Positions 1 through 64,000 of a stretch of 64,000 bases of DNA are shown here, one piece after another (position 1 is the stretch's first letter; every line of letters starts with the position of its first letter). The notes below the pieces were generated by a model. It was not told where the DNA came from and made no database searches. It saw only the letters and a list, made by a program, of their open reading frames with translations. Both the position numbers and the translations under genes were made by a program. The DNA is from Alloalcanivorax marinus (GTDB lineage Bacteria; Pseudomonadota; Gammaproteobacteria; Pseudomonadales; Alcanivoracaceae): positions 1 to 64,000 of the forward strand of contig NZ_JADDOL010000017.1 of assembly GCF_016906305.1 (NCBI RefSeq). The letters run 5' to 3'.

Positions 1-67
1 CCAGACCCAACCCATTGGGGGTTGAGTCCGGATAGGAGAGACGGTATCTACGGCGAACTGTTTTTTT

Positions 68-90
68 GTAGGAGCGACTTCAGTCGCGAT
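68..90 (+). repeat. REP-type palindrome, single copy
   Basis: GTAGGAGC lead followed by GACTTCAGTC and GCGAT; the core AGCGACTTCAGTCGC forms a short hairpin. It is a single copy ahead of the first gene. The nearby CCTACAA at about 110 may be the remnant of a partner arm. Confidence 0.85.
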
Positions 91-209
91 CAGAACTTTC
101 CTACAACGCCGTACGCCATTACTTACATCGCAACGCCCGGATCTCCTCTTCCTTCCCGCCCCTGTGCCGCCCATCCTGGCCACAAGCCTGACCAGCCAGG
201 GAACCCGCC

Positions 210-530
210 ATGTCGGAGGATCGCACCCCCTACCGCCCCCGTACGCCCGGCCCCACGGAGACCTGGGTGGACCGCCTGTTGGAGCACAGCCGCGCGGAGC
301 TGGCCCGCCTGCCGCTGGACACCGACCTGGACGGCACCCACCTCACCGCGGTGCTGCGCCTCACCGGCCTGGACCGTTTCCAGCTGGCGCGGCTGCTCGG
401 CGTCGACCTGGCCACCCTGGAACGCTGGGAGCGCGGCGTCGGCGTCCCCCACGCCGCCGCCCGCACGGTGTTGCTGGTGGGCCTGAGCTTCCCGGAGGTG
501 CTGAGGGCCTTCTTCCTGACCCACAATTAA
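210..530 (+). CDS. Small helix-turn-helix protein
   Basis: A 106-residue protein. Residues about 50-90 (LDRFQLARLLGVDLATLERW) read as a Cro/C1-like helix-turn-helix, with the usual helix, LLGV turn and recognition helix carrying TLERWERG. Nothing else is recognisable, and the protein ends shortly after the domain. The ATG at 210 is chosen because it starts the frame holding the domain; two longer overlapping frames carry only low-complexity Pro/Arg sequence. A second HTH gene follows 90 bases downstream. The likely role is DNA binding or a small antitoxin-like regulator, but no toxin partner is seen. Target unknown. Confidence 0.6.
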   Translation: MSEDRTPYRPRTPGPTETWVDRLLEHSRAELARLPLDTDLDGTHLTAVLRLTGLDRFQLARLLGVDLATLERWERGVGVPHAAARTVLLVGLSFPEVLRAFFLTHN

Positions 531-549
531 ATTTTTGCGCTCTTTTCTA

Positions 550-589
550 TTGATTCGCCAGCCGTGCAGAGCGAACCTTTGCGAATCAA
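550..589 (+). promoter_or_regulatory. 9-bp inverted repeat ahead of XRE regulator
   Basis: TTGATTCGC at 550-558 and its exact reverse complement GCGAATCAA at 581-589 are centred 31 bp apart, about three helical turns. The right arm ends 31 bases before the ATG of the downstream XRE gene. The layout fits an operator bound by a dimer or tetramer; autoregulation is inference. Confidence 0.45.
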
Positions 590-620
590 GCAAAGAAATC
601 ACCAAGAAGAGGAGAGTGGT

Positions 621-1004
621 ATGGACATTGGGGCGGGTTTGAAGCGGCAGCGGCTGGCCCGGGGGGCCACCTTGAAGCAGATCGCCGATCTGTGCGGTAC
701 CGACGCCGGCAATTTGTCCCGGGTGGAGCGCAATATCCAGGACGTGAGCTTTCAGCGGCTATCGCGTATTTGCGCCGCCATGGAGCTGCGGGTGGTGGAC
801 TTCCTGAGCCAGGTGGAGCATTGGGAAAACGCCACCACCCTGCCGCCGAGCGCACTCACCAAACGCCTGCGCGCGATGATGCGGCTGTTCGGCGCGGTGT
901 CCCGGCGCGACCAGATGCTGCTGCTGGCCCTGGCGCGGGGCATGGCCCGCGGCGGGGTCGACCACAAGCCCCGCGGGCGCCGTCGCGGGCCGCCGCTGGC
1001 CTGA
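621..1004 (+). CDS. XRE-family transcriptional regulator
   Basis: A 127-residue protein. The N-terminal half is a textbook XRE helix-turn-helix (residues about 5-60: GLKRQRLARGATLKQIADL, then GTDAGNLSRVER and FQRLSRICAAM). The C-terminal half is short, basic at the end, and has no recognised effector domain. The start at 621 is preferred over upstream in-frame codons because GAAGAGGAG lies at the right distance and the HTH begins almost at once. A perfect 9-bp inverted repeat upstream suggests self-control. It is probably a sequence-specific repressor; regulon unknown. Confidence 0.75.
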   Translation: MDIGAGLKRQRLARGATLKQIADLCGTDAGNLSRVERNIQDVSFQRLSRICAAMELRVVDFLSQVEHWENATTLPPSALTKRLRAMMRLFGAVSRRDQMLLLALARGMARGGVDHKPRGRRRGPPLA

Positions 1005-1022
1005 GCGGCGGGCCCGCCCGGC

Positions 1023-1691
1023 TCAGTGCCGGGTGGCGAGCATGGCGATGGCCGCCAGCGCCTCCGGGTCCCGTTCCTTGAGCCGGTTGGCGATGCCGTG
1101 CTGGAAGAAGTACCGGAAGTCCGGTTCGTCCTGGGCCGCCAGCAGGCAGTCGTCGCCGGGCAACACCGGGGTCTGGGTGACCCGGTCCTCGTCCGCCACC
1201 ATGGCGCTGGCGTGGCCATCGGGAAACAGCCGCCAGCTCACCACTTCCATCAGACTCAGGGTCTCGAACTGGTCCTCGGAGAACACCGCGTGGGTGCCGA
1301 TGGTGTCCGGGATTTCCTGCACGCCGGTCTTGCCGAAGAACGCCACCGCCTCGTCCAGCTCGCGCACCTTGTGGGGCGGCGCCTCGCGGAACAGGTAATC
1401 GCTGCCCGGCAACCGGTAGCCTTCCCAGCGGCCGTTGAGCGGGTCGGCCAGGTCCGGGGCGGTCACCAGTTGCTTGAGCCAGGGCACCACGGCCACGGTG
1501 TCGCCGTTGTCCAGGCGGGCCCAGGCCAGGATCTTGATCGAGAACAGGGTGTCGGGGTGCTGGTCGTTGGCATAGAGCAATTCCATGCCGTCGTACTCGG
1601 GAGAGAGTCGAAGAATCGGCGGAGAGGGATCCCGCCGTCGGGGGATGAACGGCAACACGTTGTTGCCGCGAGGGTCACGCCGGTTTGCCAT
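1023..1691 (-). CDS. Hypothetical protein, unrecognised
   Basis: 222 residues, start ATG at 1691 with GGAGG six bases upstream. A longer frame reaches 1841, but its extra N-terminus is only translated REP sequence, so the shorter start is right. The protein is soluble, acidic in the C-terminal half, with no signal peptide or membrane segment. The first 30 residues are basic and proline-rich; the middle is mixed alpha/beta. I do not recognise a family. It stands alone on the minus strand, convergent with the XRE gene and followed on the same strand by nothing within the window. Confidence 0.75.
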   Translation of the reverse strand: MANRRDPRGNNVLPFIPRRRDPSPPILRLSPEYDGMELLYANDQHPDTLFSIKILAWARLDNGDTVAVVPWLKQLVTAPDLADPLNGRWEGYRLPGSDYLFREAPPHKVRELDEAVAFFGKTGVQEIPDTIGTHAVFSEDQFETLSLMEVVSWRLFPDGHASAMVADEDRVTQTPVLPGDDCLLAAQDEPDFRYFFQHGIANRLKERDPEALAAIAMLATRH

Positions 1692-1752
1692 AAGCGCCTC
1701 CGCGTACGCCGCTGATTTCACAGTAGACGCACAGCGAAAAGCGCGCAAGCCC

Positions 1753-1811
1753 TGATCGCGGCTAAAGCCGCTCCCACAGGAGCGTGCAGGAGCGGCTTTA
1801 GCCGCGATCAG
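1753..1811. repeat. REP pair, head-to-head (GGCTTTAGCC variant)
   Basis: Two REP arms in inverted orientation (1753-1778 and 1785-1811), only six bases apart. Both carry TTTAG/CTAAA at the tip instead of TTCAG/CTGAA, so the two arms match each other and differ from all other copies. Confidence 0.85.
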
Positions 1812-1833
1812 CCGTTCAACCGCGCTCCAACCT

Positions 1834-2163
1834 TCAAACAAACAACCCGACGCATGCCAGCACCGGCAGCCCCACCGCCAGGGGCACCGCCAGGCGCGGC
1901 CGGTACGGCAACAAGAACACCAGCGGCAGCCCGGCCAGGGTCACCATGCCCAAGGTCATGGAGAGGCCCAAGGCGGTGGGCCAGCGGTACAGGCAGCCGG
2001 CCATCATCAGCACCAGCAGCGCCCAGCCCAGCACCCGGAACACCCGCAGGCGGCGCTCGTCGGGTTTGGCGCCCAGCATGGCCTCGTGGTGGCGTTTCAT
2101 GGCCAGCGCCAGGGCGGTGAGGCCGGCGTAGCCCAGGGATCCGATCAACGGCAGCACGGTCAT
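1834..2163 (-). CDS. DUF3325 family membrane protein (iron-uptake operon)
   Basis: 109 residues, almost entirely hydrophobic, with three or four predicted membrane segments and a short basic loop (KPDERRLR) after the first. It matches the DUF3325 type that usually closes operons of a DUF3649 protein and a PepSY-associated membrane protein in pseudomonads. The ATG at 2163 overlaps the stop of the PepSY gene by four bases, so the two are translationally coupled. The biochemical role is unknown; by context it probably assists a membrane ferrisiderophore reductase. Confidence 0.75.
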   Translation of the reverse strand: MTVLPLIGSLGYAGLTALALAMKRHHEAMLGAKPDERRLRVFRVLGWALLVLMMAGCLYRWPTALGLSMTLGMVTLAGLPLVFLLPYRPRLAVPLAVGLPVLACVGLFV

Positions 2164-3767
2164 GAGGCGGTCTCCCCCTCGGGCAGGGCGCGGGCGGCTC
2201 GCGCCGCCCGGGCCGGTTTGCGCACCGGCCGGTGGCCGGCCAGCCGCCACAGGGCGTAGCCGGCGCCGGCGGCGATCACCAGGCAGACCAGATCGAAACT
2301 GGCCAGGGCGCCGTGGCGCCAGGCGATGGCGCTGAACAGGTGGCTGTGGGTGGTGGCCAGGTTGACCAGGGGCACCGCCAGCCACAGCAGGGCCAGCGCC
2401 GCCAGTTGTTCCATCCAGCCCCGCCGGTGCGGGCGCACCAGGGCGTGCAGCAGGGTGGCCAGCCAGGTCAGGAAGAACACGCGGATTTCCCAGCTCTCGC
2501 GGCCGGCCAGATCGGCGGGCAGCAGCCGGTTGGCGATGAAGTAGCCGGCCATGGCGGTCATCAGGCCGGTGATCGCGGCCATGTTCAGGCCGTTCACCAG
2601 GCGCAGGTTGAAGCCCGGTTCGCGGCCGCGCAGTTGCTGGGTGCGCTTGGACACCCACAGCAGCATGCCGGTCACCGCCATGGCCGAGCCGACCACGCCG
2701 AACAGGAAGAACAGCCAGCGGGTGGCCGGGTCGGCGAAGCGCGCCAGATGCAGGTTCACCAGCAGGTTGTAAATGCGCGCCGAGGCGCCGTCGTCGTACA
2801 GGCCCGGCTTGGTGTCCAGCAGGTTGCCGCCACCGTCGAACACCAGGGCGGGGTTGCCGCCCCGGCGCCGGTCGGTGATCGCCGGTTCCTTGCCGGTGCT
2901 GATCTCGATGCGCGCGTTGTCCCGGTTCGGCCAGCTCACGCTGATGCGCTGGGCGGGCTGCCCGAAGGTGGCTTCGGCCTGATTCACCAGGGGCTGGATG
3001 GCGTCCACCATGGCCGCCGGCGTACCGCCGGTGGCGGCCGCCTCCTGGCGGGGAAAGACGTCGTTGAAAAAGCCGCGCCAGCCCTCCTCGTAGGCCGCGT
3101 TCATGCCCCAGGGCATCAGCATCACCATGAAGATCAGCAGGCCCGAATAGGTGATCATGAAATGAAAAGGCAGCGCCAGCACGGCGGTGGCGTTGTGCGC
3201 GTCCAGCCAGGAGCGCTGGCCCTTGCCCGGCCGGAAGGTGAAGAAGTCCTTGAAGATCTTCTTGTGGGTGATCACGCCGCTGACGATCGCCACCAGCATC
3301 ATCATGGTGGCCACGCACACCAGCCAGCGGGCCCAGATGCGTGGCACCCCGTAGAGCTCGAAATGGAAGCGGTACAGGAAATCACCGCCCCGGCTGGCGC
3401 GGGGTTCCAGGATCTCGCCGCTGCCGGCGTCCATTTCCACCCGCTCGCCGCGCCGGCGCCCGCCGCCCTCGGCGGCCTCCGGGGTGTCCGGCTGCCAGCG
3501 CAGCTCGGCCACCGGAGAGCGGTCATGGGGCAGAATAATGTCCCAGGCGCGGGCGTCCGGCGCGGTCGCGCCCAGGGTCGCCCAGGCCAGCTCCGGCGTG
3601 GCCTCCGAGGCCACCGACTGGTGCAGCTCCGGGGCCATCCAGAAGGAAATCTCGTCGCGGAAATAGGCGCTGGTGCCGGTGATGAAAATGGCCACCAGCA
3701 GCCAGCCCAGCAGCAGGCCGCTCCAGGTGTGCAGCCAGGCCATGGATTGTCGCAGACCGCCCTTCAT
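2160..3767 (-). CDS. PepSY-associated TM protein, ferrisiderophore reductase type
   Basis: 535 residues. It opens with the PepSY_TM signature (residues about 8-35: MAWLHTWSGLLLGWLL) followed by a periplasmic loop, three further membrane segments in the middle, and a C-terminal membrane bundle. His12 with the WSG motif and later membrane histidines suit b-type haem or metal binding. The family includes inner-membrane proteins that reduce iron from siderophores, for example Pseudomonas FpvG. The start at 3767 overlaps the DUF3649 stop as ATGA. A Fur-like box precedes the operon. The substrate siderophore is not known. Confidence 0.8.
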   Translation of the reverse strand: MKGGLRQSMAWLHTWSGLLLGWLLVAIFITGTSAYFRDEISFWMAPELHQSVASEATPELAWATLGATAPDARAWDIILPHDRSPVAELRWQPDTPEAAEGGGRRRGERVEMDAGSGEILEPRASRGGDFLYRFHFELYGVPRIWARWLVCVATMMMLVAIVSGVITHKKIFKDFFTFRPGKGQRSWLDAHNATAVLALPFHFMITYSGLLIFMVMLMPWGMNAAYEEGWRGFFNDVFPRQEAAATGGTPAAMVDAIQPLVNQAEATFGQPAQRISVSWPNRDNARIEISTGKEPAITDRRRGGNPALVFDGGGNLLDTKPGLYDDGASARIYNLLVNLHLARFADPATRWLFFLFGVVGSAMAVTGMLLWVSKRTQQLRGREPGFNLRLVNGLNMAAITGLMTAMAGYFIANRLLPADLAGRESWEIRVFFLTWLATLLHALVRPHRRGWMEQLAALALLWLAVPLVNLATTHSHLFSAIAWRHGALASFDLVCLVIAAGAGYALWRLAGHRPVRKPARAARAARALPEGETAS

Positions 3768-4060
3768 GCGCCCCCCAGCCAGGCCAGCGCGGCGCACAGC
3801 GCCGCCGGAATCAGAATGCCGCCCCAGGCCCGGGCCACGCTGCGGGTGCCGAACGCCCACAGCACCGCTCCGGTGTAGATCAGAAAGGAGAGCAGGGTGC
3901 CGGTGAGCACCGCATCCGCCCGCGCCATCGGCAACCACAGGGCCAGGGCGGCGGTGGCCGCCGCCGCCAGGGCATAACCGCCGAACACTGCGACCACGGC
4001 ACGCAGGGCCATGCCCAGGCGCGGCGAGCCGGCGAGCCGTTGGGAAGAAAGTTTGGACAT
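3764..4060 (-). CDS. DUF3649 family membrane protein
   Basis: 98 residues with three hydrophobic segments (about 17-43, 50-70, 76-96). DUF3649 proteins head operons with PepSY and DUF3325 proteins next to TonB-dependent receptors, exactly the layout here. A Fur-like box lies 23 bases before the ATG, so the three-gene operon should be induced when iron is scarce. The individual role of the protein is not established; it is likely a small partner subunit of the PepSY reductase. Confidence 0.75.
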   Translation of the reverse strand: MSKLSSQRLAGSPRLGMALRAVVAVFGGYALAAAATAALALWLPMARADAVLTGTLLSFLIYTGAVLWAFGTRSVARAWGGILIPAALCAALAWLGGA

Positions 4061-4082
4061 GGCATCCCCGACGCCAGGATTA

Positions 4083-4101
4083 AATAAGAATCGTTATTAT
4101 C
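4083..4101 (-). promoter_or_regulatory. Fur box upstream of DUF3649-PepSY-DUF3325 operon
   Basis: Read on the minus strand, GATAATAACGATTCTTATT matches 13 of 19 positions of the classical Fur consensus GATAATGATAATCATTATC. It sits 23 bases before the first ATG, in an AT-rich island inside very GC-rich sequence. Confidence 0.65.
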
Positions 4102-4167
4102 CGCATATAAGAAGGGGATGCAATAAAGGATACGATCTTTACCGTCGTCTCTTGCCTGGGTACCGAT

Positions 4168-4190
4168 GTAGGAGCGGCTTCAGCCGCCAT
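4168..4190 (+). repeat. REP-type palindrome, single copy
   Basis: GTAGGAGCGGCTTCAGCC followed by GCCAT. The final GCGAT is changed to GCCAT. It lies six bases from the stop codon of the MATE transporter gene. Confidence 0.8.
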
Positions 4191-4196
4191 CCGCCG

Positions 4197-5585
4197 TCAG
4201 GCGGCCTGCTCCAAGGTTGCCTCATCCCGCCGCGCCGTCGCGGGCAACGGCTGCCGCAACCGCCAACGCAGACGCAGCGACAGCAGCACGGCGGCGGTGG
4301 TCAGGCCGGCCACCAGTCCGATCCAGAAGCCCGCCGGCCCCATGGCCGGCACCCACAGGTCGGTGAGGCCCAGCACATAGCCCAGCGGCAGCCCCACGCC
4401 CCAGTAGGCGACCAGGGTCATCACCATCGGCCAGGCGGTGTCCTCGAAGCCGCGCAGGCAGCCGTTGGCGCTCACTTGCACGGCGTCGGAGATCTGGTAG
4501 AGGCCGGCGAACAGCAGCAGGTGGCCGGCCAGCTGGATAACCCGCGCGTTGTCGGTGTAGATGTACGGAATCCAGGCCCGGGTCAGCACCAGCAGCAGGC
4601 CGGCGCCGAGGCCGATGGCGGCGGTCACCAGCAGGGCGCAGCGCACCGCCGCCATCAGGGCCTCCCGATCACCGCCGCCCCGGGCGCGGCCCACCCGCAC
4701 GGTGGCGGCGATGGCGAAGCTCAGCGGCAGCATGAACACCAGCGACGTGAAGTTGAGCGCCACCTGATGGCCGGCCACCACCTCCGGGCCCAGCCGGCTG
4801 ATCAGCAGGGCGATCACCGAGAAGATGCTGACCTCGAAGAAAATCGACAGCCCCACCGGCAGGCCCAGCCGCAGCAGATAACCCAGGCTGGCCGGCTCCC
4901 AATGGCGCTGGCGCAGGGTCAGCCGCGCCGGACGGTAGATCGGGTGGCGCTTGATGTAGCCGCCCATCATCAGCGCCATGGACCACATCACCAGGCTGGT
5001 GGCCCAGCCGCAGCCGACACCGCCCAGGGCGGGCAGGCCCAGCTTGCCGTAAATCAGCAGGTAGTTGGCGGGGATATTGATCAGCAGCCCGGCCACGCTG
5101 ATCAGCAGCACCGGCCGGGTGTGGTTCATGGCCTCGGTGTAGCTGCGCAGGGCCAGCAGCACGGCGGCGCCGGGCATGCCCCAGCTGAGCGCGTCCAGGT
5201 AGCCCTGGGCCAGCGGGCGGATGGCCGGGTCCACGTCCATCAGGTGCAGCACCGGCGCCATGGCGCGCAGAATCAGGGCGCACAGCAGCCCCAGCCCCAA
5301 CGCCAGCCACAGCCCCTGCTGGGCCAGCGGGTTGACCCGGTGGTAAGCTGCGCCGCCGAGATGGCGGGCCAGCACCGGGGTGGCGCTGGTCAGCACGCCG
5401 GTCATGAACAGAAACAGCGGTACCCAGATGCTGGCGCCCACCGCCACCGCCGCCAGATCGGCGGCGCTGACCCGGCCCGCCATCACGGTGTCCACGAAGC
5501 CGTTGGCGGTCTGCGCCAACTGGCCGCCGAGGATCGGCAGGGCGAGACGAAGCTGCGCGAGGTATTCACGACGATGCAAGGACAT
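4197..5585 (-). CDS. norM: MATE family multidrug efflux transporter (NorM-like)
   Basis: 462 residues with twelve predicted membrane helices in two six-helix halves, the usual MATE length. The N-terminus (residues 10-60, LALPILGGQLAQTANGFVDT then VMAG) is the characteristic NorM signature of helix 1. MATE proteins export cationic drugs and dyes using sodium or proton gradients across the inner membrane. The ATG at 5585 lies inside the first codons of the divergent epmC reading frame, so the two genes overlap by 12 bases head to head if both starts are right. The export substrate cannot be read from sequence. Confidence 0.85.
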   Translation of the reverse strand: MSLHRREYLAQLRLALPILGGQLAQTANGFVDTVMAGRVSAADLAAVAVGASIWVPLFLFMTGVLTSATPVLARHLGGAAYHRVNPLAQQGLWLALGLGLLCALILRAMAPVLHLMDVDPAIRPLAQGYLDALSWGMPGAAVLLALRSYTEAMNHTRPVLLISVAGLLINIPANYLLIYGKLGLPALGGVGCGWATSLVMWSMALMMGGYIKRHPIYRPARLTLRQRHWEPASLGYLLRLGLPVGLSIFFEVSIFSVIALLISRLGPEVVAGHQVALNFTSLVFMLPLSFAIAATVRVGRARGGGDREALMAAVRCALLVTAAIGLGAGLLLVLTRAWIPYIYTDNARVIQLAGHLLLFAGLYQISDAVQVSANGCLRGFEDTAWPMVMTLVAYWGVGLPLGYVLGLTDLWVPAMGPAGFWIGLVAGLTTAAVLLSLRLRWRLRQPLPATARRDEATLEQAA

Positions 5586-6170
5586 GGTGAACCAGGGTCG
5601 GGGCACGGGGCGGCTACCATACCGCAAAGCGGCGCGCCGGTGCACCGCGCCGGGGACCTGGAAGCGCTGTTCCTGGACACCTTTCACAGCGACTTCGCCA
5701 CGGTGCTGGAGGGCGGCTTCGAGGAACCGGTGTATCTGCCCGGCAGGCCCCATCGCATTCGCTATACCCGCGACTATTTTCGCAGCGCGTTGCACGAGGT
5801 GGCGCACTGGTGCGTGGCCGGGCCCCGCCGGCGGACGCTGGAGGATTACGGCTACTGGTACGCGCCGGACGGCCGCGATGCCGCCCAGCAGGCCCGTTTC
5901 CTCACCGTGGAAGTGCGGCCCCAGGCGTTCGAGGCCCTGTTCTGCGCCGCCTGCGGACATCCTTTTCGCGTGTCCCTGGACAACCTGGACGGCGACCCCG
6001 GTGACGCGGACCGCTTCGCCGCGCAAGTGCGCGCGCTCGCCCACACCCTTATCGACCAGGGGCTCCCCCAACGCCCCCGCCAATGGGTCGCCGCCCTGGA
6101 ACGCCATTACCCCAGCGCCCGCCGCCCCCTCGCCGACCGCCTGGACGCCGTCTTTCCACCGACCCCCTGA
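5574..6170 (+). CDS. epmC: Elongation factor P hydroxylase EpmC
   Basis: 198 residues from ATG 5574, or 176 from an in-frame GTG at 5640; the E. coli protein (YfcM) has 182. The hallmark block HEVAHWCVAGPRRR followed by YGYWYAPDGRD is present with the metal-binding HExxH-like histidines, and VEVRPQAFEALFCAACGHPF and SLDNLDGD follow as in E. coli. EpmC hydroxylates the beta-lysylated lysine of EF-P in the cytoplasm, the last step of EF-P maturation. EpmA and EpmB are not in the window. The start is uncertain because of the overlap with norM. Confidence 0.9.
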   Translation: MQGHGEPGSGHGAATIPQSGAPVHRAGDLEALFLDTFHSDFATVLEGGFEEPVYLPGRPHRIRYTRDYFRSALHEVAHWCVAGPRRRTLEDYGYWYAPDGRDAAQQARFLTVEVRPQAFEALFCAACGHPFRVSLDNLDGDPGDADRFAAQVRALAHTLIDQGLPQRPRQWVAALERHYPSARRPLADRLDAVFPPTP

Positions 6171-6206
6171 ACCCGCACGCGTGCGCCTGAACGCCGTGCC
6201 GCCTTC

Positions 6207-6285
6207 ATCGCGGCTGAAGCCGCTCCTACAAAACCGAACACCACCCCGCACACACCTCCACGGTAGGAGCGACTTCAGTCGCGAT
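6207..6285. repeat. REP pair, mixed classes
   Basis: The left arm (6207-6229) has GGCTGAAGCC, the right arm (6263-6285) has GACTTCAGTC. Each arm is a perfect hairpin on its own, but the arms belong to different sequence classes, so pairs need not be copies of one another. Confidence 0.85.
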
Positions 6286-6366
6286 ATCCCCCCCAACCGC
6301 CACACCCCCCATCACCACCCACGGTCCCGAACGCTTGCCACCCATCAGGCGCTGCTTTATATTGTC

Positions 6367-6385
6367 GATATTGATAATTATTCCT
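6367..6385 (+). promoter_or_regulatory. Fur box upstream of ECF sigma gene
   Basis: GATATTGATAATTATTCCT matches 14 of 19 positions of the Fur consensus and lies 19-37 bases before the sigma-factor ATG. The surrounding stretch is unusually AT-rich for this genome. Confidence 0.7.
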
Positions 6386-6403
6386 ATTTGTATTCGCAAT
6401 TTC

Positions 6404-6925
6404 ATGGCTGCCACCACCCTCAATGCCGTCCGCAGCGCCGATGTCGGTGCGCTTTACAACGACCATGCCCACTGGCTGTTCGGCTGGCTGCGTGGCCGCC
6501 TGGGCGGCAACAACGCGGACGCCGCCGATCTGGTGCAGGACACCTATGTCCGCCTGATCGACTCCGGCCGTTACCCGCCGCCGGGAGAGGGCCGGGCCTT
6601 TCTGGCCCGCATCGCCGGCGGTCTGGTGATCGACCTGCACCGGCGCCGTCGCCTGGAAAGCGCCTACCTGGAGGCGCTGGCCGCCCGCCCGGCGCCGGCG
6701 GCGCCCTCCGAGGAAGAGCGCGCCCTGGTGCTGGATCTGCTGGTGCGCATCGATCAGGTGCTGGACCGGTTGCCGGGCCGGGTCAGCCAGGCGTTCCTGT
6801 TGTCGCGCTTCGAGGGCCTGACCTATGCGGCGGTGGCGGAGCGGCTCGGCGTGTCCCAGGCGGCGGTGCGCAAGTACATGCTCAAGGCCACCCAGGCCTG
6901 CCTGCTGGCGCTGGACGCGCCATGA
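6404..6925 (+). CDS. FecI-type ECF sigma factor
   Basis: 173 residues. Region 2 is at about 15-75 (DLVQDTYVRL in the core-binding helix) and region 4 at about 108-165 (LPGRVSQAFLLSRFEGLTY with an HTH AVAERLGVSQAAVRKYM). These are the two domains expected of an ECF sigma factor of the iron-starvation class. The start at 6404 is taken because the upstream in-frame ATG at 6335 would place the Fur box inside the gene. It overlaps the FecR-like gene as ATGA and presumably transcribes the adjacent receptor gene. Confidence 0.88.
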   Translation: MAATTLNAVRSADVGALYNDHAHWLFGWLRGRLGGNNADAADLVQDTYVRLIDSGRYPPPGEGRAFLARIAGGLVIDLHRRRRLESAYLEALAARPAPAAPSEEERALVLDLLVRIDQVLDRLPGRVSQAFLLSRFEGLTYAAVAERLGVSQAAVRKYMLKATQACLLALDAP

Positions 6926-7881
6926 GTGAGGCGTCCCATTCGCTGGGGCGTTACGCCCATCGCCACGGCCTGGAAACGGCCCGGCTGGAGGCGGCCCTGG
7001 ACTGGCAGGTGAGCCTGTGGTCCGGCGACCCGGACGAGGGCCTGCGGCGGGACTGGGCCGCCTGGCTGGCCGCCCATCCCGGCAACCAGCGGGCCTGGGC
7101 CCAGGTGGAACGGCTCGCCGGCCGGCTCGGCGAGGTGCCCCAGGACGTGGGCCGCCATTCCCTGGCCCGGCGCGGTCCCCACCTGGGACGCCGGCAGGTG
7201 CTCGGCGCTCTGGCGCTGCTGGGCGTGGGCGCGCTCACCGCCCGGGGCGGCTGGGTGCAGCGCTCCCTGGCGGACTGCCGGGTGGGCCCCGGCGAGCAGC
7301 GGCGGTTGACCCTGCCGGACGGTTCCGGGTTGATGCTCAATACCGCCAGCGCGGTGAACCTGGCGTTCAACGGTGAGCGCCGGTTGCGGGTATTGCCGGG
7401 CAGTGAGGTCGCCCTGGACAGCCGCCGCGCCGTCGCCGGCCCGCTGCGGGTGGAAATGGCGGAAAGGCGCCTGGACGTCAGCCACGGCCAGGTGGTGCTG
7501 CGGGATTATGGCGAGCGCTTGGCGGTGTCGGTGCTCGCCGGGCGAGTCAGCGTGGGGTCCGCGGCGGCCACCCTGGGGGCCGGCGAAGCAGCCTGGCTCT
7601 CCGCGGATGGACTGCAACGCTTTCCGTTGGACCGGGACGCGGCGCTGGACTGGACCCGGGGCGTGCTGCGCGCCGACCGGCAACCGCTGGGGGATTTTCT
7701 CGCCGAGCTGGGCCGCTACCGCCACGGCCTGCTGTATTGCGACGACGCGGTGGCCGGCCTGGTGGTGTCCGGGGCCTTTTCGGTACCCGACACCGACTAC
7801 GCCCTGGAATCCCTGGCCCAGGCGCTGCCCATCGCCGTGCATTACCGCACCCCCTGGCTGGTGCGCGTGTCCGCCGCCTGA
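6922..7881 (+). CDS. FecR-type anti-sigma/sigma regulator
   Basis: 319 residues. The N-terminal cytoplasmic part (about 20-70) has the DUF4880-type helix with AALDWQVSLWSG and WLAAHPGNQRAWAQVERL. A single membrane segment follows at about 92-112 (VLGALALLGVGAL), then a periplasmic FecR domain (120-215) and a C-terminal domain like those that contact the receptor STN domain (245-312). It holds or activates the ECF sigma factor in response to the liganded receptor. The start codon overlaps the sigma stop by four bases. Confidence 0.88.
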   Translation: MSEASHSLGRYAHRHGLETARLEAALDWQVSLWSGDPDEGLRRDWAAWLAAHPGNQRAWAQVERLAGRLGEVPQDVGRHSLARRGPHLGRRQVLGALALLGVGALTARGGWVQRSLADCRVGPGEQRRLTLPDGSGLMLNTASAVNLAFNGERRLRVLPGSEVALDSRRAVAGPLRVEMAERRLDVSHGQVVLRDYGERLAVSVLAGRVSVGSAAATLGAGEAAWLSADGLQRFPLDRDAALDWTRGVLRADRQPLGDFLAELGRYRHGLLYCDDAVAGLVVSGAFSVPDTDYALESLAQALPIAVHYRTPWLVRVSAA

Positions 7882-7985
7882 AAAAAATCCCATCTGGCCG
7901 TAGCACTTTTCCGATCTCGTTCGGGGTACCTGTAAAGCACCGGACTTCTCACCCGTAAAAATTCACCCCTGCAAAGGATCGGAGA

Positions 7986-10220
7986 ATGAAGCGTTCTTCC
8001 CCGTCACGGCGCCGTCTGCCCGCCGCCGGACTCAGCCTTGCCCTGTTCGCCACCAGCCTGGCGCCGCTGCCGGCGCTGGCCGCCGAAGCCCGCGATTACC
8101 GGATTGAAGCGGGGCGCCTGGACAGCGCCCTGAGCCGCTACGCCAGCGAAGCCGGCGTGACCCTGGTGATCGACGGCCGTCTCACCGACGGCAAGACCAC
8201 CGCCGGCCTGGACGGCCGCTACCGGACCCGCGCCGGCCTGGACGCGCTGCTCGCCGGCAGTGGCCTGGAAGCGGTGCGCCAGCCCAACGGCAGCTATCGG
8301 CTGCGGCCGCGTCCGGACAGCACCAGCGCGGAGCACCGCCTGACCCAGATCAACGTGACCTCCGCCTCGGCCTCCGGCCGGGAAGTGGACGTGGTCAACG
8401 CGCCGGCCAGCATTTCGGTGATCGGCCAGGAGGAACTGAAAGGCAAATCCTACCGGGACATCACCGAGGCGCTGCAGGACGTGCCCGGCGTGTACGTGGA
8501 CGACGGCCCGTCCGGCAAGGGCGGCACCGAGGAAATCTCGATCCGTGGCATGGACAGCAAATACACCCTGATCCTGGTGGACGGCCGCCCGCAGGGCTCC
8601 GGCCAGTCCTATTACAACGGCTTCGGCAGCGGCGCCGAGTACGGCTGGCTGCCGCCGATCTCCGCCATCGAACGCATCGAGGTGATCCGCGGCCCGATGT
8701 CGTCCCTGTATGGCTCCGACGCCCTGGGCGGGGTGATCAACGTGATCACCAAGAAGACCCCGGACCAGTGGGGCGGCAACCTGACCCTGGAGCGCACCCA
8801 CCAGGAAAGCCACGACTCCGGCGACTACCAGCAGCAGCGCTATTACCTGAGCGGCCCGCTGGTGGCCGACACCCTGGGCTTCACGGTCAGCGGCTCACGC
8901 TACCTGCGCGACGAGGATGAGATCGAAAGCGGCTACCGTCAGTTCGACCGGGACAACACCACCGCGCGCCTCACCTGGACGCCGGTGGAAAACCAGTCCC
9001 TGTCCCTGGAGGCCGGTTACTCCACCCAGGAAACCGAAGGCACCGCCGTCAACACCGGCTCCGACTCCGAGCTCTACACGGTGCGCCGCCATCAGGCCAT
9101 CAACCACGACATTCTCTGGAACGGCAACATCGACACCCAGAGCTGGGTGCAGCGCGAGGAGCTGGAAAACCAGACCCAGAACGCCCTGTACGAACGGGTC
9201 ACCGCCAACACCGCCACCGCCGTGCCGATCGGCGACCATGTGCTGACCGTGGGCGGCCAGTACCGCGAACAGAAAACCGAGAACCCCACCCGCGCCATCG
9301 GCGAACCGAATCTGGAACGCTGGGACATGGCGCTGTTCGCCGAGGACCAGTGGTTCGTCACCGATCCGCTGGCGCTGACCGCCGGCCTGCGCTGGGTGGA
9401 CGACGAAAACTACGGCAGCGAAGCGGTGCCCCGGGCCTACGCGGTCTATAACGTCAACCCGGCGTTCACCGTGAAAGGCGGCGTCAGCGCCGGCTATCGC
9501 ACGCCGGATCTCAAGCAGGGCGATTCCAACTGGGTGGAAGGCGGCGGCGGCCGGTCCGTGGACGGCGGCGACATCGGCAACGACGATCTCAAGCCGGAGA
9601 AGAGCCTGACCTACGAACTGGGTGCTCACTGGCAGGCCTATAACGGCGTGGAAGCCTCCGTCACCGTGTTCCACACCGACTACGACGACAAAATCGAGAA
9701 GCCGATCATCTGTGACCGCATCGACGGCACCGACGTCACCTGTCTCTATCAGGGCTACGACTACGAGAAGCTCTACCGGTACACCAACGTGGACGAAGCC
9801 CGCATCCGCGGCGCCGAAGTGACCTTCGCCTTTCCGATCGGCTACCGGGTGTCGGTGAACACCAACTACACCTTCACCGACAGCGAGCAGCTGTCCGGCG
9901 ACAACGAAGGCAACCCGCTCAATGACCAGCCCCGTCACCGCGCCAACATCGGCGTGGACTGGCGCGCCAACGACATCACCCGGCTGTGGGCCAAGGCCCG
10001 CTACAAGGGCCGCGCGGAGCAGGTGGCCGGGCGCGGCGGCCTCACCGAGGAATACCCCAGCTACACCCTGGTGGACACCGGCGTGGTCTACGGCCTGACC
10101 GACATCGTGGACGTCTATGCCAGCGTGCAGAACGTGTTCGACAAGACCGTGGGCAACGACAACTTCGGTCGCATCCTGGACGGTCGTCGCTACAGCGCGG
10201 GGATTTCGGTGAACTTCTGA
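7986..10220 (+). CDS. TonB-dependent siderophore receptor with signalling domain
   Basis: 744 residues. A signal peptide covers 1-33. An STN (secretin/TonB N-terminal) signalling domain follows at about 37-107 (YRIEAGRLDSALSRYASEAG), then a plug domain at 120-255 (ISVIGQEELKGKSYRDITEA, DISIRGM-like and RIEVIRGPMSSLYGSDALGG), then a 22-strand-type barrel ending in phenylalanine. The plug resembles CirA/FepA-type catecholate receptors. The STN domain fits surface signalling through the FecR and ECF sigma proteins just upstream. GGAG precedes the ATG. The ligand is inferred to be an iron-siderophore; its identity is unknown. Confidence 0.9.
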   Translation: MKRSSPSRRRLPAAGLSLALFATSLAPLPALAAEARDYRIEAGRLDSALSRYASEAGVTLVIDGRLTDGKTTAGLDGRYRTRAGLDALLAGSGLEAVRQPNGSYRLRPRPDSTSAEHRLTQINVTSASASGREVDVVNAPASISVIGQEELKGKSYRDITEALQDVPGVYVDDGPSGKGGTEEISIRGMDSKYTLILVDGRPQGSGQSYYNGFGSGAEYGWLPPISAIERIEVIRGPMSSLYGSDALGGVINVITKKTPDQWGGNLTLERTHQESHDSGDYQQQRYYLSGPLVADTLGFTVSGSRYLRDEDEIESGYRQFDRDNTTARLTWTPVENQSLSLEAGYSTQETEGTAVNTGSDSELYTVRRHQAINHDILWNGNIDTQSWVQREELENQTQNALYERVTANTATAVPIGDHVLTVGGQYREQKTENPTRAIGEPNLERWDMALFAEDQWFVTDPLALTAGLRWVDDENYGSEAVPRAYAVYNVNPAFTVKGGVSAGYRTPDLKQGDSNWVEGGGGRSVDGGDIGNDDLKPEKSLTYELGAHWQAYNGVEASVTVFHTDYDDKIEKPIICDRIDGTDVTCLYQGYDYEKLYRYTNVDEARIRGAEVTFAFPIGYRVSVNTNYTFTDSEQLSGDNEGNPLNDQPRHRANIGVDWRANDITRLWAKARYKGRAEQVAGRGGLTEEYPSYTLVDTGVVYGLTDIVDVYASVQNVFDKTVGNDNFGRILDGRRYSAGISVNF

Positions 10221-10229
10221 GGGTAGGGC

Positions 10230-10285
10230 ATCGCGACTGAAGTCTCTCCTACAAGGAAGCGGTGTAGGAGCGACTTCAGTCGCGA
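10230..10285. repeat. REP pair between receptor and betT
   Basis: Left arm 10230-10252 (with one stem mismatch, CTCTCC for CGCTCC) and right arm 10264-10285. It separates the convergent TonB receptor and betT genes and could act as a shared transcript end. Confidence 0.85.
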
Positions 10286-10290
10286 AGGTT

Positions 10291-12339
10291 CTATCGAAGC
10301 ATGTGCAGAAAATGCATGTGCTTCTCGTACTGATCCAACACGTCACTGATCACCTGCTCCCGGGTGAAGCCCATCAGGTCGTAGTCCTGACCGCCTTCGC
10401 GCAGAAACACATCGGCGCGGAAATACTGATCCGTATCCGCGTGCCGCTTGGAGTGATCCAGCTGACGCATGGTGATCGACGGCCGCGCGTAACCGCGCAC
10501 ACGCACGCCATAGATAAAGTCGGTTTCCTGGGCATGGCTGACCACCAGGGTGGCGCGGTCATCGCTCTCGCGGACTTCCACCTCCAGGCCGTGGCCGCGC
10601 AGTTCATCGGCCACCGCGTTCAGCGCCGGGGTCGCCACCTCGCGCACGAACTGCAGCACCCGGGCCCGGTTGGGGAAGCTCACCATGCCGCGCAGGCGGG
10701 TTTTCCAGCCGCCGGTCACCGGCGTGTGGCCCACATGGATGGTGGCCGGCGCGGTGCCCAGGTTGGTCTGGAAGCTCAGGCGGCGGATGCCCTCGATGCG
10801 CAGCGAACGCAGCAGGCCGAAACAGGCCAGCAGCAGCACCAGCGCGAACGGCAGGGCGGAAGCGATGGTGGCGGCCTGCAGCGCGCCGAGCCCGCCGGCC
10901 AGCATCAGCGCGATGGCCACGATGCCCTCGGAGCTGGCCCAGAAAATACGCTGCCACAGCGGCGTGTCGTCGTGGCCGCCGGAGGCCAGCATGTCCACCA
11001 CCATGGAGCCGGAGTCCGAGGAGGTGACGAAGAACACCACCACCATCAGGGTGGCCACCCCGGAAATAAAGCCGGACCAGGGGAACTGCTCCAGGAAGTG
11101 GAACAGCGCCACCGCCTTGTCGTTGTCCACCTGGGCGGCCAGCTCCGGATAGGTGCCGTCCAGAATCATCTGGATGGCGGTGTCACCGAACACGGTCATC
11201 CAGAACAGGGTGAAGCCCGCCGGCACCAGCATCACGCCCAGGGCGAATTCGCGGATGGTGCGGCCCCGGGACACCCGGGCGATGAACATGCCCACGAACG
11301 GCGACCAGGAAATCCACCAGCCCCAGTAAAACAGGGTCCAGCCGCCCATCCACTCCTGGGGCCCGTTCTCCGCCTTGGGCTGATAGGTGTAGAGATTGAA
11401 GGTCATGTTGACCAGCTCGGACAGGTAGGCGCCCAGGTTCTGCACATAGGCCTTGAGCAGGAACACCGTGGGGCCCAGCGCCAGCACGAACAGCAGCAGC
11501 AGGAAGGCGAGGCCCAGGTTGAGCTCCGAGAGACGGCGGATGCCGCCGTCCAGGCCGGTGACCACGGAGATCGTGGCCAGGCCGGTGATGCCGATGATCA
11601 GCCCGGTCTGAACCCATTCGTTTTTGGGAATGCCGAACAGATAGGTGAGGCCGGCGTTGACCTGTTCCACCCCGAAGCCCAGGGAGGTGGCCACGCCGAA
11701 CACGGTGCCGACCACGGCGAACACATCCACCGCGTGGCCCATGGGGCCGTAGATTTTCTTGCCGATCAGCGGGTACAGCGCCGAGCGCAGGGTCAGCGGC
11801 AGATTATGGCGGAAGCTGAAATACGCCAGGATCAGACCGACGATGGCGTAGATCGACCAGGCGTGCAGCCCCCAATGGAAGAAGGTGGCGCGCATCGCCT
11901 CCTTGGCGGCGGCGATGGTGCCGGGGTCCGCCAGCGGCGGATCACTGAAATGCAGCACCGGTTCGGCCACGCCGAAGAACATCAGGCCGATGCCCATGCC
12001 CGCCGAGAACAGCATGGCGAACCAGGAGGTGTAGCTGTAATCCGGTTCCGAGTGATCCTTGCCGAGCTTGATGTCGCCGTAGCGGCTGATCGCCAGGAAA
12101 AACACCAGCGAAATCAGAATCGCCACGGTCAGGATGTAGAACCAGCCCGCTTCGGAAATGATCCAGTCCTTGATGTCGGTGAAGAACGTCTCCGCGGTTT
12201 TCGGGAGGATCACCGAGAACAGCACCAGGGCGGCGATGATCGCCACCGAGGAGAAGAAAACGGGCGGGTTGATCAGAACCTTGGGCCGGCTTTCCTGGAC
12301 GGCGGCGTCCGGGGAAGCGGGGTCCGGGGCTTGCGCCAT
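10291..12339 (-). CDS. betT: BCCT family choline transporter BetT
   Basis: 682 residues, close to the 677 of E. coli BetT. Twelve membrane helices cover about 25-510. The BCCT signature, rich in tryptophan, is at about 333-365 (FYWGWWISWSPFVGMFIARV), and MGIGLMFFGVAEP occurs near residue 100. A cytoplasmic C-terminal domain of about 170 residues (510-682) is the part that senses osmotic strength in BetT. It imports choline for glycine betaine synthesis under salt stress. betA, betB and betI are not adjacent. The substrate assignment rests on family similarity. Confidence 0.85.
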   Translation of the reverse strand: MAQAPDPASPDAAVQESRPKVLINPPVFFSSVAIIAALVLFSVILPKTAETFFTDIKDWIISEAGWFYILTVAILISLVFFLAISRYGDIKLGKDHSEPDYSYTSWFAMLFSAGMGIGLMFFGVAEPVLHFSDPPLADPGTIAAAKEAMRATFFHWGLHAWSIYAIVGLILAYFSFRHNLPLTLRSALYPLIGKKIYGPMGHAVDVFAVVGTVFGVATSLGFGVEQVNAGLTYLFGIPKNEWVQTGLIIGITGLATISVVTGLDGGIRRLSELNLGLAFLLLLFVLALGPTVFLLKAYVQNLGAYLSELVNMTFNLYTYQPKAENGPQEWMGGWTLFYWGWWISWSPFVGMFIARVSRGRTIREFALGVMLVPAGFTLFWMTVFGDTAIQMILDGTYPELAAQVDNDKAVALFHFLEQFPWSGFISGVATLMVVVFFVTSSDSGSMVVDMLASGGHDDTPLWQRIFWASSEGIVAIALMLAGGLGALQAATIASALPFALVLLLACFGLLRSLRIEGIRRLSFQTNLGTAPATIHVGHTPVTGGWKTRLRGMVSFPNRARVLQFVREVATPALNAVADELRGHGLEVEVRESDDRATLVVSHAQETDFIYGVRVRGYARPSITMRQLDHSKRHADTDQYFRADVFLREGGQDYDLMGFTREQVISDVLDQYEKHMHFLHMLR

Positions 12340-12430
12340 GTGGGGCTCTCCTTATCCATGGGCCGAAGTGAGGCAATCCCGAGAGGCTAACATAGCTTGT
12401 TCGTGAGAAAAGCGTGAACCGGGGGCGGTG

Positions 12431-12495
12431 GATCGCGGCTGAAGCCGCTCCTACAGGGCGTTTTCGAAGTCGTAGGAGCGGCTTCAGCCGCGATC
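12431..12495. repeat. REP pair abutting the DUF58 stop codon
   Basis: Arms at 12431-12454 and 12472-12495, both GGCTTCAGCC class. The right arm ends directly at the stop codon of the DUF58 gene, between it and betT. Confidence 0.85.
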
Positions 12496-13824
12496 TCAGA
12501 GCCGCCCGGCGCGCTTGAGCTGCTGATAGGCCTGGCCGAGCCGTTCGGCCAGATTGGCCGGGGTGGCGGCCACCAGATGGGCGCCGGCATGGCGCAAACG
12601 CAGATGCAGGTCGCGGCGCTGTTCGTGCTCGCGGGCGTCGGCGGCCACCCGCAGCGCGTCGTCCAGGTCCGTCACCGTCGTCTGGCGCAGGGCGGCCTGC
12701 TCGGGCAGTTCCATGTCCGCCACCATCACCAGATGCCGATGGCCGAGCAGGCGCACGGCGGTGAGCAGGTCGTCCGCGTCCTCCGGTTGCACCCGGCTGA
12801 TGATCACCACCAGCGCGCGACGGGTCCAGCGCCCCTGGAACTGCCGCGCCGCCTGGCTGAAATCGCTGGCCCGGTCCGCCGGCTGCACATCGTGGAAGCC
12901 GCGCAGCAGGCTCTGGATGCCGTGCTGGCCGTGCACCGGATCCAGCCAGCGCGGTTGCTCCCCGGAGAACAGCAGGGCGCCGGTGCGGTCGCCCTGACGC
13001 AGCGCCGACCAGGCCAGCAAGAGGGCGGCGTTGAGGCCGTGGTCGAAGGCGGTCAGGCCGCCGATGGGCAGCGCCATGCGGCGGCCGCCGTCGAGCAGCA
13101 CCCACACGGTCTGGTTCTGCTCGTCCTGGTAATGGCGGGTGATCAGCCGGCGGCGCCGGGCGGTGGCCTTCCAGTCGATGCGGCGCGGGCTGTCACCGGG
13201 CTGGTAGTCACGCAGTTCGTGGAATTCCAGCCCCTCGCCCTGGCGCGGCTGCACCCGGTTGCCGAAGCGGCTGCGGCTGCGATCCACCGCCAGGGCGGCG
13301 CGGGAGATCGGCGAGAAGTCCGGGTACACCGGCACCGCCCGGTCGGCGGCGATGCGCCGGCGCGCTTCCCACAACCGGCGCGGCGACGGCAGCCACAGCT
13401 CGATGGGGCCGAACCGCACGGTGCCGCGCCGGCTGGGGCGATAGGGATAGTGGATCTCCACCTGGCGGTGGCCGGGCACCAGATCCAGGGCCCGGGGCAG
13501 GCCGGTGTGGATATCGTCGTCCGGGTGATGGTCCGCCACCAGCCAGCGCTCGGCGACCCCGCCGGTGTCCAGGGTCAGGGTCACGGTTTGCGGCACGCCC
13601 ACGGACAGCGCCGCCGGCAGACGCCGGCTGGCCGCCGGCGTGGGCCGCCGCCGCAGCCGCAGCAGGTCGTCCAGGGCCCACACCGCCAGCAGCCCGCCGA
13701 GCAGCGCCCAGACCAGCAGCAACGGCAAGGCCAGGGGCGCCGCCCAGAACCGCGCCAGCAGCGGCAGGGCGCCCAGGGCGGCCCAGCCGAGCAGGGCCTG
13801 GATCAGCCGCGCGCCGGGTCTCAT
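12496..13824 (-). CDS. DUF58 domain protein of the MoxR cluster
   Basis: 442 residues. Two membrane helices lie at about 8-56; the DUF58 core at about 195-260 has FHELRDYQPGDSPRRIDWK and WKATARRRRLITR. The vWA-like segment that follows reads VLLDGGRRM where a metal-binding MIDAS would read DxSxS, so both serines are missing, as often in this subgroup. DUF58 proteins partner MoxR ATPases. The ATG overlaps the moxR stop (TCAT), and it is the last gene of the train. Function unknown; probably an assembly or stress-related chaperone system at the inner membrane. Confidence 0.85.
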   Translation of the reverse strand: MRPGARLIQALLGWAALGALPLLARFWAAPLALPLLLVWALLGGLLAVWALDDLLRLRRRPTPAASRRLPAALSVGVPQTVTLTLDTGGVAERWLVADHHPDDDIHTGLPRALDLVPGHRQVEIHYPYRPSRRGTVRFGPIELWLPSPRRLWEARRRIAADRAVPVYPDFSPISRAALAVDRSRSRFGNRVQPRQGEGLEFHELRDYQPGDSPRRIDWKATARRRRLITRHYQDEQNQTVWVLLDGGRRMALPIGGLTAFDHGLNAALLLAWSALRQGDRTGALLFSGEQPRWLDPVHGQHGIQSLLRGFHDVQPADRASDFSQAARQFQGRWTRRALVVIISRVQPEDADDLLTAVRLLGHRHLVMVADMELPEQAALRQTTVTDLDDALRVAADAREHEQRRDLHLRLRHAGAHLVAATPANLAERLGQAYQQLKRAGRL

Positions 13825-14804
13825 TGCCGCGGCGCCTCCACCTGTTCGAGAAGCTGCTCGAGCAGGGACTCCACGGTCTGGCCTTCGATGTCCGCGTCCA
13901 CGCCCAGGCGCAGCCGGTGGCGCAGTACCGGCGCCGCCACCTGCTTGACGTCGTCGGGAATGACGAAGTCGCGGCCGGCCAGCAGCGCCTGGGTCTTGGC
14001 GGTGCGCGCCAGGGCGATGCTGGCCCGCGGGCCGCCGCCCTGCACCAGGCTGGGGTGGTCGCGGGTGGCGCGCACCAGCCGCAGAATGTAGTCCACCAGG
14101 GCGCGGTCCAGGATCACCGCGTTCGCCTGGCGGCCCAGGGCCAGAATGCCCTCGGCGTTGGCCTCCGGCGTGAGCTGGGCGGCGTCCAGACTGTCCGGCA
14201 GGCGGCCGTCCAGCACCATTTCCATCATCCGCGCCTCGTCCTCGTGGCTCGGGTAGTCGATCAGGATCTTGAACAGGAAGCGGTCCAGCTCCGCCTCCGG
14301 CAGCGGGTAGGTGCCTTCCTGGTCCAGCGGGTTCTGGGTGGCCAGCACCACGAACGGCGGCGCCAGGTCGAAGCTTTCGCCCTCGATGGTGATGCGGCGT
14401 TCCTGCATCACCTCCAGCAGGGCGGCCTGGGTCTTGGCCGGCGCCCGGTTGATCTCGTCGGCGAGCAGCAGGTTGGTGAACGCCGGTCCCTTGCGCACCC
14501 GGAAGTCGCCGGTCTGGCTGTCGAACAGCACATGACCGGTGACGTCCGAGGGCATCAGGTCCGGGGTGAACTGGATGCGCTGGAAGTCCAGCTCCAGCAC
14601 CCGCGCCAGGCTGCGCGCCAGCAGCGTCTTGCCGAGCCCGGGCACGCCTTCGATCAGCACGTGGCCGCCGGTGATCAGGGCGATCATCACCTGCCGGGTG
14701 ATGGCCGGCTGGCCGATCAGCACCTGGTTGAGTTGCGCTTCGATACGGCCGGCCAGGGCGGTGGCCTGTTCCGGGGTCATTTCACCGGGGACGTCGGTGG
14801 TCAT
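13821..14804 (-). CDS. MoxR-family AAA+ ATPase
   Basis: 327 residues. The Walker A is GVPGLGKT (53-60), Walker B LLLADEINRA (111-120), followed by PAKTQAALLEVMQER, then the sensor ATQNPLDQEGTYPLPEAELDRF, all diagnostic of MoxR. A C-terminal helical lid follows. MoxR ATPases act as chaperones that insert cofactors or assemble complexes together with vWA/DUF58 proteins. The start at 14804 overlaps the stop of the DUF4350 gene as ATGA. The client protein of this MoxR is not evident. Confidence 0.93.
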   Translation of the reverse strand: MTTDVPGEMTPEQATALAGRIEAQLNQVLIGQPAITRQVMIALITGGHVLIEGVPGLGKTLLARSLARVLELDFQRIQFTPDLMPSDVTGHVLFDSQTGDFRVRKGPAFTNLLLADEINRAPAKTQAALLEVMQERRITIEGESFDLAPPFVVLATQNPLDQEGTYPLPEAELDRFLFKILIDYPSHEDEARMMEMVLDGRLPDSLDAAQLTPEANAEGILALGRQANAVILDRALVDYILRLVRATRDHPSLVQGGGPRASIALARTAKTQALLAGRDFVIPDDVKQVAAPVLRHRLRLGVDADIEGQTVESLLEQLLEQVEAPRQ

Positions 14805-16045
14805 AGTCGGCTCCTGATCTGTTGCAATACGGCCACCCGGCGGATCCAGCCGGGGCGGTCCACCGGCGAGGCGTCGAGCGCCTCGCGCAGGTCGTGGTCG
14901 GGCAGCGCCAGCCGCTCGGCGGCCAGCGCCAGGGCCCGTTCCGGGTCCGGGTGCAGCAGGGCCAGCCGGCGTCGGGCGGCCTCGCGCAGCGGCGCCAGCA
15001 GGGTTTCGCCCTGGCCGGTGCGCCAATAAAAGTGGCCCAGGGCGCGCAGGTGCCCCAGGTAGTCGGTGGTGTCCGGGGCCGGCGGGCGCCACAGCGGGCC
15101 GGGGCGCGGCAGGCGCCGCCACAGCCACAGGGCCAGGGCCAGTACCAGCGCCAGGATCGGCGGCCAGGCGTGCTCCCACAGCCACAGGGGCAGGGGCGGC
15201 ATGTCGATGCCCTGCACGAACCACACCGGGCCGCCGCCGGCGGTCAGGTGGCGCAGCAGCCAGGCGTGGTCGAAATAATGCAGGTGATCGTTGTCCCATA
15301 GCTCCAGGCCGGTGGTGGCGGTGACCCGGCCTTCGCCCATCGCCACCTGCACCAGCTTGAGCCCCTGGTCGTTGTCCGCCAGTACCGTGTAGCGCAGGCC
15401 CTCGCCGCCCTGATAGCCGAGCACCAGGGGATTGTCGATGCGCAGCCGGCGGGGCAGGCCGTCGAAGTCCCGGGTCAGCGCCGGCGCCGCCCGGGGCGGT
15501 GCCTCGCAGGTCAGCCGTTCGCACTGGCGGAGGGTTTCCTCGTCGTCGTTGCCCAGGCAGTACTCCAGGAACAGGCTTTCCATGGGCTCGAAGCGGCCCA
15601 GCAGCTCGGCCATCGGATTGTCGTCGTCCAGATCCTTTTCGGGCAGCCGGCGGACGTTGATGCCCACCTGCTCCAGCAGCGGATCGGCCCGCTCCCGGTC
15701 CTCGTCCCGGTCGCCGTACACCGGCCGCGCGGCCACCACCAGATGGCCGCCGGCGGCCACCCAGGCAAGCAATTCCTCGATGCGGTCGCGGCCGAGATCG
15801 CCCCGGTACGGGTCCATGATCAGGGTGGTGTCGGTGGCCGGCAGCGGAAACAGGGCACGGGTGCTGAACACCCGGCGAGTGTCATGGTGCCATTCTTCCA
15901 GCAGGGTGCGCGCCGCCAGGTAGGGGTCCCGGGCGGCGGCCTCCGGGTAGGCCGGGGCCATGTAGCGCACCGGTTCGGTGGCCTGGTAATAGCCCACCAC
16001 CAGCGCCGCCACCAGCACCACGAAGAGTACCGTCCAGCGTTTCAT
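14801..16045 (-). CDS. DUF4350 domain membrane protein
   Basis: 414 residues. One membrane helix is at the N-terminus (about 5-22), a periplasmic alpha/beta part resembling a GATase/ThuA-like fold is at about 40-280 (MDPYRGDLGRDRIEELLAWV), a second helix at about 290-315, and a cytoplasmic tail. This is the DUF4350 layout found beside MoxR and DUF58. It overlaps both neighbours by four bases. Function is not known; co-occurrence suggests it is the periplasm-facing part of a MoxR-driven membrane complex. Confidence 0.85.
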   Translation of the reverse strand: MKRWTVLFVVLVAALVVGYYQATEPVRYMAPAYPEAAARDPYLAARTLLEEWHHDTRRVFSTRALFPLPATDTTLIMDPYRGDLGRDRIEELLAWVAAGGHLVVAARPVYGDRDEDRERADPLLEQVGINVRRLPEKDLDDDNPMAELLGRFEPMESLFLEYCLGNDDEETLRQCERLTCEAPPRAAPALTRDFDGLPRRLRIDNPLVLGYQGGEGLRYTVLADNDQGLKLVQVAMGEGRVTATTGLELWDNDHLHYFDHAWLLRHLTAGGGPVWFVQGIDMPPLPLWLWEHAWPPILALVLALALWLWRRLPRPGPLWRPPAPDTTDYLGHLRALGHFYWRTGQGETLLAPLREAARRRLALLHPDPERALALAAERLALPDHDLREALDASPVDRPGWIRRVAVLQQIRSRL

Positions 16046-17625
16046 CGCGGGCCTCCGGCGAGCGGCGGACGCAGCGCCCGCCAGCGTGCCATCAGCTCAC
16101 GCACGGCCTGCTCGTCGCTGGGGCGGTGGGCCCAGGCGGTGCGGGTCCAGGCGTTGATCAGGGCGCTCAGCCAGGCAATCACCGGTGCCCCGTCCAGTTC
16201 ACGCTGGTAAGCGCGCAGGCAGTCCTGTTCGGTGGCACCGGCGGTGAGCGGCAGCGGGCGGTAGTGGAACAGGGTCACCAGGCCGTCACGCAGCAACAGC
16301 GCCAGGGCGGCGCGCACGTCGCCGCGGGCCAGTTCCTGGTCCAGGGCCTGTTCCAGGTCCGCGGGCAGGCTCTCCGCGCGGGTGTCCAGCCCGGCCACGC
16401 GCACCGGCATCACCGGTTTGCCGTCCGGTCCGCGGCCGCCGACGCCGGGCAGATAGCGGCGCACCATCATCAGGATCACCACCAGCAGCAGGGCCAGCAG
16501 CAGGTAGCCCAGGCCGGTGATCAGCCCGTCGGGCACATGGAGCGGGTCCCGGCCGCCGCCGTCCGGTTCCTGGTCCAGCAGACGGCGCAGCAGGTCCTGC
16601 CACCAGCTGTCGCCGTCGTCGTCGCGCAGGGATTCGCGCAGGCGCCGGTCCTGACGCTCCTCGAAGGGCATGAAGGTGTCCGAGGCGAGCAGGTCGATGG
16701 CTTGCTGTTTGGGGTCGGCTTGATGGGCGGTGCCGTTATCGCGACTGAAGTCGCTCCTACAAGGTTGATGTAGGAGCGACTTCAGTCGCGATTCGGCCTG
16801 GCCGGGTGGTGGGGCCTGCGCTTCCACCGGGTGCGGGGCGGCGCCGCACAGCGCCAGCAACACCAGCAGTGCCGCGCCACCGGCACGGCGGCGGCGCTCG
16901 CCGATGCGGGTCAGCCCCAGCTGCAGGTCCCAGCCTTCCAGCCAGGTGCGCTGGTTGAGATAAAGGGCAAAGGAAGTGGCCACGTAGAGCGGCTCGGTGA
17001 CCATCAGCACCAGGTACCAGGCCAGGTTCACGAAGCCCCACTGCAAATGGCTTTGTTCCTGGAACCAGACGCTCCACTCCAGATTGAACTGCCAGGGCAC
17101 CAGGGTCATGGCCAGCACCACCAGGGCCACGGTCATGGCATGTTCCAGGCCCAGCACGGTGAAGGTGAGGGTGCCGGCGCGCTGGCCCGGCGGGCGCAGC
17201 ATCACGGCGATGCGCCCGGACACCTGGGCGCCCCGGGTGCCCTCCAATTGCCAGACACCGGTCAGGAATCCCCGGGACGGGCTGAAGCGGCGCCAGGTGA
17301 GTTGCGCGGCCAGACCGTTGAGCCCGTATTGGGGAAAGGCGCGCAGCAGGGCCAGCGGACCCGGATAGTCGTCGAACAGGGCGCGGCTGTAGAACGCCAG
17401 CAGGGGGCGTTCCCAGAGCGGCTTGAGCCACCAGAACAGCAACAGCGGCCAGACGCTGCGGGTGGCGGCGGCGTAGCCGGCCAGCAGCGCGAACGGCACG
17501 GCGGTGAACACCAGCCACACCAGGGAGGCCTGGCGCCACCAGCGCCGGTAGAAGCGGGTGCCCAGGTCCACCGCCTGCCAGCTGGAGCGGGGGGCGAGCC
17601 GGGCATTGAGCCTATTCAGATCCAT
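16042..17625 (-). CDS. DUF4129 domain membrane protein carrying an in-frame REP insert
   Basis: 527 residues. Three or four membrane helices lie in the first 240 residues, a loop, another helix at about 370-390 (LGYLLLALLLVVILMMV), and a C-terminal DUF4129 domain at about 420-525 (ALALLLRDGLVTLFHYRPL). Residues 278-296 are a translated REP pair (SRLKSLLHQ then PCRSDFSRD), so a repeat has been inserted without breaking the frame, in the predicted non-membrane linker. The ATG at 17625 is preferred over a GTG one codon earlier. It overlaps the SpoIIM-like gene by 14 bases. Confidence 0.85.
   Translation of the reverse strand: MDLNRLNARLAPRSSWQAVDLGTRFYRRWWRQASLVWLVFTAVPFALLAGYAAATRSVWPLLLFWWLKPLWERPLLAFYSRALFDDYPGPLALLRAFPQYGLNGLAAQLTWRRFSPSRGFLTGVWQLEGTRGAQVSGRIAVMLRPPGQRAGTLTFTVLGLEHAMTVALVVLAMTLVPWQFNLEWSVWFQEQSHLQWGFVNLAWYLVLMVTEPLYVATSFALYLNQRTWLEGWDLQLGLTRIGERRRRAGGAALLVLLALCGAAPHPVEAQAPPPGQAESRLKSLLHQPCRSDFSRDNGTAHQADPKQQAIDLLASDTFMPFEERQDRRLRESLRDDDGDSWWQDLLRRLLDQEPDGGGRDPLHVPDGLITGLGYLLLALLLVVILMMVRRYLPGVGGRGPDGKPVMPVRVAGLDTRAESLPADLEQALDQELARGDVRAALALLLRDGLVTLFHYRPLPLTAGATEQDCLRAYQRELDGAPVIAWLSALINAWTRTAWAHRPSDEQAVRELMARWRALRPPLAGGPR
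16738..16792. repeat. REP pair inside a coding sequence
   Basis: A complete head-to-head pair (arms 16738-16760 and 16770-16792, GACTTCAGTC class) lies within the DUF4129 gene. On the coding strand neither arm introduces a stop in the gene's frame, although another frame contains TGA in CTGAAG. Confidence 0.95.
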
Positions 17626-18598
17626 CACGGCTTCCTTGCGGCGCCACCGAGCGGCCCCCCAGCAACAGATACAGCAGCACCAGGGCCCAGCACACCGCGC
17701 CCACGGTGTACTTGATCTGCGGATCCAGCTCCCGGGACGACCAGAACGCCTCGATAAAGGCGGCGGCCACCAGCAGGAAAAACACCCCGTACATCACCGG
17801 CAGGCATTCCCGGGCGGCGCGGCGGATGGCGTCCACCCGGCCCCAGGAGCCCGGCGCCAGCACCGCCCAGCCCAGCCGCAGGCCGGCGCCCCCGGCCAGG
17901 CAGATGGCGGTCAGCTCCGGCGCGCCATGGGCGATCACGAAGGTAAAGAACGGTTGCGAGGCGCCGGCCAGGCTCAGGTGGGCGGCGGCGGCGCCGAAGA
18001 AGCTGCCGTTGAACAGCATGGCGAGCAGGGCGCCGACGCCCAGCAGCAAGCCGCCGGCGAAGGTGCGGAAGGCGATGCCGATGTTGTTGTAGATGTAGTA
18101 GCCGAACATCATCACGTCGTCGGCCCGGTCACGGGTGCCGGTGTCGCGCAGATCCGGGTGGTACATTTCTTCCAGGTCGGCCACCTGGTCCGGCCCCACC
18201 ACCGTGTGCACCAGTTCCGGATCGTACTGGATCAGGCCCCAGACCAGCAGCGCCGACAGCACGAAGGCGGCGCTGCTGATCAGGTGCCAGCGCCACTGCC
18301 GGCGCACCGCCTGGGGAAAGCCGGCGGCGAAGAACGCCGCCAGGCGCGGCAACAGCGGTGTGCGATGGCGGTAGAGCTGGCGGTGGGCGCGCAGCATCAG
18401 ATCGTTGAGGTAATCCTGCAGGGCCAGGCTGTAGCCGCGTTCCCGGGCCAGCGCCAGTTGATGGCAAAGGCTCTGATAATCGCCGGCGAAATCGGCGGCG
18501 GCGCTGCCTGGCCGGCGGGTTTTTTCCAGGGTCTTGAGGGTCGCCTCCAGGCGCTCCCAAAGCGGCCGGTAACGCTGCTCGAACTGGCTCTGCCTCAT
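17612..18598 (-). CDS. Stage II sporulation protein M-like membrane protein
   Basis: 328 residues. A helical cytoplasmic N-terminus of about 100 residues is followed by five or six membrane segments, with the family motif GYYIYNNIGIAFRTFAGG near 165-185 and FFTFVIAHGAPELTAI near 220. SpoIIM-like (DUF95) proteins in non-sporulating bacteria sit beside RDD and MoxR genes; they are not involved in sporulation there. It overlaps the RDD gene stop as ATGA. The role is likely as an integral membrane part of the MoxR-linked complex. Confidence 0.88.
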   Translation of the reverse strand: MRQSQFEQRYRPLWERLEATLKTLEKTRRPGSAAADFAGDYQSLCHQLALARERGYSLALQDYLNDLMLRAHRQLYRHRTPLLPRLAAFFAAGFPQAVRRQWRWHLISSAAFVLSALLVWGLIQYDPELVHTVVGPDQVADLEEMYHPDLRDTGTRDRADDVMMFGYYIYNNIGIAFRTFAGGLLLGVGALLAMLFNGSFFGAAAAHLSLAGASQPFFTFVIAHGAPELTAICLAGGAGLRLGWAVLAPGSWGRVDAIRRAARECLPVMYGVFFLLVAAAFIEAFWSSRELDPQIKYTVGAVCWALVLLYLLLGGRSVAPQGSRDGSE

Positions 18599-19317
18599 CG
18601 CGCCGCTCCCTGATCGGATTCCCGGGCCGGGTCGGCGCCGGCGGGGCCGCCGAGCACATGGCGGGCCACCCGGCGCAGTTTTTCCAGCGCCGCCGGCGCC
18701 GGCTGCTCCGGGTAGGCGAGCCTTGCCAGTTCCTGCTGGCGTTGCTCGGAGAGCGCCGGCGCCCGTTCGCTGAAGGCCAGCAGCACCAGCTGGTCCTCCC
18801 GGTCCAGGGGCCAGTCCGGCGCTTCGCCGGCGCCGGCCTCCCGGGTCCGGATGGCCGGCGGCGCCGGCAGATGGATCACCAGGGTGTCGGCGGCCAGATC
18901 ACCGAGCCGTTGCTGGCGCGGCGAGATCAGCATCACCACGAAGCCGGTGAGATAGAAGATCGGAAACAGATCGGCGGTGCGCAGCAGATTGCGCACCAGG
19001 CTGCCGTTGAAGGTGAGCGGCGCGCCGTTGCCATGCACCACCGCCAGCTTCACCGCCCGCTTGCCGGGGGTGCGGCCCTGCCAGAACATTTCGAAGAACA
19101 CCGGGTAGAACCATTCCAGCAAAAACATGAGCAGCAGGTAGAGACCGTAGCCGTGGCCGCCGAACAGCATCAGCGGAATCGACAGCACCAGCAGCACCAG
19201 CCCGCGCAGGGCCAGGTCGATGCCGTAGGCCAGCGCCCGTGGCAGCGGGCCGGCCAGCGAGAGAGAAAGACGGGCCCCCTCCGGCGTATCGATGTGCAGC
19301 TGGTCGTCAATCCGCAC
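18595..19317 (-). CDS. RDD family membrane protein
   Basis: 240 residues from a GTG at 19317. The RDD domain covers about 22-150 with two long membrane hairpins (RALAYGIDLALRGLVLLVL; PVFFEMFWQGRTPGKRAVKL), the latter being the conserved family block. A cytoplasmic tail of about 90 residues follows. RDD proteins are poorly understood; some are ion transporters. The gene begins the SpoIIM-DUF4129-DUF4350-MoxR-DUF58 set, and its start overlaps the DUF2069 stop by 11 bases. Confidence 0.88.
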   Translation of the reverse strand: MRIDDQLHIDTPEGARLSLSLAGPLPRALAYGIDLALRGLVLLVLSIPLMLFGGHGYGLYLLLMFLLEWFYPVFFEMFWQGRTPGKRAVKLAVVHGNGAPLTFNGSLVRNLLRTADLFPIFYLTGFVVMLISPRQQRLGDLAADTLVIHLPAPPAIRTREAGAGEAPDWPLDREDQLVLLAFSERAPALSEQRQQELARLAYPEQPAPAALEKLRRVARHVLGGPAGADPARESDQGAAR

Positions 19318-19648
19318 GGCCGCCCCGGCGGATCAACTGCATGGCGGCCAGGAACATCACCACCGTCAGTGACACCTGAACGATGGCCAGGGTGCGCTGG
19401 GGCGGCGGGTTCAGGCATTGCAGCACATAGCCGCAGAAATAGAACAGCAGCAGAAAACACAGCCAGGTGAGCGAGCGCGGATGCAGGGTGATCGGCGCCA
19501 CCATCATCAGCAGCAGCGGCAGGTACAGCACCAGCGCCATGATCACCGACGCGGCCAGCGGCGCGTTCGGCGGCGTGAACCAGAATTGCGCGGCGATGCC
19601 GAGCAGCAATAGCAGCAGGTAGCAGCCCCGTAACACAAAACCCAGCAT
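19307..19648 (-). CDS. DUF2069 family membrane protein
   Basis: 113 residues with four hydrophobic segments and a conserved WFTPPNAP stretch after the first, as in the DUF2069 family that commonly neighbours wrbA. It starts 35 bases after the wrbA stop, and the end overlaps the RDD start. It is probably an inner-membrane protein; no function is known. Confidence 0.8.
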   Translation of the reverse strand: MLGFVLRGCYLLLLLLGIAAQFWFTPPNAPLAASVIMALVLYLPLLLMMVAPITLHPRSLTWLCFLLLFYFCGYVLQCLNPPPQRTLAIVQVSLTVVMFLAAMQLIRRGGRAD

Positions 19649-19683
19649 ATTCGTCCTTAACGTTATCGCGCCTACATGTGTGC

Positions 19684-20653
<970 letters not shown>

Positions 20654-20742
20654 GGTTCGACGCCGTTGTTTGCCAGGATGCAGGGCATTGTACGGCACCG
20701 ACCGCCACCGGCAAGCCGGGGCGATGCCGATAGGAAGAGGAA

Positions 20743-22047
20743 GTGGACGACAGGGTGAAAACCGACCAGAACGATGCGCCCGTGATTCCGTTCCGCGCCC
20801 GCGCGGAATCGGTATGGGCGTTCCTGAAATTACTGCGCCGCCAGTTCGTGGACGACGGTTGCCCCGCCGCCGCGGCGGCGCTGACCTATACCACGCTGTT
20901 CGCCATCGTGCCGATCATGACGGTGATGTTCGCGGTGATTGCCTCGATTCCGGCGCTCAACGAACGGGGGCTGGTGATCCAGAAATGGGCGTTCGAGTAT
21001 TTCGTGCCGTCCGCCGGCAATCAGATTCTCGGTTACCTGGCCACCTTTACCCAGCAGGCCACCAACCTGACCGGGCCCGGCGTGGTGATGCTGATCATTA
21101 CCTCGGTGCTGATGCTGCGCACCGTGGAGCAGGCGCTCAACCGCATCTGGCGGCTGCCCAAGGCGCGCAAGGGCATGGTCAGCCTGATGACTTACTGGGC
21201 GGTGCTGTCCCTGGGGCCGCTGCTGCTGGGCGCGGGCCTGGGCATCTCCTCCTACCTGACCTCGGTGTCGCTGATCAGCGATACGGTGGCCTACCTGGGC
21301 GGCGTGCGGGTCTGGCTGTCGGTGCTGCCGTTCTTCTTTACCTTCGCCATGCTGGCGTTGCTCTATATCGTGGTGCCGAACACCTCGGTGCCGTTCCGGC
21401 AGGGACTGCTGGGGGCGGCGGTGGCGGCCTTGCTGTTCGAGCTGGCCAAGGCGGCGTTCGCCCAGTTCATCAAGCATGCGCCCAACTACCAGGTAGTGTA
21501 CGGCGCCTTCGCGGCGGTTCCGCTGTTCCTGCTGTGGATTTATATTTCCTGGATTCTGGTGCTGCTGGGCGCCGAGCTGGTGCGCACCCTGGTGGTGTTC
21601 CAGGAACACCGCCGCAAGGTGCCGCGCACTCAGGCGCTGCTGCGGCTGCTGCGGGTGTTCTGGGAACGCCAGCGGCACGGCCGGGTGCTGCGCAGCAACG
21701 AGGTCCGTCAGGTGATGCACGAGTCCGGCGTCACGCACTGGGACGAGTTCCGCAATCTGCTGCAGGACTGCAAGCTGATCAAGCGCACCGAGGAGGGCGG
21801 CTATGTGCTGACCCGGGACCTGCGCCGGCTGACCCTGTCCCAGCTGCTGGCCATGGTGCCCTGGCCGGCGGAGCAGCAGTTGCGCGTCAACGCCCACGGC
21901 AAGGAGCCCTGGGAAGCGACCCTGAAACAGCGCTGCGACGAAGCGCGGCGCGGCCTGCACCGGCCCCTGGAGTTCAATCTGGAAGCCCTGTTCGAGAACC
22001 GGGTCGACGAGTTCCCCACCAACGAAGGCGAAAAACAAAATGAATAA
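20743..22047 (+). CDS. YihY/BrkB family inner-membrane protein
   Basis: 434 residues from a GTG at 20743, preceded by GGAAGAGGAAG. Six membrane helices in the first 290 residues carry the family blocks AAAALTYTTLFAIVPIMTV and FAAVPLFLLWIYISWILVLLG. An additional cytoplasmic C-terminal domain of about 140 residues looks like a winged-helix fold (HESGVTHWDEFRNLLQDC). The family was once called ribonuclease BN, which is wrong; its function is unknown. It overlaps the acylphosphatase gene by eight bases. Confidence 0.88.
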   Translation: MDDRVKTDQNDAPVIPFRARAESVWAFLKLLRRQFVDDGCPAAAAALTYTTLFAIVPIMTVMFAVIASIPALNERGLVIQKWAFEYFVPSAGNQILGYLATFTQQATNLTGPGVVMLIITSVLMLRTVEQALNRIWRLPKARKGMVSLMTYWAVLSLGPLLLGAGLGISSYLTSVSLISDTVAYLGGVRVWLSVLPFFFTFAMLALLYIVVPNTSVPFRQGLLGAAVAALLFELAKAAFAQFIKHAPNYQVVYGAFAAVPLFLLWIYISWILVLLGAELVRTLVVFQEHRRKVPRTQALLRLLRVFWERQRHGRVLRSNEVRQVMHESGVTHWDEFRNLLQDCKLIKRTEEGGYVLTRDLRRLTLSQLLAMVPWPAEQQLRVNAHGKEPWEATLKQRCDEARRGLHRPLEFNLEALFENRVDEFPTNEGEKQNE

Positions 22048-22324
22048 CAAAGCCGTGATAGCCCGGCAGGTGACTGTCCGGGGGCGGGTGCAGGGCGTGT
22101 ATTTTCGCGCTTCCACCCAACAGCAGGCGCGCCGCCTGGGCGTGGCCGGCTGGGTCCGCAACCTACCCGATGGCCGGGTGGAAGCCTGGTTGGAAGGGGC
22201 GGATGACGCGGTGGAAGCCCTGATGACGTGGATGCGCGAAGGGCCGGAGCAGGCCGAGGTCACCGGCCTGTGCGTGTGCGAGGTGGCACCGCGATCCCTG
22301 AACGATTTCGAGGTCGATGCATGA
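22040..22324 (+). CDS. acyP: Acylphosphatase
   Basis: 94 residues. The family signature GRVQGVYFR (15-23) provides the phosphate loop with catalytic Arg23, and GWVRNLPDGRVEAW (37-50) provides Asn41. Acylphosphatases hydrolyse carboxyl-phosphate bonds in the cytoplasm. It is coupled to both neighbours by overlaps of eight and four bases. Confidence 0.93.
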   Translation: MNNKAVIARQVTVRGRVQGVYFRASTQQQARRLGVAGWVRNLPDGRVEAWLEGADDAVEALMTWMREGPEQAEVTGLCVCEVAPRSLNDFEVDA

Positions 22325-23199
22325 AGCAGGTGGAACTGGTCAATGGGCATCTCCGCTTTCCGGCGCTGCTGACCGGCGACGGCGAGCCGGTGATTCTGCT
22401 GCACGGGTTTCCCGACACCCATGAAAACTGGGCGGTGCAGATGAAGCTGCTGGCGGACGCCGGCTACACCTGCGTGGCGCCGGCCCTGCGCGGCTACGCG
22501 CCGTCCTGCCAGCCCGGCAGCGGCGACTATTCCCTGCACGCGGCGGTGGACGACCTGCTGGTGTTCGCCAACCAGCTCGGTGGCCGGGTGCATCTGATCG
22601 GCCACGACTGGGGCGCGGCGGTGGGCTACCTGGCCTGCGCGCGCTACCCGGAATCCTTCTGTACGTTCAGTGCCCTGGCGATCCCGCCGCTCAAGCGGCT
22701 GCCCAAGGCCCTGCTCAAGGTGCCCGAGCAGATCAAACTGAGCGGCTACATGCAGTTCTTCCAGCTGCCGGTGGCGCCGGAAGCCTGGCTCAAGCGCGAC
22801 GGCCTGAGCGGCGTGGACACCCTCTGGCACCGCTGGTCCCCGGACTGGGACCCGGGCCTGTACCTGGACAACGCCCGCCACACCCTGGGCGAACCCGGCG
22901 TGCTGGCCGGCGCCCTGGGCTGGTACCGGCACCTGATCCGCCTGTGGCGCAAGGAGCAGCGGGAAGTGCAGGAATGGCTGGCCCTGGACGTGCGCGTGCC
23001 CACCCAGGTGCTGATGGGCGAGAACGACGGCTGCATGAGCCCCAAGCTGCTGGACCACTGCCTCAACAACGACGACTTTCCCGCCGGCCTCTACGTGGAG
23101 CGGCTGGAAGCCGCCGGCCATTTCCTGCACCTGGAGCGGCCGGAAACCGTGGCCGAGCTGCTGATCGCCCACCTCAAGCGCGGTGAGTGCCTGGTCTGA
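22321..23199 (+). CDS. Alpha/beta hydrolase, epoxide hydrolase-like
   Basis: 292 residues. The oxyanion motif HGFPDT is at 28-33 and the nucleophile elbow GHDWGA at 94-99 with Asp96 rather than serine, the pattern of epoxide hydrolases and haloalkane dehalogenases. The catalytic histidine is in AAGHFLHLERP near residue 265. A cap domain of mostly helices lies between. It begins on the acylphosphatase stop (ATGA). The real substrate is unknown; an epoxide or an ester is possible. Confidence 0.83.
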   Translation: MKQVELVNGHLRFPALLTGDGEPVILLHGFPDTHENWAVQMKLLADAGYTCVAPALRGYAPSCQPGSGDYSLHAAVDDLLVFANQLGGRVHLIGHDWGAAVGYLACARYPESFCTFSALAIPPLKRLPKALLKVPEQIKLSGYMQFFQLPVAPEAWLKRDGLSGVDTLWHRWSPDWDPGLYLDNARHTLGEPGVLAGALGWYRHLIRLWRKEQREVQEWLALDVRVPTQVLMGENDGCMSPKLLDHCLNNDDFPAGLYVERLEAAGHFLHLERPETVAELLIAHLKRGECLV

Positions 23200-23329
23200 T
23201 CCCCCCGCTGCCCGGGTTTCATTCTCGACGGATCGCGGGGCAAGGCACTCAATTCGTTTCAGGCCCTGGCGAAAGCCCGTGCCAGAGGTTTGCCGGAGGC
23301 CTCCTGATGCCAGGCGGGCAAGGGTCGGC

Positions 23330-23335
23330 TATAAT
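23330..23335 (+). promoter_or_regulatory. -10 element ahead of fumarase
   Basis: A perfect TATAAT 36 bases before the ATG of the fumarase gene. No good -35 is seen at the usual distance; the GC-rich surroundings make the perfect hexamer notable. Confidence 0.45.
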
Positions 23336-23371
23336 GCGCGCCCCCGATCCCAGCAGTCAGGAGTACCCCGC

Positions 23372-24877
23372 ATGACGGTGATTCGCCAGGACGATCTGAT
23401 TCAGAGCGTCGCCGACGCCCTGCAGTACATTTCCTACTACCATCCGGTGGATTTCATTCGTGGCGTCAAGGAAGCCTACGAAAAGGAAGAGAGCAAGGCG
23501 GCCAAGGACGCCATGGCGCAGATTCTGGTGAACTCACGCATGTCCGCCATGGGGCACCGGCCGATCTGTCAGGACACCGGCATTGTCACCGTGTTCGCCA
23601 AGGTGGGCATGAATGTGACCTTTGAAGGCGACATGTCGTTGGACGACATGATCAACGAGGGGGTGCGCCGCGCCTACAACCATCCGGACAACGTGCTGCG
23701 CGCCTCGGTGCTGGCGGACCCGGACGGCAAGCGCGCCAACACCAAGGACAACACCCCGGCGGTGATCAACTACTCCATCGTCCCCGGTGACACCCTGGAA
23801 ATCGACGTGGCGGCCAAGGGCGGCGGCTCCGAGGCGAAATCCAAGTTCGCCATGCTCAACCCGTCCGACTCGGTGGTGGACTGGGTGCTTGAGCAGGTGC
23901 CGAAAATGGGCGCCGGCTGGTGCCCGCCGGGCATGCTCGGCATTGGCATCGGCGGCACCGCCGAAAAGGCCATGCTGCTGGCCAAGGAATCCCTGATGGA
24001 CCCCATCGACATCCACGAGCTGCAGGCCCGGGGGGCGCAAACCCGCGCCGAGGAACTGCGCCTGGAGCTGTACGAGAAGGTCAACGCGCTGGGCATCGGC
24101 GCCCAGGGCCTGGGTGGCCTGACCACGGTGCTGGACGTGAAGGTGGCGGATTATCCCACCCACGCGGCCAACAAACCGGTGGCGATCATCCCCAACTGCG
24201 CGGCCACCCGACACGCCCACTTCGTGCTGGACGGCAGCGGCCCGGCGGACCTGAAGGCCCCGGACCTGGAAGAATGGCCGGACATCGCCTGGGGCAACGA
24301 CGAGGGCGCCAAGCGCGTCAATCTCGACACGGTGACCCCGGAAGAAGTGCAAACCTGGCAGCCCGGCGACACCCTGTTGCTGTCCGGCAAGCTGCTCACC
24401 GGCCGTGACGCCGCCCACAAGCGCATGGTGGACATGATCGCCAAGGGCGAGGAGCTGCCGGTGGACTTCACCAACCGCTTTATCTACTACGTGGGTCCGG
24501 TGGATCCGGTGGGCGACGAAGTGGTGGGCCCGGCCGGCCCGACCACCGCCACCCGCATGGACAAGTTCACCCGCACCATGCTGGAGAAGACCGGCCTGAT
24601 CGGCATGGTCGGCAAGGCCGAGCGCGGCGACACCGCCATCGAGGCGATCCGCGACAACAAGGCGGTCTATCTGATGGCCGTGGGCGGCGCCGCCTATCTG
24701 GTGTCCAAGGCGATCCGCAAGTCCCGCGTGGCCGCCTTCGAGGACCTGGGCATGGAAGCCATCTACGAGTTCGAGGTGGAAGACATGCCGGTCACCGTGG
24801 CGGTGGATTCCACCGGCGAATCGGTGCACAAAACCGGCCCGGTGATCTGGAAAAAGAAAATCGCCGAGTCCGCCTGA
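23372..24877 (+). CDS. fumA: Class I (iron-sulfur) fumarate hydratase
   Basis: 501 residues, in line with the single-chain class I fumarases of pseudomonads. The N-terminal domain holds GHRPICQDTGI (Cys66), GAGWCPPGMLGIGIGGTAE (Cys near 183) and PNCAATRHAHF (Cys near 275), the three [4Fe-4S] ligands. The C-terminal domain has SGKLLTGRDAAHKRM and GPAGPTTATRMDKF. It interconverts fumarate and malate in the TCA cycle. The ATG follows AGGAGTACCCCGC. The gene is monocistronic, with a -10 hexamer upstream and a hairpin downstream. Confidence 0.95.
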   Translation: MTVIRQDDLIQSVADALQYISYYHPVDFIRGVKEAYEKEESKAAKDAMAQILVNSRMSAMGHRPICQDTGIVTVFAKVGMNVTFEGDMSLDDMINEGVRRAYNHPDNVLRASVLADPDGKRANTKDNTPAVINYSIVPGDTLEIDVAAKGGGSEAKSKFAMLNPSDSVVDWVLEQVPKMGAGWCPPGMLGIGIGGTAEKAMLLAKESLMDPIDIHELQARGAQTRAEELRLELYEKVNALGIGAQGLGGLTTVLDVKVADYPTHAANKPVAIIPNCAATRHAHFVLDGSGPADLKAPDLEEWPDIAWGNDEGAKRVNLDTVTPEEVQTWQPGDTLLLSGKLLTGRDAAHKRMVDMIAKGEELPVDFTNRFIYYVGPVDPVGDEVVGPAGPTTATRMDKFTRTMLEKTGLIGMVGKAERGDTAIEAIRDNKAVYLMAVGGAAYLVSKAIRKSRVAAFEDLGMEAIYEFEVEDMPVTVAVDSTGESVHKTGPVIWKKKIAESA

Positions 24878-24884
24878 CCCCGCC

Positions 24885-24916
24885 TTCCCCGGGCCGTCGT
24901 CCTGACGGCCGGGGAA
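24885..24916 (+). terminator. Hairpin after fumarase gene
   Basis: TTCCCCGGGCCGTC pairs with GACGGCCGGGGAA across a five-base loop, with one bulged G. There is no T-run after it, so termination is uncertain; it may only stabilise the 3' end. Confidence 0.4.
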
Positions 24917-25022
24917 CCAAACCCGCCGCTTGTGTTCCTAGAGCAGCGGGGATCACCGGACCCGCCGCCCGGGTCAGGGTCCGGTGCCATCGTTTTCGCT
25001 TTCCGTCGTCAAGTGGCTGTTC

Positions 25023-25898
25023 ATGAAACGACGCTCGCCGTTTTGGCTTTTGATTGTGGGTGTGGGAAGTCTGGTGTTGTCCGGTTGCGCTTCCCTGATG
25101 GAATCCGGCGCCTCGCTGCTGGGCCGTGAACCGGTGCCGGCCCGGGTGGCCGGCCTGCCGCTCGGTGACCTGGCCACGCTGGGCATCGACGACGGCGTCT
25201 GCGCGGAGCTGGCGGAGGCCCGCCGCCAGGACCGGCGGGTGAGCGGCCGGTGGCTGCGCGAGGACGCGCTGCCGGCCTGTGCCCGCCGTATCGAGGCGGC
25301 CCGCGAGGCGCGTCGCTACGACCAGGAACTGGACCGGCTGGTGGAACAGGCCTGGCAGGCCGAGCAGGCCGCCGAGCGTGAGCGGGCCCGCCAACGGGCC
25401 GAGCAGCGGCGGGTGCGCGAGGCCATGGAGGCGGCCCGCCGCGACGCCGAGGCGCGCCAGGAGGCCAACCGCAAGGAGGACAACCGGTCGCGGCTGCGCG
25501 AGCGGCTCGCCGACGCCCACATCCTCTCCATTCTCGAGAACGTGCCCGACCAGCCTTTGGCGTTTTCCCTGGGCCAGCCTTCCGAGCGCACCCTGAAGAA
25601 TTTTCTCGCCTGCCTGGAGGTCGGTTACCCCAATCAGGGTTACCAGGTGGACCGCCAGGGCGACGACCTGACGGTGACCGCCCTGCAGGCGGACATGCTG
25701 CGCGGCGACGTGGACATCCGCGCCCATTTCGTCAATGTCTGGGACACCTGGATGCTGGAGTCCCTGCGCGTGGCGGAGATGACCGCCGACACGCCCCGGG
25801 ACCGTTTCATGCTGGCGCAGAACCTGATGGCCGGGCCCTGCTACGGCATTGATGAACTGCTCTGGCGTGGTAACGACGACGGGGACCATCGCGGCTGA
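25023..25898 (+). CDS. Putative lipoprotein with coiled coil
   Basis: 291 residues. The signal peptide ends with the lipobox LSGC (Cys22), so it should be a lipoprotein. Residues about 85-165 are a highly charged Arg/Glu/Ala-rich helix, likely a coiled coil; a globular C-terminal part follows (about 170-290). No known domain is recognised. The ATG at 25023 is chosen so the lipobox falls at the right distance. The stop codon is inside a REP arm: the last residues (DHRG) are REP-encoded. It may be a spacer or scaffold lipoprotein of the periplasm. Confidence 0.75.
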   Translation: MKRRSPFWLLIVGVGSLVLSGCASLMESGASLLGREPVPARVAGLPLGDLATLGIDDGVCAELAEARRQDRRVSGRWLREDALPACARRIEAAREARRYDQELDRLVEQAWQAEQAAERERARQRAEQRRVREAMEAARRDAEARQEANRKEDNRSRLRERLADAHILSILENVPDQPLAFSLGQPSERTLKNFLACLEVGYPNQGYQVDRQGDDLTVTALQADMLRGDVDIRAHFVNVWDTWMLESLRVAEMTADTPRDRFMLAQNLMAGPCYGIDELLWRGNDDGDHRG

Positions 25899-25949
25899 AG
25901 CCGCTCCTGCTACATTGATGCACCTGTAGGAGCGACTTCAGTGGCGATC
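25889..25949. repeat. REP pair supplying a stop codon
   Basis: Left arm 25889-25914 (with CTG inserted near the tip, GCTCCTGCTAC), right arm 25927-25949 (GTGGCGAT for GTCGCGAT). The TGA stop of the lipoprotein gene (25896-25898) is part of CGGCTGAAGCC in the left arm. Confidence 0.85.
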
Positions 25950-25953
25950 CGCG

Positions 25954-26931
25954 TCACCCGTTCAGGAAGTCCCCGACCACCCGATAGCTCTCCGCGCAGG
26001 CCTCCGGCACCAGGTCCTCCAGATTCAACCAGGCATGGATCATGTCCGGGAACGGCTGATGCCGGGCCGGTACCCCGGCGGCGCGGAGCCGCTCCACGTA
26101 GGCCACGCCCTCGTCGCGCAGCGGGCAGAAGCCGGCGGTGAGCACCAGGGTCGCCGGCAGCCGCTCGCTGATCGGCCCGTGCAGGGGCGAGGCGTTCCGG
26201 CGCCGTACCGGGTCCGGCGCGGCACCGTCCTGGAAATAGTGGTCGAAATACCAGTGGATGCGCGAGGTCTCCAGCAGATAGCCGCGTCCGTTTTCAGCCA
26301 CCGAAGGGTGATCCAGGGTGTAGTCCAGGCTGGGATAGATCAGCGCCTGTTTGTGGACACGCAGGTCCGGATCGTCCTGGGCCAGGGCACTGACGGTGGC
26401 GGCCAGGGCGCCGCCGCCGGAGTCGCCCACCAGGTTCAGGGTCCGCGTGACCCGGCGCCCGTGGCGGTCCAGCACCGGCCACAGGTGGCGGGCCACCGCC
26501 AGGCAATCCTCCAGGCCCAGCGGATAGGGGCACTCCGGCGCCAGCCGGTATTCCACCGACACCACCAGATGGCCACTGGTCTTCGCCAGCCGCCGGACGA
26601 TGGGGTCGTAGACGCTGACGCCGCCGGCCATGTGACCGCCGCCGTGCAGAAACAGGGTCACCGGTTTTTCCCGGTCCGGCGCCGGATCGTAAAGCCGCAC
26701 CGGCACCGGGTAGGCGCCGGTGGGGATCATCGTGTCCCGTACCCAGGGCAGGTCGGGCCCCCGCGCCACCAGGGTGGCGGTCATCGACGCCATGCTCTCG
26801 CGCACCGTCACCGGGGTGGCCTCCACGCCGCGGGCGGCCTGGTCGGCGAGCAGCCGGTTGAGCCGTTCCAGCCAGTCGGCCAGGGCCGGGTGCGGCTGGT
26901 CGGCTTTCAGCGCGCCGGGGGGCGTCAACAT
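25954..26931 (-). CDS. Alpha/beta hydrolase, hormone-sensitive-lipase family esterase
   Basis: 325 residues. The HSL-family oxyanion motif HGGG is at 96-99 and the nucleophile motif GDSGGG at 169-174 (Ser171); Asp and His of the triad are expected in CPLRDEGVAY and FPDMIHAWLNL near the C-terminus. No signal peptide. Such enzymes hydrolyse short to medium-chain esters in the cytoplasm. It is the last gene of a catabolic operon, overlapping the hotdog gene by seven bases, so it may release an acid from an ester that the CoA ligase then activates. Confidence 0.88.
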   Translation of the reverse strand: MLTPPGALKADQPHPALADWLERLNRLLADQAARGVEATPVTVRESMASMTATLVARGPDLPWVRDTMIPTGAYPVPVRLYDPAPDREKPVTLFLHGGGHMAGGVSVYDPIVRRLAKTSGHLVVSVEYRLAPECPYPLGLEDCLAVARHLWPVLDRHGRRVTRTLNLVGDSGGGALAATVSALAQDDPDLRVHKQALIYPSLDYTLDHPSVAENGRGYLLETSRIHWYFDHYFQDGAAPDPVRRRNASPLHGPISERLPATLVLTAGFCPLRDEGVAYVERLRAAGVPARHQPFPDMIHAWLNLEDLVPEACAESYRVVGDFLNG

Positions 26932-27299
26932 TGAAACAGCACCAGGGCCTCGCCGTCGCAAAGCAGGCGGCCGTCCTCGCCGAGACAGCGGGTTTCCAGA
27001 TTCACCAGCGCCTTGTCCTGGCGCAGGCGGGTCACCGCCACGCTGGCGGTCAGCGCTTCGCCGGGGCGGCCGTGGCCGTGGAAGCGCATGCTCTGCTTCA
27101 GATAATTGGTGCCGTGGCCGGGCAGTTCCTCCCCCAGCAGGTAGGAGAACAGCGCGGCGATCAGCGGTTCCGGCACCGTTTCCCAGTCGCCGTCGAATTC
27201 CGCCAGCCGGCACCATTCGGCGATATCGTCGTCCAGGTAGCGGCGGGTCACCTCGGCGCGGTCGCCGGGCTTGAGGGCGTTGAAGCGGGGCAGTGTCAT
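26925..27299 (-). CDS. MaoC-like hotdog protein lacking catalytic motif
   Basis: 124 residues. The sequence PEPLIAALFSYLLGEELPG, then GTNYLKQSMRFHGHGRPGEA, matches the second half of a MaoC/PhaJ hotdog, but the hydratase motif GDxNPxH is absent; the equivalent region reads EFDGDWETV. It starts exactly on the stop of the adjacent active-type MaoC gene (ATGA). Paired short MaoC proteins, one catalytic and one not, form heteromeric enoyl-CoA hydratases in some steroid pathways; a similar complex is inferred here. Confidence 0.75.
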   Translation of the reverse strand: MTLPRFNALKPGDRAEVTRRYLDDDIAEWCRLAEFDGDWETVPEPLIAALFSYLLGEELPGHGTNYLKQSMRFHGHGRPGEALTASVAVTRLRQDKALVNLETRCLGEDGRLLCDGEALVLFQC

Positions 27300-27739
27300 C
27301 GGCGGGCCTCCTGGTTCGCGTCCCGGTTCAGTTTGAGGCGGCAGCGGCCCTCCAGGCAGGCCTGACCGGATGCGTTTTCCACCCGGGTGATCAGTTCCAG
27401 CCGGTCGTCCGCCGGCGGCGCGACGATGTCCAGGTGCACGGTGAGCGGTTCATCGGCGAACGCCGGGTTCGGGAACATCAGGTCCTGGCTCTCCAGCTCG
27501 GCGCCCGGGTAGTTGTGCGCGATCAGGCCGCGCACCGCGGTGAACAGCAGCATGCCGTGGGACACGGTGGCGCCGAAGCGGGTGCCGGCGGCGAAATCCG
27601 GGTCCACGTGGATCGGGTTGTGGTCGCCGCTGAGCGCGGCGAAGCGGTCGAAGTGCGCCTGTTCCAGCACCTGCTCGTATTCGATGCCGCCAATCTCCTG
27701 TTCGTGCGCTTGGCCGTGGTGGCCGTTGTCATCGCGCAT
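27296..27739 (-). CDS. MaoC family (R)-specific enoyl-CoA hydratase-like protein
   Basis: 147 residues. The hydratase-2 motif is complete: FAALSGDHNPIHVDPDFA, with Asp39 and His44 as the expected catalytic pair, then GATVSHGMLLFTAVRGLI. Family members add water to 2-enoyl-CoA with R stereochemistry. The ATG at 27739 lies 11 bases inside the end of the CoA ligase gene and has AGGAG at seven bases. It probably pairs with the noncatalytic hotdog protein encoded next. Confidence 0.85.
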   Translation of the reverse strand: MRDDNGHHGQAHEQEIGGIEYEQVLEQAHFDRFAALSGDHNPIHVDPDFAAGTRFGATVSHGMLLFTAVRGLIAHNYPGAELESQDLMFPNPAFADEPLTVHLDIVAPPADDRLELITRVENASGQACLEGRCRLKLNRDANQEARR

Positions 27740-29246
27740 CACGCAACTCCTGTTTGGTGACTTTGCCCAGGGCATTGCGGGGCAGGGCGTCCATCCGCTG
27801 AAAGACCTTGGGCACTTTATAGCCCGCCAGGCGCTCGCGGCAAAACGCGCGCAGCGTGTCCTCGCCGGGGTCCTCGGCGCCGTCGCGCAGCCCGTAGCAG
27901 GCCTTGCCCACCTCGCCCCATTTTTCATCCGGTATGCCGATCACCGCCACTTCCGCCAGGGCCGGGTGCTGTTCGAGCACCTTTTCCACCTCGGCGGGGT
28001 AGACGTTCTCGCCACCGGAAATGTACATGTCCTTCCAGCGGTCGACGATGTAGTAGCAGCCGTCCTCATCGCAACGGGCCACGTCGCCACTGTGCAGCCA
28101 GCCGTCGGCGCGGATCGCCTCGGCGGTGGCGTCCGGCCGGTTCCAGTAGCCGGGGGTGATATTGGGGCCGCGAATCAGCAGCTCGCCGGCCTCGCCCCGG
28201 GGCACGTCGTGGCCGTCGCGGTCGACGATGCGTACCTCGGTGAGCAGTTGCGGGCGGCCCACGGAGCCGATCTTGTCGATCACCCGTTCTTCGTCCAGCA
28301 GAAACACGGTGGGCCCGGTTTCGGTCATGCCCATGCCGGTGCGCACACAAATGCCCTGGTCCACGTAGCGCTGCGCCACCGGCAGCGACAGCGGCGCGCC
28401 GCCACAGCCCCAGGAACGCACGCCCTTAAGGCGCTCGCCGCTGAAATCCGGATGCTCCAGCAGGGCCTGGTAGACCGCCGGCACGCCGAAGAAGATCGTG
28501 GCTCTCTGTTCCAATACCCGCAGGGCCTGGTCCGGGTCGAAGGCGCGGGCCACCAGCACGCAGCCGCCGGCCAGAAACACCGCCGAGGAATACAGGTTGA
28601 TGCCGGCGGTATGGAACAGGGGCAGCACGTTGAGCAGCACGTCGCGGCCGGTGAGGTCCACCGCCAGGCCGATGTTCAGGTAGTTGGCCATCATCATGCG
28701 GAAGGTCTGGATCACGCCCTTGGGCCGGCCGGTGGTGCCCGAGGTATAGAGCAGGTACCAGGGCGTGTCCGGGTCCTTGTCCGGGTGGGCGTTCAGATCC
28801 GGCTGTACCGCCGCCAGATCCCGATGGTAGTCGTGCTGGCCGTCGGCGGCCCCGTCCAGGGCCACCAGGGTCAGTGCCGGGTGCTGGTCCGCCAGGGTGG
28901 CGGCGGCCTCGGCGAACTCGCCGCCGAAGATCAGCGCCCCGGGCGCGCAGTCCTCCACCAGCACGGTCAGTTCCGGCACCGCCAGCCGCCAGTTCAGCGG
29001 CACCAGGATCAGGCCGGCCTTGGCGCAGCCGAACAGCATGGCGAAGAATTCCGCGCGGCTGTGGCCCAGGAAGGCGAGCCGGTCGCCTTCCTGGAGGCCC
29101 CATTGTTCCCGGGCGGCGGCGGCCAGCCGCGCGGCCCGCTCGTTGAAGCGCGCATAATCGTAGCGTTCGCCGCTTTGCAGATCTTCCAGCGCCGGGCGGT
29201 CCGGCGTCACCCGCGCCCGGTGGGCAAGCAGGTCGAACATCTCCAT
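27729..29246 (-). CDS. Acyl-CoA synthetase (class I adenylate-forming)
   Basis: 505 residues. The AMP-binding P-loop YTSGTTGRPKGV is near 167-178, GMGMTETGP near 305, and the hinge YIVDRWKDMYISGGENVYPAEVE near 400; the C-terminal lysine is in LPRNALGKVTKQEL. It activates a carboxylic acid with ATP and CoA in the cytoplasm. Length and motifs suit medium or long-chain, or aryl/cycloalkyl acids; the exact acid cannot be told. It precedes the two MaoC genes in the operon. Confidence 0.92.
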   Translation of the reverse strand: MEMFDLLAHRARVTPDRPALEDLQSGERYDYARFNERAARLAAAAREQWGLQEGDRLAFLGHSRAEFFAMLFGCAKAGLILVPLNWRLAVPELTVLVEDCAPGALIFGGEFAEAAATLADQHPALTLVALDGAADGQHDYHRDLAAVQPDLNAHPDKDPDTPWYLLYTSGTTGRPKGVIQTFRMMMANYLNIGLAVDLTGRDVLLNVLPLFHTAGINLYSSAVFLAGGCVLVARAFDPDQALRVLEQRATIFFGVPAVYQALLEHPDFSGERLKGVRSWGCGGAPLSLPVAQRYVDQGICVRTGMGMTETGPTVFLLDEERVIDKIGSVGRPQLLTEVRIVDRDGHDVPRGEAGELLIRGPNITPGYWNRPDATAEAIRADGWLHSGDVARCDEDGCYYIVDRWKDMYISGGENVYPAEVEKVLEQHPALAEVAVIGIPDEKWGEVGKACYGLRDGAEDPGEDTLRAFCRERLAGYKVPKVFQRMDALPRNALGKVTKQELRDAR

Positions 29247-29284
29247 TTTTTTCTCCCGCGCGTTGTCGTTATTCGTGGGTGCTT

Positions 29285-29337
29285 GATCGCGGTCGAAGCG
29301 ACCGCTCCTACGGTGGGGAGCGGTCGTTTCGAGCGCG
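29285..29337. repeat. Divergent REP pair
   Basis: The left arm has GGTCGAAGCGACC and the right arm GGAGCGGTCG then TTTCGAGCGC. Both differ from the standard core, but the left stem keeps pairing. It is the most degenerate pair of the window, four bases from the NHL protein stop. Confidence 0.6.
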
Positions 29338-29340
29338 CCA

Positions 29341-31812
29341 TCAATCGTTGATTTCCGACCAGTCGAACCGGGTGATGCGGTTGCTGATCAACGAGAACAC
29401 GTAGACGTCACCGCCGCCCACGGCCACCTGCTCGGTGTCGAACAGACCGCCGGGGCGGGTGCCCAGATCACGGTCCAGCCAGTGGCCCTGGTAGGCCGGG
29501 CTGATCACGCCGGCGCCGTCGGGGCTGTAGTCGTCCGGGTTGGCCCAGGCCCGCGCCACCATGTTGAAGCCGTCGGCCACCACCAGGGCGTCCTGGGCGG
29601 CGTCGTAGGCGAGACCAGCGGGCAGGAACAGGCGCTGCGGGTCCAGGTCGTCCGGGTGGTCGTAGGTGCCGCCACCCAGGCCGACCTGGCCGATCAGGGC
29701 GCCGTTGGCCGGGTTCAGCGCCTGGATGCGCTGGTTGCGGCGGTCGGTGACATAGACCCGGTCGTCCAGGGCGAGCACGCTGCCGATCTGGTCGAAGGTG
29801 CCCGGCGCGCCCTGTTCGAAGAAGTCCGGGCCCAGGCTCCAGTTCTCGCCCAGGTCGTTGCCCTTGGAACTGTCCACGCCGCCGGCGTACCAGTTGCCGT
29901 CCAGGGTGCCGCTGCCGCTGTCGTAGTCGAAACGCCACACGTAATTGTCGAAGCTGGTGATGTAGACCGCGTGCTCGTCGCCGCCCTGGGTGACGTTCAC
30001 CGACACCGGGTAGTTGGTGTTGCTGGTGGACAGGCCGATTTCCGGCACCGGCAGGCCGCCGGTGCGGTAGCTCAGGTTGAACAGCTCTTCCAGGTTGCCG
30101 TCGGCGTCGTAGATGCGCAGGCTGGCGTCGCCGGTGTAGGGCCAGGGCAGGGTGGCGTCGGCGCCCACCAGCACCGCCACGCCTTCGCCGATGTTGCTGT
30201 CGGTGAAGGTGGCGATGCCGGTGACCCCGTAGCTGATGTTGGTGCCCGGGAAGCGGCCCTGATAGTTGCCGCTGCTGTCGTACATGTTGATGCGGGTGTT
30301 GGGCGTGTCGCTCACCAGCAGGCGGTTCTTGTTGCCCAGCCAGGCCATGCCGCTGGCGGAGTGCAGCTGGCCGGCCAGGGTGCGCGGGTGGCCCCAGAAT
30401 TCATTGTTGGACACGGTGCCGACGCCGGCGGACACGGAGCAGCGCAGCAGGGTGGTGCCGCTGGAGTTGGTCCAGCATTTCTTGATGCGGTTGTTGCCGG
30501 AGTCGCTGACCAGATGCACCCGGGCGTTGCTGTAGTAGTAGCCCCAGGAATAGATGTTTTCCCGATAGAAAGTACCGTCGGCGCGGATCACCGGCACCAG
30601 ATCGTTGGGCAGCTGGAAGGCTTCGTCCTCGGTGCCGGCGCTGGTGGGCGCGCGCATTTCCACCTGATGGATGCCCAGGCGGCCATAGATCCAGGCGGCG
30701 GAGGCGTCGCTGCTTTTGCTGGTGCGGTAGCGCACCGGGTTGGCGTCGCTGGTGCTGGCCAGGTTGCTGAAGCGCAGGATGCGGCCGCTGTAGGTGTCCG
30801 CCACGTAGAGGTTGCCGTCCAGGTCGGTGCGCAGCCCGCGCGGGCGCTTCAGGTGGTCGGCGCTGCCGCCGTCGCGGAAGCGACCGATCATGTCGTCCAG
30901 GGTGAGCTGGCCGGTGGCGGTGTTGACGCGGAAAATCTTGATGCGGTTATTGCCGTTGTCGGCCACGTACAGGTAGGTGGCGCCGTTGTCCGGCGAGGTG
31001 TAGTAGGTCATCCCCTGGGGGATGCGGAAGCCGTCGCGCTTGGCCGGTTCGCCGGCGTAGTCGTCGTAGTAGGTGGAGTCGGTGCCGTAGTCCTTGTCCA
31101 CGCCACGGATGCGCGGGCCGGCGCCCACGTAGCGGCCGCTGCCGTCCTGGTGGCCCAGGGTCTGGATCAGCGTCACCTGGTAGCCGTTGTCCGGGTCGAT
31201 GCCGAACGCCTTGACCCGATGGTTGAATTCATCGGACACATAGATAAAGCCCTGCGGCGTGATGGTCATGTTGCGCGGCAGGTACAGGTCCTCGCCGCCG
31301 CCGTGGCCGGGCTGGCCGATGGAGGTGACGTATTCGAAGCCGCCGGCGCTGCCGGTCACGGTGCGGAAAAAATGAATCTGCTGGCGGCCCACGTCGTTGA
31401 CATAGAGGCCGGCCAGACGATCGTCGTCCGCCTCGCTTTTCGACAGGAAAGCGATGCCCAGGGGCGCGCGGATTTGCGGTACCGAGGAGGCCGGGCTGTC
31501 GGCGGCCAGGGTGGTGTCGGCGTCGTCCAGGCGGCCCACCAGGGCGCCGTTCAGATTCAGCACCTTGATTTCATGGTTGCCCATGTCCGCCACATAGACC
31601 CGGGCGCCGCTGGCGCCGCCGCTCAGGGAGTCGCGGTCATAGGTGACGGTGGTGGGGGTATTGAACTGGTAGCGCTGCTGCACCGGCTCGCCGGTGAGCT
31701 CCGTGGAGCGGTCCTCGTCGGCGAAGGTATCGAACGCGCCCGCGGTGAGGGGCAGCGCGGTGAAGGGCAGGGCGCCGAGTAGCAGCGCGCCGGCCAGGGC
31801 TTTTGTTTTCAT
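29341..31812 (-). CDS. Secreted NHL-repeat beta-propeller protein
   Basis: 823 residues. A cleavable signal peptide covers about 1-26. NHL-type repeats with the pattern YVAD-x-GN-x-RI occur at least eight times, for example VYVADMGNHEIKVL, FIYVSDEFNHRVKAF, YLYVADNGNNRIKIF, NLYVADTYSGRILRF, VHLVSDSGNNRIK, LLVSDTPNTRINMY and RVYVTDRRNQRIQAL, spread over the whole length. That fits one or two beta-propellers in the periplasm or outside. Such proteins bind ligands or act as lactonases; no catalytic motif is certain. Its position between a CoA ligase and an enoyl-CoA hydratase is unusual. Confidence 0.85.
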   Translation of the reverse strand: MKTKALAGALLLGALPFTALPLTAGAFDTFADEDRSTELTGEPVQQRYQFNTPTTVTYDRDSLSGGASGARVYVADMGNHEIKVLNLNGALVGRLDDADTTLAADSPASSVPQIRAPLGIAFLSKSEADDDRLAGLYVNDVGRQQIHFFRTVTGSAGGFEYVTSIGQPGHGGGEDLYLPRNMTITPQGFIYVSDEFNHRVKAFGIDPDNGYQVTLIQTLGHQDGSGRYVGAGPRIRGVDKDYGTDSTYYDDYAGEPAKRDGFRIPQGMTYYTSPDNGATYLYVADNGNNRIKIFRVNTATGQLTLDDMIGRFRDGGSADHLKRPRGLRTDLDGNLYVADTYSGRILRFSNLASTSDANPVRYRTSKSSDASAAWIYGRLGIHQVEMRAPTSAGTEDEAFQLPNDLVPVIRADGTFYRENIYSWGYYYSNARVHLVSDSGNNRIKKCWTNSSGTTLLRCSVSAGVGTVSNNEFWGHPRTLAGQLHSASGMAWLGNKNRLLVSDTPNTRINMYDSSGNYQGRFPGTNISYGVTGIATFTDSNIGEGVAVLVGADATLPWPYTGDASLRIYDADGNLEELFNLSYRTGGLPVPEIGLSTSNTNYPVSVNVTQGGDEHAVYITSFDNYVWRFDYDSGSGTLDGNWYAGGVDSSKGNDLGENWSLGPDFFEQGAPGTFDQIGSVLALDDRVYVTDRRNQRIQALNPANGALIGQVGLGGGTYDHPDDLDPQRLFLPAGLAYDAAQDALVVADGFNMVARAWANPDDYSPDGAGVISPAYQGHWLDRDLGTRPGGLFDTEQVAVGGGDVYVFSLISNRITRFDWSEIND

Positions 31813-31902
31813 GATGCTCTCCCGTTGATTGTTGTTTTGCTTGCCGGCCGCCGGCGGCCGCCCCAAACGGCGGCCGGCGGTCGGGTTGTGCCGAGAAAAT
31901 CG

Positions 31903-32652
31903 CTATTTTTTCAGAAAGGCGGCCATGCCCCGGTCCGCCTCGTCGCTTTCGATCTGTTCCAGAAAATGCCGGTATTCGGCCTCCAGGCCGGCGGCCACGG
32001 TGGCCCGGTCGGGGCGCGTCAGGGCCAGGGTGCGGCCCACGCTGCCGGGTTTGGCGTCGCGGATTGTCTCCGCCACCGCCCGCGCCGTGGCGCCGGTGTC
32101 CTCGGCGCGGTACTGCACCAGACCCAGCCGGTGGGCCTCGTCCGCGTCCAGACGGCGGTTGGTGAGCTGAATGTCCAGCGCCCGGGCCCGGCCGATGCGC
32201 TCCGGCATCAGCGCGGTCCAGCCGCCGTCCGGGCTGAAGCCCACCACCGTGTACCAGGGCGCGAAGCTGGCCCGGTCGCCGGCCACGGCGATGTCGCAGG
32301 CCAGCACCAGGCCCAGGGAGCCGCCGGTGACCAGGCCGTGCACCGCCACCACCGTGGGCACCGGCAGATCGAGCAGATCCAGCAGCGTGGCGTTGAGGGT
32401 GCCGACCACCTTCTCCGCGTAGGCGCGGCGCTGGTCCCGGGGCGTTTCATGGAAGCCGGCCACGTCGCCGCCGCTGGAAAAGGAACGGCCTTCGGCGTCC
32501 AGAATCAGCACCGCCGCGTCGCTGTCGCGGACCCGCGCCAACTGTTCACGGATCGCGTCCAGCAGCTCCGGCACCAGGGCGTTGTGGCGGTGCGGCCGGT
32601 TCAGGGTGAGCCGGGCGATGCGTTCCTCGATGCGCAGGGTGGCGGCGCTCAT
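31903..32652 (-). CDS. Enoyl-CoA hydratase/isomerase family protein
   Basis: 249 residues of the crotonase fold. The oxyanion segment SFSSGGDVAGF (about 57-67) and GLVTGGSLGLVLACDIAVAG are typical. The two glutamates of true hydratases are not present (GGSLGL and FAPWYTVVGFSPDGGWT); the Asp in SPDGG is where PaaG-type isomerases keep their catalytic Asp. So enoyl-CoA isomerase or a ring/side-chain lyase is more likely than hydration. The ATG overlaps the stop of the TetR gene (ATGA). Confidence 0.87.
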   Translation of the reverse strand: MSAATLRIEERIARLTLNRPHRHNALVPELLDAIREQLARVRDSDAAVLILDAEGRSFSSGGDVAGFHETPRDQRRAYAEKVVGTLNATLLDLLDLPVPTVVAVHGLVTGGSLGLVLACDIAVAGDRASFAPWYTVVGFSPDGGWTALMPERIGRARALDIQLTNRRLDADEAHRLGLVQYRAEDTGATARAVAETIRDAKPGSVGRTLALTRPDRATVAAGLEAEYRHFLEQIESDEADRGMAAFLKK

Positions 32653-33317
32653 GGGTTTTTCTCCGGGCCTTCCAGGGTCAGGCCATTGCGGAACAGGTCG
32701 GAGATGGTGGCGACGATCTCGTCGAACGACACGTCCCGATCCCACAGCGCGTAGCGCAGACCGAGAAAGTTGGACATGCCCATCAGTGCCCACACCCGCA
32801 CCTCGTTATTGCCGGCGCGGATTTCGCCCTTGCGGGTGGCGTCGGCCAGCATGCGCAGATAGCCGCGCCCGAAGGCTTCGTAGTATTCGCGGTAGATCGA
32901 CTCGTCCACGAACTGGGCCTCCTGCAGCACCCGGTACAGGGAGGGGTGCTCGAACAGATACTGCAGGAAGGCGCGCAGACCTTTTTCCTCCGCCTGCAGC
33001 CGGTCGCCGGCATCGACGATCTCGGCGGCCAGATGGGCGCGCACCTGATGGCCCATGTCGCGCACCAGCTCGCGGAGAATTTCCTCCTTGCCGGCGAAGT
33101 AGGTGTAGAAGGTGCCCTGGGCGACGCCGGCGGCGCGGGTGATGTCGCTGATGCCGGCGCGGTGGTAGCCGAGGGTGCCGAAGGTGTCCTCCGCGGCCTT
33201 CAGGATGCGCGCCCGGGTGCGGGCGCCGCGGGCGGTCTTGGGTGCCCCGGGGCCGGCCTGGGCGGCGTCGTCGGCGGGGTCCGGAGTGGCGGTTTTGAGC
33301 GAGGCGGTACGGGTCAT
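32649..33317 (-). CDS. TetR family transcriptional repressor
   Basis: 222 residues from ATG 33317; a TTG at 33359 would add 14 residues but lies inside the operator palindrome. The TetR HTH is at about 35-80 (ARILKAAEDTFGTLGYHRAG, ISDITRAAGVAQGTFYTYF). The ligand-binding C-terminal domain has YFAGKEEILRELVRDMG and a helical bundle. It probably represses its own operon and the divergent transporter operon, and is released by an acyl-CoA or the imported compound. The effector is not identified. Confidence 0.9.
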   Translation of the reverse strand: MTRTASLKTATPDPADDAAQAGPGAPKTARGARTRARILKAAEDTFGTLGYHRAGISDITRAAGVAQGTFYTYFAGKEEILRELVRDMGHQVRAHLAAEIVDAGDRLQAEEKGLRAFLQYLFEHPSLYRVLQEAQFVDESIYREYYEAFGRGYLRMLADATRKGEIRAGNNEVRVWALMGMSNFLGLRYALWDRDVSFDEIVATISDLFRNGLTLEGPEKNP

Positions 33318-33341
33318 GGGAGCCGTCTTTTGTTCTTTGAA

Positions 33342-33361
33342 AGTTGAATCGGTATTCAACT
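33342..33361 (-). promoter_or_regulatory. Operator palindrome for the TetR regulator
   Basis: AGTTGAATCGGTATTCAACT has perfect 8-bp arms around a four-base centre. It lies 24 bases before the TetR ATG, where a repressor would block transcription of its own operon. Arm length and spacing fit TetR-family dimers. Confidence 0.65.
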
Positions 33362-33495
33362 AAATTAGGTTTGGCGGGTCATTCTGTCAACCATGAAGAC
33401 CTTACCGGGACGCCGGAAGAGCGCCCGGAAAGACGTCGGGAAACCCGTTTTGTACTGTTTTTTCAGGGGTTGGCGCCTTTCCAGGGTGGCGCGGA

Positions 33496-33509
33496 GTGGA
33501 ATATTCCAC
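33496..33509. promoter_or_regulatory. 14-bp perfect palindrome in divergent promoter region
   Basis: GTGGAATATTCCAC is self-complementary over all 14 bases. It lies between the TetR operator and a possible promoter for the transporter operon (TTGCGG at 33537, CATATT at 33560, spacing 17). A second half, GTGGAA, follows at 33514. Possible binding site of another regulator. Confidence 0.4.
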
Positions 33510-33536
33510 GATTGTGGAATTTTTTCCGCCAAACTC

Positions 33537-33565
33537 TTGCGGAAAGGTGAATCAGTTGTCATATT
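33537..33565 (+). promoter_or_regulatory. Possible sigma-70 promoter of the transporter operon
   Basis: TTGCGG and CATATT separated by 17 bases, about 94 bases before the ATG of the substrate-binding protein gene. Matches to the consensus are three of six and four of six. Confidence 0.3.
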
Positions 33566-33658
33566 GTTGGCGCACGCTTTCCAAAGAACAGCAAAACAAC
33601 AACTCGCGGCCACCGGCCGGAACAAGAACAGCAAGAATCGAGAAGAAGGAGAAATCCT

Positions 33659-34882
33659 ATGAAGCGTCTGATTACCGCCACGGCCTTCACGCTCACCGCC
33701 CTGGCCGCCGCGCCCCTGGCCCAGGCCGCCGACTCCATCCGCATCGCCCACGTCACCGGCTTCACCGGTCCGCTGTCCGCCTACGCGGAGCAGCTCAGCG
33801 TGGGTCTGGAAATGGGCTTCGAGTACGCCACCGACGGCAGCATGGAGATCGAAGGCCGCAAGATCGAGATCATCGACAAGGACACCCAGCTGGACCCGGC
33901 CCGGGCCCGCTCCCTGGTGGAGGAAGCCTACGCCGAGGACGACGCCCAGATCGTGGTGGGCCCGGTTTCCTCCGGCGTGGCCCTGGCCACCCTGCCGATC
34001 GCCGAGCAGTACGAGCGCATCATCATGCCCGAGGGCGTGGCCGACGCCATCACCGGCGCGGACTGGAACCGCTATGTGTTCCGGGTCGGCCGCAACTCCT
34101 CCCAGGACGCGGTCTCCAACGCGGTGGCCCTGGGTGAGCCCGGCGTCTGCGTGGCCACCATCGCCCAGGACTATGCCTTCGGTCGCGACGGCGTGGCCGC
34201 CTACAAGGAAGCGATGGAAGGTCAGGGCGGTAAAGTGGTGCACGAGGAATACCTGCCCACCGACGCCACCGACTTCACCGCCGCCGCCCAGCGCCTGTTC
34301 AACGCGCTCAAGGACCGGGACGGTTGCGAGCAGGGCAAATACATCTTCGCCATCTGGGCCGGCAGCGCCAACCCGCTGAGCCGCATCCAGGACCTGCAGC
34401 CGGAGCGTTTCGGCATCAAGCTGGCCACCGGCGGCAACATTCTGCCGGCGCTGGTGAGCTACTCCGAATTCCCGGGCATGGAAGGCGCCGGTTTCTACTA
34501 CTTCGAGTCGCCCAAGAACAAGATCAACGACTGGTTCGTGAAGGAGCACTTCAAGCGCTTCGACGCGGCCCCGGACTTCTTCACCGCCCAGGGTTTCTCC
34601 CAGGCCATGGCGATCACCGCGGCGATCCGCAAGAGCAAGGGTTCCACCGACACCGAGGACCTGATCAAGGCGTTCGAAGGGCTGGTGTTCGAGACTCCGA
34701 AAGGCAAGATGATCCTCCGCGACGAGGACCATCAGGCGCTGCAGGAGATGTACCACTTCCGCATCAAGGCCGAGGAGCGGGATGACTGGTTCGCCGACCG
34801 CACCGTCACCGCCGGCGTGCCGGAACTGGTGCGCACCATCGCCATCGATCAGATGAACATCCCGATCCGCAACAAGCGCTGA
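33659..34882 (+). CDS. Liv-type ABC transporter substrate-binding protein
   Basis: 407 residues. The signal peptide is about 1-23 (AAAPLAQA then ADS). The mature part is a type I periplasmic-binding fold: IRIAHVTGFTGPLSAYAEQL, VVGPVSSGVALATLPIAEQY and FRVGRNSSQDAV are in the positions expected for the Leu/Ile/Val-binding family. Many family members bind amides, aromatic or aliphatic acids rather than amino acids. The ATG follows AAGAAGGAG. First gene of the import operon. Confidence 0.9.
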   Translation: MKRLITATAFTLTALAAAPLAQAADSIRIAHVTGFTGPLSAYAEQLSVGLEMGFEYATDGSMEIEGRKIEIIDKDTQLDPARARSLVEEAYAEDDAQIVVGPVSSGVALATLPIAEQYERIIMPEGVADAITGADWNRYVFRVGRNSSQDAVSNAVALGEPGVCVATIAQDYAFGRDGVAAYKEAMEGQGGKVVHEEYLPTDATDFTAAAQRLFNALKDRDGCEQGKYIFAIWAGSANPLSRIQDLQPERFGIKLATGGNILPALVSYSEFPGMEGAGFYYFESPKNKINDWFVKEHFKRFDAAPDFFTAQGFSQAMAITAAIRKSKGSTDTEDLIKAFEGLVFETPKGKMILRDEDHQALQEMYHFRIKAEERDDWFADRTVTAGVPELVRTIAIDQMNIPIRNKR

Positions 34883-34954
34883 GACCAGGGGCGTGGCCCG
34901 GCCGGGCCACGCCACCGTCACCCGCCTTTTTCCGATCATACCGAGGGACCTCCC

Positions 34955-35755
34955 ATGGCCTCCTTGCAACCCGAAACCGCCTCCCGTCCGGTGCTGGAAA
35001 CCCGCGACCTGACCATCAATTTCGGCGGTCACGTGGCGGTCAATCAAGTGTCCTGCGCGTTTCACGCCGGCACCCTGACCTCCATCGTCGGGCCCAACGG
35101 CGCCGGCAAGACCACCTGGTTCAATCTGATTTCCGGGCAGCTGCCCGCGTCCGCCGGCAGCGTGCGGCTGTTCGACGAGGACATTACCCGACTGGGCGCC
35201 GCCGCCCGCGCCGACAAGGGCCTGGGCCGCGCTTTCCAGCTTACCAATCTGTTTCCCAATCTGACCGCGCTGGAGAACGTGCGCCTGGCGGTGGCGTCGC
35301 GCCATCGCATCGGTCATGTGTTCTGGCAGATGGCCAGCCGCCGCCGCGATCTCACCGACCGCGCCGCCGCCTATCTGGAACAGGTCAACCTGGGCCGTCG
35401 CGCCGACGATCTGGTGGCCAATCTGCCCCACGGCGACCAGCGCAAACTGGAAGTGGCGCTGATGCTGGCGCTGGAGCCGGAGGTGTTCATGTTCGATGAA
35501 CCCACCGCCGGCATGAGCGTGGACGAAGTGCCGGTGATCCTGGATCTGATCGCCGACATCAAGAACAAGCAGAACAAGGTGATTCTGCTGGTGGAGCACA
35601 AGATGGACGTGGTGCGCTCGCTGTCCGACCGCATCGTGGTGCTGCACAACGGCGAACTGGTGGCCGACGGCGAACCCGCCGAGGTGATCGCCTCGCCCAT
35701 CGTCCAGGAAGCCTACCTGGGCGCCACCGCCGACGACCCCGCCGAGGAAGCCTGA
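34955..35755 (+). CDS. ABC transporter ATP-binding protein (LivG-like)
   Basis: 266 residues. Walker A GPNGAGKTTW lies near 46-55, Walker B VFMFDEPTAGM near 182-192, and the signature region reads LPHGDQRKLEVALML instead of the usual LSxGQ, a variation seen in LivG proteins. The ARADKGLGRAFQLTNLFPNL block is typical for branched-chain transporters. It pairs with the LivF-like protein encoded one base after its stop. Cytoplasmic energy subunit. Confidence 0.92.
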   Translation: MASLQPETASRPVLETRDLTINFGGHVAVNQVSCAFHAGTLTSIVGPNGAGKTTWFNLISGQLPASAGSVRLFDEDITRLGAAARADKGLGRAFQLTNLFPNLTALENVRLAVASRHRIGHVFWQMASRRRDLTDRAAAYLEQVNLGRRADDLVANLPHGDQRKLEVALMLALEPEVFMFDEPTAGMSVDEVPVILDLIADIKNKQNKVILLVEHKMDVVRSLSDRIVVLHNGELVADGEPAEVIASPIVQEAYLGATADDPAEEA

Positions 35756-35756
35756 T

Positions 35757-36482
35757 ATGAGCGACCCGATTCTTTCCCTCACCGGCGTGCGCGCGGACAT
35801 CGACCAGTACCACATTCTGCACGGCGTGGACCTGCGGGTGCCGAAGGGCGAGCTGACCGTGCTGCTGGGCCGCAACGGCGCCGGCAAGAGCACCACGCTG
35901 CGCACCATCATGGGCCTGACCACCGTGACCGGCGGTCAGGTGCGTTTTCGCGGCGAGGACATCACCGGCCAGCCGACGCCGCGCATCGCCCGCCAGGGCA
36001 TCGCCTTCGTGCCCGAGAACATGGGCATCTTCAGCCTGCTGACGGTGCGCGAAAACATGGTGCTGGCGGCGGTCAGCGGGCCCATGGACGAACAGCGGCT
36101 GAACTGGATTTTTGAACTGTTCCCGCCCCTGAAAAAATTCTGGAACCGGCCGGCGGGCAATCTTTCCGGCGGCCAGAAGCAGATGCTGGCCATCGCCCGG
36201 GCGGTGATCGAGCCCCGCGAACTGCTGCTGGTGGACGAGCCCACCAAGGGGCTGGCACCGGCCATCATCAACGACCTGGCGGACGCCTTCGAGCAGCTCA
36301 AGCAACAGCAGGTCAGCATTCTGCTGGTGGAACAGAACTTCAACTTTTCCCGGCGTCTGGGCCAGTCCGTGGCGGTGATGAACGACGGCGGCGTGGTGTA
36401 CGCCGGCCAGATGGCCGAGCTGGCCGACGACGAGGACCTGCAACAGGAGTTGCTGGGGCTCGGTCTGGGCGCGCATCAATAA
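35757..36482 (+). CDS. ABC transporter ATP-binding protein (LivF-like)
   Basis: 241 residues. Walker A LGRNGAGKSTTLRTIMG (38-54), signature NLSGGQKQMLAIARAV (about 137-152) and Walker B LLLVDEPTKGLAP are all intact. LTVRENM and GIAFVPENMGIF are usual LivF blocks. It is the second ATPase of the heterodimer. Confidence 0.92.
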   Translation: MSDPILSLTGVRADIDQYHILHGVDLRVPKGELTVLLGRNGAGKSTTLRTIMGLTTVTGGQVRFRGEDITGQPTPRIARQGIAFVPENMGIFSLLTVRENMVLAAVSGPMDEQRLNWIFELFPPLKKFWNRPAGNLSGGQKQMLAIARAVIEPRELLLVDEPTKGLAPAIINDLADAFEQLKQQQVSILLVEQNFNFSRRLGQSVAVMNDGGVVYAGQMAELADDEDLQQELLGLGLGAHQ

Positions 36483-36512
36483 GCGCGATCAACGAATAAG
36501 GAGAACACAGTC

Positions 36513-37571
36513 ATGTCGGCGCACGACGAAATTCTCGAACCGCGGCCCCAGGGCGTCCTCGCCCGGTTCCGCGCGTTCCGCGAGAAACGGCCGCACCTGT
36601 TTCTGCTGGTGCTGATGATGCTGGTGGCGTTTTTCATGATGGACCCGCGCACCTGGGTGGTGCTGACCATCAGCGGCCTGGCCATGGGCGCCATGGTGTT
36701 TCTGATGGCCTCGGGCATGACCCTGACCTTTGGTCTGATGAACGTGCTCAATCTGGCCCACGGCGCCTTTATTTCCCTGGGTGCCTTCGCCGGCGCCACG
36801 GTGCTGGTGCACTGGCTCAACGCCAGCGCCGGCGAGTCGTCGCTGCTCGCCAACCTGGCGGCGGTGGTGCCGGCGCTGGGCTTCGCCCTGGCGGTGGCCG
36901 GGCTGGTCGGCCTGCTGTTCGAGCGGCTGGTGATCCGGCCGGTGTACGGCGATCACCTCAAGCAGATCCTGGTCACCGTGGGCGGTTCCATCATTCTGAT
37001 GGAAATGATCCATGTGATCTGGGGGCCCAATGAGATTCCGGTGCCGCGCCCGGACGCGCTCACCGGCGCCTTTCTGCTACCCGAGTCCTGGCCGGTGATC
37101 GGCGGCGTGGCGCTGGAAAAATACCGGCTGATCGCGGTGATCCTGGGGCTGGCGGTGTACGGCATGATGACCTGGGTGATCGAACACACGCGCACCGGCA
37201 TTCTGATCCGCGCCGGGGTCGAGGACCAGGAAATGGTGGAGGTGCACGGCTACCGCATCCGCCTGCTGTTCCTGGGCGTGTTCGTGGCCGGCTCGGCGCT
37301 GGCCGGGCTGGGCGGCGCCATGTGGGCCATGTACCGGGAGATCATTACCGCGCACATGGGCGACGAACTGATGATCTCGGTGATCGTGGTGATCATTCTC
37401 GGCGGGCTGGGTTCCATCAAGGGCTGCTTCTACGGCGCCGTGCTGGTGGGCCTGATCAATCTCTATGTGGGCTACCTGGAACCGCGTCTGGCGGCGGTGG
37501 CCACCGTGGGCCTGATGGTGGGCGTGCTGATGTGGCGTCCCCAGGGCCTGATTCCGGTCATCAAGGTTTGA
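36513..37571 (+). CDS. ABC transporter permease (LivH-like)
   Basis: 352 residues, longer than E. coli LivH (308) because of an N-terminal cytoplasmic extension of about 30 residues. Eight or so membrane helices; the LivH signature SGMTLTFGLMNVLNLAHGAF is at about 68-88, and GLGGAMWAMYREI with VIVVIILGGLGSIKG near 270-300. AAGGAG precedes the ATG at 36513. Confidence 0.92.
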   Translation: MSAHDEILEPRPQGVLARFRAFREKRPHLFLLVLMMLVAFFMMDPRTWVVLTISGLAMGAMVFLMASGMTLTFGLMNVLNLAHGAFISLGAFAGATVLVHWLNASAGESSLLANLAAVVPALGFALAVAGLVGLLFERLVIRPVYGDHLKQILVTVGGSIILMEMIHVIWGPNEIPVPRPDALTGAFLLPESWPVIGGVALEKYRLIAVILGLAVYGMMTWVIEHTRTGILIRAGVEDQEMVEVHGYRIRLLFLGVFVAGSALAGLGGAMWAMYREIITAHMGDELMISVIVVIILGGLGSIKGCFYGAVLVGLINLYVGYLEPRLAAVATVGLMVGVLMWRPQGLIPVIKV

Positions 37572-37584
37572 GGGGCGCCCGGCT

Positions 37585-38784
37585 ATGATGCAACGACTGC
37601 TTTCCGGCGATTACCCGCGCAGCCGCGCGCTCACCGTGCTGCTGCTGATCATCGGCGTGAGCCTGGCGCTGGGGCCGTTCCTGTTCCCCGGCGTGCGCGC
37701 CTTCTCCATGCTCGGCATGATCTGCGTGTTCATTATCGTGGTGGCGTCCTACGATCTGATGCTGGGTTATACCCACATCGTGTCGTTCGCGCACACCATG
37801 TTCTTCGGCATCGGCGCCTATGGGGTGGCCATGGCCACCGACGCCTTCGGCAGCGGCTACGGCGCGCTGCTGATCGGCATTGGCGGCGCCTTGCTGCTGT
37901 CCATTCTGCTGTCGCTGTTGCTGGGCCTGCTGTCGCTGCGGGTCAAGGCGATCTTCTTCGCCCTGGTGACCCTGGCGGTGGCGTTCGCCTTTCTCAGCCT
38001 GGTGACCCAGCTGTACAACCTGACCGGCGGCGAGGACGGCCTGGCCATGCGCGTGCCCCGGGAACTGGGGCCGGCGTTCCGGCCGTTCGACGAGCCCTGG
38101 GTGGGCTTCGATGTGGTGGGCTTTTTCACCGGCCTGTTCAGCGACCCGGCCGGTGCGTTCCAGAATGCGCTGTTCGATGTGCGCGTCAGCGGCAAGCACC
38201 TGATGTACTACGTGGCGTTCGTCAGCGCGGTGCTGGTGTTCCTGTTCCTGCTGCGCATGGTCAACTCGCCGTTCGGCCGGGTGCTGCAGGCGATCCGCGA
38301 GAACGAGTTCCGCGCCCAGGCCCTGGGCTACCGCACCGTGTTCTACCGCACCGCGGTGGTGATCGTGTCGGCGCTGCTGGCGACCCTGGCCGGGGTGCTG
38401 TTCGCGCTGATCAACCGTTACGTGAACCCGGAGAACACCCTCAACTTCGAGCTGATGGTGTTCATCCTGCTGATGTGCGTGATCGGTGGCATGGGCACCC
38501 TGTACGGCGCCGTGGTCGGCACCGCCGTGTTCCTGCTGGCGCAGAACTATCTGCAGGACCTGCTCAAGCTGCTGGCCGGCGGCGCCGAGCCGGGCAGCCT
38601 GCTGGAACATCTGGTGGGCCCGGACCGCTGGTTGCTGTGGTTCGGCCTGCTGTTCGTGCTCAGTGTGTATTTCTTCCCCACCGGCATCGTCGGCCAGCTG
38701 CGGCTGTGGGCGGCGCGTCGTCGCCAGCGCCGCGCCGGCGCCGGCCGGGTGGCGGACCAAGGAGAACAGCATCATGCGTCTTGA
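37585..38784 (+). CDS. ABC transporter permease (LivM-like)
   Basis: 399 residues with about ten membrane helices. [20 protein letters not shown] is the LivM version of the permease signature, and the EAA-type loop [17 protein letters not shown] is at about 232-248. It begins 13 bases after the LivH-like gene and overlaps the SDR gene by 11 bases, so the dehydrogenase is translationally coupled to import. Confidence 0.92.
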
Positions 38785-39553
38785 GGACCGTGTAGCGATC
38801 ATTACCGGCGCCGGCCGTGGTATCGGCCGGGGAATCGCCGAACAGTACGCCCGGGAAGGGGCGCGGGTGGCGGTGGCGGATCTGGAAGCCGCCACCGCCG
38901 AGGACGCGGCGGCCGCGATTCGCGACGCCGGCGGCGAGGCCATCGCCGTGACCATGGACGTCACCGACGAGAACGCGGTGGACAGCGGCGTACAACGGGT
39001 GATCGACACCTGGGGCCGTCTCGACATCGCCATTGCCAACGCCGGGGTACAGCACATTGAAGCCCTCGACAAGCTGTCCCTGGCCGACTGGCGCAAGGTC
39101 ACCGCCGTGCATCTGGACGGCGCCTTCCTGCTGACGCGGGCGGCGCTGCGCCATATGTACCAGGGCGGTGGCGGCACCGTGCTGTACATGGGCTCGGTGC
39201 ATTCCCTGGAGGCGTCGCCGTTGAAGTCGCCCTACGTGGCCGCCAAGCACGCCCTGCTGGGGCTGTGCCGCTCGGTGGCCAAGGAGGGCGCCGCCCACGG
39301 CGTGCGCAGCCACATTATCTGTCCGGGGTTCGTGCGCACCCCGCTGGTGGAGAAGCAGATTCCGGAGCAGGCCCGGGAGCTGGGGATTTCCGAGGACGAG
39401 GTGGTGCGCAACGTGATGCTCAAGAACACCGTGGACGGGGAGTTCACCACCGTGGAGGACATTGCCCGGCTGGCCACCGATCTGGCGGCGTTTCCGTCGG
39501 CGGCGCTCACCGGCCAGTCCTTCGTGGTCAGCCACGGCTGGCACATGGGGTAG
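38774..39553 (+). CDS. SDR family dehydrogenase, 3-hydroxybutyrate dehydrogenase-like
   Basis: 259 residues. The NAD-binding TGAGRGIG is at 11-18 and NAGVQH near 89; the catalytic Ser in GSVHS and [10 protein letters not shown] with the YxxxK motif follow. The C-terminal block [13 protein letters not shown], then [17 protein letters not shown], is characteristic of D-3-hydroxybutyrate dehydrogenases (BdhA). It could oxidise the (R)-3-hydroxyacyl product formed by the MaoC hydratase across the divergent promoter, before or after CoA removal; this link is inference. AAGGAG lies before the ATG. Confidence 0.88.
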
Positions 39554-39670
39554 GGCGGTCGGAAAAAGTCCGGGGGCCGGTTCCATCCCTGGAACCTGGA
39601 GATCGATCAGGCCTTCGGAGGGGTCGCAGAAAAGGAAAACCTGAAGGGGCCCGCCGGACCACTGAATGTA

Positions 39671-39686
39671 CTGTACAAAAGGACAG
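39671..39686 (+). promoter_or_regulatory. LexA-box-like sequence
   Basis: CTGTACAAAAGGACAG has the CTGT-N8-ACAG core of SOS boxes and is preceded by TA. It lies in a gene-free stretch 66 bases before a strong hairpin terminator. One such core per window is expected by chance, so confidence is low. Confidence 0.25.
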
Positions 39687-39736
39687 CAGTCAACGAAGCG
39701 AGCGAATTGGGCGAAGAAAGACGGGAGAGCCGTGCG

Positions 39737-39764
39737 CGCCGGGGGAGATCCCCGGCGTCTTTTT
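39737..39764 (+). terminator. Rho-independent terminator (plus strand)
   Basis: CGCCGGGG pairs perfectly with CCCCGGCG around a five-base loop (GAGAT), followed by TCTTTTTTG. It is 184 bases after the SDR stop and close to the convergent minE end. Confidence 0.8.
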
Positions 39765-39789
39765 TGCTTCACGGCCGACCGCGATGGGG

Positions 39790-40044
39790 TTATTCCTGCT
39801 CGGGCAGGGTGATGTTCAGTTCCAGGATCTCGCAGCCGGACTCCCGGTCCAGCTGGATGTTGACCGCGTCCTGGTCCACCGGCACGTACTTGCGCACCAC
39901 CATCAGCAGTTCTTCCTGCAGCTGCGGCAGATAGTCCGGGCCGCCGCGGGTGGCCCGTTCCCGGGCCACGATGATCTGCAGGCGTTCCTTGGCCACCGAG
40001 GCCGACTTTTCCTTCTTGGGCAGCAGATAGCTGAAAATGCTCAT
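39790..40044 (-). CDS. minE: Cell division topological specificity factor MinE
   Basis: 84 residues. The N-terminal MinD-binding part has [20 protein letters not shown]; the dimerisation domain has [17 protein letters not shown]. MinE displaces MinD from the membrane and drives the pole-to-pole oscillation that keeps the division septum at midcell. It starts two bases after the minD stop. Confidence 0.96.
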
Positions 40045-40046
40045 CG

Positions 40047-40859
40047 TTACCCTCCGAACAGACGGCCGAAGAGGCCTTTCTTGGCGCTGGTCAGGAACCG
40101 GTGCTCGCGTTCCTCGCCCAGGAAGCGGGCCACCGCGTCCTCGTAGGCCTGGCCGGCGTCGGAATCCGCGTCCAGGATCACCGGGGTGCCGCCGTTGCTG
40201 GCGTTCAGCACCGCCTGGGATTCCGGGATCACGCCCAGCAGATCGATGGCGAGAATCTCCTTCACGTCCTCGACGGACAGCATCTGCCCGGTTTCCACGC
40301 GCTGCGGGGAGTAGCGGGTCAGCAGCAGCCGGGCGGGGATGTCGCCTTCGCCCTGTTCCGCCTTGCGGGTCTTGCTGGAGAGGATGCCCAGAATACGGTC
40401 GGAATCGCGCACGCTGGACACTTCCGGGTTGGTCACCACCACCGCCTCGTCGGCGAAATAGGCGGCGGTGAGCGCGCCCTTCTCGATGCCCGCCGGGCTG
40501 TCGCAGATGATGTATTCCATGCCCATGTCCTTGAGGCCGTTGAGCACCTGCTCCACGCCTTCCAGGGTCAGGGCGTCCTTGTCGCGGGTCTGGGAGGCGG
40601 GAAGGATGAACAGGTCCTCCACGCGCTTGTCCTTGATCAGGCCCTGCTTGAGGTTGGCGTCGCCGCTGATCACATTGACCAGGTCGTACACCACGCGGCG
40701 TTCGCAGCCCATGATCAGGTCCAGGTTGCGCAGGCCCACGTCAAAATCGATCACCGTGGTTTTGTGGCCGCGCAGCGCCAGGCCGGTTGCCAGAGCCGCG
40801 CTGGTGGTGGTTTTGCCCACACCCCCCTTGCCGGATGTTACGACCACGATTTTTGTCAC
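40047..40859 (-). CDS. minD: Septum site-determining ATPase MinD
   Basis: 270 residues. The deviant Walker [14 protein letters not shown] is at 10-22; Walker B-type [19 protein letters not shown] follows; the C-terminus [11 protein letters not shown] is the amphipathic membrane-targeting helix. MinD dimerises on the membrane with ATP and recruits MinC and MinE. GGAGACGA lies before the ATG. Confidence 0.97.
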
Positions 40860-40896
40860 GATCTCGTCTCCTTGAATGAGTGTTCGCGGGGCGGCG

Positions 40897-41613
40897 TTAC
40901 TTGCCGCTCAGCTCGACGAAGCGCATGGCGTCGCCGTCCAGAGTAATTTGCACCGCCTTGCGGCGTTGATTATCGGGCAGATCCTCGGCCACCCGGTAGT
41001 GGCCGGCGATGGACACCAGTTCCGCGTCCAGGTCCTGGCAGAAGATACGCGCCGAGGTGTCGCCGCGCACCCCGGCCAGGGCGCGCCCGCGCAGGGTGTT
41101 GTACACGTGGATATGGCCCTCGGCGAGCAATTCCGCGCCGGTACTCACCGGCGCCAGCACGATCAGGTCGCCGCGGCTGTAGATCTGCTGCCCGGAGCGC
41201 ACCGGCTGCTCCACCAGCAGGGTCTCGGCGGCGGCCGCCGGCGCCGCCTCGCTGGCCGGGGCCGGTTCCGCCCGGGCCACGTCCCGGCCGCCGGCCAGGC
41301 TGATGCTGCCCAGGCCGAGCATGGCGGCGGTGTCGGCGTCCAGATGGGCGTTGCGGGCCAGCGCCACCAGATTCACGCCCAGCCCGCGCAGGGTGTCCAC
41401 GGCGGACAGCAGCTCGATCTGATTGACGTCCTCGGGGGCGGCCACGTCGATCACCACCGGCGCGTCGCGCAGCCACTGGGCCGCGTCCTCGAGCCGGCGG
41501 CCCACTTCGCGGTGCAGGGTATTGGGGTCCAGGTCCTTGAGGTGCAGGACCGTCATCATCAGCATGCGGCCCTTGAATTCGAGAACCGCTTTTTCTTCGG
41601 AAGCCACTGTCAT
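40897..41613 (-). CDS. minC: Septum formation inhibitor MinC
   Basis: 238 residues. The N-terminal FtsZ-inhibiting domain is at about 1-115, an Ala/Glu-rich linker at 120-140, then the C-terminal beta-helix (GDLIVLAPVSTGAELLAEGH, IHVYNTLRGRALAG) that binds MinD. First gene of minCDE. CCTCCA on the plus strand gives TGGAGG before the ATG. Confidence 0.95.
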   Translation of the reverse strand: MTVASEEKAVLEFKGRMLMMTVLHLKDLDPNTLHREVGRRLEDAAQWLRDAPVVIDVAAPEDVNQIELLSAVDTLRGLGVNLVALARNAHLDADTAAMLGLGSISLAGGRDVARAEPAPASEAAPAAAAETLLVEQPVRSGQQIYSRGDLIVLAPVSTGAELLAEGHIHVYNTLRGRALAGVRGDTSARIFCQDLDAELVSIAGHYRVAEDLPDNQRRKAVQITLDGDAMRFVELSGK

Positions 41614-41820
41614 TGGAGGGTGTCTTGTACCGAATGGGTGGACGCCGGCGCGAAGCGCGGCGGCCGGCGACGGAACGGGAGAAGCCTAGTCGAAAGCGCG
41701 ATCCGGTGAAAGTCGCGTGACAGAAGCGCTTTGTTAAATTTGGCGGCAATGGGACCGGATGGGCAGAAAAGCGCCCCGAATAAGAATAAAGGCGTAGGTC
41801 CGCGCCGCCGGCCGCCCACG

Positions 41821-41843
41821 AAAAAGGCCGCCCGAGGGCGGCC
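41821..41843 (-). terminator. Rho-independent terminator of fadE
   Basis: On the minus strand GGCCGCCC pairs with GGGCGGCC across TC, followed by TTTTT. It is 31 bases after the fadE stop. Confidence 0.85.
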
Positions 41844-41873
41844 CGTTTCGTCACTCCGTGAGCGCGGGACCGG

Positions 41874-44336
41874 TCAGATCGGCCGCTCGGTGTGCATTTT
41901 CACTTCCTTCAGGTCCTTGTCGAAGGCATCGGTGAGCAGACAGTCGTAGCGCATTTCGTCGTACTCCAGGATCGCTTCCACCTTGTCGGACGGAATGATG
42001 CCCTGGGCGGCGGCGTCCTCGACCTTGGCGCGCAGGGTGTCGCCGTTGAGCTTGCCCTTGATGTCCGCCTTGTAGAACGCCTCGAAGTCCGCTTCCACCT
42101 CCAGCAGCTTGTTGTAGGTGGTTTCCACCCGGCCGATGCTGTCGTTGGGGTCCTGGGAAATGTAGGCGTTGGCGGCCAGGGCGTCGCGCACGCTGGTGGG
42201 GTTCATGATCTGCTCGCCCAGGGTGCGGATCAGGGCGTCGTCCGGCTTGTGCGCCAGACACGGACGGCCCACCGGGAAGAACAGACCCTTGAGCAGGCGC
42301 GCCACGCCATAGTTGCCGAAGTTGCGGCAGAAGTCCTCGATGGCGTCGTGGGCCTGGCTCAGGGAGCGGCGCAGCGCATAGGTGGCGTGGGCGTCGTTGG
42401 CCTCGTCCCGGGGCAGGGTGGCGTGGTACTTGAGGATCGCGCAGCTGATCAGCAGGTGGCTGTGCAGATCGCCGAGCCGCGCGGACACCATCTCGCGACG
42501 CTTGAGGTCGCCGCCCAGCAGGGCGAAGGCCACGTCCGACAGGCTCGCCAGCACCGCGCTGTAGCGGGTGATCAGGCGGTACCAGGGGGCGCTGAAGCTG
42601 TCCGCGTTGGCCGGGATGTCGGCCAGCTTGGAACCGGTCAGGCCGAGCACGATGCCCCGGCTGATGTTGCCCAGGGAGTGGCCGGCGTGCTTGAAGAACA
42701 GGTGCTCGAACTGCTTGAAGCCGCGGTCCTGGTCCTCGTCCTGGATCGCCTGCAGCTCATCGTACAGGTACGGATGGCAGCGCAGCGCGCCCTGGCCGAA
42801 GATCATCAGCGAGCGGGTCAGAATGTTGGCGCCTTCCACGGTGATCGCCACCGGGATCGACTGATAGGGCAGCGCCATGAAGTTGCGCGGGCCCATCTGC
42901 ACGGCGCGGCCACTGGCGATGTCCATGCCGTTGTTGACCAGAATCCGCATCATTTCCGTGGAGTGGTACTTGGCCATGGCCGTGACCACCGAGATGGTGC
43001 CTTCCTCCAGGCCCCGGGTGACCAGGTGCCGGTAGGCTTCCAGGGTGTAGGACAGGCCGGCCACCTGGGCGGAGGCCTCCTGCACGCCCTCGAAATGGCC
43101 CACCGCCAGACCGAACTGGCGGCGGATGCGGGCGAAGGCACCGGTCATGCGGTAACCCATCTCGCCGCTGGCGGTGGCCAGCGCGGGCAGGGACACGCCC
43201 CGGCCGGCGCCCAGACATTCGATCAGCATGCGCCAGCCCTTGCCGGCCATTTCCTGGCCGCCGATGATGGCGTCCAGCGGCACGAACACGTCCTTGCCGT
43301 TGATCGGGCCGTTCATGAAGGGGGAGCCGCCCGGGTTGTGGCGGCGGCCGATTTCCACGCCTTCGGTGTCGGCGGGCAGCAGGGCACAGGTGATGCCGAT
43401 TTCGTCCTTGTCGCCGATCAGGTGGTCCGGGTCATACAGCTTGAAGGCCAGCCCCACCACGGTGGCCACCGGGGCCAGGGTGATCCAGCGCTTGGCGAAG
43501 TTCAGGCTGATGCCCACCACTTCCTCGCCGTCCACGGTGCGCTTGCAGACCACGCCCTTGTCCGGGATGGCGCCGGCGTCGGAGCCGGCTTCCGGGCCGG
43601 TCAGGCCGAAGCAGGGGATTTCCTCGCCGGAGGACAGGCCGGGCAGCCAGCGCTGCTTCTGTTCCTCGGTGCCGTATTTGGCCAGCAGTTCGCCCGGGCC
43701 CAGGGAGTTCGGCACCATGGCGGTCACCGCCGTGGTCAGCGAACGGGTGGCGATCTTGCTCATGGTGCGGCTCTGCGCGTAGGGGCTGAAGTCGCGGCCG
43801 CCGTATTCCTTGGGAATGATCAGGCTGAAGAAGCCCTTGGTCTTGAGGAATTCCCACACTTCCTCGGGCAGATCCTTGAGCTCGTGGTAGATCTTCCACT
43901 CGTCGAGCATGTCGCAGAGCTCTTCCACCTCATTGTCGATGAAGGACTGCTCCTCTTCGGTGAGCTGGGTGAAGTTGGTCTTGGAGAAATCGTCCCAGTC
44001 CGGCTTGCCGCCGAACAGCTCCGCCTCGAACCAGGTGGCGCCGGCCTCGATGGCCTCGCGCTCGGTGTCGCCGATGGGCGGCATCATCTTGCCGAGCATA
44101 TTGAACACCGGGCGGGCGATCAGCTTGCTGCGCAGGCCCGGGTGGTTGAGCACCAGCAGCACCGCGGCCAGCAGAATCAGCAGAATGGGATTGTACAACC
44201 AGGACGCCAGCAGGCCGCACAGCAGCCAGACGACGGCGAAGACCACGCTCCCGGTGGTCAACGTCAATTGCGCATAAAATATGGCCAACAAGGTGCCGGC
44301 CAAAATTACCAGGGCCAAAAGGCTCAGCATGGTCAT
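41874..44336 (-). CDS. fadE: Acyl-CoA dehydrogenase FadE
   Basis: 820 residues, close to the E. coli FadE (814) and longer than ordinary acyl-CoA dehydrogenases. Two or three membrane helices lie at the N-terminus (about 4-65), as in FadE, followed by the dehydrogenase core with FGLTGPEAGSDAGAIPDKG and ARTSL-type loops (SMIFGQGALRCHPYL). It catalyses the first step of fatty acid beta-oxidation with FAD at the membrane. Monocistronic, with its own terminator and an inverted repeat upstream. Confidence 0.94.
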   Translation of the reverse strand: MTMLSLLALVILAGTLLAIFYAQLTLTTGSVVFAVVWLLCGLLASWLYNPILLILLAAVLLVLNHPGLRSKLIARPVFNMLGKMMPPIGDTEREAIEAGATWFEAELFGGKPDWDDFSKTNFTQLTEEEQSFIDNEVEELCDMLDEWKIYHELKDLPEEVWEFLKTKGFFSLIIPKEYGGRDFSPYAQSRTMSKIATRSLTTAVTAMVPNSLGPGELLAKYGTEEQKQRWLPGLSSGEEIPCFGLTGPEAGSDAGAIPDKGVVCKRTVDGEEVVGISLNFAKRWITLAPVATVVGLAFKLYDPDHLIGDKDEIGITCALLPADTEGVEIGRRHNPGGSPFMNGPINGKDVFVPLDAIIGGQEMAGKGWRMLIECLGAGRGVSLPALATASGEMGYRMTGAFARIRRQFGLAVGHFEGVQEASAQVAGLSYTLEAYRHLVTRGLEEGTISVVTAMAKYHSTEMMRILVNNGMDIASGRAVQMGPRNFMALPYQSIPVAITVEGANILTRSLMIFGQGALRCHPYLYDELQAIQDEDQDRGFKQFEHLFFKHAGHSLGNISRGIVLGLTGSKLADIPANADSFSAPWYRLITRYSAVLASLSDVAFALLGGDLKRREMVSARLGDLHSHLLISCAILKYHATLPRDEANDAHATYALRRSLSQAHDAIEDFCRNFGNYGVARLLKGLFFPVGRPCLAHKPDDALIRTLGEQIMNPTSVRDALAANAYISQDPNDSIGRVETTYNKLLEVEADFEAFYKADIKGKLNGDTLRAKVEDAAAQGIIPSDKVEAILEYDEMRYDCLLTDAFDKDLKEVKMHTERPI

Positions 44337-44378
44337 CTCCTTTGCCAGGATGCGTGCTCGAGAGTGGATACCCTAAAA

Positions 44379-44416
44379 ACGCTCTCTACCTTACCGTGAC
44401 AGTATGTAGAGCGCGT
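44379..44416 (-). promoter_or_regulatory. Inverted repeat between fadE and cnoX
   Basis: ACGCTCTCTAC and GTAGAGCGCGT pair at 10 of 11 positions across 16 bases. It lies 43-80 bases before the fadE ATG and could be an operator for either divergent gene. No PsrA/FadR-type box was recognised. Confidence 0.35.
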
Positions 44417-44561
44417 GAACGTCTGTAACAGTGTACCCCTCCGCCACCGCTTTGCAGGCGCTTTAACAGTATTTAATCTGTTTATGGCCCCTTGGAATTC
44501 CGTACAATTGCCGCCAATCAAGGAAACCTTGAAAACCTACCTCTCGGCACAGGAGTCCACG

Positions 44562-45431
44562 GTGCAGGACAACGCTTCGATCATCGATGTCACCGAACAG
44601 AACATTCAGCAGTTGCTGGAGGGCTCGCGGCAGGTGCCGGTGCTGTTCGACTTCTGGGCGTCCTGGTGTCAGCCCTGCCAGCAAATGGCGCCGCTGCTGG
44701 AAAAGCTGGCCGGCGAATACCAGGGCAAGTTCGTGCTCGCCAAGGTCAACGCCGACGAGCAGCAGAACATCGCCGCCCAGTTCGGTGTGCGCAGCCTGCC
44801 GTCGCTGAAACTGGTCTATCAGGGTCAACTGGTCAGCGAACTGGACGGGGCCCAGACCGAGGGCGCCCTGCGCCGCTGGCTGGCGCCGGTGGTGGACCCG
44901 GACGCGGCCCAGGCGGAGCAGGAAGAGCAGTTTCTGGAGCAGGTGCGTCAGGCCATCGAGGCCGGCCACGGCGAACAGGCCGAGCAGGCCCTGCGGCAGA
45001 CCCTGCAGGAGCAGCCGGACAAGCACGCGTTCCGCGCCCTGTTGGTGGAGTATCTGCTCGGCGAGGGCCGCTCCGACGAGGCGCAATCGGTGCTCGCCGA
45101 GGTGCTCGAGGACGTGGAGGAGCTGCGCCCGTTCCGCGCCCGCTTCGCGCTGCTGGACAAGCTGGACGGCGGCGGCGAGAGCCTGCGTGACCTGGCCGCG
45201 CGCATCGACAGCGACCCCACGCCCGCCGACCTGCACGCCTACGGCCTGCGCGCCGCCGCCGCCGGCCAGTTCGAGGCCGGCCTGCAGGCGCTGCTGACCC
45301 TGCTGCGTGATCATCCGGATTACCAGGACGGGGTGGCCCGCCAGGCCCTGCTGGAAGTGTTCGACTGTCTGCCCAAGGGCGACCCCATGGCCAGCCGCTA
45401 CCGCCGCAAAATGTTCACCTATCTGCATTGA
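44562..45431 (+). CDS. cnoX: Thioredoxin-like chaperone CnoX (YbbN)
   Basis: 289 residues from a GTG with AGGAG six bases upstream. The thioredoxin domain (1-110) has WASWCQPCQQMAPLL, with Cys36 and Cys39. A helical TPR-like C-terminal domain of about 170 residues follows. E. coli CnoX lacks a reductive CxxC, but many CnoX proteins, such as that of Caulobacter, keep one. CnoX holds unfolded proteins and passes them to GroEL/DnaK during chlorine or heat stress. Divergent from fadE. Confidence 0.88.
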   Translation: MQDNASIIDVTEQNIQQLLEGSRQVPVLFDFWASWCQPCQQMAPLLEKLAGEYQGKFVLAKVNADEQQNIAAQFGVRSLPSLKLVYQGQLVSELDGAQTEGALRRWLAPVVDPDAAQAEQEEQFLEQVRQAIEAGHGEQAEQALRQTLQEQPDKHAFRALLVEYLLGEGRSDEAQSVLAEVLEDVEELRPFRARFALLDKLDGGGESLRDLAARIDSDPTPADLHAYGLRAAAAGQFEAGLQALLTLLRDHPDYQDGVARQALLEVFDCLPKGDPMASRYRRKMFTYLH

Positions 45432-45452
45432 GGTTTGCCCGGGCCCGGGCGA

Positions 45453-45522
45453 ATCGCGGCTGAAGCCGCTCCTACGGTGGTATTACCCCCCCCCCCCTGT
45501 AGGAGCGGCTTCAGCCGCGATC
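45453..45522. repeat. REP pair with a 12-C tract between arms
   Basis: Left arm 45453-45475, right arm 45499-45522, both GGCTTCAGCC class. The spacer holds a run of 12 cytosines (45486-45497), the longest homopolymer in the window. Confidence 0.88.
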
Positions 45523-45557
45523 CCGCCTTTTAATGGCGCAGCCTCCCGCTCTTTTCG

Positions 45558-45574
45558 TGCTCAATATTGGTGCC
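45558..45574 (+). promoter_or_regulatory. NtrC binding site 1 upstream of amtB
   Basis: TGCTCAATATTGGTGCC matches 11 of 14 fixed positions of the NtrC consensus TGCACCA-N3-TGGTGCA. It is centred about 128 bases before the predicted transcription start. Confidence 0.6.
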
Positions 45575-45588
45575 CTTTAGCGCCTTTC

Positions 45589-45605
45589 TGCACTTGATGG
45601 GTGCG
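45589..45605 (+). promoter_or_regulatory. NtrC binding site 2 upstream of amtB
   Basis: TGCACTTGATGGGTGCG matches 10 of 14 fixed positions of the NtrC consensus. It is centred 31 bases from site 1, three helical turns, as in the glnA enhancer. Confidence 0.6.
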
Positions 45606-45666
45606 CTTTTGCCCGGTTTTCGTGCGACCAACGCCTGTTCACCCCGTCTTTCCCGGTATTTCGTTC

Positions 45667-45682
45667 TGGCCTGATTCTTGTA
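45667..45682 (+). promoter_or_regulatory. Sigma-54-type promoter of amtB
   Basis: TGGCCTGATTCTTGTA has GG at -24 and the TTG of the -12 element at the correct spacing, matching 9 of 12 consensus positions; the -12 C is replaced by T. It lies 88 bases before the ATG. Confidence 0.5.
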
Positions 45683-45769
45683 TGCCCTTTCCCGGTGCAG
45701 AGCCGCCGGGGTGCTTCCCGGCGGTGCAATTCCGGCCGTTGTTCGGCCTCGAGGACCGGGAAACCAACC

Positions 45770-47065
45770 ATGAAAATAATCTATCGCATGGCGGCGCTGA
45801 CCGCCCTGATGCCGTCGGTGGCCCGCGCCGACACCCTGGACAAGAGCGATACCGCCTGGATCATCGCCGCCACCGCCCTGGTGCTGTTCATGACCCTGCC
45901 GGGGCTGAGCCTGTTCTACGGCGGCCTGGTGCGCGCCAAGAACGTGCTGTCGGTGCTGATGCAATGCTTCGCCATCGCCTGCGCGGTATCGCTGGTGTGG
46001 CTGATCGCCGGCTATTCCCTGGCGTTCGCCGACGGCGGCGCCGCCAACGCCTGGATCGGCGGGTTGCAGCATGCGTTTTTCGCCGGCATCGACCGGGACA
46101 CCGTCTCCGGCACCCTGCCGCAGAGCCTGCACGGCCTGTTCCAGATGACCTTCGCCATCATTACCCCGGCACTGATCGTGGGCGCCTTCGCCGAGCGCAT
46201 GCGCTTCGGCGCCATGCTGGCCTTTTCGGTGCTCTGGGTGCTGGGCGTGTACGTGCCGGTGTGCCATTGGGTATGGGGCGGCGGCTGGCTGGCGGAGCTG
46301 GGGCTGTACGATTTCGCCGGCGGCACCGTAGTGCACATCACCGCCGGCGTGGCGGCGCTGGTGGCGGCCATGGTGCTGGGCCGCCGCAAGGACTGGCCCG
46401 GCCAGGCCATGAAGCCGCACAACATGACCATGACGGTGATGGGCGCCGGCATGCTGTGGGTGGGCTGGTTCGGCTTCAACGGCGGCTCGGCGCTGGCCGC
46501 CGACGGCAACGCCGCCATGGCCATGCTGGTCACCCATATTTCCGCCGCCGCCGGTTCGCTGGTGTGGATCACCCTGGAGTACGTGAAGTTCGGCAAGCCG
46601 TCGGCCCTGGGCATCGCCACCGGCATGGTGGCCGGCCTGGGCACCATCACGCCGGCCTCCGGCTTCGTGGGGCCGGGCGGGGCGCTGATCATCGGCCTGG
46701 CCGCCGGCGTGGTGTGCTTCTATATGGTGCTGGTGGTCAAACAGAAATGGCGCATCGATGACTCCCTGGATGTGTTTCCGGTGCACGGCATCGGCGGCAT
46801 GCTGGGCACGGTGCTGGCCGGCGTGTTCGCGTCCACCGGCCTGGGGGTATTCTCCGGCTACGGCTTCGCCAAGCCGGAATACGGCATGCTCGAACAGGTC
46901 GGCGTCCAGCTGCTGGGCGTGGTGGTGACGATCCTTTACACGGCGGCGATTACCTGGCTGCTGCTCAAGCTGGTGGGACTGTTCACGCCGCTGCGGGTGA
47001 GCGCCGAGGAGGAAAGCCAGGGCCTGGACATCGCGCTGCACGAGGAGCGTGGCTACGATCTATGA
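45770..47065 (+). CDS. amtB: Ammonium transporter AmtB
   Basis: 431 residues. A signal-like first helix (1-20) is followed by eleven membrane helices. Family blocks are present: PGLSLFYGGLVRAKNVLSV at about 43-61, PVCHWVWGGGWLA (first pore histidine, near 166), DFAGGTVVHITAG and FPVHGIGGMLGT (second pore histidine). It conducts ammonium across the inner membrane. No glnK is found beside it, although glnK-amtB is the usual pair. Control by NtrC and sigma-54 is supported by the sites upstream. Confidence 0.94.
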   Translation: MKIIYRMAALTALMPSVARADTLDKSDTAWIIAATALVLFMTLPGLSLFYGGLVRAKNVLSVLMQCFAIACAVSLVWLIAGYSLAFADGGAANAWIGGLQHAFFAGIDRDTVSGTLPQSLHGLFQMTFAIITPALIVGAFAERMRFGAMLAFSVLWVLGVYVPVCHWVWGGGWLAELGLYDFAGGTVVHITAGVAALVAAMVLGRRKDWPGQAMKPHNMTMTVMGAGMLWVGWFGFNGGSALAADGNAAMAMLVTHISAAAGSLVWITLEYVKFGKPSALGIATGMVAGLGTITPASGFVGPGGALIIGLAAGVVCFYMVLVVKQKWRIDDSLDVFPVHGIGGMLGTVLAGVFASTGLGVFSGYGFAKPEYGMLEQVGVQLLGVVVTILYTAAITWLLLKLVGLFTPLRVSAEEESQGLDIALHEERGYDL

Positions 47066-47196
47066 GCGACGGGCGCTTTTTTGGCGCTCTGAGACCATTG
47101 TCAGCCCCGGGGCCTTTCGATAAGGTACGGAAAAGTTTCGAACGCTCGTTTGAATTGCCCCGGGCGTCGAAGCGGCATTCAACCAAGGAGACAACA

Positions 47197-47583
47197 ATGA
47201 GCGTGGAATTTCTGTCCGACGAATGGTTCGCGAAGGTAAAGGAAATCCGTGAATCCGCCGGCGACGTGCAGGCCCCCGCGGCGCTTGCCGATCTGGTCAT
47301 CAACATCAATGTGAAAACCGACGACGGCGAGAAGCACCTGGCCCTGGTCGGCGGCATGATCGAGGAAGGCCAGCACGATGACGCCTCCACCACCCTGACC
47401 CTGCCCGCCGATCTGGCCAAGCGCATCTTCATCGAAGGTGACCAGTCCGCCGGCATGCAGGGCTTCATGAGCGGCCAGATCAAGGTCGACGGCGACATGA
47501 GCAAGCTGATGTCGCTGCAGTCCGCGCAGCCCACCGACGATCAGAAGCAGCTGATGAAGAAGATTCAGGAAGTGACCGCCTGA
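47197..47583 (+). CDS. SCP2 sterol-binding domain protein
   Basis: 128 residues. The single SCP2 domain has VNINVKTDDGEKHLALVGG-like strands, LTLPADLAKRIFIEGD and MQGFMSGQIKVDGDMSKLM, the last being the family hallmark. SCP2 proteins bind acyl-CoA or lipid ligands in the cytoplasm. AAGGAG is seven bases before the ATG, and a terminator follows. It is a single-gene unit; the ligand is unknown, but lipids are likely in this acyl-rich genome. Confidence 0.88.
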   Translation: MSVEFLSDEWFAKVKEIRESAGDVQAPAALADLVININVKTDDGEKHLALVGGMIEEGQHDDASTTLTLPADLAKRIFIEGDQSAGMQGFMSGQIKVDGDMSKLMSLQSAQPTDDQKQLMKKIQEVTA

Positions 47584-47610
47584 TCCCGCTTCACCTCGGT
47601 GAATCGAAGA

Positions 47611-47636
47611 CGCCCGCCTCGCGCGGGCGTTTTTTG
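47611..47636 (+). terminator. Rho-independent terminator of SCP2 gene
   Basis: CGCCCGC pairs with GCGGGCG across CTCGC, followed by TTTTTTG. It lies 28 bases after the stop. Confidence 0.88.
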
Positions 47637-47660
47637 TTGGGGGTGTTTTCCCGAACCCCT

Positions 47661-47722
47661 GATCGCGACTGAAGTCGCTGCTACTGCTCACCCCGGTCGT
47701 AGGAGCGACTTCAGTCGCGATC
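47661..47722. repeat. REP pair supplying the mobA stop codon
   Basis: Arms 47661-47684 (CTGCTAC for CTCCTAC) and 47699-47722. On the minus strand the second arm encodes the last residues of MobA (DRD), and its CTGAAG gives the TGA stop at 47711. Confidence 0.9.
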
Positions 47723-48265
47723 CGGCGTCAGCCGGTTGCGATTCTCCAGCCGCCCGTCGATGCGCACCACGTCGTGGGGCACCCGCTCCAGCCAGCCGCG
47801 CACGCTGCGGCCGCCCTGGTCCAGATAGTCGCGGATCGACGGCACCCAGCGCTCGCCGTGCAGCCCCAGGCAAAGCGGCTGCGGGCCCCGGTCGTCCTCG
47901 ATCCGGCGCACCCGGCCCGGGTCCAGGCCGGCCAGCAGCAGGCCGGGCAGGGCGGCGGGCGGCGCCATCAGGTCGCAGGGCAGGCACAGCACCGGGCCGT
48001 CGCCGCAGGCCGCCAGGCCCGCCTCCAGCCCGGCCATGGGGCCGCAGTAGCCCTCGCGGCGGTCGCCCACCACGGTGTCGGCGCGCCGCCGATAGGCGTC
48101 CGCATGGCGGTTGGCGCTGATCACCACCGGCCCCGGCGGCGCCACCGCCGCCAGCAGGTGGTCCACCAGCGGCCGGCCGTCCACCTCCACCAGCCCCTTG
48201 TCGCGGCCGCCCATGCGCCGGCCTTCGCCGCCGGCCAGAATCAGCAGCGTGTAGAAAAGATCCAT
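47711..48265 (-). CDS. mobA: Molybdenum cofactor guanylyltransferase MobA
   Basis: 184 residues. The nucleotide-binding start LILAGGEGRRMGGRDKGLV (8-26) is diagnostic; GYCGPMAGLEAGL and LCLPCDLMAPPAALPGLL follow. MobA transfers GMP to molybdopterin to make the bis-MGD cofactor of oxidoreductases. The C-terminus is REP-encoded, so the ancestral end is probably replaced. It stands alone, convergent with the SCP2 gene. Confidence 0.92.
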   Translation of the reverse strand: MDLFYTLLILAGGEGRRMGGRDKGLVEVDGRPLVDHLLAAVAPPGPVVISANRHADAYRRRADTVVGDRREGYCGPMAGLEAGLAACGDGPVLCLPCDLMAPPAALPGLLLAGLDPGRVRRIEDDRGPQPLCLGLHGERWVPSIRDYLDQGGRSVRGWLERVPHDVVRIDGRLENRNRLTPDRD

Positions 48266-48293
48266 GCCGTCTTCCTGTTGAGGGGTCGTGCTA

Positions 48294-48323
48294 TTGGGCG
48301 TGAACCGGGTTATCCGCTATCCT
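48294..48323 (+). promoter_or_regulatory. Possible sigma-70 promoter of yoaA
   Basis: TTGGGC and TATCCT are separated by 18 bases, about 45 bases before the TTG start. No SOS box was seen here. Confidence 0.4.
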
Positions 48324-48367
48324 CTGCGCCCAGGCATCGCCAAGCCCGCAGCCGCACGAGACTCCCA

Positions 48368-50380
48368 TTGAACAGCGCCCGCGACTATCTTAACGACATC
48401 GACCGTTTCGGTCGCTTGCTGCACGGCTACCGGCCGCGGGAACCCCAGTTGCGCATGGCCGACGCGGTGGCCGAGGCCATCGACAAGCGCGGCACCCTGC
48501 TGGTGGAGGCGGAGACCGGCACCGGCAAGACCCTGGCCTATTTGCTGCCGGCGCTGCTGTCCGATGGCCCCACGCTGGTGTCCACCGGCACCAAGAGCCT
48601 GCAGGATCAGCTGTTCTTCAAGGACCTGCCGATGGTGCTCAAGGCGCTGGGCCTGCCGCGTAAGGCGGCGCTGCTCAAGGGCCGGGCCAACTACCTGTGT
48701 CCCTACCGGCTGGAGCTGCACCAGGAAGAGGCCCGTTTTCTGACCCGGGAGACCGCCGAACAGCTGCAGATCGTGGCGCACTGGGCCCCGCGCACCCGCA
48801 CCGGTGACATCGCCGAGCTGAAGCAACTGCCGGAGGACGCGCCGGTGTGGCCCTGGGTCACCAGCACCGCGGACAACTGCCTGGGCACCGAATGTCCGAA
48901 ATACAGCGAATGCCCGTTGATGAACGCCCGCAAGGAGGCCCAGGAGGCGGACCTGGTGGTGGTCAACCATCACCTGTTCTTCGCCGACGCGGCGCTGCGC
49001 GGGGAGGGCGTGTCGGAACTGCTGCCCAGCGCCAATACGGTGATCTTCGACGAGGCCCACCAGCTGCCGGAGGTGGCGGCCAACTTCTTCGGCGATTCCC
49101 TGAGCACCCGCCAGGTGCAGGAGCTGGGGCGGGACGCGCTCTCCGAGGCGGCGCACTCGGCGCTGGATCTGGCGGAGCTGAACCAGCGCGTGTCCGCCCT
49201 GGACAAGGCCGGCCAGGACCTGCGCCTGAGCCTGGGCGAGCAGGAACGCCGCGCGCCCTGGTCCGAGGTGGCCGAGATCAGCGCCGTGCAAGAGGCCGGC
49301 GAGGCGCTGCTGGACGCGCTGATCGACCTGAACGATTTTCTCGAGCCCCAGGCGCGCTCCAGCCGGGGCCTGGAGTCCTGTGCCCGGCGCGCCGCCGAGC
49401 ACGTGTTGACGCTGAAATCGATCCTCGACGCCAACGGCCCCAACCGGGTGTACTGGTTCGAGACTTTCCGCCGCACCGTGGTGCTGCACAGCACGCCGCT
49501 GTCGGTGGCCGCCCAGCTGCGCGCCCAGCGCGAGAAGCACCCCTGTGCCTGGGTGCTGACCTCCGCCACCCTGTCGGTGGCCGGCCGTTTCGAGCATCTG
49601 CAGAAGCGCCTGGGCCTGGACGAGGCGGATACCCTGCGGCTGGAAAGCCCCTTTGATTTCAAACGCCAGGCGGTGTTCTACGTGCCCGAGGGCCTGCCGG
49701 CGCCGTCCTCGCCGGACTACACCGCCAGCCTGACCCGGGCCATGATCCCGGTGATCCAGGCCGCCGAGGGCCGCACCTTCTTTCTGTTCACCAGCCACCG
49801 GGCGTTGCGCGAGGCGGCGGCGCTGCTGCGCGACGCCAAGCTGGATTACCCGCTGCTGGTGCAGGGCGAAGCCGGGCGCCGGGAACTGCTGGACGATTTC
49901 CGGCGTCTGGGGAATGCGGTGCTGCTTGGCACCAGCAGCTTCTGGGAAGGCATCGACGTGCGCGGCGAGGCGCTCAGTTGCGTGATCATCGACAAGCTGC
50001 CGTTCGGCTCGCCCGGGGACCCGGTGGCGGCGGCGCGCATCGAGCACATCAACCGCACCGGCGGCAACGCCTTCCGCGATTACCAGCTGCCCCAGGCGGT
50101 GCTGGCCCTGCGCCAGGGCGCCGGCCGGCTGATTCGCGACCCGGAGGACACCGGCCTGCTGGTGGTGGGCGACCCGCGCCTGGTCACCAAGGGCTACGGC
50201 AAACTGTTTCTGGACAGCCTGCCGGGCATGACCCGCACCCGCAAAGCGGAGGTGGTGCAGCGGTTCTTTCCGCACATCGCCAAACTGCAGGCGCAACGAC
50301 TGCAATCATCGCAAACCGGCGAGGCGCCCGGCGCGTCCGCCCCGCAAGAGCAAACCAATGACGCACATTCTGGCCATTGA
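48368..50380 (+). CDS. yoaA: ATP-dependent DNA helicase of the XPD/DinG family (YoaA)
   Basis: 670 residues from a TTG at 48368; no ATG is available before the conserved GYRPREPQLRM block. Walker A is EAETGTGKT (47-55), the DEAH box is FDEAHQL, and four cysteines (LCPY, NCLG, ECPK, ECPL, about residues 111-185) bind the [4Fe-4S] cluster. Helicase motifs continue to GAGRLIRDPEDTG and DPRLVTKGYG. YoaA unwinds DNA 5' to 3' and works with the polymerase III chi subunit in repair. tsaB overlaps the end by 23 bases. Confidence 0.9.
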   Translation: MNSARDYLNDIDRFGRLLHGYRPREPQLRMADAVAEAIDKRGTLLVEAETGTGKTLAYLLPALLSDGPTLVSTGTKSLQDQLFFKDLPMVLKALGLPRKAALLKGRANYLCPYRLELHQEEARFLTRETAEQLQIVAHWAPRTRTGDIAELKQLPEDAPVWPWVTSTADNCLGTECPKYSECPLMNARKEAQEADLVVVNHHLFFADAALRGEGVSELLPSANTVIFDEAHQLPEVAANFFGDSLSTRQVQELGRDALSEAAHSALDLAELNQRVSALDKAGQDLRLSLGEQERRAPWSEVAEISAVQEAGEALLDALIDLNDFLEPQARSSRGLESCARRAAEHVLTLKSILDANGPNRVYWFETFRRTVVLHSTPLSVAAQLRAQREKHPCAWVLTSATLSVAGRFEHLQKRLGLDEADTLRLESPFDFKRQAVFYVPEGLPAPSSPDYTASLTRAMIPVIQAAEGRTFFLFTSHRALREAAALLRDAKLDYPLLVQGEAGRRELLDDFRRLGNAVLLGTSSFWEGIDVRGEALSCVIIDKLPFGSPGDPVAAARIEHINRTGGNAFRDYQLPQAVLALRQGAGRLIRDPEDTGLLVVGDPRLVTKGYGKLFLDSLPGMTRTRKAEVVQRFFPHIAKLQAQRLQSSQTGEAPGASAPQEQTNDAHSGH

Positions 50381-51020
50381 GACCGCCACCGACGCCTGTT
50401 CCGTGGCGCTGTACCGCGACGGCGAGGTGCTGGAGCGGTTTGAACCCGGTGCCCGCCGCCAGACCGAGCGGGTGCTGCCGCTGGTGGACGACCTGCTGGC
50501 GGAGGCCGGCGTCGGTCTGGGGGCCCTGGATGCGCTGGCGTTCGGCCAGGGGCCGGGCGCCTTCACCGGCGTGCGGGTGGCCACCTCGGTGATCCAGGGC
50601 CTGGCCTTCGCCCGCGATCTGCCGGTGGCCGGGGTGTCGACCCTGGCCGCCTGCGCCCTGGCCGCCTTCGACGCCCACCCCGACCGGCCGCGGGTGCTGG
50701 CGGCGTTCGACGCGCGCATGGGCGAGCTGTATCTGGGCGCCTATCAATGCCACGCCGATGGCGTGGAAACCCTGCTGGCGGACGGCCTGTTCGACCCGGA
50801 CGACGTGCCGGCCCTGGACGGCGCGGACTGGCTGCTGGCCGGCTCCGGCGCGGTCTATCGGGAGCGGGTGGCGGCCCGGGTCACCCTGGCGGCGGTGGAC
50901 GAGGCCGCCGCGCCGCGAGCCTCGGCGGTGGCCCGCCTGGCGGCGCCGCTGGTGGCCGCCGGCCTCACCGTGCCGGCGGAGCAGGCGCAACCGGTGTACC
51001 TGCGTGACCGCGTGGTTTGA
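50358..51020 (+). CDS. tsaB: tRNA threonylcarbamoyladenosine protein TsaB
   Basis: 220 residues. The ASKHA-type start ILAIETATDACSVALYRDG and the block AFGQGPGAFTGVRVATSVIQG are the TsaB signatures. TsaB scaffolds TsaD and TsaE to attach threonylcarbamoyl to A37 of tRNAs reading ANN codons. It overlaps yoaA by 23 bases and is probably co-translated with it. Confidence 0.95.
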   Translation: MTHILAIETATDACSVALYRDGEVLERFEPGARRQTERVLPLVDDLLAEAGVGLGALDALAFGQGPGAFTGVRVATSVIQGLAFARDLPVAGVSTLAACALAAFDAHPDRPRVLAAFDARMGELYLGAYQCHADGVETLLADGLFDPDDVPALDGADWLLAGSGAVYRERVAARVTLAAVDEAAAPRASAVARLAAPLVAAGLTVPAEQAQPVYLRDRVV

Positions 51021-51028
51021 TATCGGCG

Positions 51029-51054
51029 CTGATCGCGGCTGAAGCCGCGATCAG
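51029..51054. repeat. Collapsed REP palindrome
   Basis: CTGATCGCGGCTGAAGCC followed by GCGATCAG: the stem is longer than in other copies, but the GTAGGAGC/GCTCCTAC parts are missing. It looks like two stem halves joined after deletion of the ends. Confidence 0.7.
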
Positions 51055-51078
51055 GCCATGCTTGAGGAGAGAGGGACG

Positions 51079-51513
51079 ATGATCGAGTGGGACCTGCCCA
51101 ATGTGCATGAACTGGAAGTGGTGGTGGCACCGGAATCCATCGACGTGCTCGGCCATGTGAACAACACCGAGTACCTGCGCTACATGGAAAAGATCGCCTG
51201 GCAGCACACCCAGGTGCTGGGTCTGGGCTGGGACGAATACCAGCGCCTCAACCGCTGCATGGTGGCGCGCCATACCGAGGTGGACTATCTGGCGCCGGCC
51301 TACCAGGGCGAGAAGCTGCGCATCGGCACCTGGATCGTGGAAAACGACGAGCGCATCAGCATCACCCGCCGCTACCAGATCGTGCGCGACGCGGACGGCC
51401 TGACGCTGCTGCGCGGGCGCACCAAGTGGGTGTGCGTGGCCCTGGACTCGGGCAAGCCGCGACGGATGCCGCCGGAATTCCTGAGTGGCTACCAGGTCAC
51501 CGCCCACGAATAA
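51079..51513 (+). CDS. Acyl-CoA thioesterase, 4HBT hotdog family
   Basis: 144 residues. The active-site block DVLGHVNNTEYLRYMEKIAW matches the 4-hydroxybenzoyl-CoA thioesterase/YbgC pattern (Asp, His-Val-Asn-Asn, Tyr). The start at 51079 has GGAGAGAGGG upstream; an in-frame ATG seven codons earlier has none. It hydrolyses acyl-CoA esters in the cytoplasm; chain length is not predictable. It is followed by uppP at 12 bases. Confidence 0.87.
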   Translation: MIEWDLPNVHELEVVVAPESIDVLGHVNNTEYLRYMEKIAWQHTQVLGLGWDEYQRLNRCMVARHTEVDYLAPAYQGEKLRIGTWIVENDERISITRRYQIVRDADGLTLLRGRTKWVCVALDSGKPRRMPPEFLSGYQVTAHE

Positions 51514-51525
51514 GGACCTCGCCGA

Positions 51526-52323
51526 ATGGACAACTTTCAGGCGCTGATGCTGGCGCTGATTCAGGGACTGACGGAGTTTCTGCCGATCTCCAGCTCCGCC
51601 CATCTGATTCTGCCTTCCCAGGTGCTGGGCTGGCCGGACCAGGGGCTGGCGTTCGACGTGGCGGTGCATCTGGGTACGCTGCTGGCGGTGCTGGTCTATT
51701 ACCGGCGGGATGTGTGGGCCATGACCCGGGGCGCCGGCCAGGGCCTGGTGGAACGGCGCGTCAATCCGGACCTGCGGCTGGGCCTGCTGGTGGTGCTGGC
51801 GACGATACCGGCGGTGGCGGCGGGCTTTCTGCTCAAGGATCTGATCGAGAACGAACTGCGCTCGGCGGCGGTGATCGCCACCACCACGGTGGTGTTCGGC
51901 GTCGCCCTGTGGCTGGCGGACATTTTGGGTGCCCGCCGGCGCGGCGTGGACCAGCTGGGCGTGGGCAGCGCGCTGCTGATCGGCCTGGCCCAGGCGGTGG
52001 CGCTGATCCCCGGCACCTCGCGCAGCGGCATCACCATCACCGCGGCGCTGGCCCTGGGCTTCCGCCGCGAGGACGCGGCGCGCTTCTCGTTCCTGCTGTC
52101 GATTCCGGTGATTCTCGGCGCCGGCCTGCTCAAGGCCAAGGACCTGCTGGAAAGCCGGGTGCCGGTGGATTGGGCGCACATGGCCCTGGGCGTGGTGGTG
52201 AGCGCCGTTACCGCCTATCTGACCATTCTGTTCTTCCTGCGCCTGCTGGATCGCATCGGCATGCTGCCGTTCATGCTCTACCGGCTGCTGCTGGGCGCCG
52301 TGCTGTTCCTCTGGTTCGTATGA
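51526..52323 (+). CDS. uppP: Undecaprenyl-diphosphate phosphatase UppP (BacA)
   Basis: 265 residues, eight membrane segments. The two catalytic blocks are GLTEFLPISSSAHLIL (14-29) and PGTSRSGITITAALALG (about 162-178), with the Glu and Ser/Arg residues needed. UppP recycles the lipid carrier of peptidoglycan and lipopolysaccharide synthesis. It overlaps rsmJ as ATGA. Confidence 0.95.
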   Translation: MDNFQALMLALIQGLTEFLPISSSAHLILPSQVLGWPDQGLAFDVAVHLGTLLAVLVYYRRDVWAMTRGAGQGLVERRVNPDLRLGLLVVLATIPAVAAGFLLKDLIENELRSAAVIATTTVVFGVALWLADILGARRRGVDQLGVGSALLIGLAQAVALIPGTSRSGITITAALALGFRREDAARFSFLLSIPVILGAGLLKAKDLLESRVPVDWAHMALGVVVSAVTAYLTILFFLRLLDRIGMLPFMLYRLLLGAVLFLWFV

Positions 52324-53060
52324 GCGGTGGGTTGGGTCGTCTGCCCGGCGCCCCCGCCGGCGTCGGCGGTGAGCCGGTGGCGAGCGCGCAGGCGGCGCGG
52401 GAACGGGGGCTGGCCCTGGTGATCGGGCCCGCCGGCGAGGACGGCGCCCTGTCCCTGTGGGACCCGGCGGCCCGCGCTTTGCCGTTGAAAGTGGACTTCG
52501 TCGGCGGCCGTCAGGGCTACCGGCTGGCCGCCGAGCGCACCCGCCACGAGCGCTTGATCAAGGCCCTGGGCCGGCCGCTGGACGGCAAGGACCGGGTGCT
52601 GGATCTGACCGCCGGCCTGGGCCGGGACGCCGCCCTGATGGCCGCCGCCGGTTTCGACGTGACCCTGGTGGAGCGTCAACCGGTTTTGCACGGGCTGCTG
52701 GCGGATGGTCTGGCCCGGGCCGCCGACACCGATCTGGCCAGCCGCCTGACGCTGCTGCCGGCGGGGGAGGCGGCGGCGATGGACCTGCCCGCCCGGCCCT
52801 GGCACGCGGTGTATCTGGATCCCATGTTTCCGGCGCGGGGCAAGAGCGCGGCGGTGAAGCAGGACCTGCAATGGTTGCAGCTTTTGTGCGCCTATCCGGA
52901 TGAGGCGGAGGAGGCCGCCCTGCTGGCCCGGGCCCGCGGGCTGGAGGCCCGCCGGGTGGTGGTGAAACGGCCGCGCAAGGCGCCGCCGCTGGCCGGCCTG
53001 GCGCCGCACCACAGCCACGAGGGCAAGACGGTACGCTTCGACGTTTATGGGCCGGCCTGA
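52320..53060 (+). CDS. rsmJ: 16S rRNA m2G1516 methyltransferase RsmJ
   Basis: 246 residues. The SAM-binding motif VLDLTAGLGRDAALMAAAGF is near 94-113 and the family block YLDPMFPARGKSAAVKQDLQ near 167-186; VVVKRPRKAPPLAG follows. RsmJ methylates the exocyclic amine of G1516 in 16S rRNA. The N-terminus is short and low-complexity up to residue 30. The stop TGA is the first part of a REP arm. Confidence 0.92.
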   Translation: MSGGLGRLPGAPAGVGGEPVASAQAARERGLALVIGPAGEDGALSLWDPAARALPLKVDFVGGRQGYRLAAERTRHERLIKALGRPLDGKDRVLDLTAGLGRDAALMAAAGFDVTLVERQPVLHGLLADGLARAADTDLASRLTLLPAGEAAAMDLPARPWHAVYLDPMFPARGKSAAVKQDLQWLQLLCAYPDEAEEAALLARARGLEARRVVVKRPRKAPPLAGLAPHHSHEGKTVRFDVYGPA

Positions 53061-53123
53061 TCGCGGCTGAAGCCGCTCTTACGGCCAGGGGGAGTGCCCG
53101 TAGGAGCGACTTCAGTCGCGATC
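53059..53123. repeat. REP pair touching the rsmJ stop
   Basis: Left arm 53059-53082 (CTCTTAC for CTCCTAC), GGCTGAAGCC class; right arm 53100-53123, GACTTCAGTC class. The rsmJ stop TGA (53058-53060) runs into the left arm (TGATCGCGG). Confidence 0.88.
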
Positions 53124-53138
53124 GGCCAAGGCGTATGC

Positions 53139-55697
53139 CTATTTCCCCGCTTCGGTGCCCTTGGCCGGGTTGCCGTCCCGATGTTTTGCCTCTTCTTTTT
53201 CACGCTCGGCGGTTTTCGCCAGGGCTTCTTCCAACTGCGGCACCCGGGTGACGCGCTGAATCGCCTGGCTGATGTCCGGGCTGAGAATGCGGCGGGCCTC
53301 GTCGTCCAGGGCGCGCAGGTTGTCGCCGAAGTGCAACTGTTGAGTGTCGTCCAGCCACACCAGCCCGGTGTCGAGCAGCTGACGGATAAAGTTGCGCAGC
53401 ACCACCTTGTCGAAGAACTCCGGTGAATTGAACTCGTAGAGCAGCGACAGGCGCTGGGCGGTGTGGTGGGCCAGATCGCCAAGCTGGTCGGTGGTCAGCT
53501 TGCCGTCGCCGTACTGCACCAGCAGCCGGATGGTCAGGTAGAACCGCTCCAGGGACGGCATCACCGTCTGCCCCAGATGGGCGAGCATGTCCGAGGCGTG
53601 GGTGTGGATGGCGGCGCCGTGCAGGCAGTGGTCCTCGCGGGTCACCAGGCCGTGGGCTTCCAGCACCGTGGCGATGCGTTCCACCGCCGCCGGCAGGTCC
53701 TCTTCCTCGCGCCAGTGCAGGAAGTACTCGTTGCGGAAGAACGGGTAGAGCAGGGTGATCATGCTCTGCAGGGTGTCCAGGCCGATGCTGCGGGCGTTCA
53801 GGAACAGGGAGCAGATCAGCCCCGGCAGGATGAACAGGTGCAGGCTGTTGTTGCGCACGTAGGCCATCTGCAGGGCGGTCTTGGGGTCGGTGGTGACCAC
53901 GTCGCCCAGCGGGTGGGGCACGCGGATCAGGAATTCGTGCTCCAGGCCGTACTCGATGATGGTGTCCGGATCGGTCTCCGCCAGCCGCGCCTGCTCGCTG
54001 TAGGGCGCTTCGTCGAGCAGGTTGATATAGAGCTGCAGCTGCTGGCGCAGCTGCTGCAGGTCCATGGTGTGCTTGGGGGTGGCCAGCAGCGCCAGGCTGA
54101 TCAGGTTCACCGGGTTGGCCACGGCGGCGGCGTTGATGCCGGTGACCACGTCACGGCCCAGATCGTCCACGGTACGTTTGAACCAGTCCGGGGTGTCGTG
54201 CACGCCCAGTTCTTCGTTGCGCCAGCCTTCCCGGTGGTCGTCCAGATGGTCCACCAGCTTGATCGGCTCGCCGAAGTTCACGTGCACCTGGCCGAAATGG
54301 CTGCGCAGCACCTTCAGGGATTTGACCAGCCGGAAGATCGATTCCTTTTTCTTCTTGCCGCCGCCCAGCTCGCCCATGTAGGTGCCGGCTTCGATGACTT
54401 TTTCATAGCCGATGTAGACCGGCACGAAGGCGATCGGCTTGCGCGCGTCGCGCAGGAAGCTGCGCACGGTCATCGCCAGCATGCCGGTACGCGGCGGCAG
54501 CATGCGGCCGCTGCGGCTGCGCCCGCCTTCCACGAAATACTCGATGGAGAAGCCGCGGGTGGTGATGCTGTGCAGGTACTCGTAGAACACCGCCGCGTAG
54601 AGCGGGTTGTCGCGGAAACTGCGGCGCATGAAAAAGGCGCCGCCCCGGCGCAGGATGGTGCCCACCACCGGCAGGTTCAGGTTGATGCCGGCGGCGATGT
54701 GCGGCGGCACCAGGCCGTTGCGATAGACCACGAAGCTGAGCAGCAGGTAATCGATGTGGCTGCGATGGCAGGGCACATAGATCACCTCGTGGTCGCGGGC
54801 CACCTGGGTCAGGTGATCCAGATTGTAGAGGCGGATGCCGTCGTAGAGCCGGTTCCACAGCCAGTTGAGGAACAGCTCCAGGGCGCGGATCACGGTGTGC
54901 GAATAATCGGCGGCGATCTCCATGGCGTAGCCGCGCGCTCGGGCCAGCACCTTGTCCTCGCTCTCGTTGTTCTCGGCGGCGGTGTGGGCGATGGCCTCGC
55001 GCACCGACGGGGCTTCCATGATGGCGTTGCTGAGCGTGCGCCGGTGGGACAGGTCGGGGCCGATGGCCGCTTCCTGCTGGCGGCGGAAGTGCACGCGCAG
55101 GATGCGCGAGGTCTTGCGCACCACCTGATCGTCGGAACGGCACTGGTCCATCACCTGGCGCAGGGACACCGGTGAGCTGAACTGCACGTACAGGGCGCGG
55201 CCCTGGGTGAGGATGATCAGGAATTTCTTGATCACACCCGGCGGCGCCCAGGTGTCGGAGAAGATGATTCGCCAGAGGGAGTTTTCCTTCTCCGGCTGGC
55301 GGCCCCAGAACACGGACACCGGCACAAGCTGCACGTCCAGCTCCGGATTCTGCTTGAGACCGGCCACCAGCCGCTGCAACCGCGCCGGCGTGATGGCGCG
55401 CCGCTGGCGGGCCACCGACATTTCCCGTTTATAAACGTGGAAATAGCTGCGCGAAAGATGCTGCTTGCCCAGGGTCAGGGAGGCCTTGGGCGCGCTCAGG
55501 CCGAGCCGCCGCGCCGCCTGATCGGCCACCGCCGCGTCCGCCACGGAGCGGTCGCGAAGCACGTACACCACCGGCTTATCCGGATCGAGCTGCAGCTCCT
55601 CCGGATCGCCGGGCAGGGCACGGATCCGCGTGCACAGGCGCATGAACGCGCGAATCAACAGAAAGAAGAGTCGGTCCAGTCCAAACCAGGGCGTCAT
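53139..55697 (-). CDS. plsB: Glycerol-3-phosphate 1-O-acyltransferase PlsB
   Basis: 852 residues, against 807 in E. coli. Acyltransferase motif I is VPCHRSHIDYLLLSF near 305-320 (His and Asp catalytic), and FVEGGRSRSGRMLPPRTGML near 385-405 carries the glycerol-phosphate-binding residues. A long helical C-terminal domain follows. PlsB makes lysophosphatidic acid at the inner membrane, the first step of phospholipid synthesis. Stands alone on the minus strand, convergent with rsmJ. Confidence 0.95.
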   Translation of the reverse strand: MTPWFGLDRLFFLLIRAFMRLCTRIRALPGDPEELQLDPDKPVVYVLRDRSVADAAVADQAARRLGLSAPKASLTLGKQHLSRSYFHVYKREMSVARQRRAITPARLQRLVAGLKQNPELDVQLVPVSVFWGRQPEKENSLWRIIFSDTWAPPGVIKKFLIILTQGRALYVQFSSPVSLRQVMDQCRSDDQVVRKTSRILRVHFRRQQEAAIGPDLSHRRTLSNAIMEAPSVREAIAHTAAENNESEDKVLARARGYAMEIAADYSHTVIRALELFLNWLWNRLYDGIRLYNLDHLTQVARDHEVIYVPCHRSHIDYLLLSFVVYRNGLVPPHIAAGINLNLPVVGTILRRGGAFFMRRSFRDNPLYAAVFYEYLHSITTRGFSIEYFVEGGRSRSGRMLPPRTGMLAMTVRSFLRDARKPIAFVPVYIGYEKVIEAGTYMGELGGGKKKKESIFRLVKSLKVLRSHFGQVHVNFGEPIKLVDHLDDHREGWRNEELGVHDTPDWFKRTVDDLGRDVVTGINAAAVANPVNLISLALLATPKHTMDLQQLRQQLQLYINLLDEAPYSEQARLAETDPDTIIEYGLEHEFLIRVPHPLGDVVTTDPKTALQMAYVRNNSLHLFILPGLICSLFLNARSIGLDTLQSMITLLYPFFRNEYFLHWREEEDLPAAVERIATVLEAHGLVTREDHCLHGAAIHTHASDMLAHLGQTVMPSLERFYLTIRLLVQYGDGKLTTDQLGDLAHHTAQRLSLLYEFNSPEFFDKVVLRNFIRQLLDTGLVWLDDTQQLHFGDNLRALDDEARRILSPDISQAIQRVTRVPQLEEALAKTAEREKEEAKHRDGNPAKGTEAGK

Positions 55698-55853
55698 AAG
55701 GCCAAAATCGCGGCAAATGGACCGCCGATTCTACACCCACGGGGTCGGACCGCGCTAACCGGTTGTTTTGCCGGGCTTCTGGTGCCCAGAAGGGCGGGCA
55801 CGGCGCCTTGGCGGCTGGTTTTCAGGGTCAAAAATGAGAAAAAACCCCCGGAG

Positions 55854-55882
55854 AATCAATGCGTAACCGGGGTCTGACCCGG
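55854..55882 (+). repeat. Second-family repeat, copy A
   Basis: AATCAATGCGTAACC then GGGGTCTGACCCGG. Upstream, TTTTCAGGGTCAAAAA at 55819 matches the leading part of copies B and C. It lies between plsB and the DMT transporter gene. Confidence 0.75.
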
Positions 55883-55944
55883 ATCATCGCGGGCGTGCTA
55901 CATTGCGGCGGGCTTTTGCCATTTCGTGGTGCGGGGAGGTGTGC

Positions 55945-56838
55945 GTGTCTGATCATTCGCCGGGGGGATCTGTCGGGGCCGTGGCCCGGCCCGTTACCGG
56001 CATACTTCTTATGGCCGCCGGTGTCGCCATCCTGCCGTTGATGGACGGTCTGGCCAAGCATCTGAGCCAGGTCTACCCGGTGCTGCAGGTGACCTGGGCC
56101 CGCTACCTGTTTCATTTTCTGTTGCTCGGCGGCTTGCTGCTTTGGCGGCTGCCCGTGCGCGCTCTGATTCCGAAGCATCCGGGTCTGCAGATGGTGCGCA
56201 GCGCTTTTCTGCTCGCCACCACGCTGTGCTATTTCGGCGCCATCGCCTACCTGCCGCTGGCCAATGCGCTGGCCATGGCGTTTCTCGGCCCCCTGGTGAG
56301 TACCGCCCTGGCGCCCTTTCTGCTCAGTGAACGCGCCGGCGCGCGCGGCTGGCTGGCGGTAGCGCTGGGTTTCGCCGGCACGCTGGTGGTGATCCGGCCC
56401 GGGTTCGGACACTTTCACTGGGCTTATTTGCTGGGGCTGGGCGCCGGCGTCAGCTACGGGCTCTATCAACTGACCACGCGCCGGCTGTCCGGCAGTGGCC
56501 GGCCCTCGGTGACGCTGTTCTACACGGCGGTGTTCGGGCTGGCGGTGCTGTCGCTGGTGGTGCCCTGGGTGTGGCGTTCCCCGGACCCGGGGGGCTGGGG
56601 CCTGATGCTGGTGATGGGTGCGGTGGGTGCGCTTGCCCACTTCCTGATCATCCGCGCGTTCGAACACGCGCCCGCGCCGATGCTGGCTCCGGTGAGCTAT
56701 ATGGAAATGGTCTCCGCGGTGACCATCGGTTGGCTGGTTTTCGGCGATTTTCCGGATGCCTGGACCTGGCTGGGCATTGCTCTCATCGTGACCAGCGGCC
56801 TTCTGCTTATTCTCCGGTCGGGGAGTGGTAAAGCCTGA
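55945..56838 (+). CDS. DMT family transporter (EamA type)
   Basis: 297 residues from a GTG with GGGGAGG five bases upstream. Ten membrane helices in two EamA halves; LPLMDGLAKHLSQVYPVLQV then WARY near the start and VSYMEMVSAVTIGWLVFGDF near the end are typical. EamA proteins export or import small metabolites such as amino acids or nucleosides. The substrate is unknown. Confidence 0.88.
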   Translation: MSDHSPGGSVGAVARPVTGILLMAAGVAILPLMDGLAKHLSQVYPVLQVTWARYLFHFLLLGGLLLWRLPVRALIPKHPGLQMVRSAFLLATTLCYFGAIAYLPLANALAMAFLGPLVSTALAPFLLSERAGARGWLAVALGFAGTLVVIRPGFGHFHWAYLLGLGAGVSYGLYQLTTRRLSGSGRPSVTLFYTAVFGLAVLSLVVPWVWRSPDPGGWGLMLVMGAVGALAHFLIIRAFEHAPAPMLAPVSYMEMVSAVTIGWLVFGDFPDAWTWLGIALIVTSGLLLILRSGSGKA

Positions 56839-56849
56839 TTTTCAGGGGC

Positions 56850-56870
56850 AAAAAGGGCCGTTCAAGGCCC
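56850..56870 (-). terminator. Rho-independent terminator of aldehyde dehydrogenase gene
   Basis: On the minus strand GGGCC pairs with GGCCC across TTGAAC, followed by TTTTTG. It is 92 bases after the aldehyde dehydrogenase stop and sits inside repeat copy B. Confidence 0.65.
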
Positions 56871-56904
56871 CATGCGCTTGCTTTTTCTAACGCAAACGCC
56901 GGTA

Positions 56905-56934
56905 AATCAAAGGGTTGGCGGGGTCCGACCCCGG
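56905..56934 (+). repeat. Second-family repeat, copy B
   Basis: AATCAAAGGGTTGGC then GGGGTCCGACCCCGG, with the perfect palindrome GGGGTC-C-GACCCC. TTTTCAGGGGCAAAAA at 56839 matches the leader of copies A and C. Confidence 0.8.
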
Positions 56935-56961
56935 TGGGTCAGTCCCTTGAAGTGACACGCC

Positions 56962-58551
56962 CTAATCCACTTTCCATTTGCTGAACATCTTGCGGACCAG
57001 GAAGGGCGTTAGCTTGAGGCTGGCGCCGAGCCACTGGCCGACGCCGGTGGGGAAGGCGAAGCGCAGGGCGTGGAGCAGGCCCTTGTAGGTGGCCTGGTCG
57101 AAGGGGTACCACCAGAGATTGCGTTTGGCGGGCAGCAGGTCCCAGTTGATCACCTTGGCGTTGGTCATTTCGAGCAGGCCTTCCGGGCCGTGGGTGCGGC
57201 CGATGCCGGATTCCTTCCAGCCGCCCCAGGGGGCTTCCGAGAGGCCGTGGGTGTAGAGGTGGTCGTTGACGGTGGTGACGCCGGTTTCCAGGCGGGCGGC
57301 CAGGGCGCGGCCTTTTTTGGTGTCCGTAGTCCAGATTGAGGAGGTCAGGGCCAGGTTGGAGCGGTTGGCTTTCTCGATGGCCTGCTCCGCGTTGGCGACC
57401 TTTTCCACGGCAATGATCGGCCCGAAGGTTTCCTCGCAGACGGTCAGCATGGTGTCGTTGACGCCGGTGAGCAGGGTGGCGGGGAAGAAGAAGCCTTGCT
57501 CCACGTCGCCCACCGCTTGGGACTGGGCTTCGATGCGGGCGCCCTTGGCGAGGGCGTCTTCCAGATGTTGCTGCACGGTTCGCAGTTGGCCTTCCGTGGT
57601 GAGGCTGCCCACGTCCACGTTGATCTCGTCGGTGGTCGGGCCATGGCGCAGGGCGCGGGTCTTCCTGGCCAGCAGCGCGACAAAATCGTCGTACAAGGGT
57701 TCTTCCACGTAGATGCGTTCCACGCCGCCGCAGCTTTGTCCGGCGTTCTGATAGCCGGCCCAGGCGGCGCCGTTGGTGGCCCGTTCCAGGTCGGCGTCGG
57801 CGAGCACGATCATGGGATCGTTGCCGCCCAGTTCCAGGGACACCGGTGTGAGGGTCTGCGCGGCCTGGGCCATGAGGGTTTTGCCGGCGGGCACGCTGCC
57901 GGTGAAGAACAATTTATCGATGCCGTTCTCGAAAAACGCCGTGGCCACCTTCGAACCGGAGCCCACCACATGCTGGAAAAGCCCGTCCGGCAGTTCGCCG
58001 GCGGCGACGATTCGCTCGATGGCGCGGCCCACCGCCGGGGTGGCCGCGGCCACTTTGAGCAGGACGGCGTTGCCGGCCATCAGTGCCATGGCCACTTCGC
58101 CGAACGGAATCGAAAGGGGGTAGTTCCAGGGGCTGATGATGCCCACCACGCCCAGCGGCAGATGCTCCACCGTGGTTCGCTTATTGGCGAACAACAAATG
58201 GCCGGCGGCGCGGCTTTTCGGTGACAGCAGCCGGCCGGCGTGCTTGCCGTACCAATTGCAGGCCAGGGCGCAGGGCAGCACCTCGGTGGCGAGCGCGTCC
58301 ACCCGGGTCTTGCCGTTGGATTCGCTCACCGTGCGGGCCAGGTCCTCGGCCCGATCGACGATGTAGTCGCGCATCAAACGCAGATGGCGGGCGCGTTCCT
58401 TGAAGGACCTGGCCGCCCACTGCCGCTGTGCCGCGCGGGCCTGCGCCATGCGTTCGGGCAGGCCCGCCAGATCGGTCAGATTGAGTTCCGCCACGGCGGC
58501 GCCGGTGGCCGGATTGTAATCAGTAACGGTACCGGGGGTGGACTCGATCAT
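56962..58551 (-). CDS. Aldehyde dehydrogenase family protein
   Basis: 529 residues, ATG 58551 with AGGAG five to six bases upstream. The NAD-binding and catalytic blocks are GIISPWNYPLSIPFGE, FTGSVPAGKTL, VSLELGGNDPMIVL (catalytic Glu) and NAGQSCGGVERIYV with the nucleophile Cys274. An extra C-terminal tail of about 50 residues (FPTGVGQWLGASLKLTPFLV) is amphipathic and may bind membranes, as in fatty aldehyde dehydrogenases. Oxidises aldehydes to acids; in an alkane degrader a fatty aldehyde is plausible but unproven. Monocistronic. Confidence 0.9.
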   Translation of the reverse strand: MIESTPGTVTDYNPATGAAVAELNLTDLAGLPERMAQARAAQRQWAARSFKERARHLRLMRDYIVDRAEDLARTVSESNGKTRVDALATEVLPCALACNWYGKHAGRLLSPKSRAAGHLLFANKRTTVEHLPLGVVGIISPWNYPLSIPFGEVAMALMAGNAVLLKVAAATPAVGRAIERIVAAGELPDGLFQHVVGSGSKVATAFFENGIDKLFFTGSVPAGKTLMAQAAQTLTPVSLELGGNDPMIVLADADLERATNGAAWAGYQNAGQSCGGVERIYVEEPLYDDFVALLARKTRALRHGPTTDEINVDVGSLTTEGQLRTVQQHLEDALAKGARIEAQSQAVGDVEQGFFFPATLLTGVNDTMLTVCEETFGPIIAVEKVANAEQAIEKANRSNLALTSSIWTTDTKKGRALAARLETGVTTVNDHLYTHGLSEAPWGGWKESGIGRTHGPEGLLEMTNAKVINWDLLPAKRNLWWYPFDQATYKGLLHALRFAFPTGVGQWLGASLKLTPFLVRKMFSKWKVD

Positions 58552-58786
58552 GGGGGCTCCTGGCAAAGACTCTCAACGGCCCGATGAGAGCACAAAGCCC
58601 CCCCGCCGCAAATGGCGACACCGTCACCCCGCCCCGGCCTTCGGGTTGGACCAACTTAACTGTTTGATTTTTCTGTTGTTTTCCCTTTTCGGGCGTACGT
58701 TTAGGCGCTTAGAATGAGATTTTCGGGGTCGAAAAGCGGCGGCAAGGGTTCAGAGGGCGCGCTGTCAGAAGCGAATTTATCCCGGC

Positions 58787-58807
58787 AAAAAACGCCCGCC
58801 GAGGGCG
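58787..58807 (-). terminator. Terminator-like hairpin, minus strand
   Basis: On the minus strand CGCCC pairs with GGGCG across TCGGC, followed by TTTTTT. Lying inside repeat copy C, it could end transcripts from dapE or protect the aldehyde dehydrogenase gene from read-through. Confidence 0.5.
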
Positions 58808-58841
58808 CCGTGGGCTATGAGATCTCGAGAAAAGGTTTTTC

Positions 58842-58871
58842 AATCAGAGGGTTGGGGTGGTCCGACCCGAG
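58842..58871 (+). repeat. Second-family repeat, copy C
   Basis: AATCAGAGGGTTGGGG then TGGTCCGACCCGAG. TTTTCGGGGTCGAAAAGCGG at 58710 matches the leader of copies A and B, so the unit here is about 160 bases. Confidence 0.75.
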
Positions 58872-58889
58872 CGAGGCGAGCGAGGGGTT

Positions 58890-59090
58890 ATGGTGGAGCA
58901 GTATGGCGAGTGGTTGCCGTTGGCGGTGACGTGGGTGTTGGTGTGTACGTTGTTGAGCTTTCTGATCGCGCGGCATAAGGGGATGAAGCCGGTGGTGCCG
59001 ACCGCGGCGGGGTTCGTGGCGGCGTTCATCCCTATCGTGGGGCTGATTTATTTGTTGGTGCTGGGGATGCGGGAGACATCCACGAAGTAG
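58890..59090 (+). CDS. Small membrane protein, unrecognised
   Basis: 66 residues. Two hydrophobic segments (about 9-25 and 38-58: PLAVTWVLVCTLLSFLIA and AAGFVAAFIPIVGLIYLLVL) flank a basic loop (RHKGMKP), giving a helical hairpin in the membrane. GCGAGGGG lies ahead of the ATG at 58890; an in-frame upstream start would begin inside repeat copy C. A good terminator follows directly, supporting it as a real gene. No family recognised. It lies between repeat copies C and D. Confidence 0.6.
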   Translation: MVEQYGEWLPLAVTWVLVCTLLSFLIARHKGMKPVVPTAAGFVAAFIPIVGLIYLLVLGMRETSTK

Positions 59091-59098
59091 CTAAGCGG

Positions 59099-59116
59099 CG
59101 GCCAAAGGCCGTTTTT
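59099..59116 (+). terminator. Terminator of the small membrane protein gene
   Basis: CGGCC pairs with GGCCG across AAA, followed by TTTTT. It begins nine bases after the stop. Confidence 0.65.
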
Positions 59117-59179
59117 CCCTGCCCTTATCGTCCTTCAAGGCGCTCCTGACCCTCGAAAAAAACGGCAAAATACCTTGAG

Positions 59180-59210
59180 ATCAATGGGTTACCGTGGTCC
59201 GACCCCGAGG
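59180..59210 (+). repeat. Second-family repeat, copy D, overlapping dapE
   Basis: ATCAATGGGTTACCG then TGGTCCGACCCCGAGG. On the minus strand the repeat encodes the last residues of DapE (GVGPR) and its TAA stop. Confidence 0.8.
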
Positions 59211-60328
59211 AGGTTTTGGAGGAGGCGGTGGTAGATGTGGGTGAGGGTGTCCAGGTCGGCGATGTCGGTGTGTTCGTCCACTTTGTGGATGGTGGCGTTG
59301 ACCGGGCCGAGTTCCACCACCTGGGCGCCGGTGGGGGCGATGAAGCGGCCGTCGCTGGTGCCGCCGGCGGTGGACAGTTCGGTGTCGCGGCCGGTGACGT
59401 CGCGGATCGCCGCCACGGTGGCGTCCACTAAAGCGCCCCGGTCGGTGAGGAAGGGCTGGCCGGAGAGCTTCCATTCGATTTGGTAGTCCAGGCCGTGCTT
59501 GTCCAGCACCGCCTCGGTGCGCCGGCGCAGTTCTTCCTCGGTGAGCTCGGTGGAGAAGCGGAAATTGAATACCACTTCGCAGGTGCCGGGGATCACGTTG
59601 GTGGCACCGGTGCCGGCGTTGATGTTGGAGATCTGAAAGCTGGTGGCCGGGAAGAAGTCGTTGCCCCGGTCCCATTCGGTGGCGGCCAGCTCCGCCAGGG
59701 CGGGGGCGGCGTCGTGCACCGGGTTGCGGGCCAGGTGCGGGTAGGCCACGTGGCCCTGCACGCCGTTCACGGTGAGCACGGCGCCCAGGGAGCCGCGCCG
59801 GCCGTTCTTGATCACGTCGCCCACGGCGTCGGTGGAGGAGGGTTCGCCCACCAGGCAGTAGTCGATGGCTTCGCCCCGGGCCTGCAGGGCCTCCACCACC
59901 TTCACGGTGCCGTTCACCGACGGGCCTTCCTCGTCGGCGGTGATCAGAAAGCCGATACTGCCGGCGTGGTCCGGGTGGGCGGCGACAAAGTCCTCCACCG
60001 CCACCATCATCGCCGCGATGGAGCCTTTCATGTCCGCCGCGCCCCGGCCGTAGAGCTGGCCGTTTTCCTCGGTGGGGGCGAAGGGGTCATGACGCCATTG
60101 CCGGACCGCGCCGGTGGGCACCACGTCGGTGTGGCCGGCGAACACGAACAGCGGGCCGGCGTCGCCACGCCGGGCCCACAGGTTACGCACTTCCTCGAAC
60201 CACAGGGTTTCGCACCGGAACCCCAGCGCTTCCAGCTTTTCGATCATCCAGTCCTGACAGCCTTCATCCTCCGGCGTGACGGAGGGGCGGCGGATGAGTT
60301 CCTTGGCGTAATCCAGCGTTCGAGACAT
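59189..60328 (-). CDS. dapE: Succinyl-diaminopimelate desuccinylase DapE
   Basis: 379 residues. Metal-binding motifs are [11 protein letters not shown] (His), [13 protein letters not shown] (Asp) and [13 protein letters not shown] (Glu catalytic), then a dimerisation domain, then the distal metal His in [20 protein letters not shown]. It frees LL-diaminopimelate and succinate in lysine and peptidoglycan synthesis. The last five residues come from a repeat element, replacing the original end. dapD and dapC follow upstream on the same strand. Confidence 0.95.
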
Positions 60329-60417
60329 GAATCCGGCTCCAAGCTACAGGCTACAAGCTCCAGGCACGCAGACTTCCGGGGCCTGCTTGTGGCTTGAAGC
60401 TTGCAGCTCGTGGCGGC

Positions 60418-61452
60418 TCAGTTGTGTTTGTGCAGTTCTTCGTTGAGGGCGATGGCGCTTTTGTTGGTCTGGCACTGCACCGCGCCGTTCACGGAATTAC
60501 GACGGAACAGCAGGTCGGATTGACCGGCCAGGTCGCGGGCCTTGACGGTGTCGGCCACGTCGCCGTTCTCATCCAGCACTTCCACCTTGGTGCCGGAGGT
60601 GATGTACAGGCCGGCTTCGATGGTGCAGCGGTCGCCCAGGGGGATGCCGGTGCCGGCGTTGGCGCCGAGCAGGCAGTTCTCGCCCAGGGAAATCACGATG
60701 TTGCCACCGCCGGACAGGGTGCCCATGGTGGAGGAGCTGCCGCCCAGGTCGGAGCCCTTGCCCACGAACACGCCGGCGGAAATACGGCCTTCGATCATGC
60801 CCGGGCCTTCGGTGCCGGCGTTGAAGTTGATAAAGCCTTCGTGCATGACGGTGGTGCCTTCGCCCACGTAGGCGCCCAGACGAACCCGCGCGGTGTCGGC
60901 GATGCGCACGCCGGCGGGCACCACGTAATCGGTCATCTTGGGAAACTTGTCGACGCTGTTCACTTCCAGCAGCTTGCCGTTGAGGCGCGCCAGCAGCTGC
61001 CGCTCGGGCAGTTCGTTCAGGTCGATGGCGCCCTCATTGGTCCAGGCCACGTTGGGCAGCAGCGGGAAGATGCCGCTGAGCACCACGCCGTTGGGTTTGA
61101 CCAGACGGTGGGAAAGCAGGTGCAGCTTGAGGTAGGCCTCCGGGGTGGAGGCCGGCTCCGCGTCGGTTTCCAGGATGGTCAGCACCAGCGGCTGCTCGCT
61201 TTCCTGGAACGCCACCGCGTAGCTGGCTTCGTGCTCGAAGCCGGCGTCGCGCCATTCCCGGGCCAGATGCTGAACCTGACGGTGGGTCAGTTCCAGGGCG
61301 GCGTTACCGCCTTCGTAGCCTACTTCCTCGCGGATCACGTCCACCAGCTTCGGGTCCGGTTTCAGGTAGGGGTCCGGATAGAACACTTCCAGCCAGTGTT
61401 CGTCGCGGTTCTTGGTGCCGCAGCCCAGGGCCATTGCGAAAATCGTGCTCAT
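60418..61452 (-). CDS. dapD: Tetrahydrodipicolinate N-succinyltransferase DapD
   Basis: 344 residues, the long form typical of pseudomonads, with an N-terminal domain of about 150 residues and a left-handed beta-helix at about 165-300 (LGAYVGEGTTVMHEGFINFN, EGRISAGVFVGKGSDLGG, GENCLLGANAGTGIPLGDRC). It succinylates tetrahydrodipicolinate, two steps before DapE. AAGGAGAACGAC leads the ATG. Confidence 0.95.
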   Translation of the reverse strand: MSTIFAMALGCGTKNRDEHWLEVFYPDPYLKPDPKLVDVIREEVGYEGGNAALELTHRQVQHLAREWRDAGFEHEASYAVAFQESEQPLVLTILETDAEPASTPEAYLKLHLLSHRLVKPNGVVLSGIFPLLPNVAWTNEGAIDLNELPERQLLARLNGKLLEVNSVDKFPKMTDYVVPAGVRIADTARVRLGAYVGEGTTVMHEGFINFNAGTEGPGMIEGRISAGVFVGKGSDLGGSSSTMGTLSGGGNIVISLGENCLLGANAGTGIPLGDRCTIEAGLYITSGTKVEVLDENGDVADTVKARDLAGQSDLLFRRNSVNGAVQCQTNKSAIALNEELHKHN

Positions 61453-61490
61453 GTCGTTCTCCTTTAGCGTGGCGCGCCCGGCGCCGGCGC

Positions 61491-61838
61491 TTACTGAATC
61501 AGTGTCTTCCACTCGTCGGCGTTGAAGCCGGCGCGCAGGTGGTCATCGGTTTGCAGGATCGGTCGCTTGATCAGGGACGGGTTGGCCAGGGCCTGTTCGG
61601 CGGCGGCATCGGCGTCCATGTTCTCGCGCACCTCGGGGTCCAGCTTGCGCCAGGTGGTGCCGCGACGGTTGATCACCGTGTCCCAGCCCAGTGCCGCGAT
61701 CCATTGGCGCAGCGCCGGCTCGGGCACGCCGTCCTTACGATAGTCGTGAAAACGGTAGTCCACGCCCTGTTGGTCCAGCCAGGCGCGGGCCTTCTTCATG
61801 GTATCGCAGTTCTTGATGCCGTAGATGGTGATCGCCAT
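61491..61838 (-). CDS. ArsC/Spx-family reductase (YffB-like)
   Basis: 115 residues. ITIYGIKNCDTMKKARAWL carries Cys11 and RGTTWRKLD the second conserved block, as in YffB, which neighbours dapE in E. coli. The fold is thioredoxin-like; arsenate reduction is unlikely without the rest of the active site, and glutathione-dependent thiol chemistry is the usual proposal. The ATG at 61838 is chosen over a GTG two codons earlier that overlaps dapC. Confidence 0.87.
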   Translation of the reverse strand: MAITIYGIKNCDTMKKARAWLDQQGVDYRFHDYRKDGVPEPALRQWIAALGWDTVINRRGTTWRKLDPEVRENMDADAAAEQALANPSLIKRPILQTDDHLRAGFNADEWKTLIQ

Positions 61839-61840
61839 GG

Positions 61841-63022
61841 TCACAGCCTCTCAATCAGGGCGCGGATGCGCCGCGCGCCTTCGATGCATTGGTCCAGCTC
61901 CGCCACCAGCGCCATGCGCACCCGGTTCTTGCCCGGGTTGCGGCCGTCCACGGTGCGCGACAGATAACGGCCGGGCAGCACGGTGACGTTTTCCTCCGCC
62001 TTGAGGCGGCGCGCGAAGGTTTCGTCGTCCACCGGCGTCTTCGGCCACAGGTAAAAGCCCGCGTCCGGGGCGGATACCTTAAGTGGCTCGCCCAGAATGT
62101 CCAGTACCGCCTTGAACTTCTCGTTGTAGAGCGCGCGGTTGGCCGCCACATGGGCCTCGTCGTTCCAGGCGGCGATGCTGGCCAGTTGGTGATGCACGGG
62201 CATGGCGCAGCCGTGGTAGGTGCGGTAGCGCAGAAAGCCGGCCAGCACATCGGCGTCGCCGGCCACGAAGCCGGAGCGCAGGCCGGGCAGGTTGGAGCGC
62301 TTGGACAGGGAGTGGAACACCACGCAGCGCCGGTAGTCGTGCCGGCCCATTTCCGCGCAGGCCTGCAGCAGTCCCGGCGGTGCCTTGTCGCGGTAGATTT
62401 CCGAGTAGCATTCGTCGGAGGCGATCACGAAGTCGAACTTGTCGGCGAGCTGGATCAGTGCCTTCAACTGGGCGGTGCTGAGCACGGCGCCGGTGGGGTT
62501 GCCCGGGCTGCAGATGAACAGCAGCCGGGTGCGTTTCCAGACCGCTTCGTCCACCGCGTCGAAGTCCGGTTGCAGGCCGCTGGCGGCGGTGCAGGGCAGG
62601 TACACCGGCTCGCCGCCGCCGAGAAAGGCGGCGCCTTCATAGATCTGATAGAAGGGGTTGGGCATCAGCACCAGAGGTTGCTGGTCCCGGTCGAGCAGCG
62701 CCTGGGCGAAGGCGAACAGGGCCTCCCGGGTGCCGTTCACCGGCAGCACCTGGCGGTCCGCGTCCACACCGCTGAGTTTGAAGCGGCGGGTCAGCCAGCC
62801 GGCGATGGCTTCGCGCAGTTCCGGCAGCCCGGCGGTGGCCGGGTATTTGGCGAGCAGGGCGGTGTTGTCGCGCAGCACCTGCTGCACGAAGTCCGGCGAC
62901 GGGTGCTGCGGTTCGCCAATCGACAGGGCGATGTGCGGCTTGTCCGCCACCGGCAGGCCGGCGAACAGGGCGCCGAGTTTTTCAAACGGGTACGGATGCA
63001 ACCGTTCCAGATCGGGATTCAT
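61841..63022 (-). CDS. dapC: Succinyldiaminopimelate transaminase DapC
   Basis: 393 residues. A fold-type I aminotransferase with CSPGNPTGAVLS near 172-183, DECYSEIYRDKAPPG near 206-220 and the PLP lysine in FHSLSKRSNLPGLRSGF near 240. It makes N-succinyl-LL-diaminopimelate, between DapD and DapE. The gene lies 18 bases after glnD. Confidence 0.93.
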   Translation of the reverse strand: MNPDLERLHPYPFEKLGALFAGLPVADKPHIALSIGEPQHPSPDFVQQVLRDNTALLAKYPATAGLPELREAIAGWLTRRFKLSGVDADRQVLPVNGTREALFAFAQALLDRDQQPLVLMPNPFYQIYEGAAFLGGGEPVYLPCTAASGLQPDFDAVDEAVWKRTRLLFICSPGNPTGAVLSTAQLKALIQLADKFDFVIASDECYSEIYRDKAPPGLLQACAEMGRHDYRRCVVFHSLSKRSNLPGLRSGFVAGDADVLAGFLRYRTYHGCAMPVHHQLASIAAWNDEAHVAANRALYNEKFKAVLDILGEPLKVSAPDAGFYLWPKTPVDDETFARRLKAEENVTVLPGRYLSRTVDGRNPGKNRVRMALVAELDQCIEGARRIRALIERL

Positions 63023-63040
63023 GGTGGTCCTTGTCAGGGG

Positions 63041-64000
63041 CTAGATGGTGACGGAGAGGGCGTCGTCCTTGCTGCGATCGTCCAGTTCCTGAATCAGGGT
63101 GTCGCGCAGGCGCTCGCACAGCCGCGGGTCGGACACCGGCTGGCCGTCCAGGTCGGTGACGAAGAATACGTCCTCCGCCTTTTCCCCCAGGGTGGCGATG
63201 CGCGCGTTCTGCACCAGCAGCTCAAAGCGCACGAAGATACGGCCGATGTGCGCCAACAGGCCGGGCCGGTCCAGGGTCTGCACGTCGACCACGGTGCGGT
63301 CGTTGACGATGTCGTTGCTGATGGTGACCTGGGTGGGCACGTCGAAGTGCTTGTTGCGGCGCGGCATGCGCCGGCTCACCGTGGTGCCGAACTGCTCCGG
63401 GTGCTTGAGCGTCTCCGTGAGCGTCTTGCGGATGTGCTCGATGCGCGGCCAGTCGTCGCCGATCGGCGTGCCGTGTTCGTCGAGCACGATGTAGGTGTCC
63501 AGGCTGAAGCCGTCGGCGCTGGTGATAATGCGCGCGTCCATGATGGTCAGCCCCAGGCTGTCCAGGGCGTTCACGGTGGCGGCGAACAGGTTGCGGGTGT
63601 CCGGGGTGTAGATAAAGATCTGCGAGCCGCCTTCCGCCTGATTGCCCTGCTGGCCGGTTTCCGATTCGCGGATCAGCACCAGCGGGTCCCGGTCGTTGCT
63701 GCGCTCCAGCAGCGCCTCGGTGTGCCAGGCGATGTCCCAGGGCGTTTCGCGCAGGAAATACTCGTCGCCGATATTGGCCCACAGGGCCTCGATGGCCTTG
63801 ATGTCGTGGTCGCGCTCGGCCAGCAGCTTGAGGGCTTCGTCGCGGGTCTCGTCGATCCAGTCCTGCTTGTCCTGGGGATTGTTGAGGCCACGGCGCAGGG
63901 CGCGTTTGGTTTCCAGATAAAGCTGGCGCAGCAGGGAGGCGCGCCAGGAATTCCACAGCGCCGGATTGGTGGCGTTGATGTCGGCCACCGTGAGCACGTA
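63041..64000 (-). CDS. glnD: PII uridylyltransferase GlnD, C-terminal part
   Basis: At least 319 residues; the 5' part is beyond the right edge of the window. YLLTVADINATNPALW-type sequence belongs to the end of the HD domain (LTVADINATNPALWNSWRAS), then a helical linker, and two ACT domains at about 125-225 and 235-318 (IFIYTPDTRNLFAATVNALD; TVVDVQTLDRPGLLAHIGRI) that bind glutamine. GlnD modifies PII according to glutamine level; it therefore acts on the same nitrogen control that reads out at amtB. Confidence 0.95.
   Translation of the reverse strand, partial: YVLTVADINATNPALWNSWRASLLRQLYLETKRALRRGLNNPQDKQDWIDETRDEALKLLAERDHDIKAIEALWANIGDEYFLRETPWDIAWHTEALLERSNDRDPLVLIRESETGQQGNQAEGGSQIFIYTPDTRNLFAATVNALDSLGLTIMDARIITSADGFSLDTYIVLDEHGTPIGDDWPRIEHIRKTLTETLKHPEQFGTTVSRRMPRRNKHFDVPTQVTISNDIVNDRTVVDVQTLDRPGLLAHIGRIFVRFELLVQNARIATLGEKAEDVFFVTDLDGQPVSDPRLCERLRDTLIQELDDRSKDDALSVTI

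Follow-up and report, generated by a model that had tools for sequence, protein, structure and literature searches.

A predicted secreted double NHL propeller in a probable PHB utilisation regulon of Alloalcanivorax marinus

The window, a 64,000-nucleotide stretch of the Alloalcanivorax marinus genome, carries on its minus strand the genes for a TetR-family regulator, a crotonase, an NHL-repeat protein, a CoA ligase, a MaoC-type hydratase and an HSL-family esterase, in this order and with the start of the crotonase gene overlapping the end of the TetR gene (Table 1). The NHL gene therefore lies where the preliminary description had placed it, between the crotonase gene upstream and the AMP-binding CoA ligase gene downstream. 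On the plus strand, opposite the TetR operon, come a periplasmic binding protein, two ATPases and two permeases of a Liv-type importer, and then, as the last gene of the importer operon, a 3-hydroxybutyrate dehydrogenase. The dehydrogenase ORF scored 367.7, 340.1 and 310.9 bits with three NCBIfam 3-hydroxybutyrate dehydrogenase models, whose cut-offs are 340, 258 and 307. A reading frame at 39265-40146 was rejected as a gene: no family matched it, and part of it is covered by the dehydrogenase gene, which is read in a different frame. The HSL-family esterase may be an intracellular esterase of 3HB oligomers.

Table 1. Features of the NHL locus and of the importer operon opposite it (positions in the window).
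Feature	Coordinates	Strand	Remarks
HSL-family esterase	25954..26931	-	evident signal peptide absent
MaoC-type hydratase	27296..27739	-	closest relatives of known structure: (R)-specific enoyl-CoA hydratases
AMP-binding acyl-CoA ligase	27729..29246	-	nearest solved structures 8weu/8wev
Predicted secreted double NHL beta-propeller protein	29341..31812	-	823 aa; ATG at 31812, stop at 29341
C-terminal six-bladed NHL propeller (model), residues about 476-821	29350..30387	-	Z 29.8 to 6xg7
N-terminal propeller (model), residues about 50-470	30403..31665	-	probably six blades; five modelled well, sixth poorly
Predicted Sec signal peptide, residues 1-26	31735..31812	-	cleavage between AGA and F, judged by eye
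Crotonase-family enoyl-CoA hydratase/isomerase	31903..32652	-	ECH_1 123 bits
TetR-family regulator	32649..33317	-	TetR_N 53.9 bits
Predicted TetR operator 1	33341..33362	.	TGAATCGGTATTCA core
Predicted TetR operator 2	33544..33565	.	TGAATCAGTTGTCA core; upstream of importer genes
Liv-type ABC importer periplasmic binding protein	33659..34882	+	ALC24_2998 orthologue by gene order
ABC ATPase, LivG-like	34955..35755	+	
ABC ATPase, LivF-like	35757..36482	+	
ABC permease, LivH-like	36513..37571	+	
ABC permease, LivM-like	37585..38784	+	
3-hydroxybutyrate dehydrogenase (SDR)	38774..39553	+	three NCBIfam models over cut-off

The NHL ORF shows a strong coding signal (third-position GC 0.92), and its product matched Pfam NHL at 83.1 bits, where the cut-off is 20; two distant carriers of the gene scored 94.0 and 88.5 bits. 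The leader, MKTKALAGALLLGALPFTALPLTAGA followed by FDTF after the presumed cleavage site, has no lipobox cysteine, and neither an anchor nor a lipobox was seen in the protein. A hydrophobic leader was present in 17 of 17 aligned sequences, those of the window and 16 orthologues, as assessed by eye without a signal-peptide program. All 17 propellers share about 70% identity or more; their alignment contains 391 invariant columns, including 10 W, 24 Y and 19 F, and the computed pI of the NHL protein is low (4.7).

An orthologue of this protein appears in the published exoproteome of Alcanivorax sp. 24. In Table 2 of PMC7187450, the "NHL repeat protein" ALC24_2995 accounts for 0.28% on succinate, 15.79% on PHB, 18.09% on PHBV, 2.19% on PES and 0.41% on BHET, and the "Periplasmic binding protein" ALC24_2998 for 0.32, 7.33, 8.74, 1.42 and 0.78%, respectively. 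ALC24_2995, given there with a signal peptide and a predicted outer-membrane location, is the most abundant of the 16 proteins of the table on PHB and PHBV and exceeds the depolymerase on both, whereas the depolymerase still makes up 10.4% on PES. Calculated from these values, the log2 changes of ALC24_2995 follow those of ALC24_2998 (r 0.999, four points) more closely than those of the depolymerase (0.86). The authors suggested that ALC24_2998 may import 3HB and 3-hydroxyvalerate, and adhesion proteins also increased on polyesters; in the sections of PMC7187450 covered here, ALC24_2995 is neither discussed nor interpreted and the cluster is not described. We identify ALC24_2995 as the orthologue by gene order and uniqueness, not by the sequence of the tag: the spacing of tags 2995-2998 matches a contig of Alcanivorax sp. 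24 (L024) in which the NHL, crotonase, TetR and binding-protein genes stand in a row, and the genome with the same coordinates (G008) gave one match to the NHL protein at E≤0.001. The exported 823-residue protein of the preliminary description is thus upheld by a real ORF, a leader and an orthologue detected in an exoproteome (PMC7187450, Table 2).

A first AlphaFold model, built from 17 close orthologues, was too poor to use (mean pLDDT 54.6) and was set aside. A second model of the mature protein, for which 10 orthologues were aligned with 14 distant NHL sequences, reached a mean pLDDT of 68.9, corresponding to moderate confidence, with mature residues 339-453 modelled poorly. Counting its strand groups, to number the blades as the preliminary description had proposed, we obtained about 12 blades, one of them poorly modelled, seemingly arranged in two propellers; the NHL repeats reported earlier stand, and their number, given then as at least eight, is raised. 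The N-terminal half aligned with homologues that have six repeats, its sixth blade being poor in the model, and mature residues 450-795 compared with 6xg7 (Thin) gave Z 29.8 over 259 residues at 2.7 A. We therefore read the modelled protein as two six-bladed propellers. The top Foldseek rows (agrin/LRP4/MuSK, LRP6 and others) were not used, their query TM-scores being near 0.2.

The model was also searched for a metal-binding central site. At twelve channel positions that we picked, in a metal register assigned without alignment, no His, Asp or Glu was found. The N-terminal positions, all invariant, are T54, L118, R180, Q266, R325 and N403, and the C-terminal ones are S/T, T, V, I/V, A/V and T/A. 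PAL and SMP-30 enzymes presumably have His or Asn/Asp at these positions, the metal-binding set of the latter consisting of Glu/Asn/Asp. In the model, the N-terminal residues T, L, R, Q, R and N would suit a carboxylate better than a metal. The C-terminal half has three invariant histidines, H484, H614 and H719.

All 13 genus genomes (the A. marinus genome included) had a full-length orthologue, at 81-100% identity; none was found in the 23 further genomes of the family or in the 21 further ones of the order. This count leaves out weak NHL-repeat matches in G025 and G051 as well as a second such match in G006. In a sample of 369 genomes of the class, the A. marinus genome alone had the propeller at E≤1e-30. 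Scanning a collection of 84,980 genomes with six exact eight-residue peptides, a search that diverged orthologues may escape, yielded 86 relatives, the best 80 of which spread over 76 loci. Sixteen of these loci (L017-L032) encode full-length proteins of 70-98% identity: 11 from Alcanivorax/Alloalcanivorax, 2 from Microbulbifer and 1 each from Verticiella, Oceanospirillum and the Ectothiorhodospiraceae (WFHF3C12). The other 60 loci had 22-45% identity over NHL-repeat stretches, with repeated local matches in the ORFs listed and none running through the whole protein. Deep forks in a tree of the 17 propellers were weakly supported.

The crotonase-NHL-ligase order recurs in 14 of the 16 orthologue loci, and the NHL gene stands alone in the remaining two. 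Orthologues thus usually adjoin CoA ligase and crotonase genes, a point that the preliminary description had put forward for checking, though 11 of the 14 loci come from one genus. In all 11 Alcanivorax/Alloalcanivorax loci, the importer genes are followed by that of the 3-hydroxybutyrate dehydrogenase; the dehydrogenase had no match in the 22-kb Verticiella locus, and the two Microbulbifer loci had only 31-34% SDR matches, elsewhere. The binding protein was not found at E≤1e-20 in Oceanospirillum or the two Microbulbifer, nor was the ligase at E≤1e-70 in Oceanospirillum. A literature search, over titles, the starts of abstracts and term counts, mostly outside subscription journals, returned no further publication that deals with the propeller or the cluster, and searching by the PDB codes of the nearest structures of the binding protein returned unrelated papers only.

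The intergenic regions between the TetR and importer genes have a 14-base dyad in common, which we regard as the predicted operator of the regulator. A PWM was built from 12 sites across whole TetR/importer intergenic regions, importer-side sites included, none of them from WFHF3C12, G040 or G076. In WFHF3C12, the parts of the set are scattered over four contigs, and the best match of each stretch lies upstream of the NHL gene (11.4 bits), crotonase-ligase (15.4), the importer (10.4) and the depolymerase (22.1); among 393,453 background positions of at least 58% GC, 0 scored at least 11.4, 1 at least 10.4 and 3 at least 9. The weak sites in this genome are those at the NHL gene and the importer, and for these two it is only this background that counts in their favour. 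No operator-like site of at least 10 bits occurred in the Oceanospirillum NHL locus, and no PWM match of at least 10 bits was found at the depolymerases of A. marinus, sp. 24, both Microbulbifer, Oceanospirillum and Verticiella.

An exact operator consensus was drawn after the sites had been seen, so that only the PWM test is independent. It matched the A. marinus genome only twice, both times between TetR and the importer, and twice each in sp. 24 and Verticiella, where every match again lies in this intergenic region. There were three matches in WFHF3C12, two in M. halophilus and 0 in M. sediminum, whose TetR-side site is one letter off; the reversed pattern gave 0, 0, 1, 1, 1 and 0 matches in the six genomes. 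One WFHF3C12 match lies 147 bp upstream of an MFS transporter, which is a possible member of the regulon, and one match in M. halophilus falls inside an ORF, probably by chance. Five genomes outside the genus have the binding protein without the propeller (G040, G076, G134, G169 and G166). Their PWM sites at TetR reached 22.7 bits in G040 (L180) and 21.6 in G076 (L177), and the best scores were low in G134 (L176, 5.0) and G169 (L178, 1.0); in G166 (L179) sites of 15.4 and 12.4 bits were found, neither upstream of its binding protein and at a GC of 42%, below that of the background set.

Depolymerases accompany the locus. A PF10503 PHA depolymerase homologue occurs in 13 of 13 genus genomes (51-59 bits), and one depolymerase per genome is that of A. 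marinus or 72-95% identical to it; a second piece from G009 (L103) gave no match in the comparison with the A. marinus enzyme. The latter (L100), with a leader judged by eye, scored 181.3 bits with NF050058 against a cut-off of 150 and is 78% identical to a 635-aa depolymerase of sp. 24, which from its length and adjoining regulator we take to be ALC24_4107. The 23 other genomes of the family contain four weak PF10503 matches (19.6-21.2 bits), three of which reach 23.2-24.6, with a cut-off of 23, after neighbouring pieces are added; the 21 others of the order contain strong ones in G040 (65) and G050 (50), one of 33 in G038, and values of 20-24 in G044, G045 and G047. Five of the five carriers outside the genus pass the NF050058 cut-off, compared with 33 of 369 genomes of the class sample, a coincidence expected by chance at about 6e-6 if kinship and genome size are ignored. 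The Verticiella homologues lack an obvious leader, and the type 2 model NF050059 was exceeded in one of the five, Oceanospirillum.

The binding protein (E≤1e-80) was found in 5 of the 369 class genomes, and the 4 besides that of A. marinus all pass NF050058 (chance about 5e-5); G040, the only one of 44 non-genus relatives with the binding protein, scores 205 bits. The binding protein itself is tied to depolymerases. The propeller was absent at E≤1e-30 from 32 of the 33 depolymerase-bearing genomes, which argues that bacteria can generally use PHB without it.

The arrangement of the set in other genomes bears on how the propeller came into it. In G040 a cluster with operator and importer has the crotonase gene directly followed by the ligase gene, with no propeller between them; in G076, TetR, crotonase, ligase, MaoC and importer form one row, without propeller and, in that stretch, without esterase; and WFHF3C12 has crotonase-ligase without the propeller, which lies elsewhere. 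These gene orders suggest that the propeller is a separable component that joined a set older than itself; loss in these lineages is the alternative.

In evidence, here or in print, are the gene order, the presence of the sp. 24 orthologue in the exoproteome with its induction on PHB and PHBV, the family-level identity of the enzymes, the co-occurrence with depolymerases and the operator-like sites. Given that the operon faces a Liv-type importer and a 3-hydroxybutyrate dehydrogenase, its substrate is most likely PHB-derived 3-hydroxybutyrate; an extracellular PHA depolymerase was found in the genome and the dehydrogenase in the window. Generic beta-oxidation, to which the preliminary description had referred, and an unknown hydrophobic acid were dropped in view of the exoproteome table and the dehydrogenase passing three cut-offs; with the depolymerase co-occurrence, a PHB/3-hydroxybutyrate utilisation regulon is most likely. 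We lean, with modest confidence, towards the NHL protein being an exported accessory component of this PHB (scl-PHA) utilisation regulon with a binding role, most likely capturing PHB or 3-hydroxyalkanoate oligomers outside the inner membrane. A secreted depolymerase would cut PHB, and the double propeller, at very high copy outside the inner membrane, would bind 3-hydroxyalkanoate oligomers, monomers or polymer ends and keep the bound products at the cell. The Liv-type importer would then take the products in, and the HSL esterase, CoA ligase, MaoC, crotonase and 3-hydroxybutyrate dehydrogenase, presumably acting in some such order in the cytoplasm, would lead them to central metabolism. The TetR repressor, presumably answering to an effector, would switch the set on from predicted TGAMWAMYGADTCA-type operators. 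Binding is preferred over catalysis because no whole SGL/Lactonase domain is present, and because of the channel residues, an abundance exceeding that of the depolymerase, and the decrease on PES; this decrease points to 3-hydroxyalkanoate products rather than polyester surfaces in general (PMC7187450, Table 2). A more specific version, which we advance only tentatively, is that an arginine-lined channel holds the carboxylate ends of oligomers and hands them over to the Liv-type importer, a "SusD-like" PHB step recruited into an older TetR-controlled regulon.

Alternatively, the propeller could be catalytic: as a hydrolase of 3HB oligomers or dimers, or as a hydroxyacid lactonase, it would complete the work of the depolymerase in the periplasm or outside the cell, so that monomers are imported. 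Such a role would agree with its export and its place in the induced set, with Pfam scores above the cut-off for both SGL (37.5 bits versus 26.3) and Lactonase, with the invariant histidines of the C-terminal half, and with the propeller fold which that half has in common with PAL (peptidyl-alpha-hydroxyglycine alpha-amidating lyase, 3fvz; Z 25.2, 260 residues, 3.0 A). However, the best stretches of both Pfam matches (279-345 and 258-350) lie within NHL repeats, and the SGL domain of SMP-30/gluconolactonase is not matched as a whole, its best stretch (258-350) covering 93 of 823 residues and profile positions 129-212 of 246. At the twelve channel positions that we picked, which would presumably include those of the three zinc-binding His of PAL, there is no His, Asp or Glu; non-catalytic NHL propellers are closer in fold (Z up to 29.8); the operon already has an esterase; and the NHL protein outweighs the depolymerase on PHB and PHBV (PMC7187450, Table 2). 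An enzymatic role appears less likely to us than binding. The earlier proposal of a role outside the inner membrane before import remains plausible for substrate handling, and its lactonase-like variant finds no clear support.

It is unlikely, in our view, that the propeller is a surface or matrix adhesin tying cells to PHB particles with no role in product uptake. The predicted outer-membrane location and the rise of adhesion proteins on polyesters (PMC7187450), the low pI and the many invariant aromatics would fit an adhesin, but neither anchor nor lipobox was seen, the gene coheres with the importer and catabolic genes, and on PES the propeller falls in parallel with the binding protein while the depolymerase stays high (PMC7187450). 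That the gene is a hitchhiker, functionally unconnected to the operon it interrupts, is very improbable: the propeller-less clusters of G040 and G076 and the two carriers with the gene elsewhere would allow it, but the strong PHB induction in parallel with the binding protein (PMC7187450), the operator-like site of its own where the gene stands alone (WFHF3C12), the high identity of all 17 propellers and the depolymerase homologues of the five outside carriers argue against it.

The preferred reading, a PHB-linked binding protein, can be set beside known systems. The scl-PHA depolymerase system of Alcanivorax sp. 24 (ALC24_4107) shares the exoproteome in which the NHL orthologue and the binding protein are induced by PHB and PHBV, but its depolymerase gene is located elsewhere and responds to PES too (PMC7187450). 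The C-terminal half has the same fold as the six-bladed NHL propellers of Thin (6xg7), TRIM2/3 and the PknD sensor domain (Z 29.8, 29.6 and 24.1). Those are eukaryotic RNA or protein binders or a kinase sensor, whereas the protein described here would be a secreted double propeller. ScyD, ScyE and ScyF are exported NHL proteins within a metabolic cluster, that of scytonemin; the matches here were weak and far under the NCBIfam cut-offs (56.4 versus 350 and 26.9 versus 80 bits), and the pathway is a different one.

Depolymerases that cut PHB extracellularly are well studied; to our knowledge, much less is clear about the retention and import of the water-soluble products. Within one set that can be tested in marine plastic-degrading bacteria, the locus brings together a candidate importer, a protein that may capture the products, a regulator whose operators are predicted, and the enzymes that act downstream, and it provides a candidate role for a protein that forms 16-18% of a published exoproteome (PMC7187450, Table 2). 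If this role is true, the secreted double NHL propeller would define a new class of proteins that capture the breakdown products of polyesters outside the cytoplasm.

The cluster around the secreted NHL propeller has an adjoining neighbour beside its esterase gene, a protein with a lipoprotein-like leader for which searches of Pfam and NCBIfam returned no match; counterparts, with identities of 57-93%, were found in 8 of the 11 Alcanivorax/Alloalcanivorax loci. The FadE-like gene of the window lies past minC and a MinD/ParA-type ATPase gene and does not itself adjoin the cluster. Within the minus-strand ORF run, a 528-aa protein had no match in Pfam, and the same search gave none for the small protein of the propeller-free clusters L177 and L180.

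Additional features
Feature	Location	Strand	Remarks
304-aa protein	window 24984-25898	+	lipoprotein-like leader (LSGC); adjoins esterase gene
ORF run	window 14801-19317	-	includes DUF4350 and RDD-family proteins
820-aa acyl-CoA dehydrogenase	window 41874-44336	-	FadE-like; bacterial-type ACDH_C domain
Small protein, 137-142 aa	L177 8432-8860; L180 5037-5450		after MaoC; both clusters propeller-free
MFS transporter	L168 7710-9101 (WFHF3C12)		operator sequence matched exactly, 147 bp before the gene

Among the matches listed, contigs titled Thorarchaeota and Lokiarchaeota MAGs (L070 and L071) also yielded NHL-repeat proteins, at low identity (23% and 31%); their likeness to the propeller is repeat-level similarity only.

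In WFHF3C12, an Ectothiorhodospiraceae carrier of the propeller, the predicted TetR operator is matched exactly at L168:7563-7576, upstream of an MFS transporter gene. This placement suggests that the transporter is a possible further member of the regulon, perhaps a 3HB permease.
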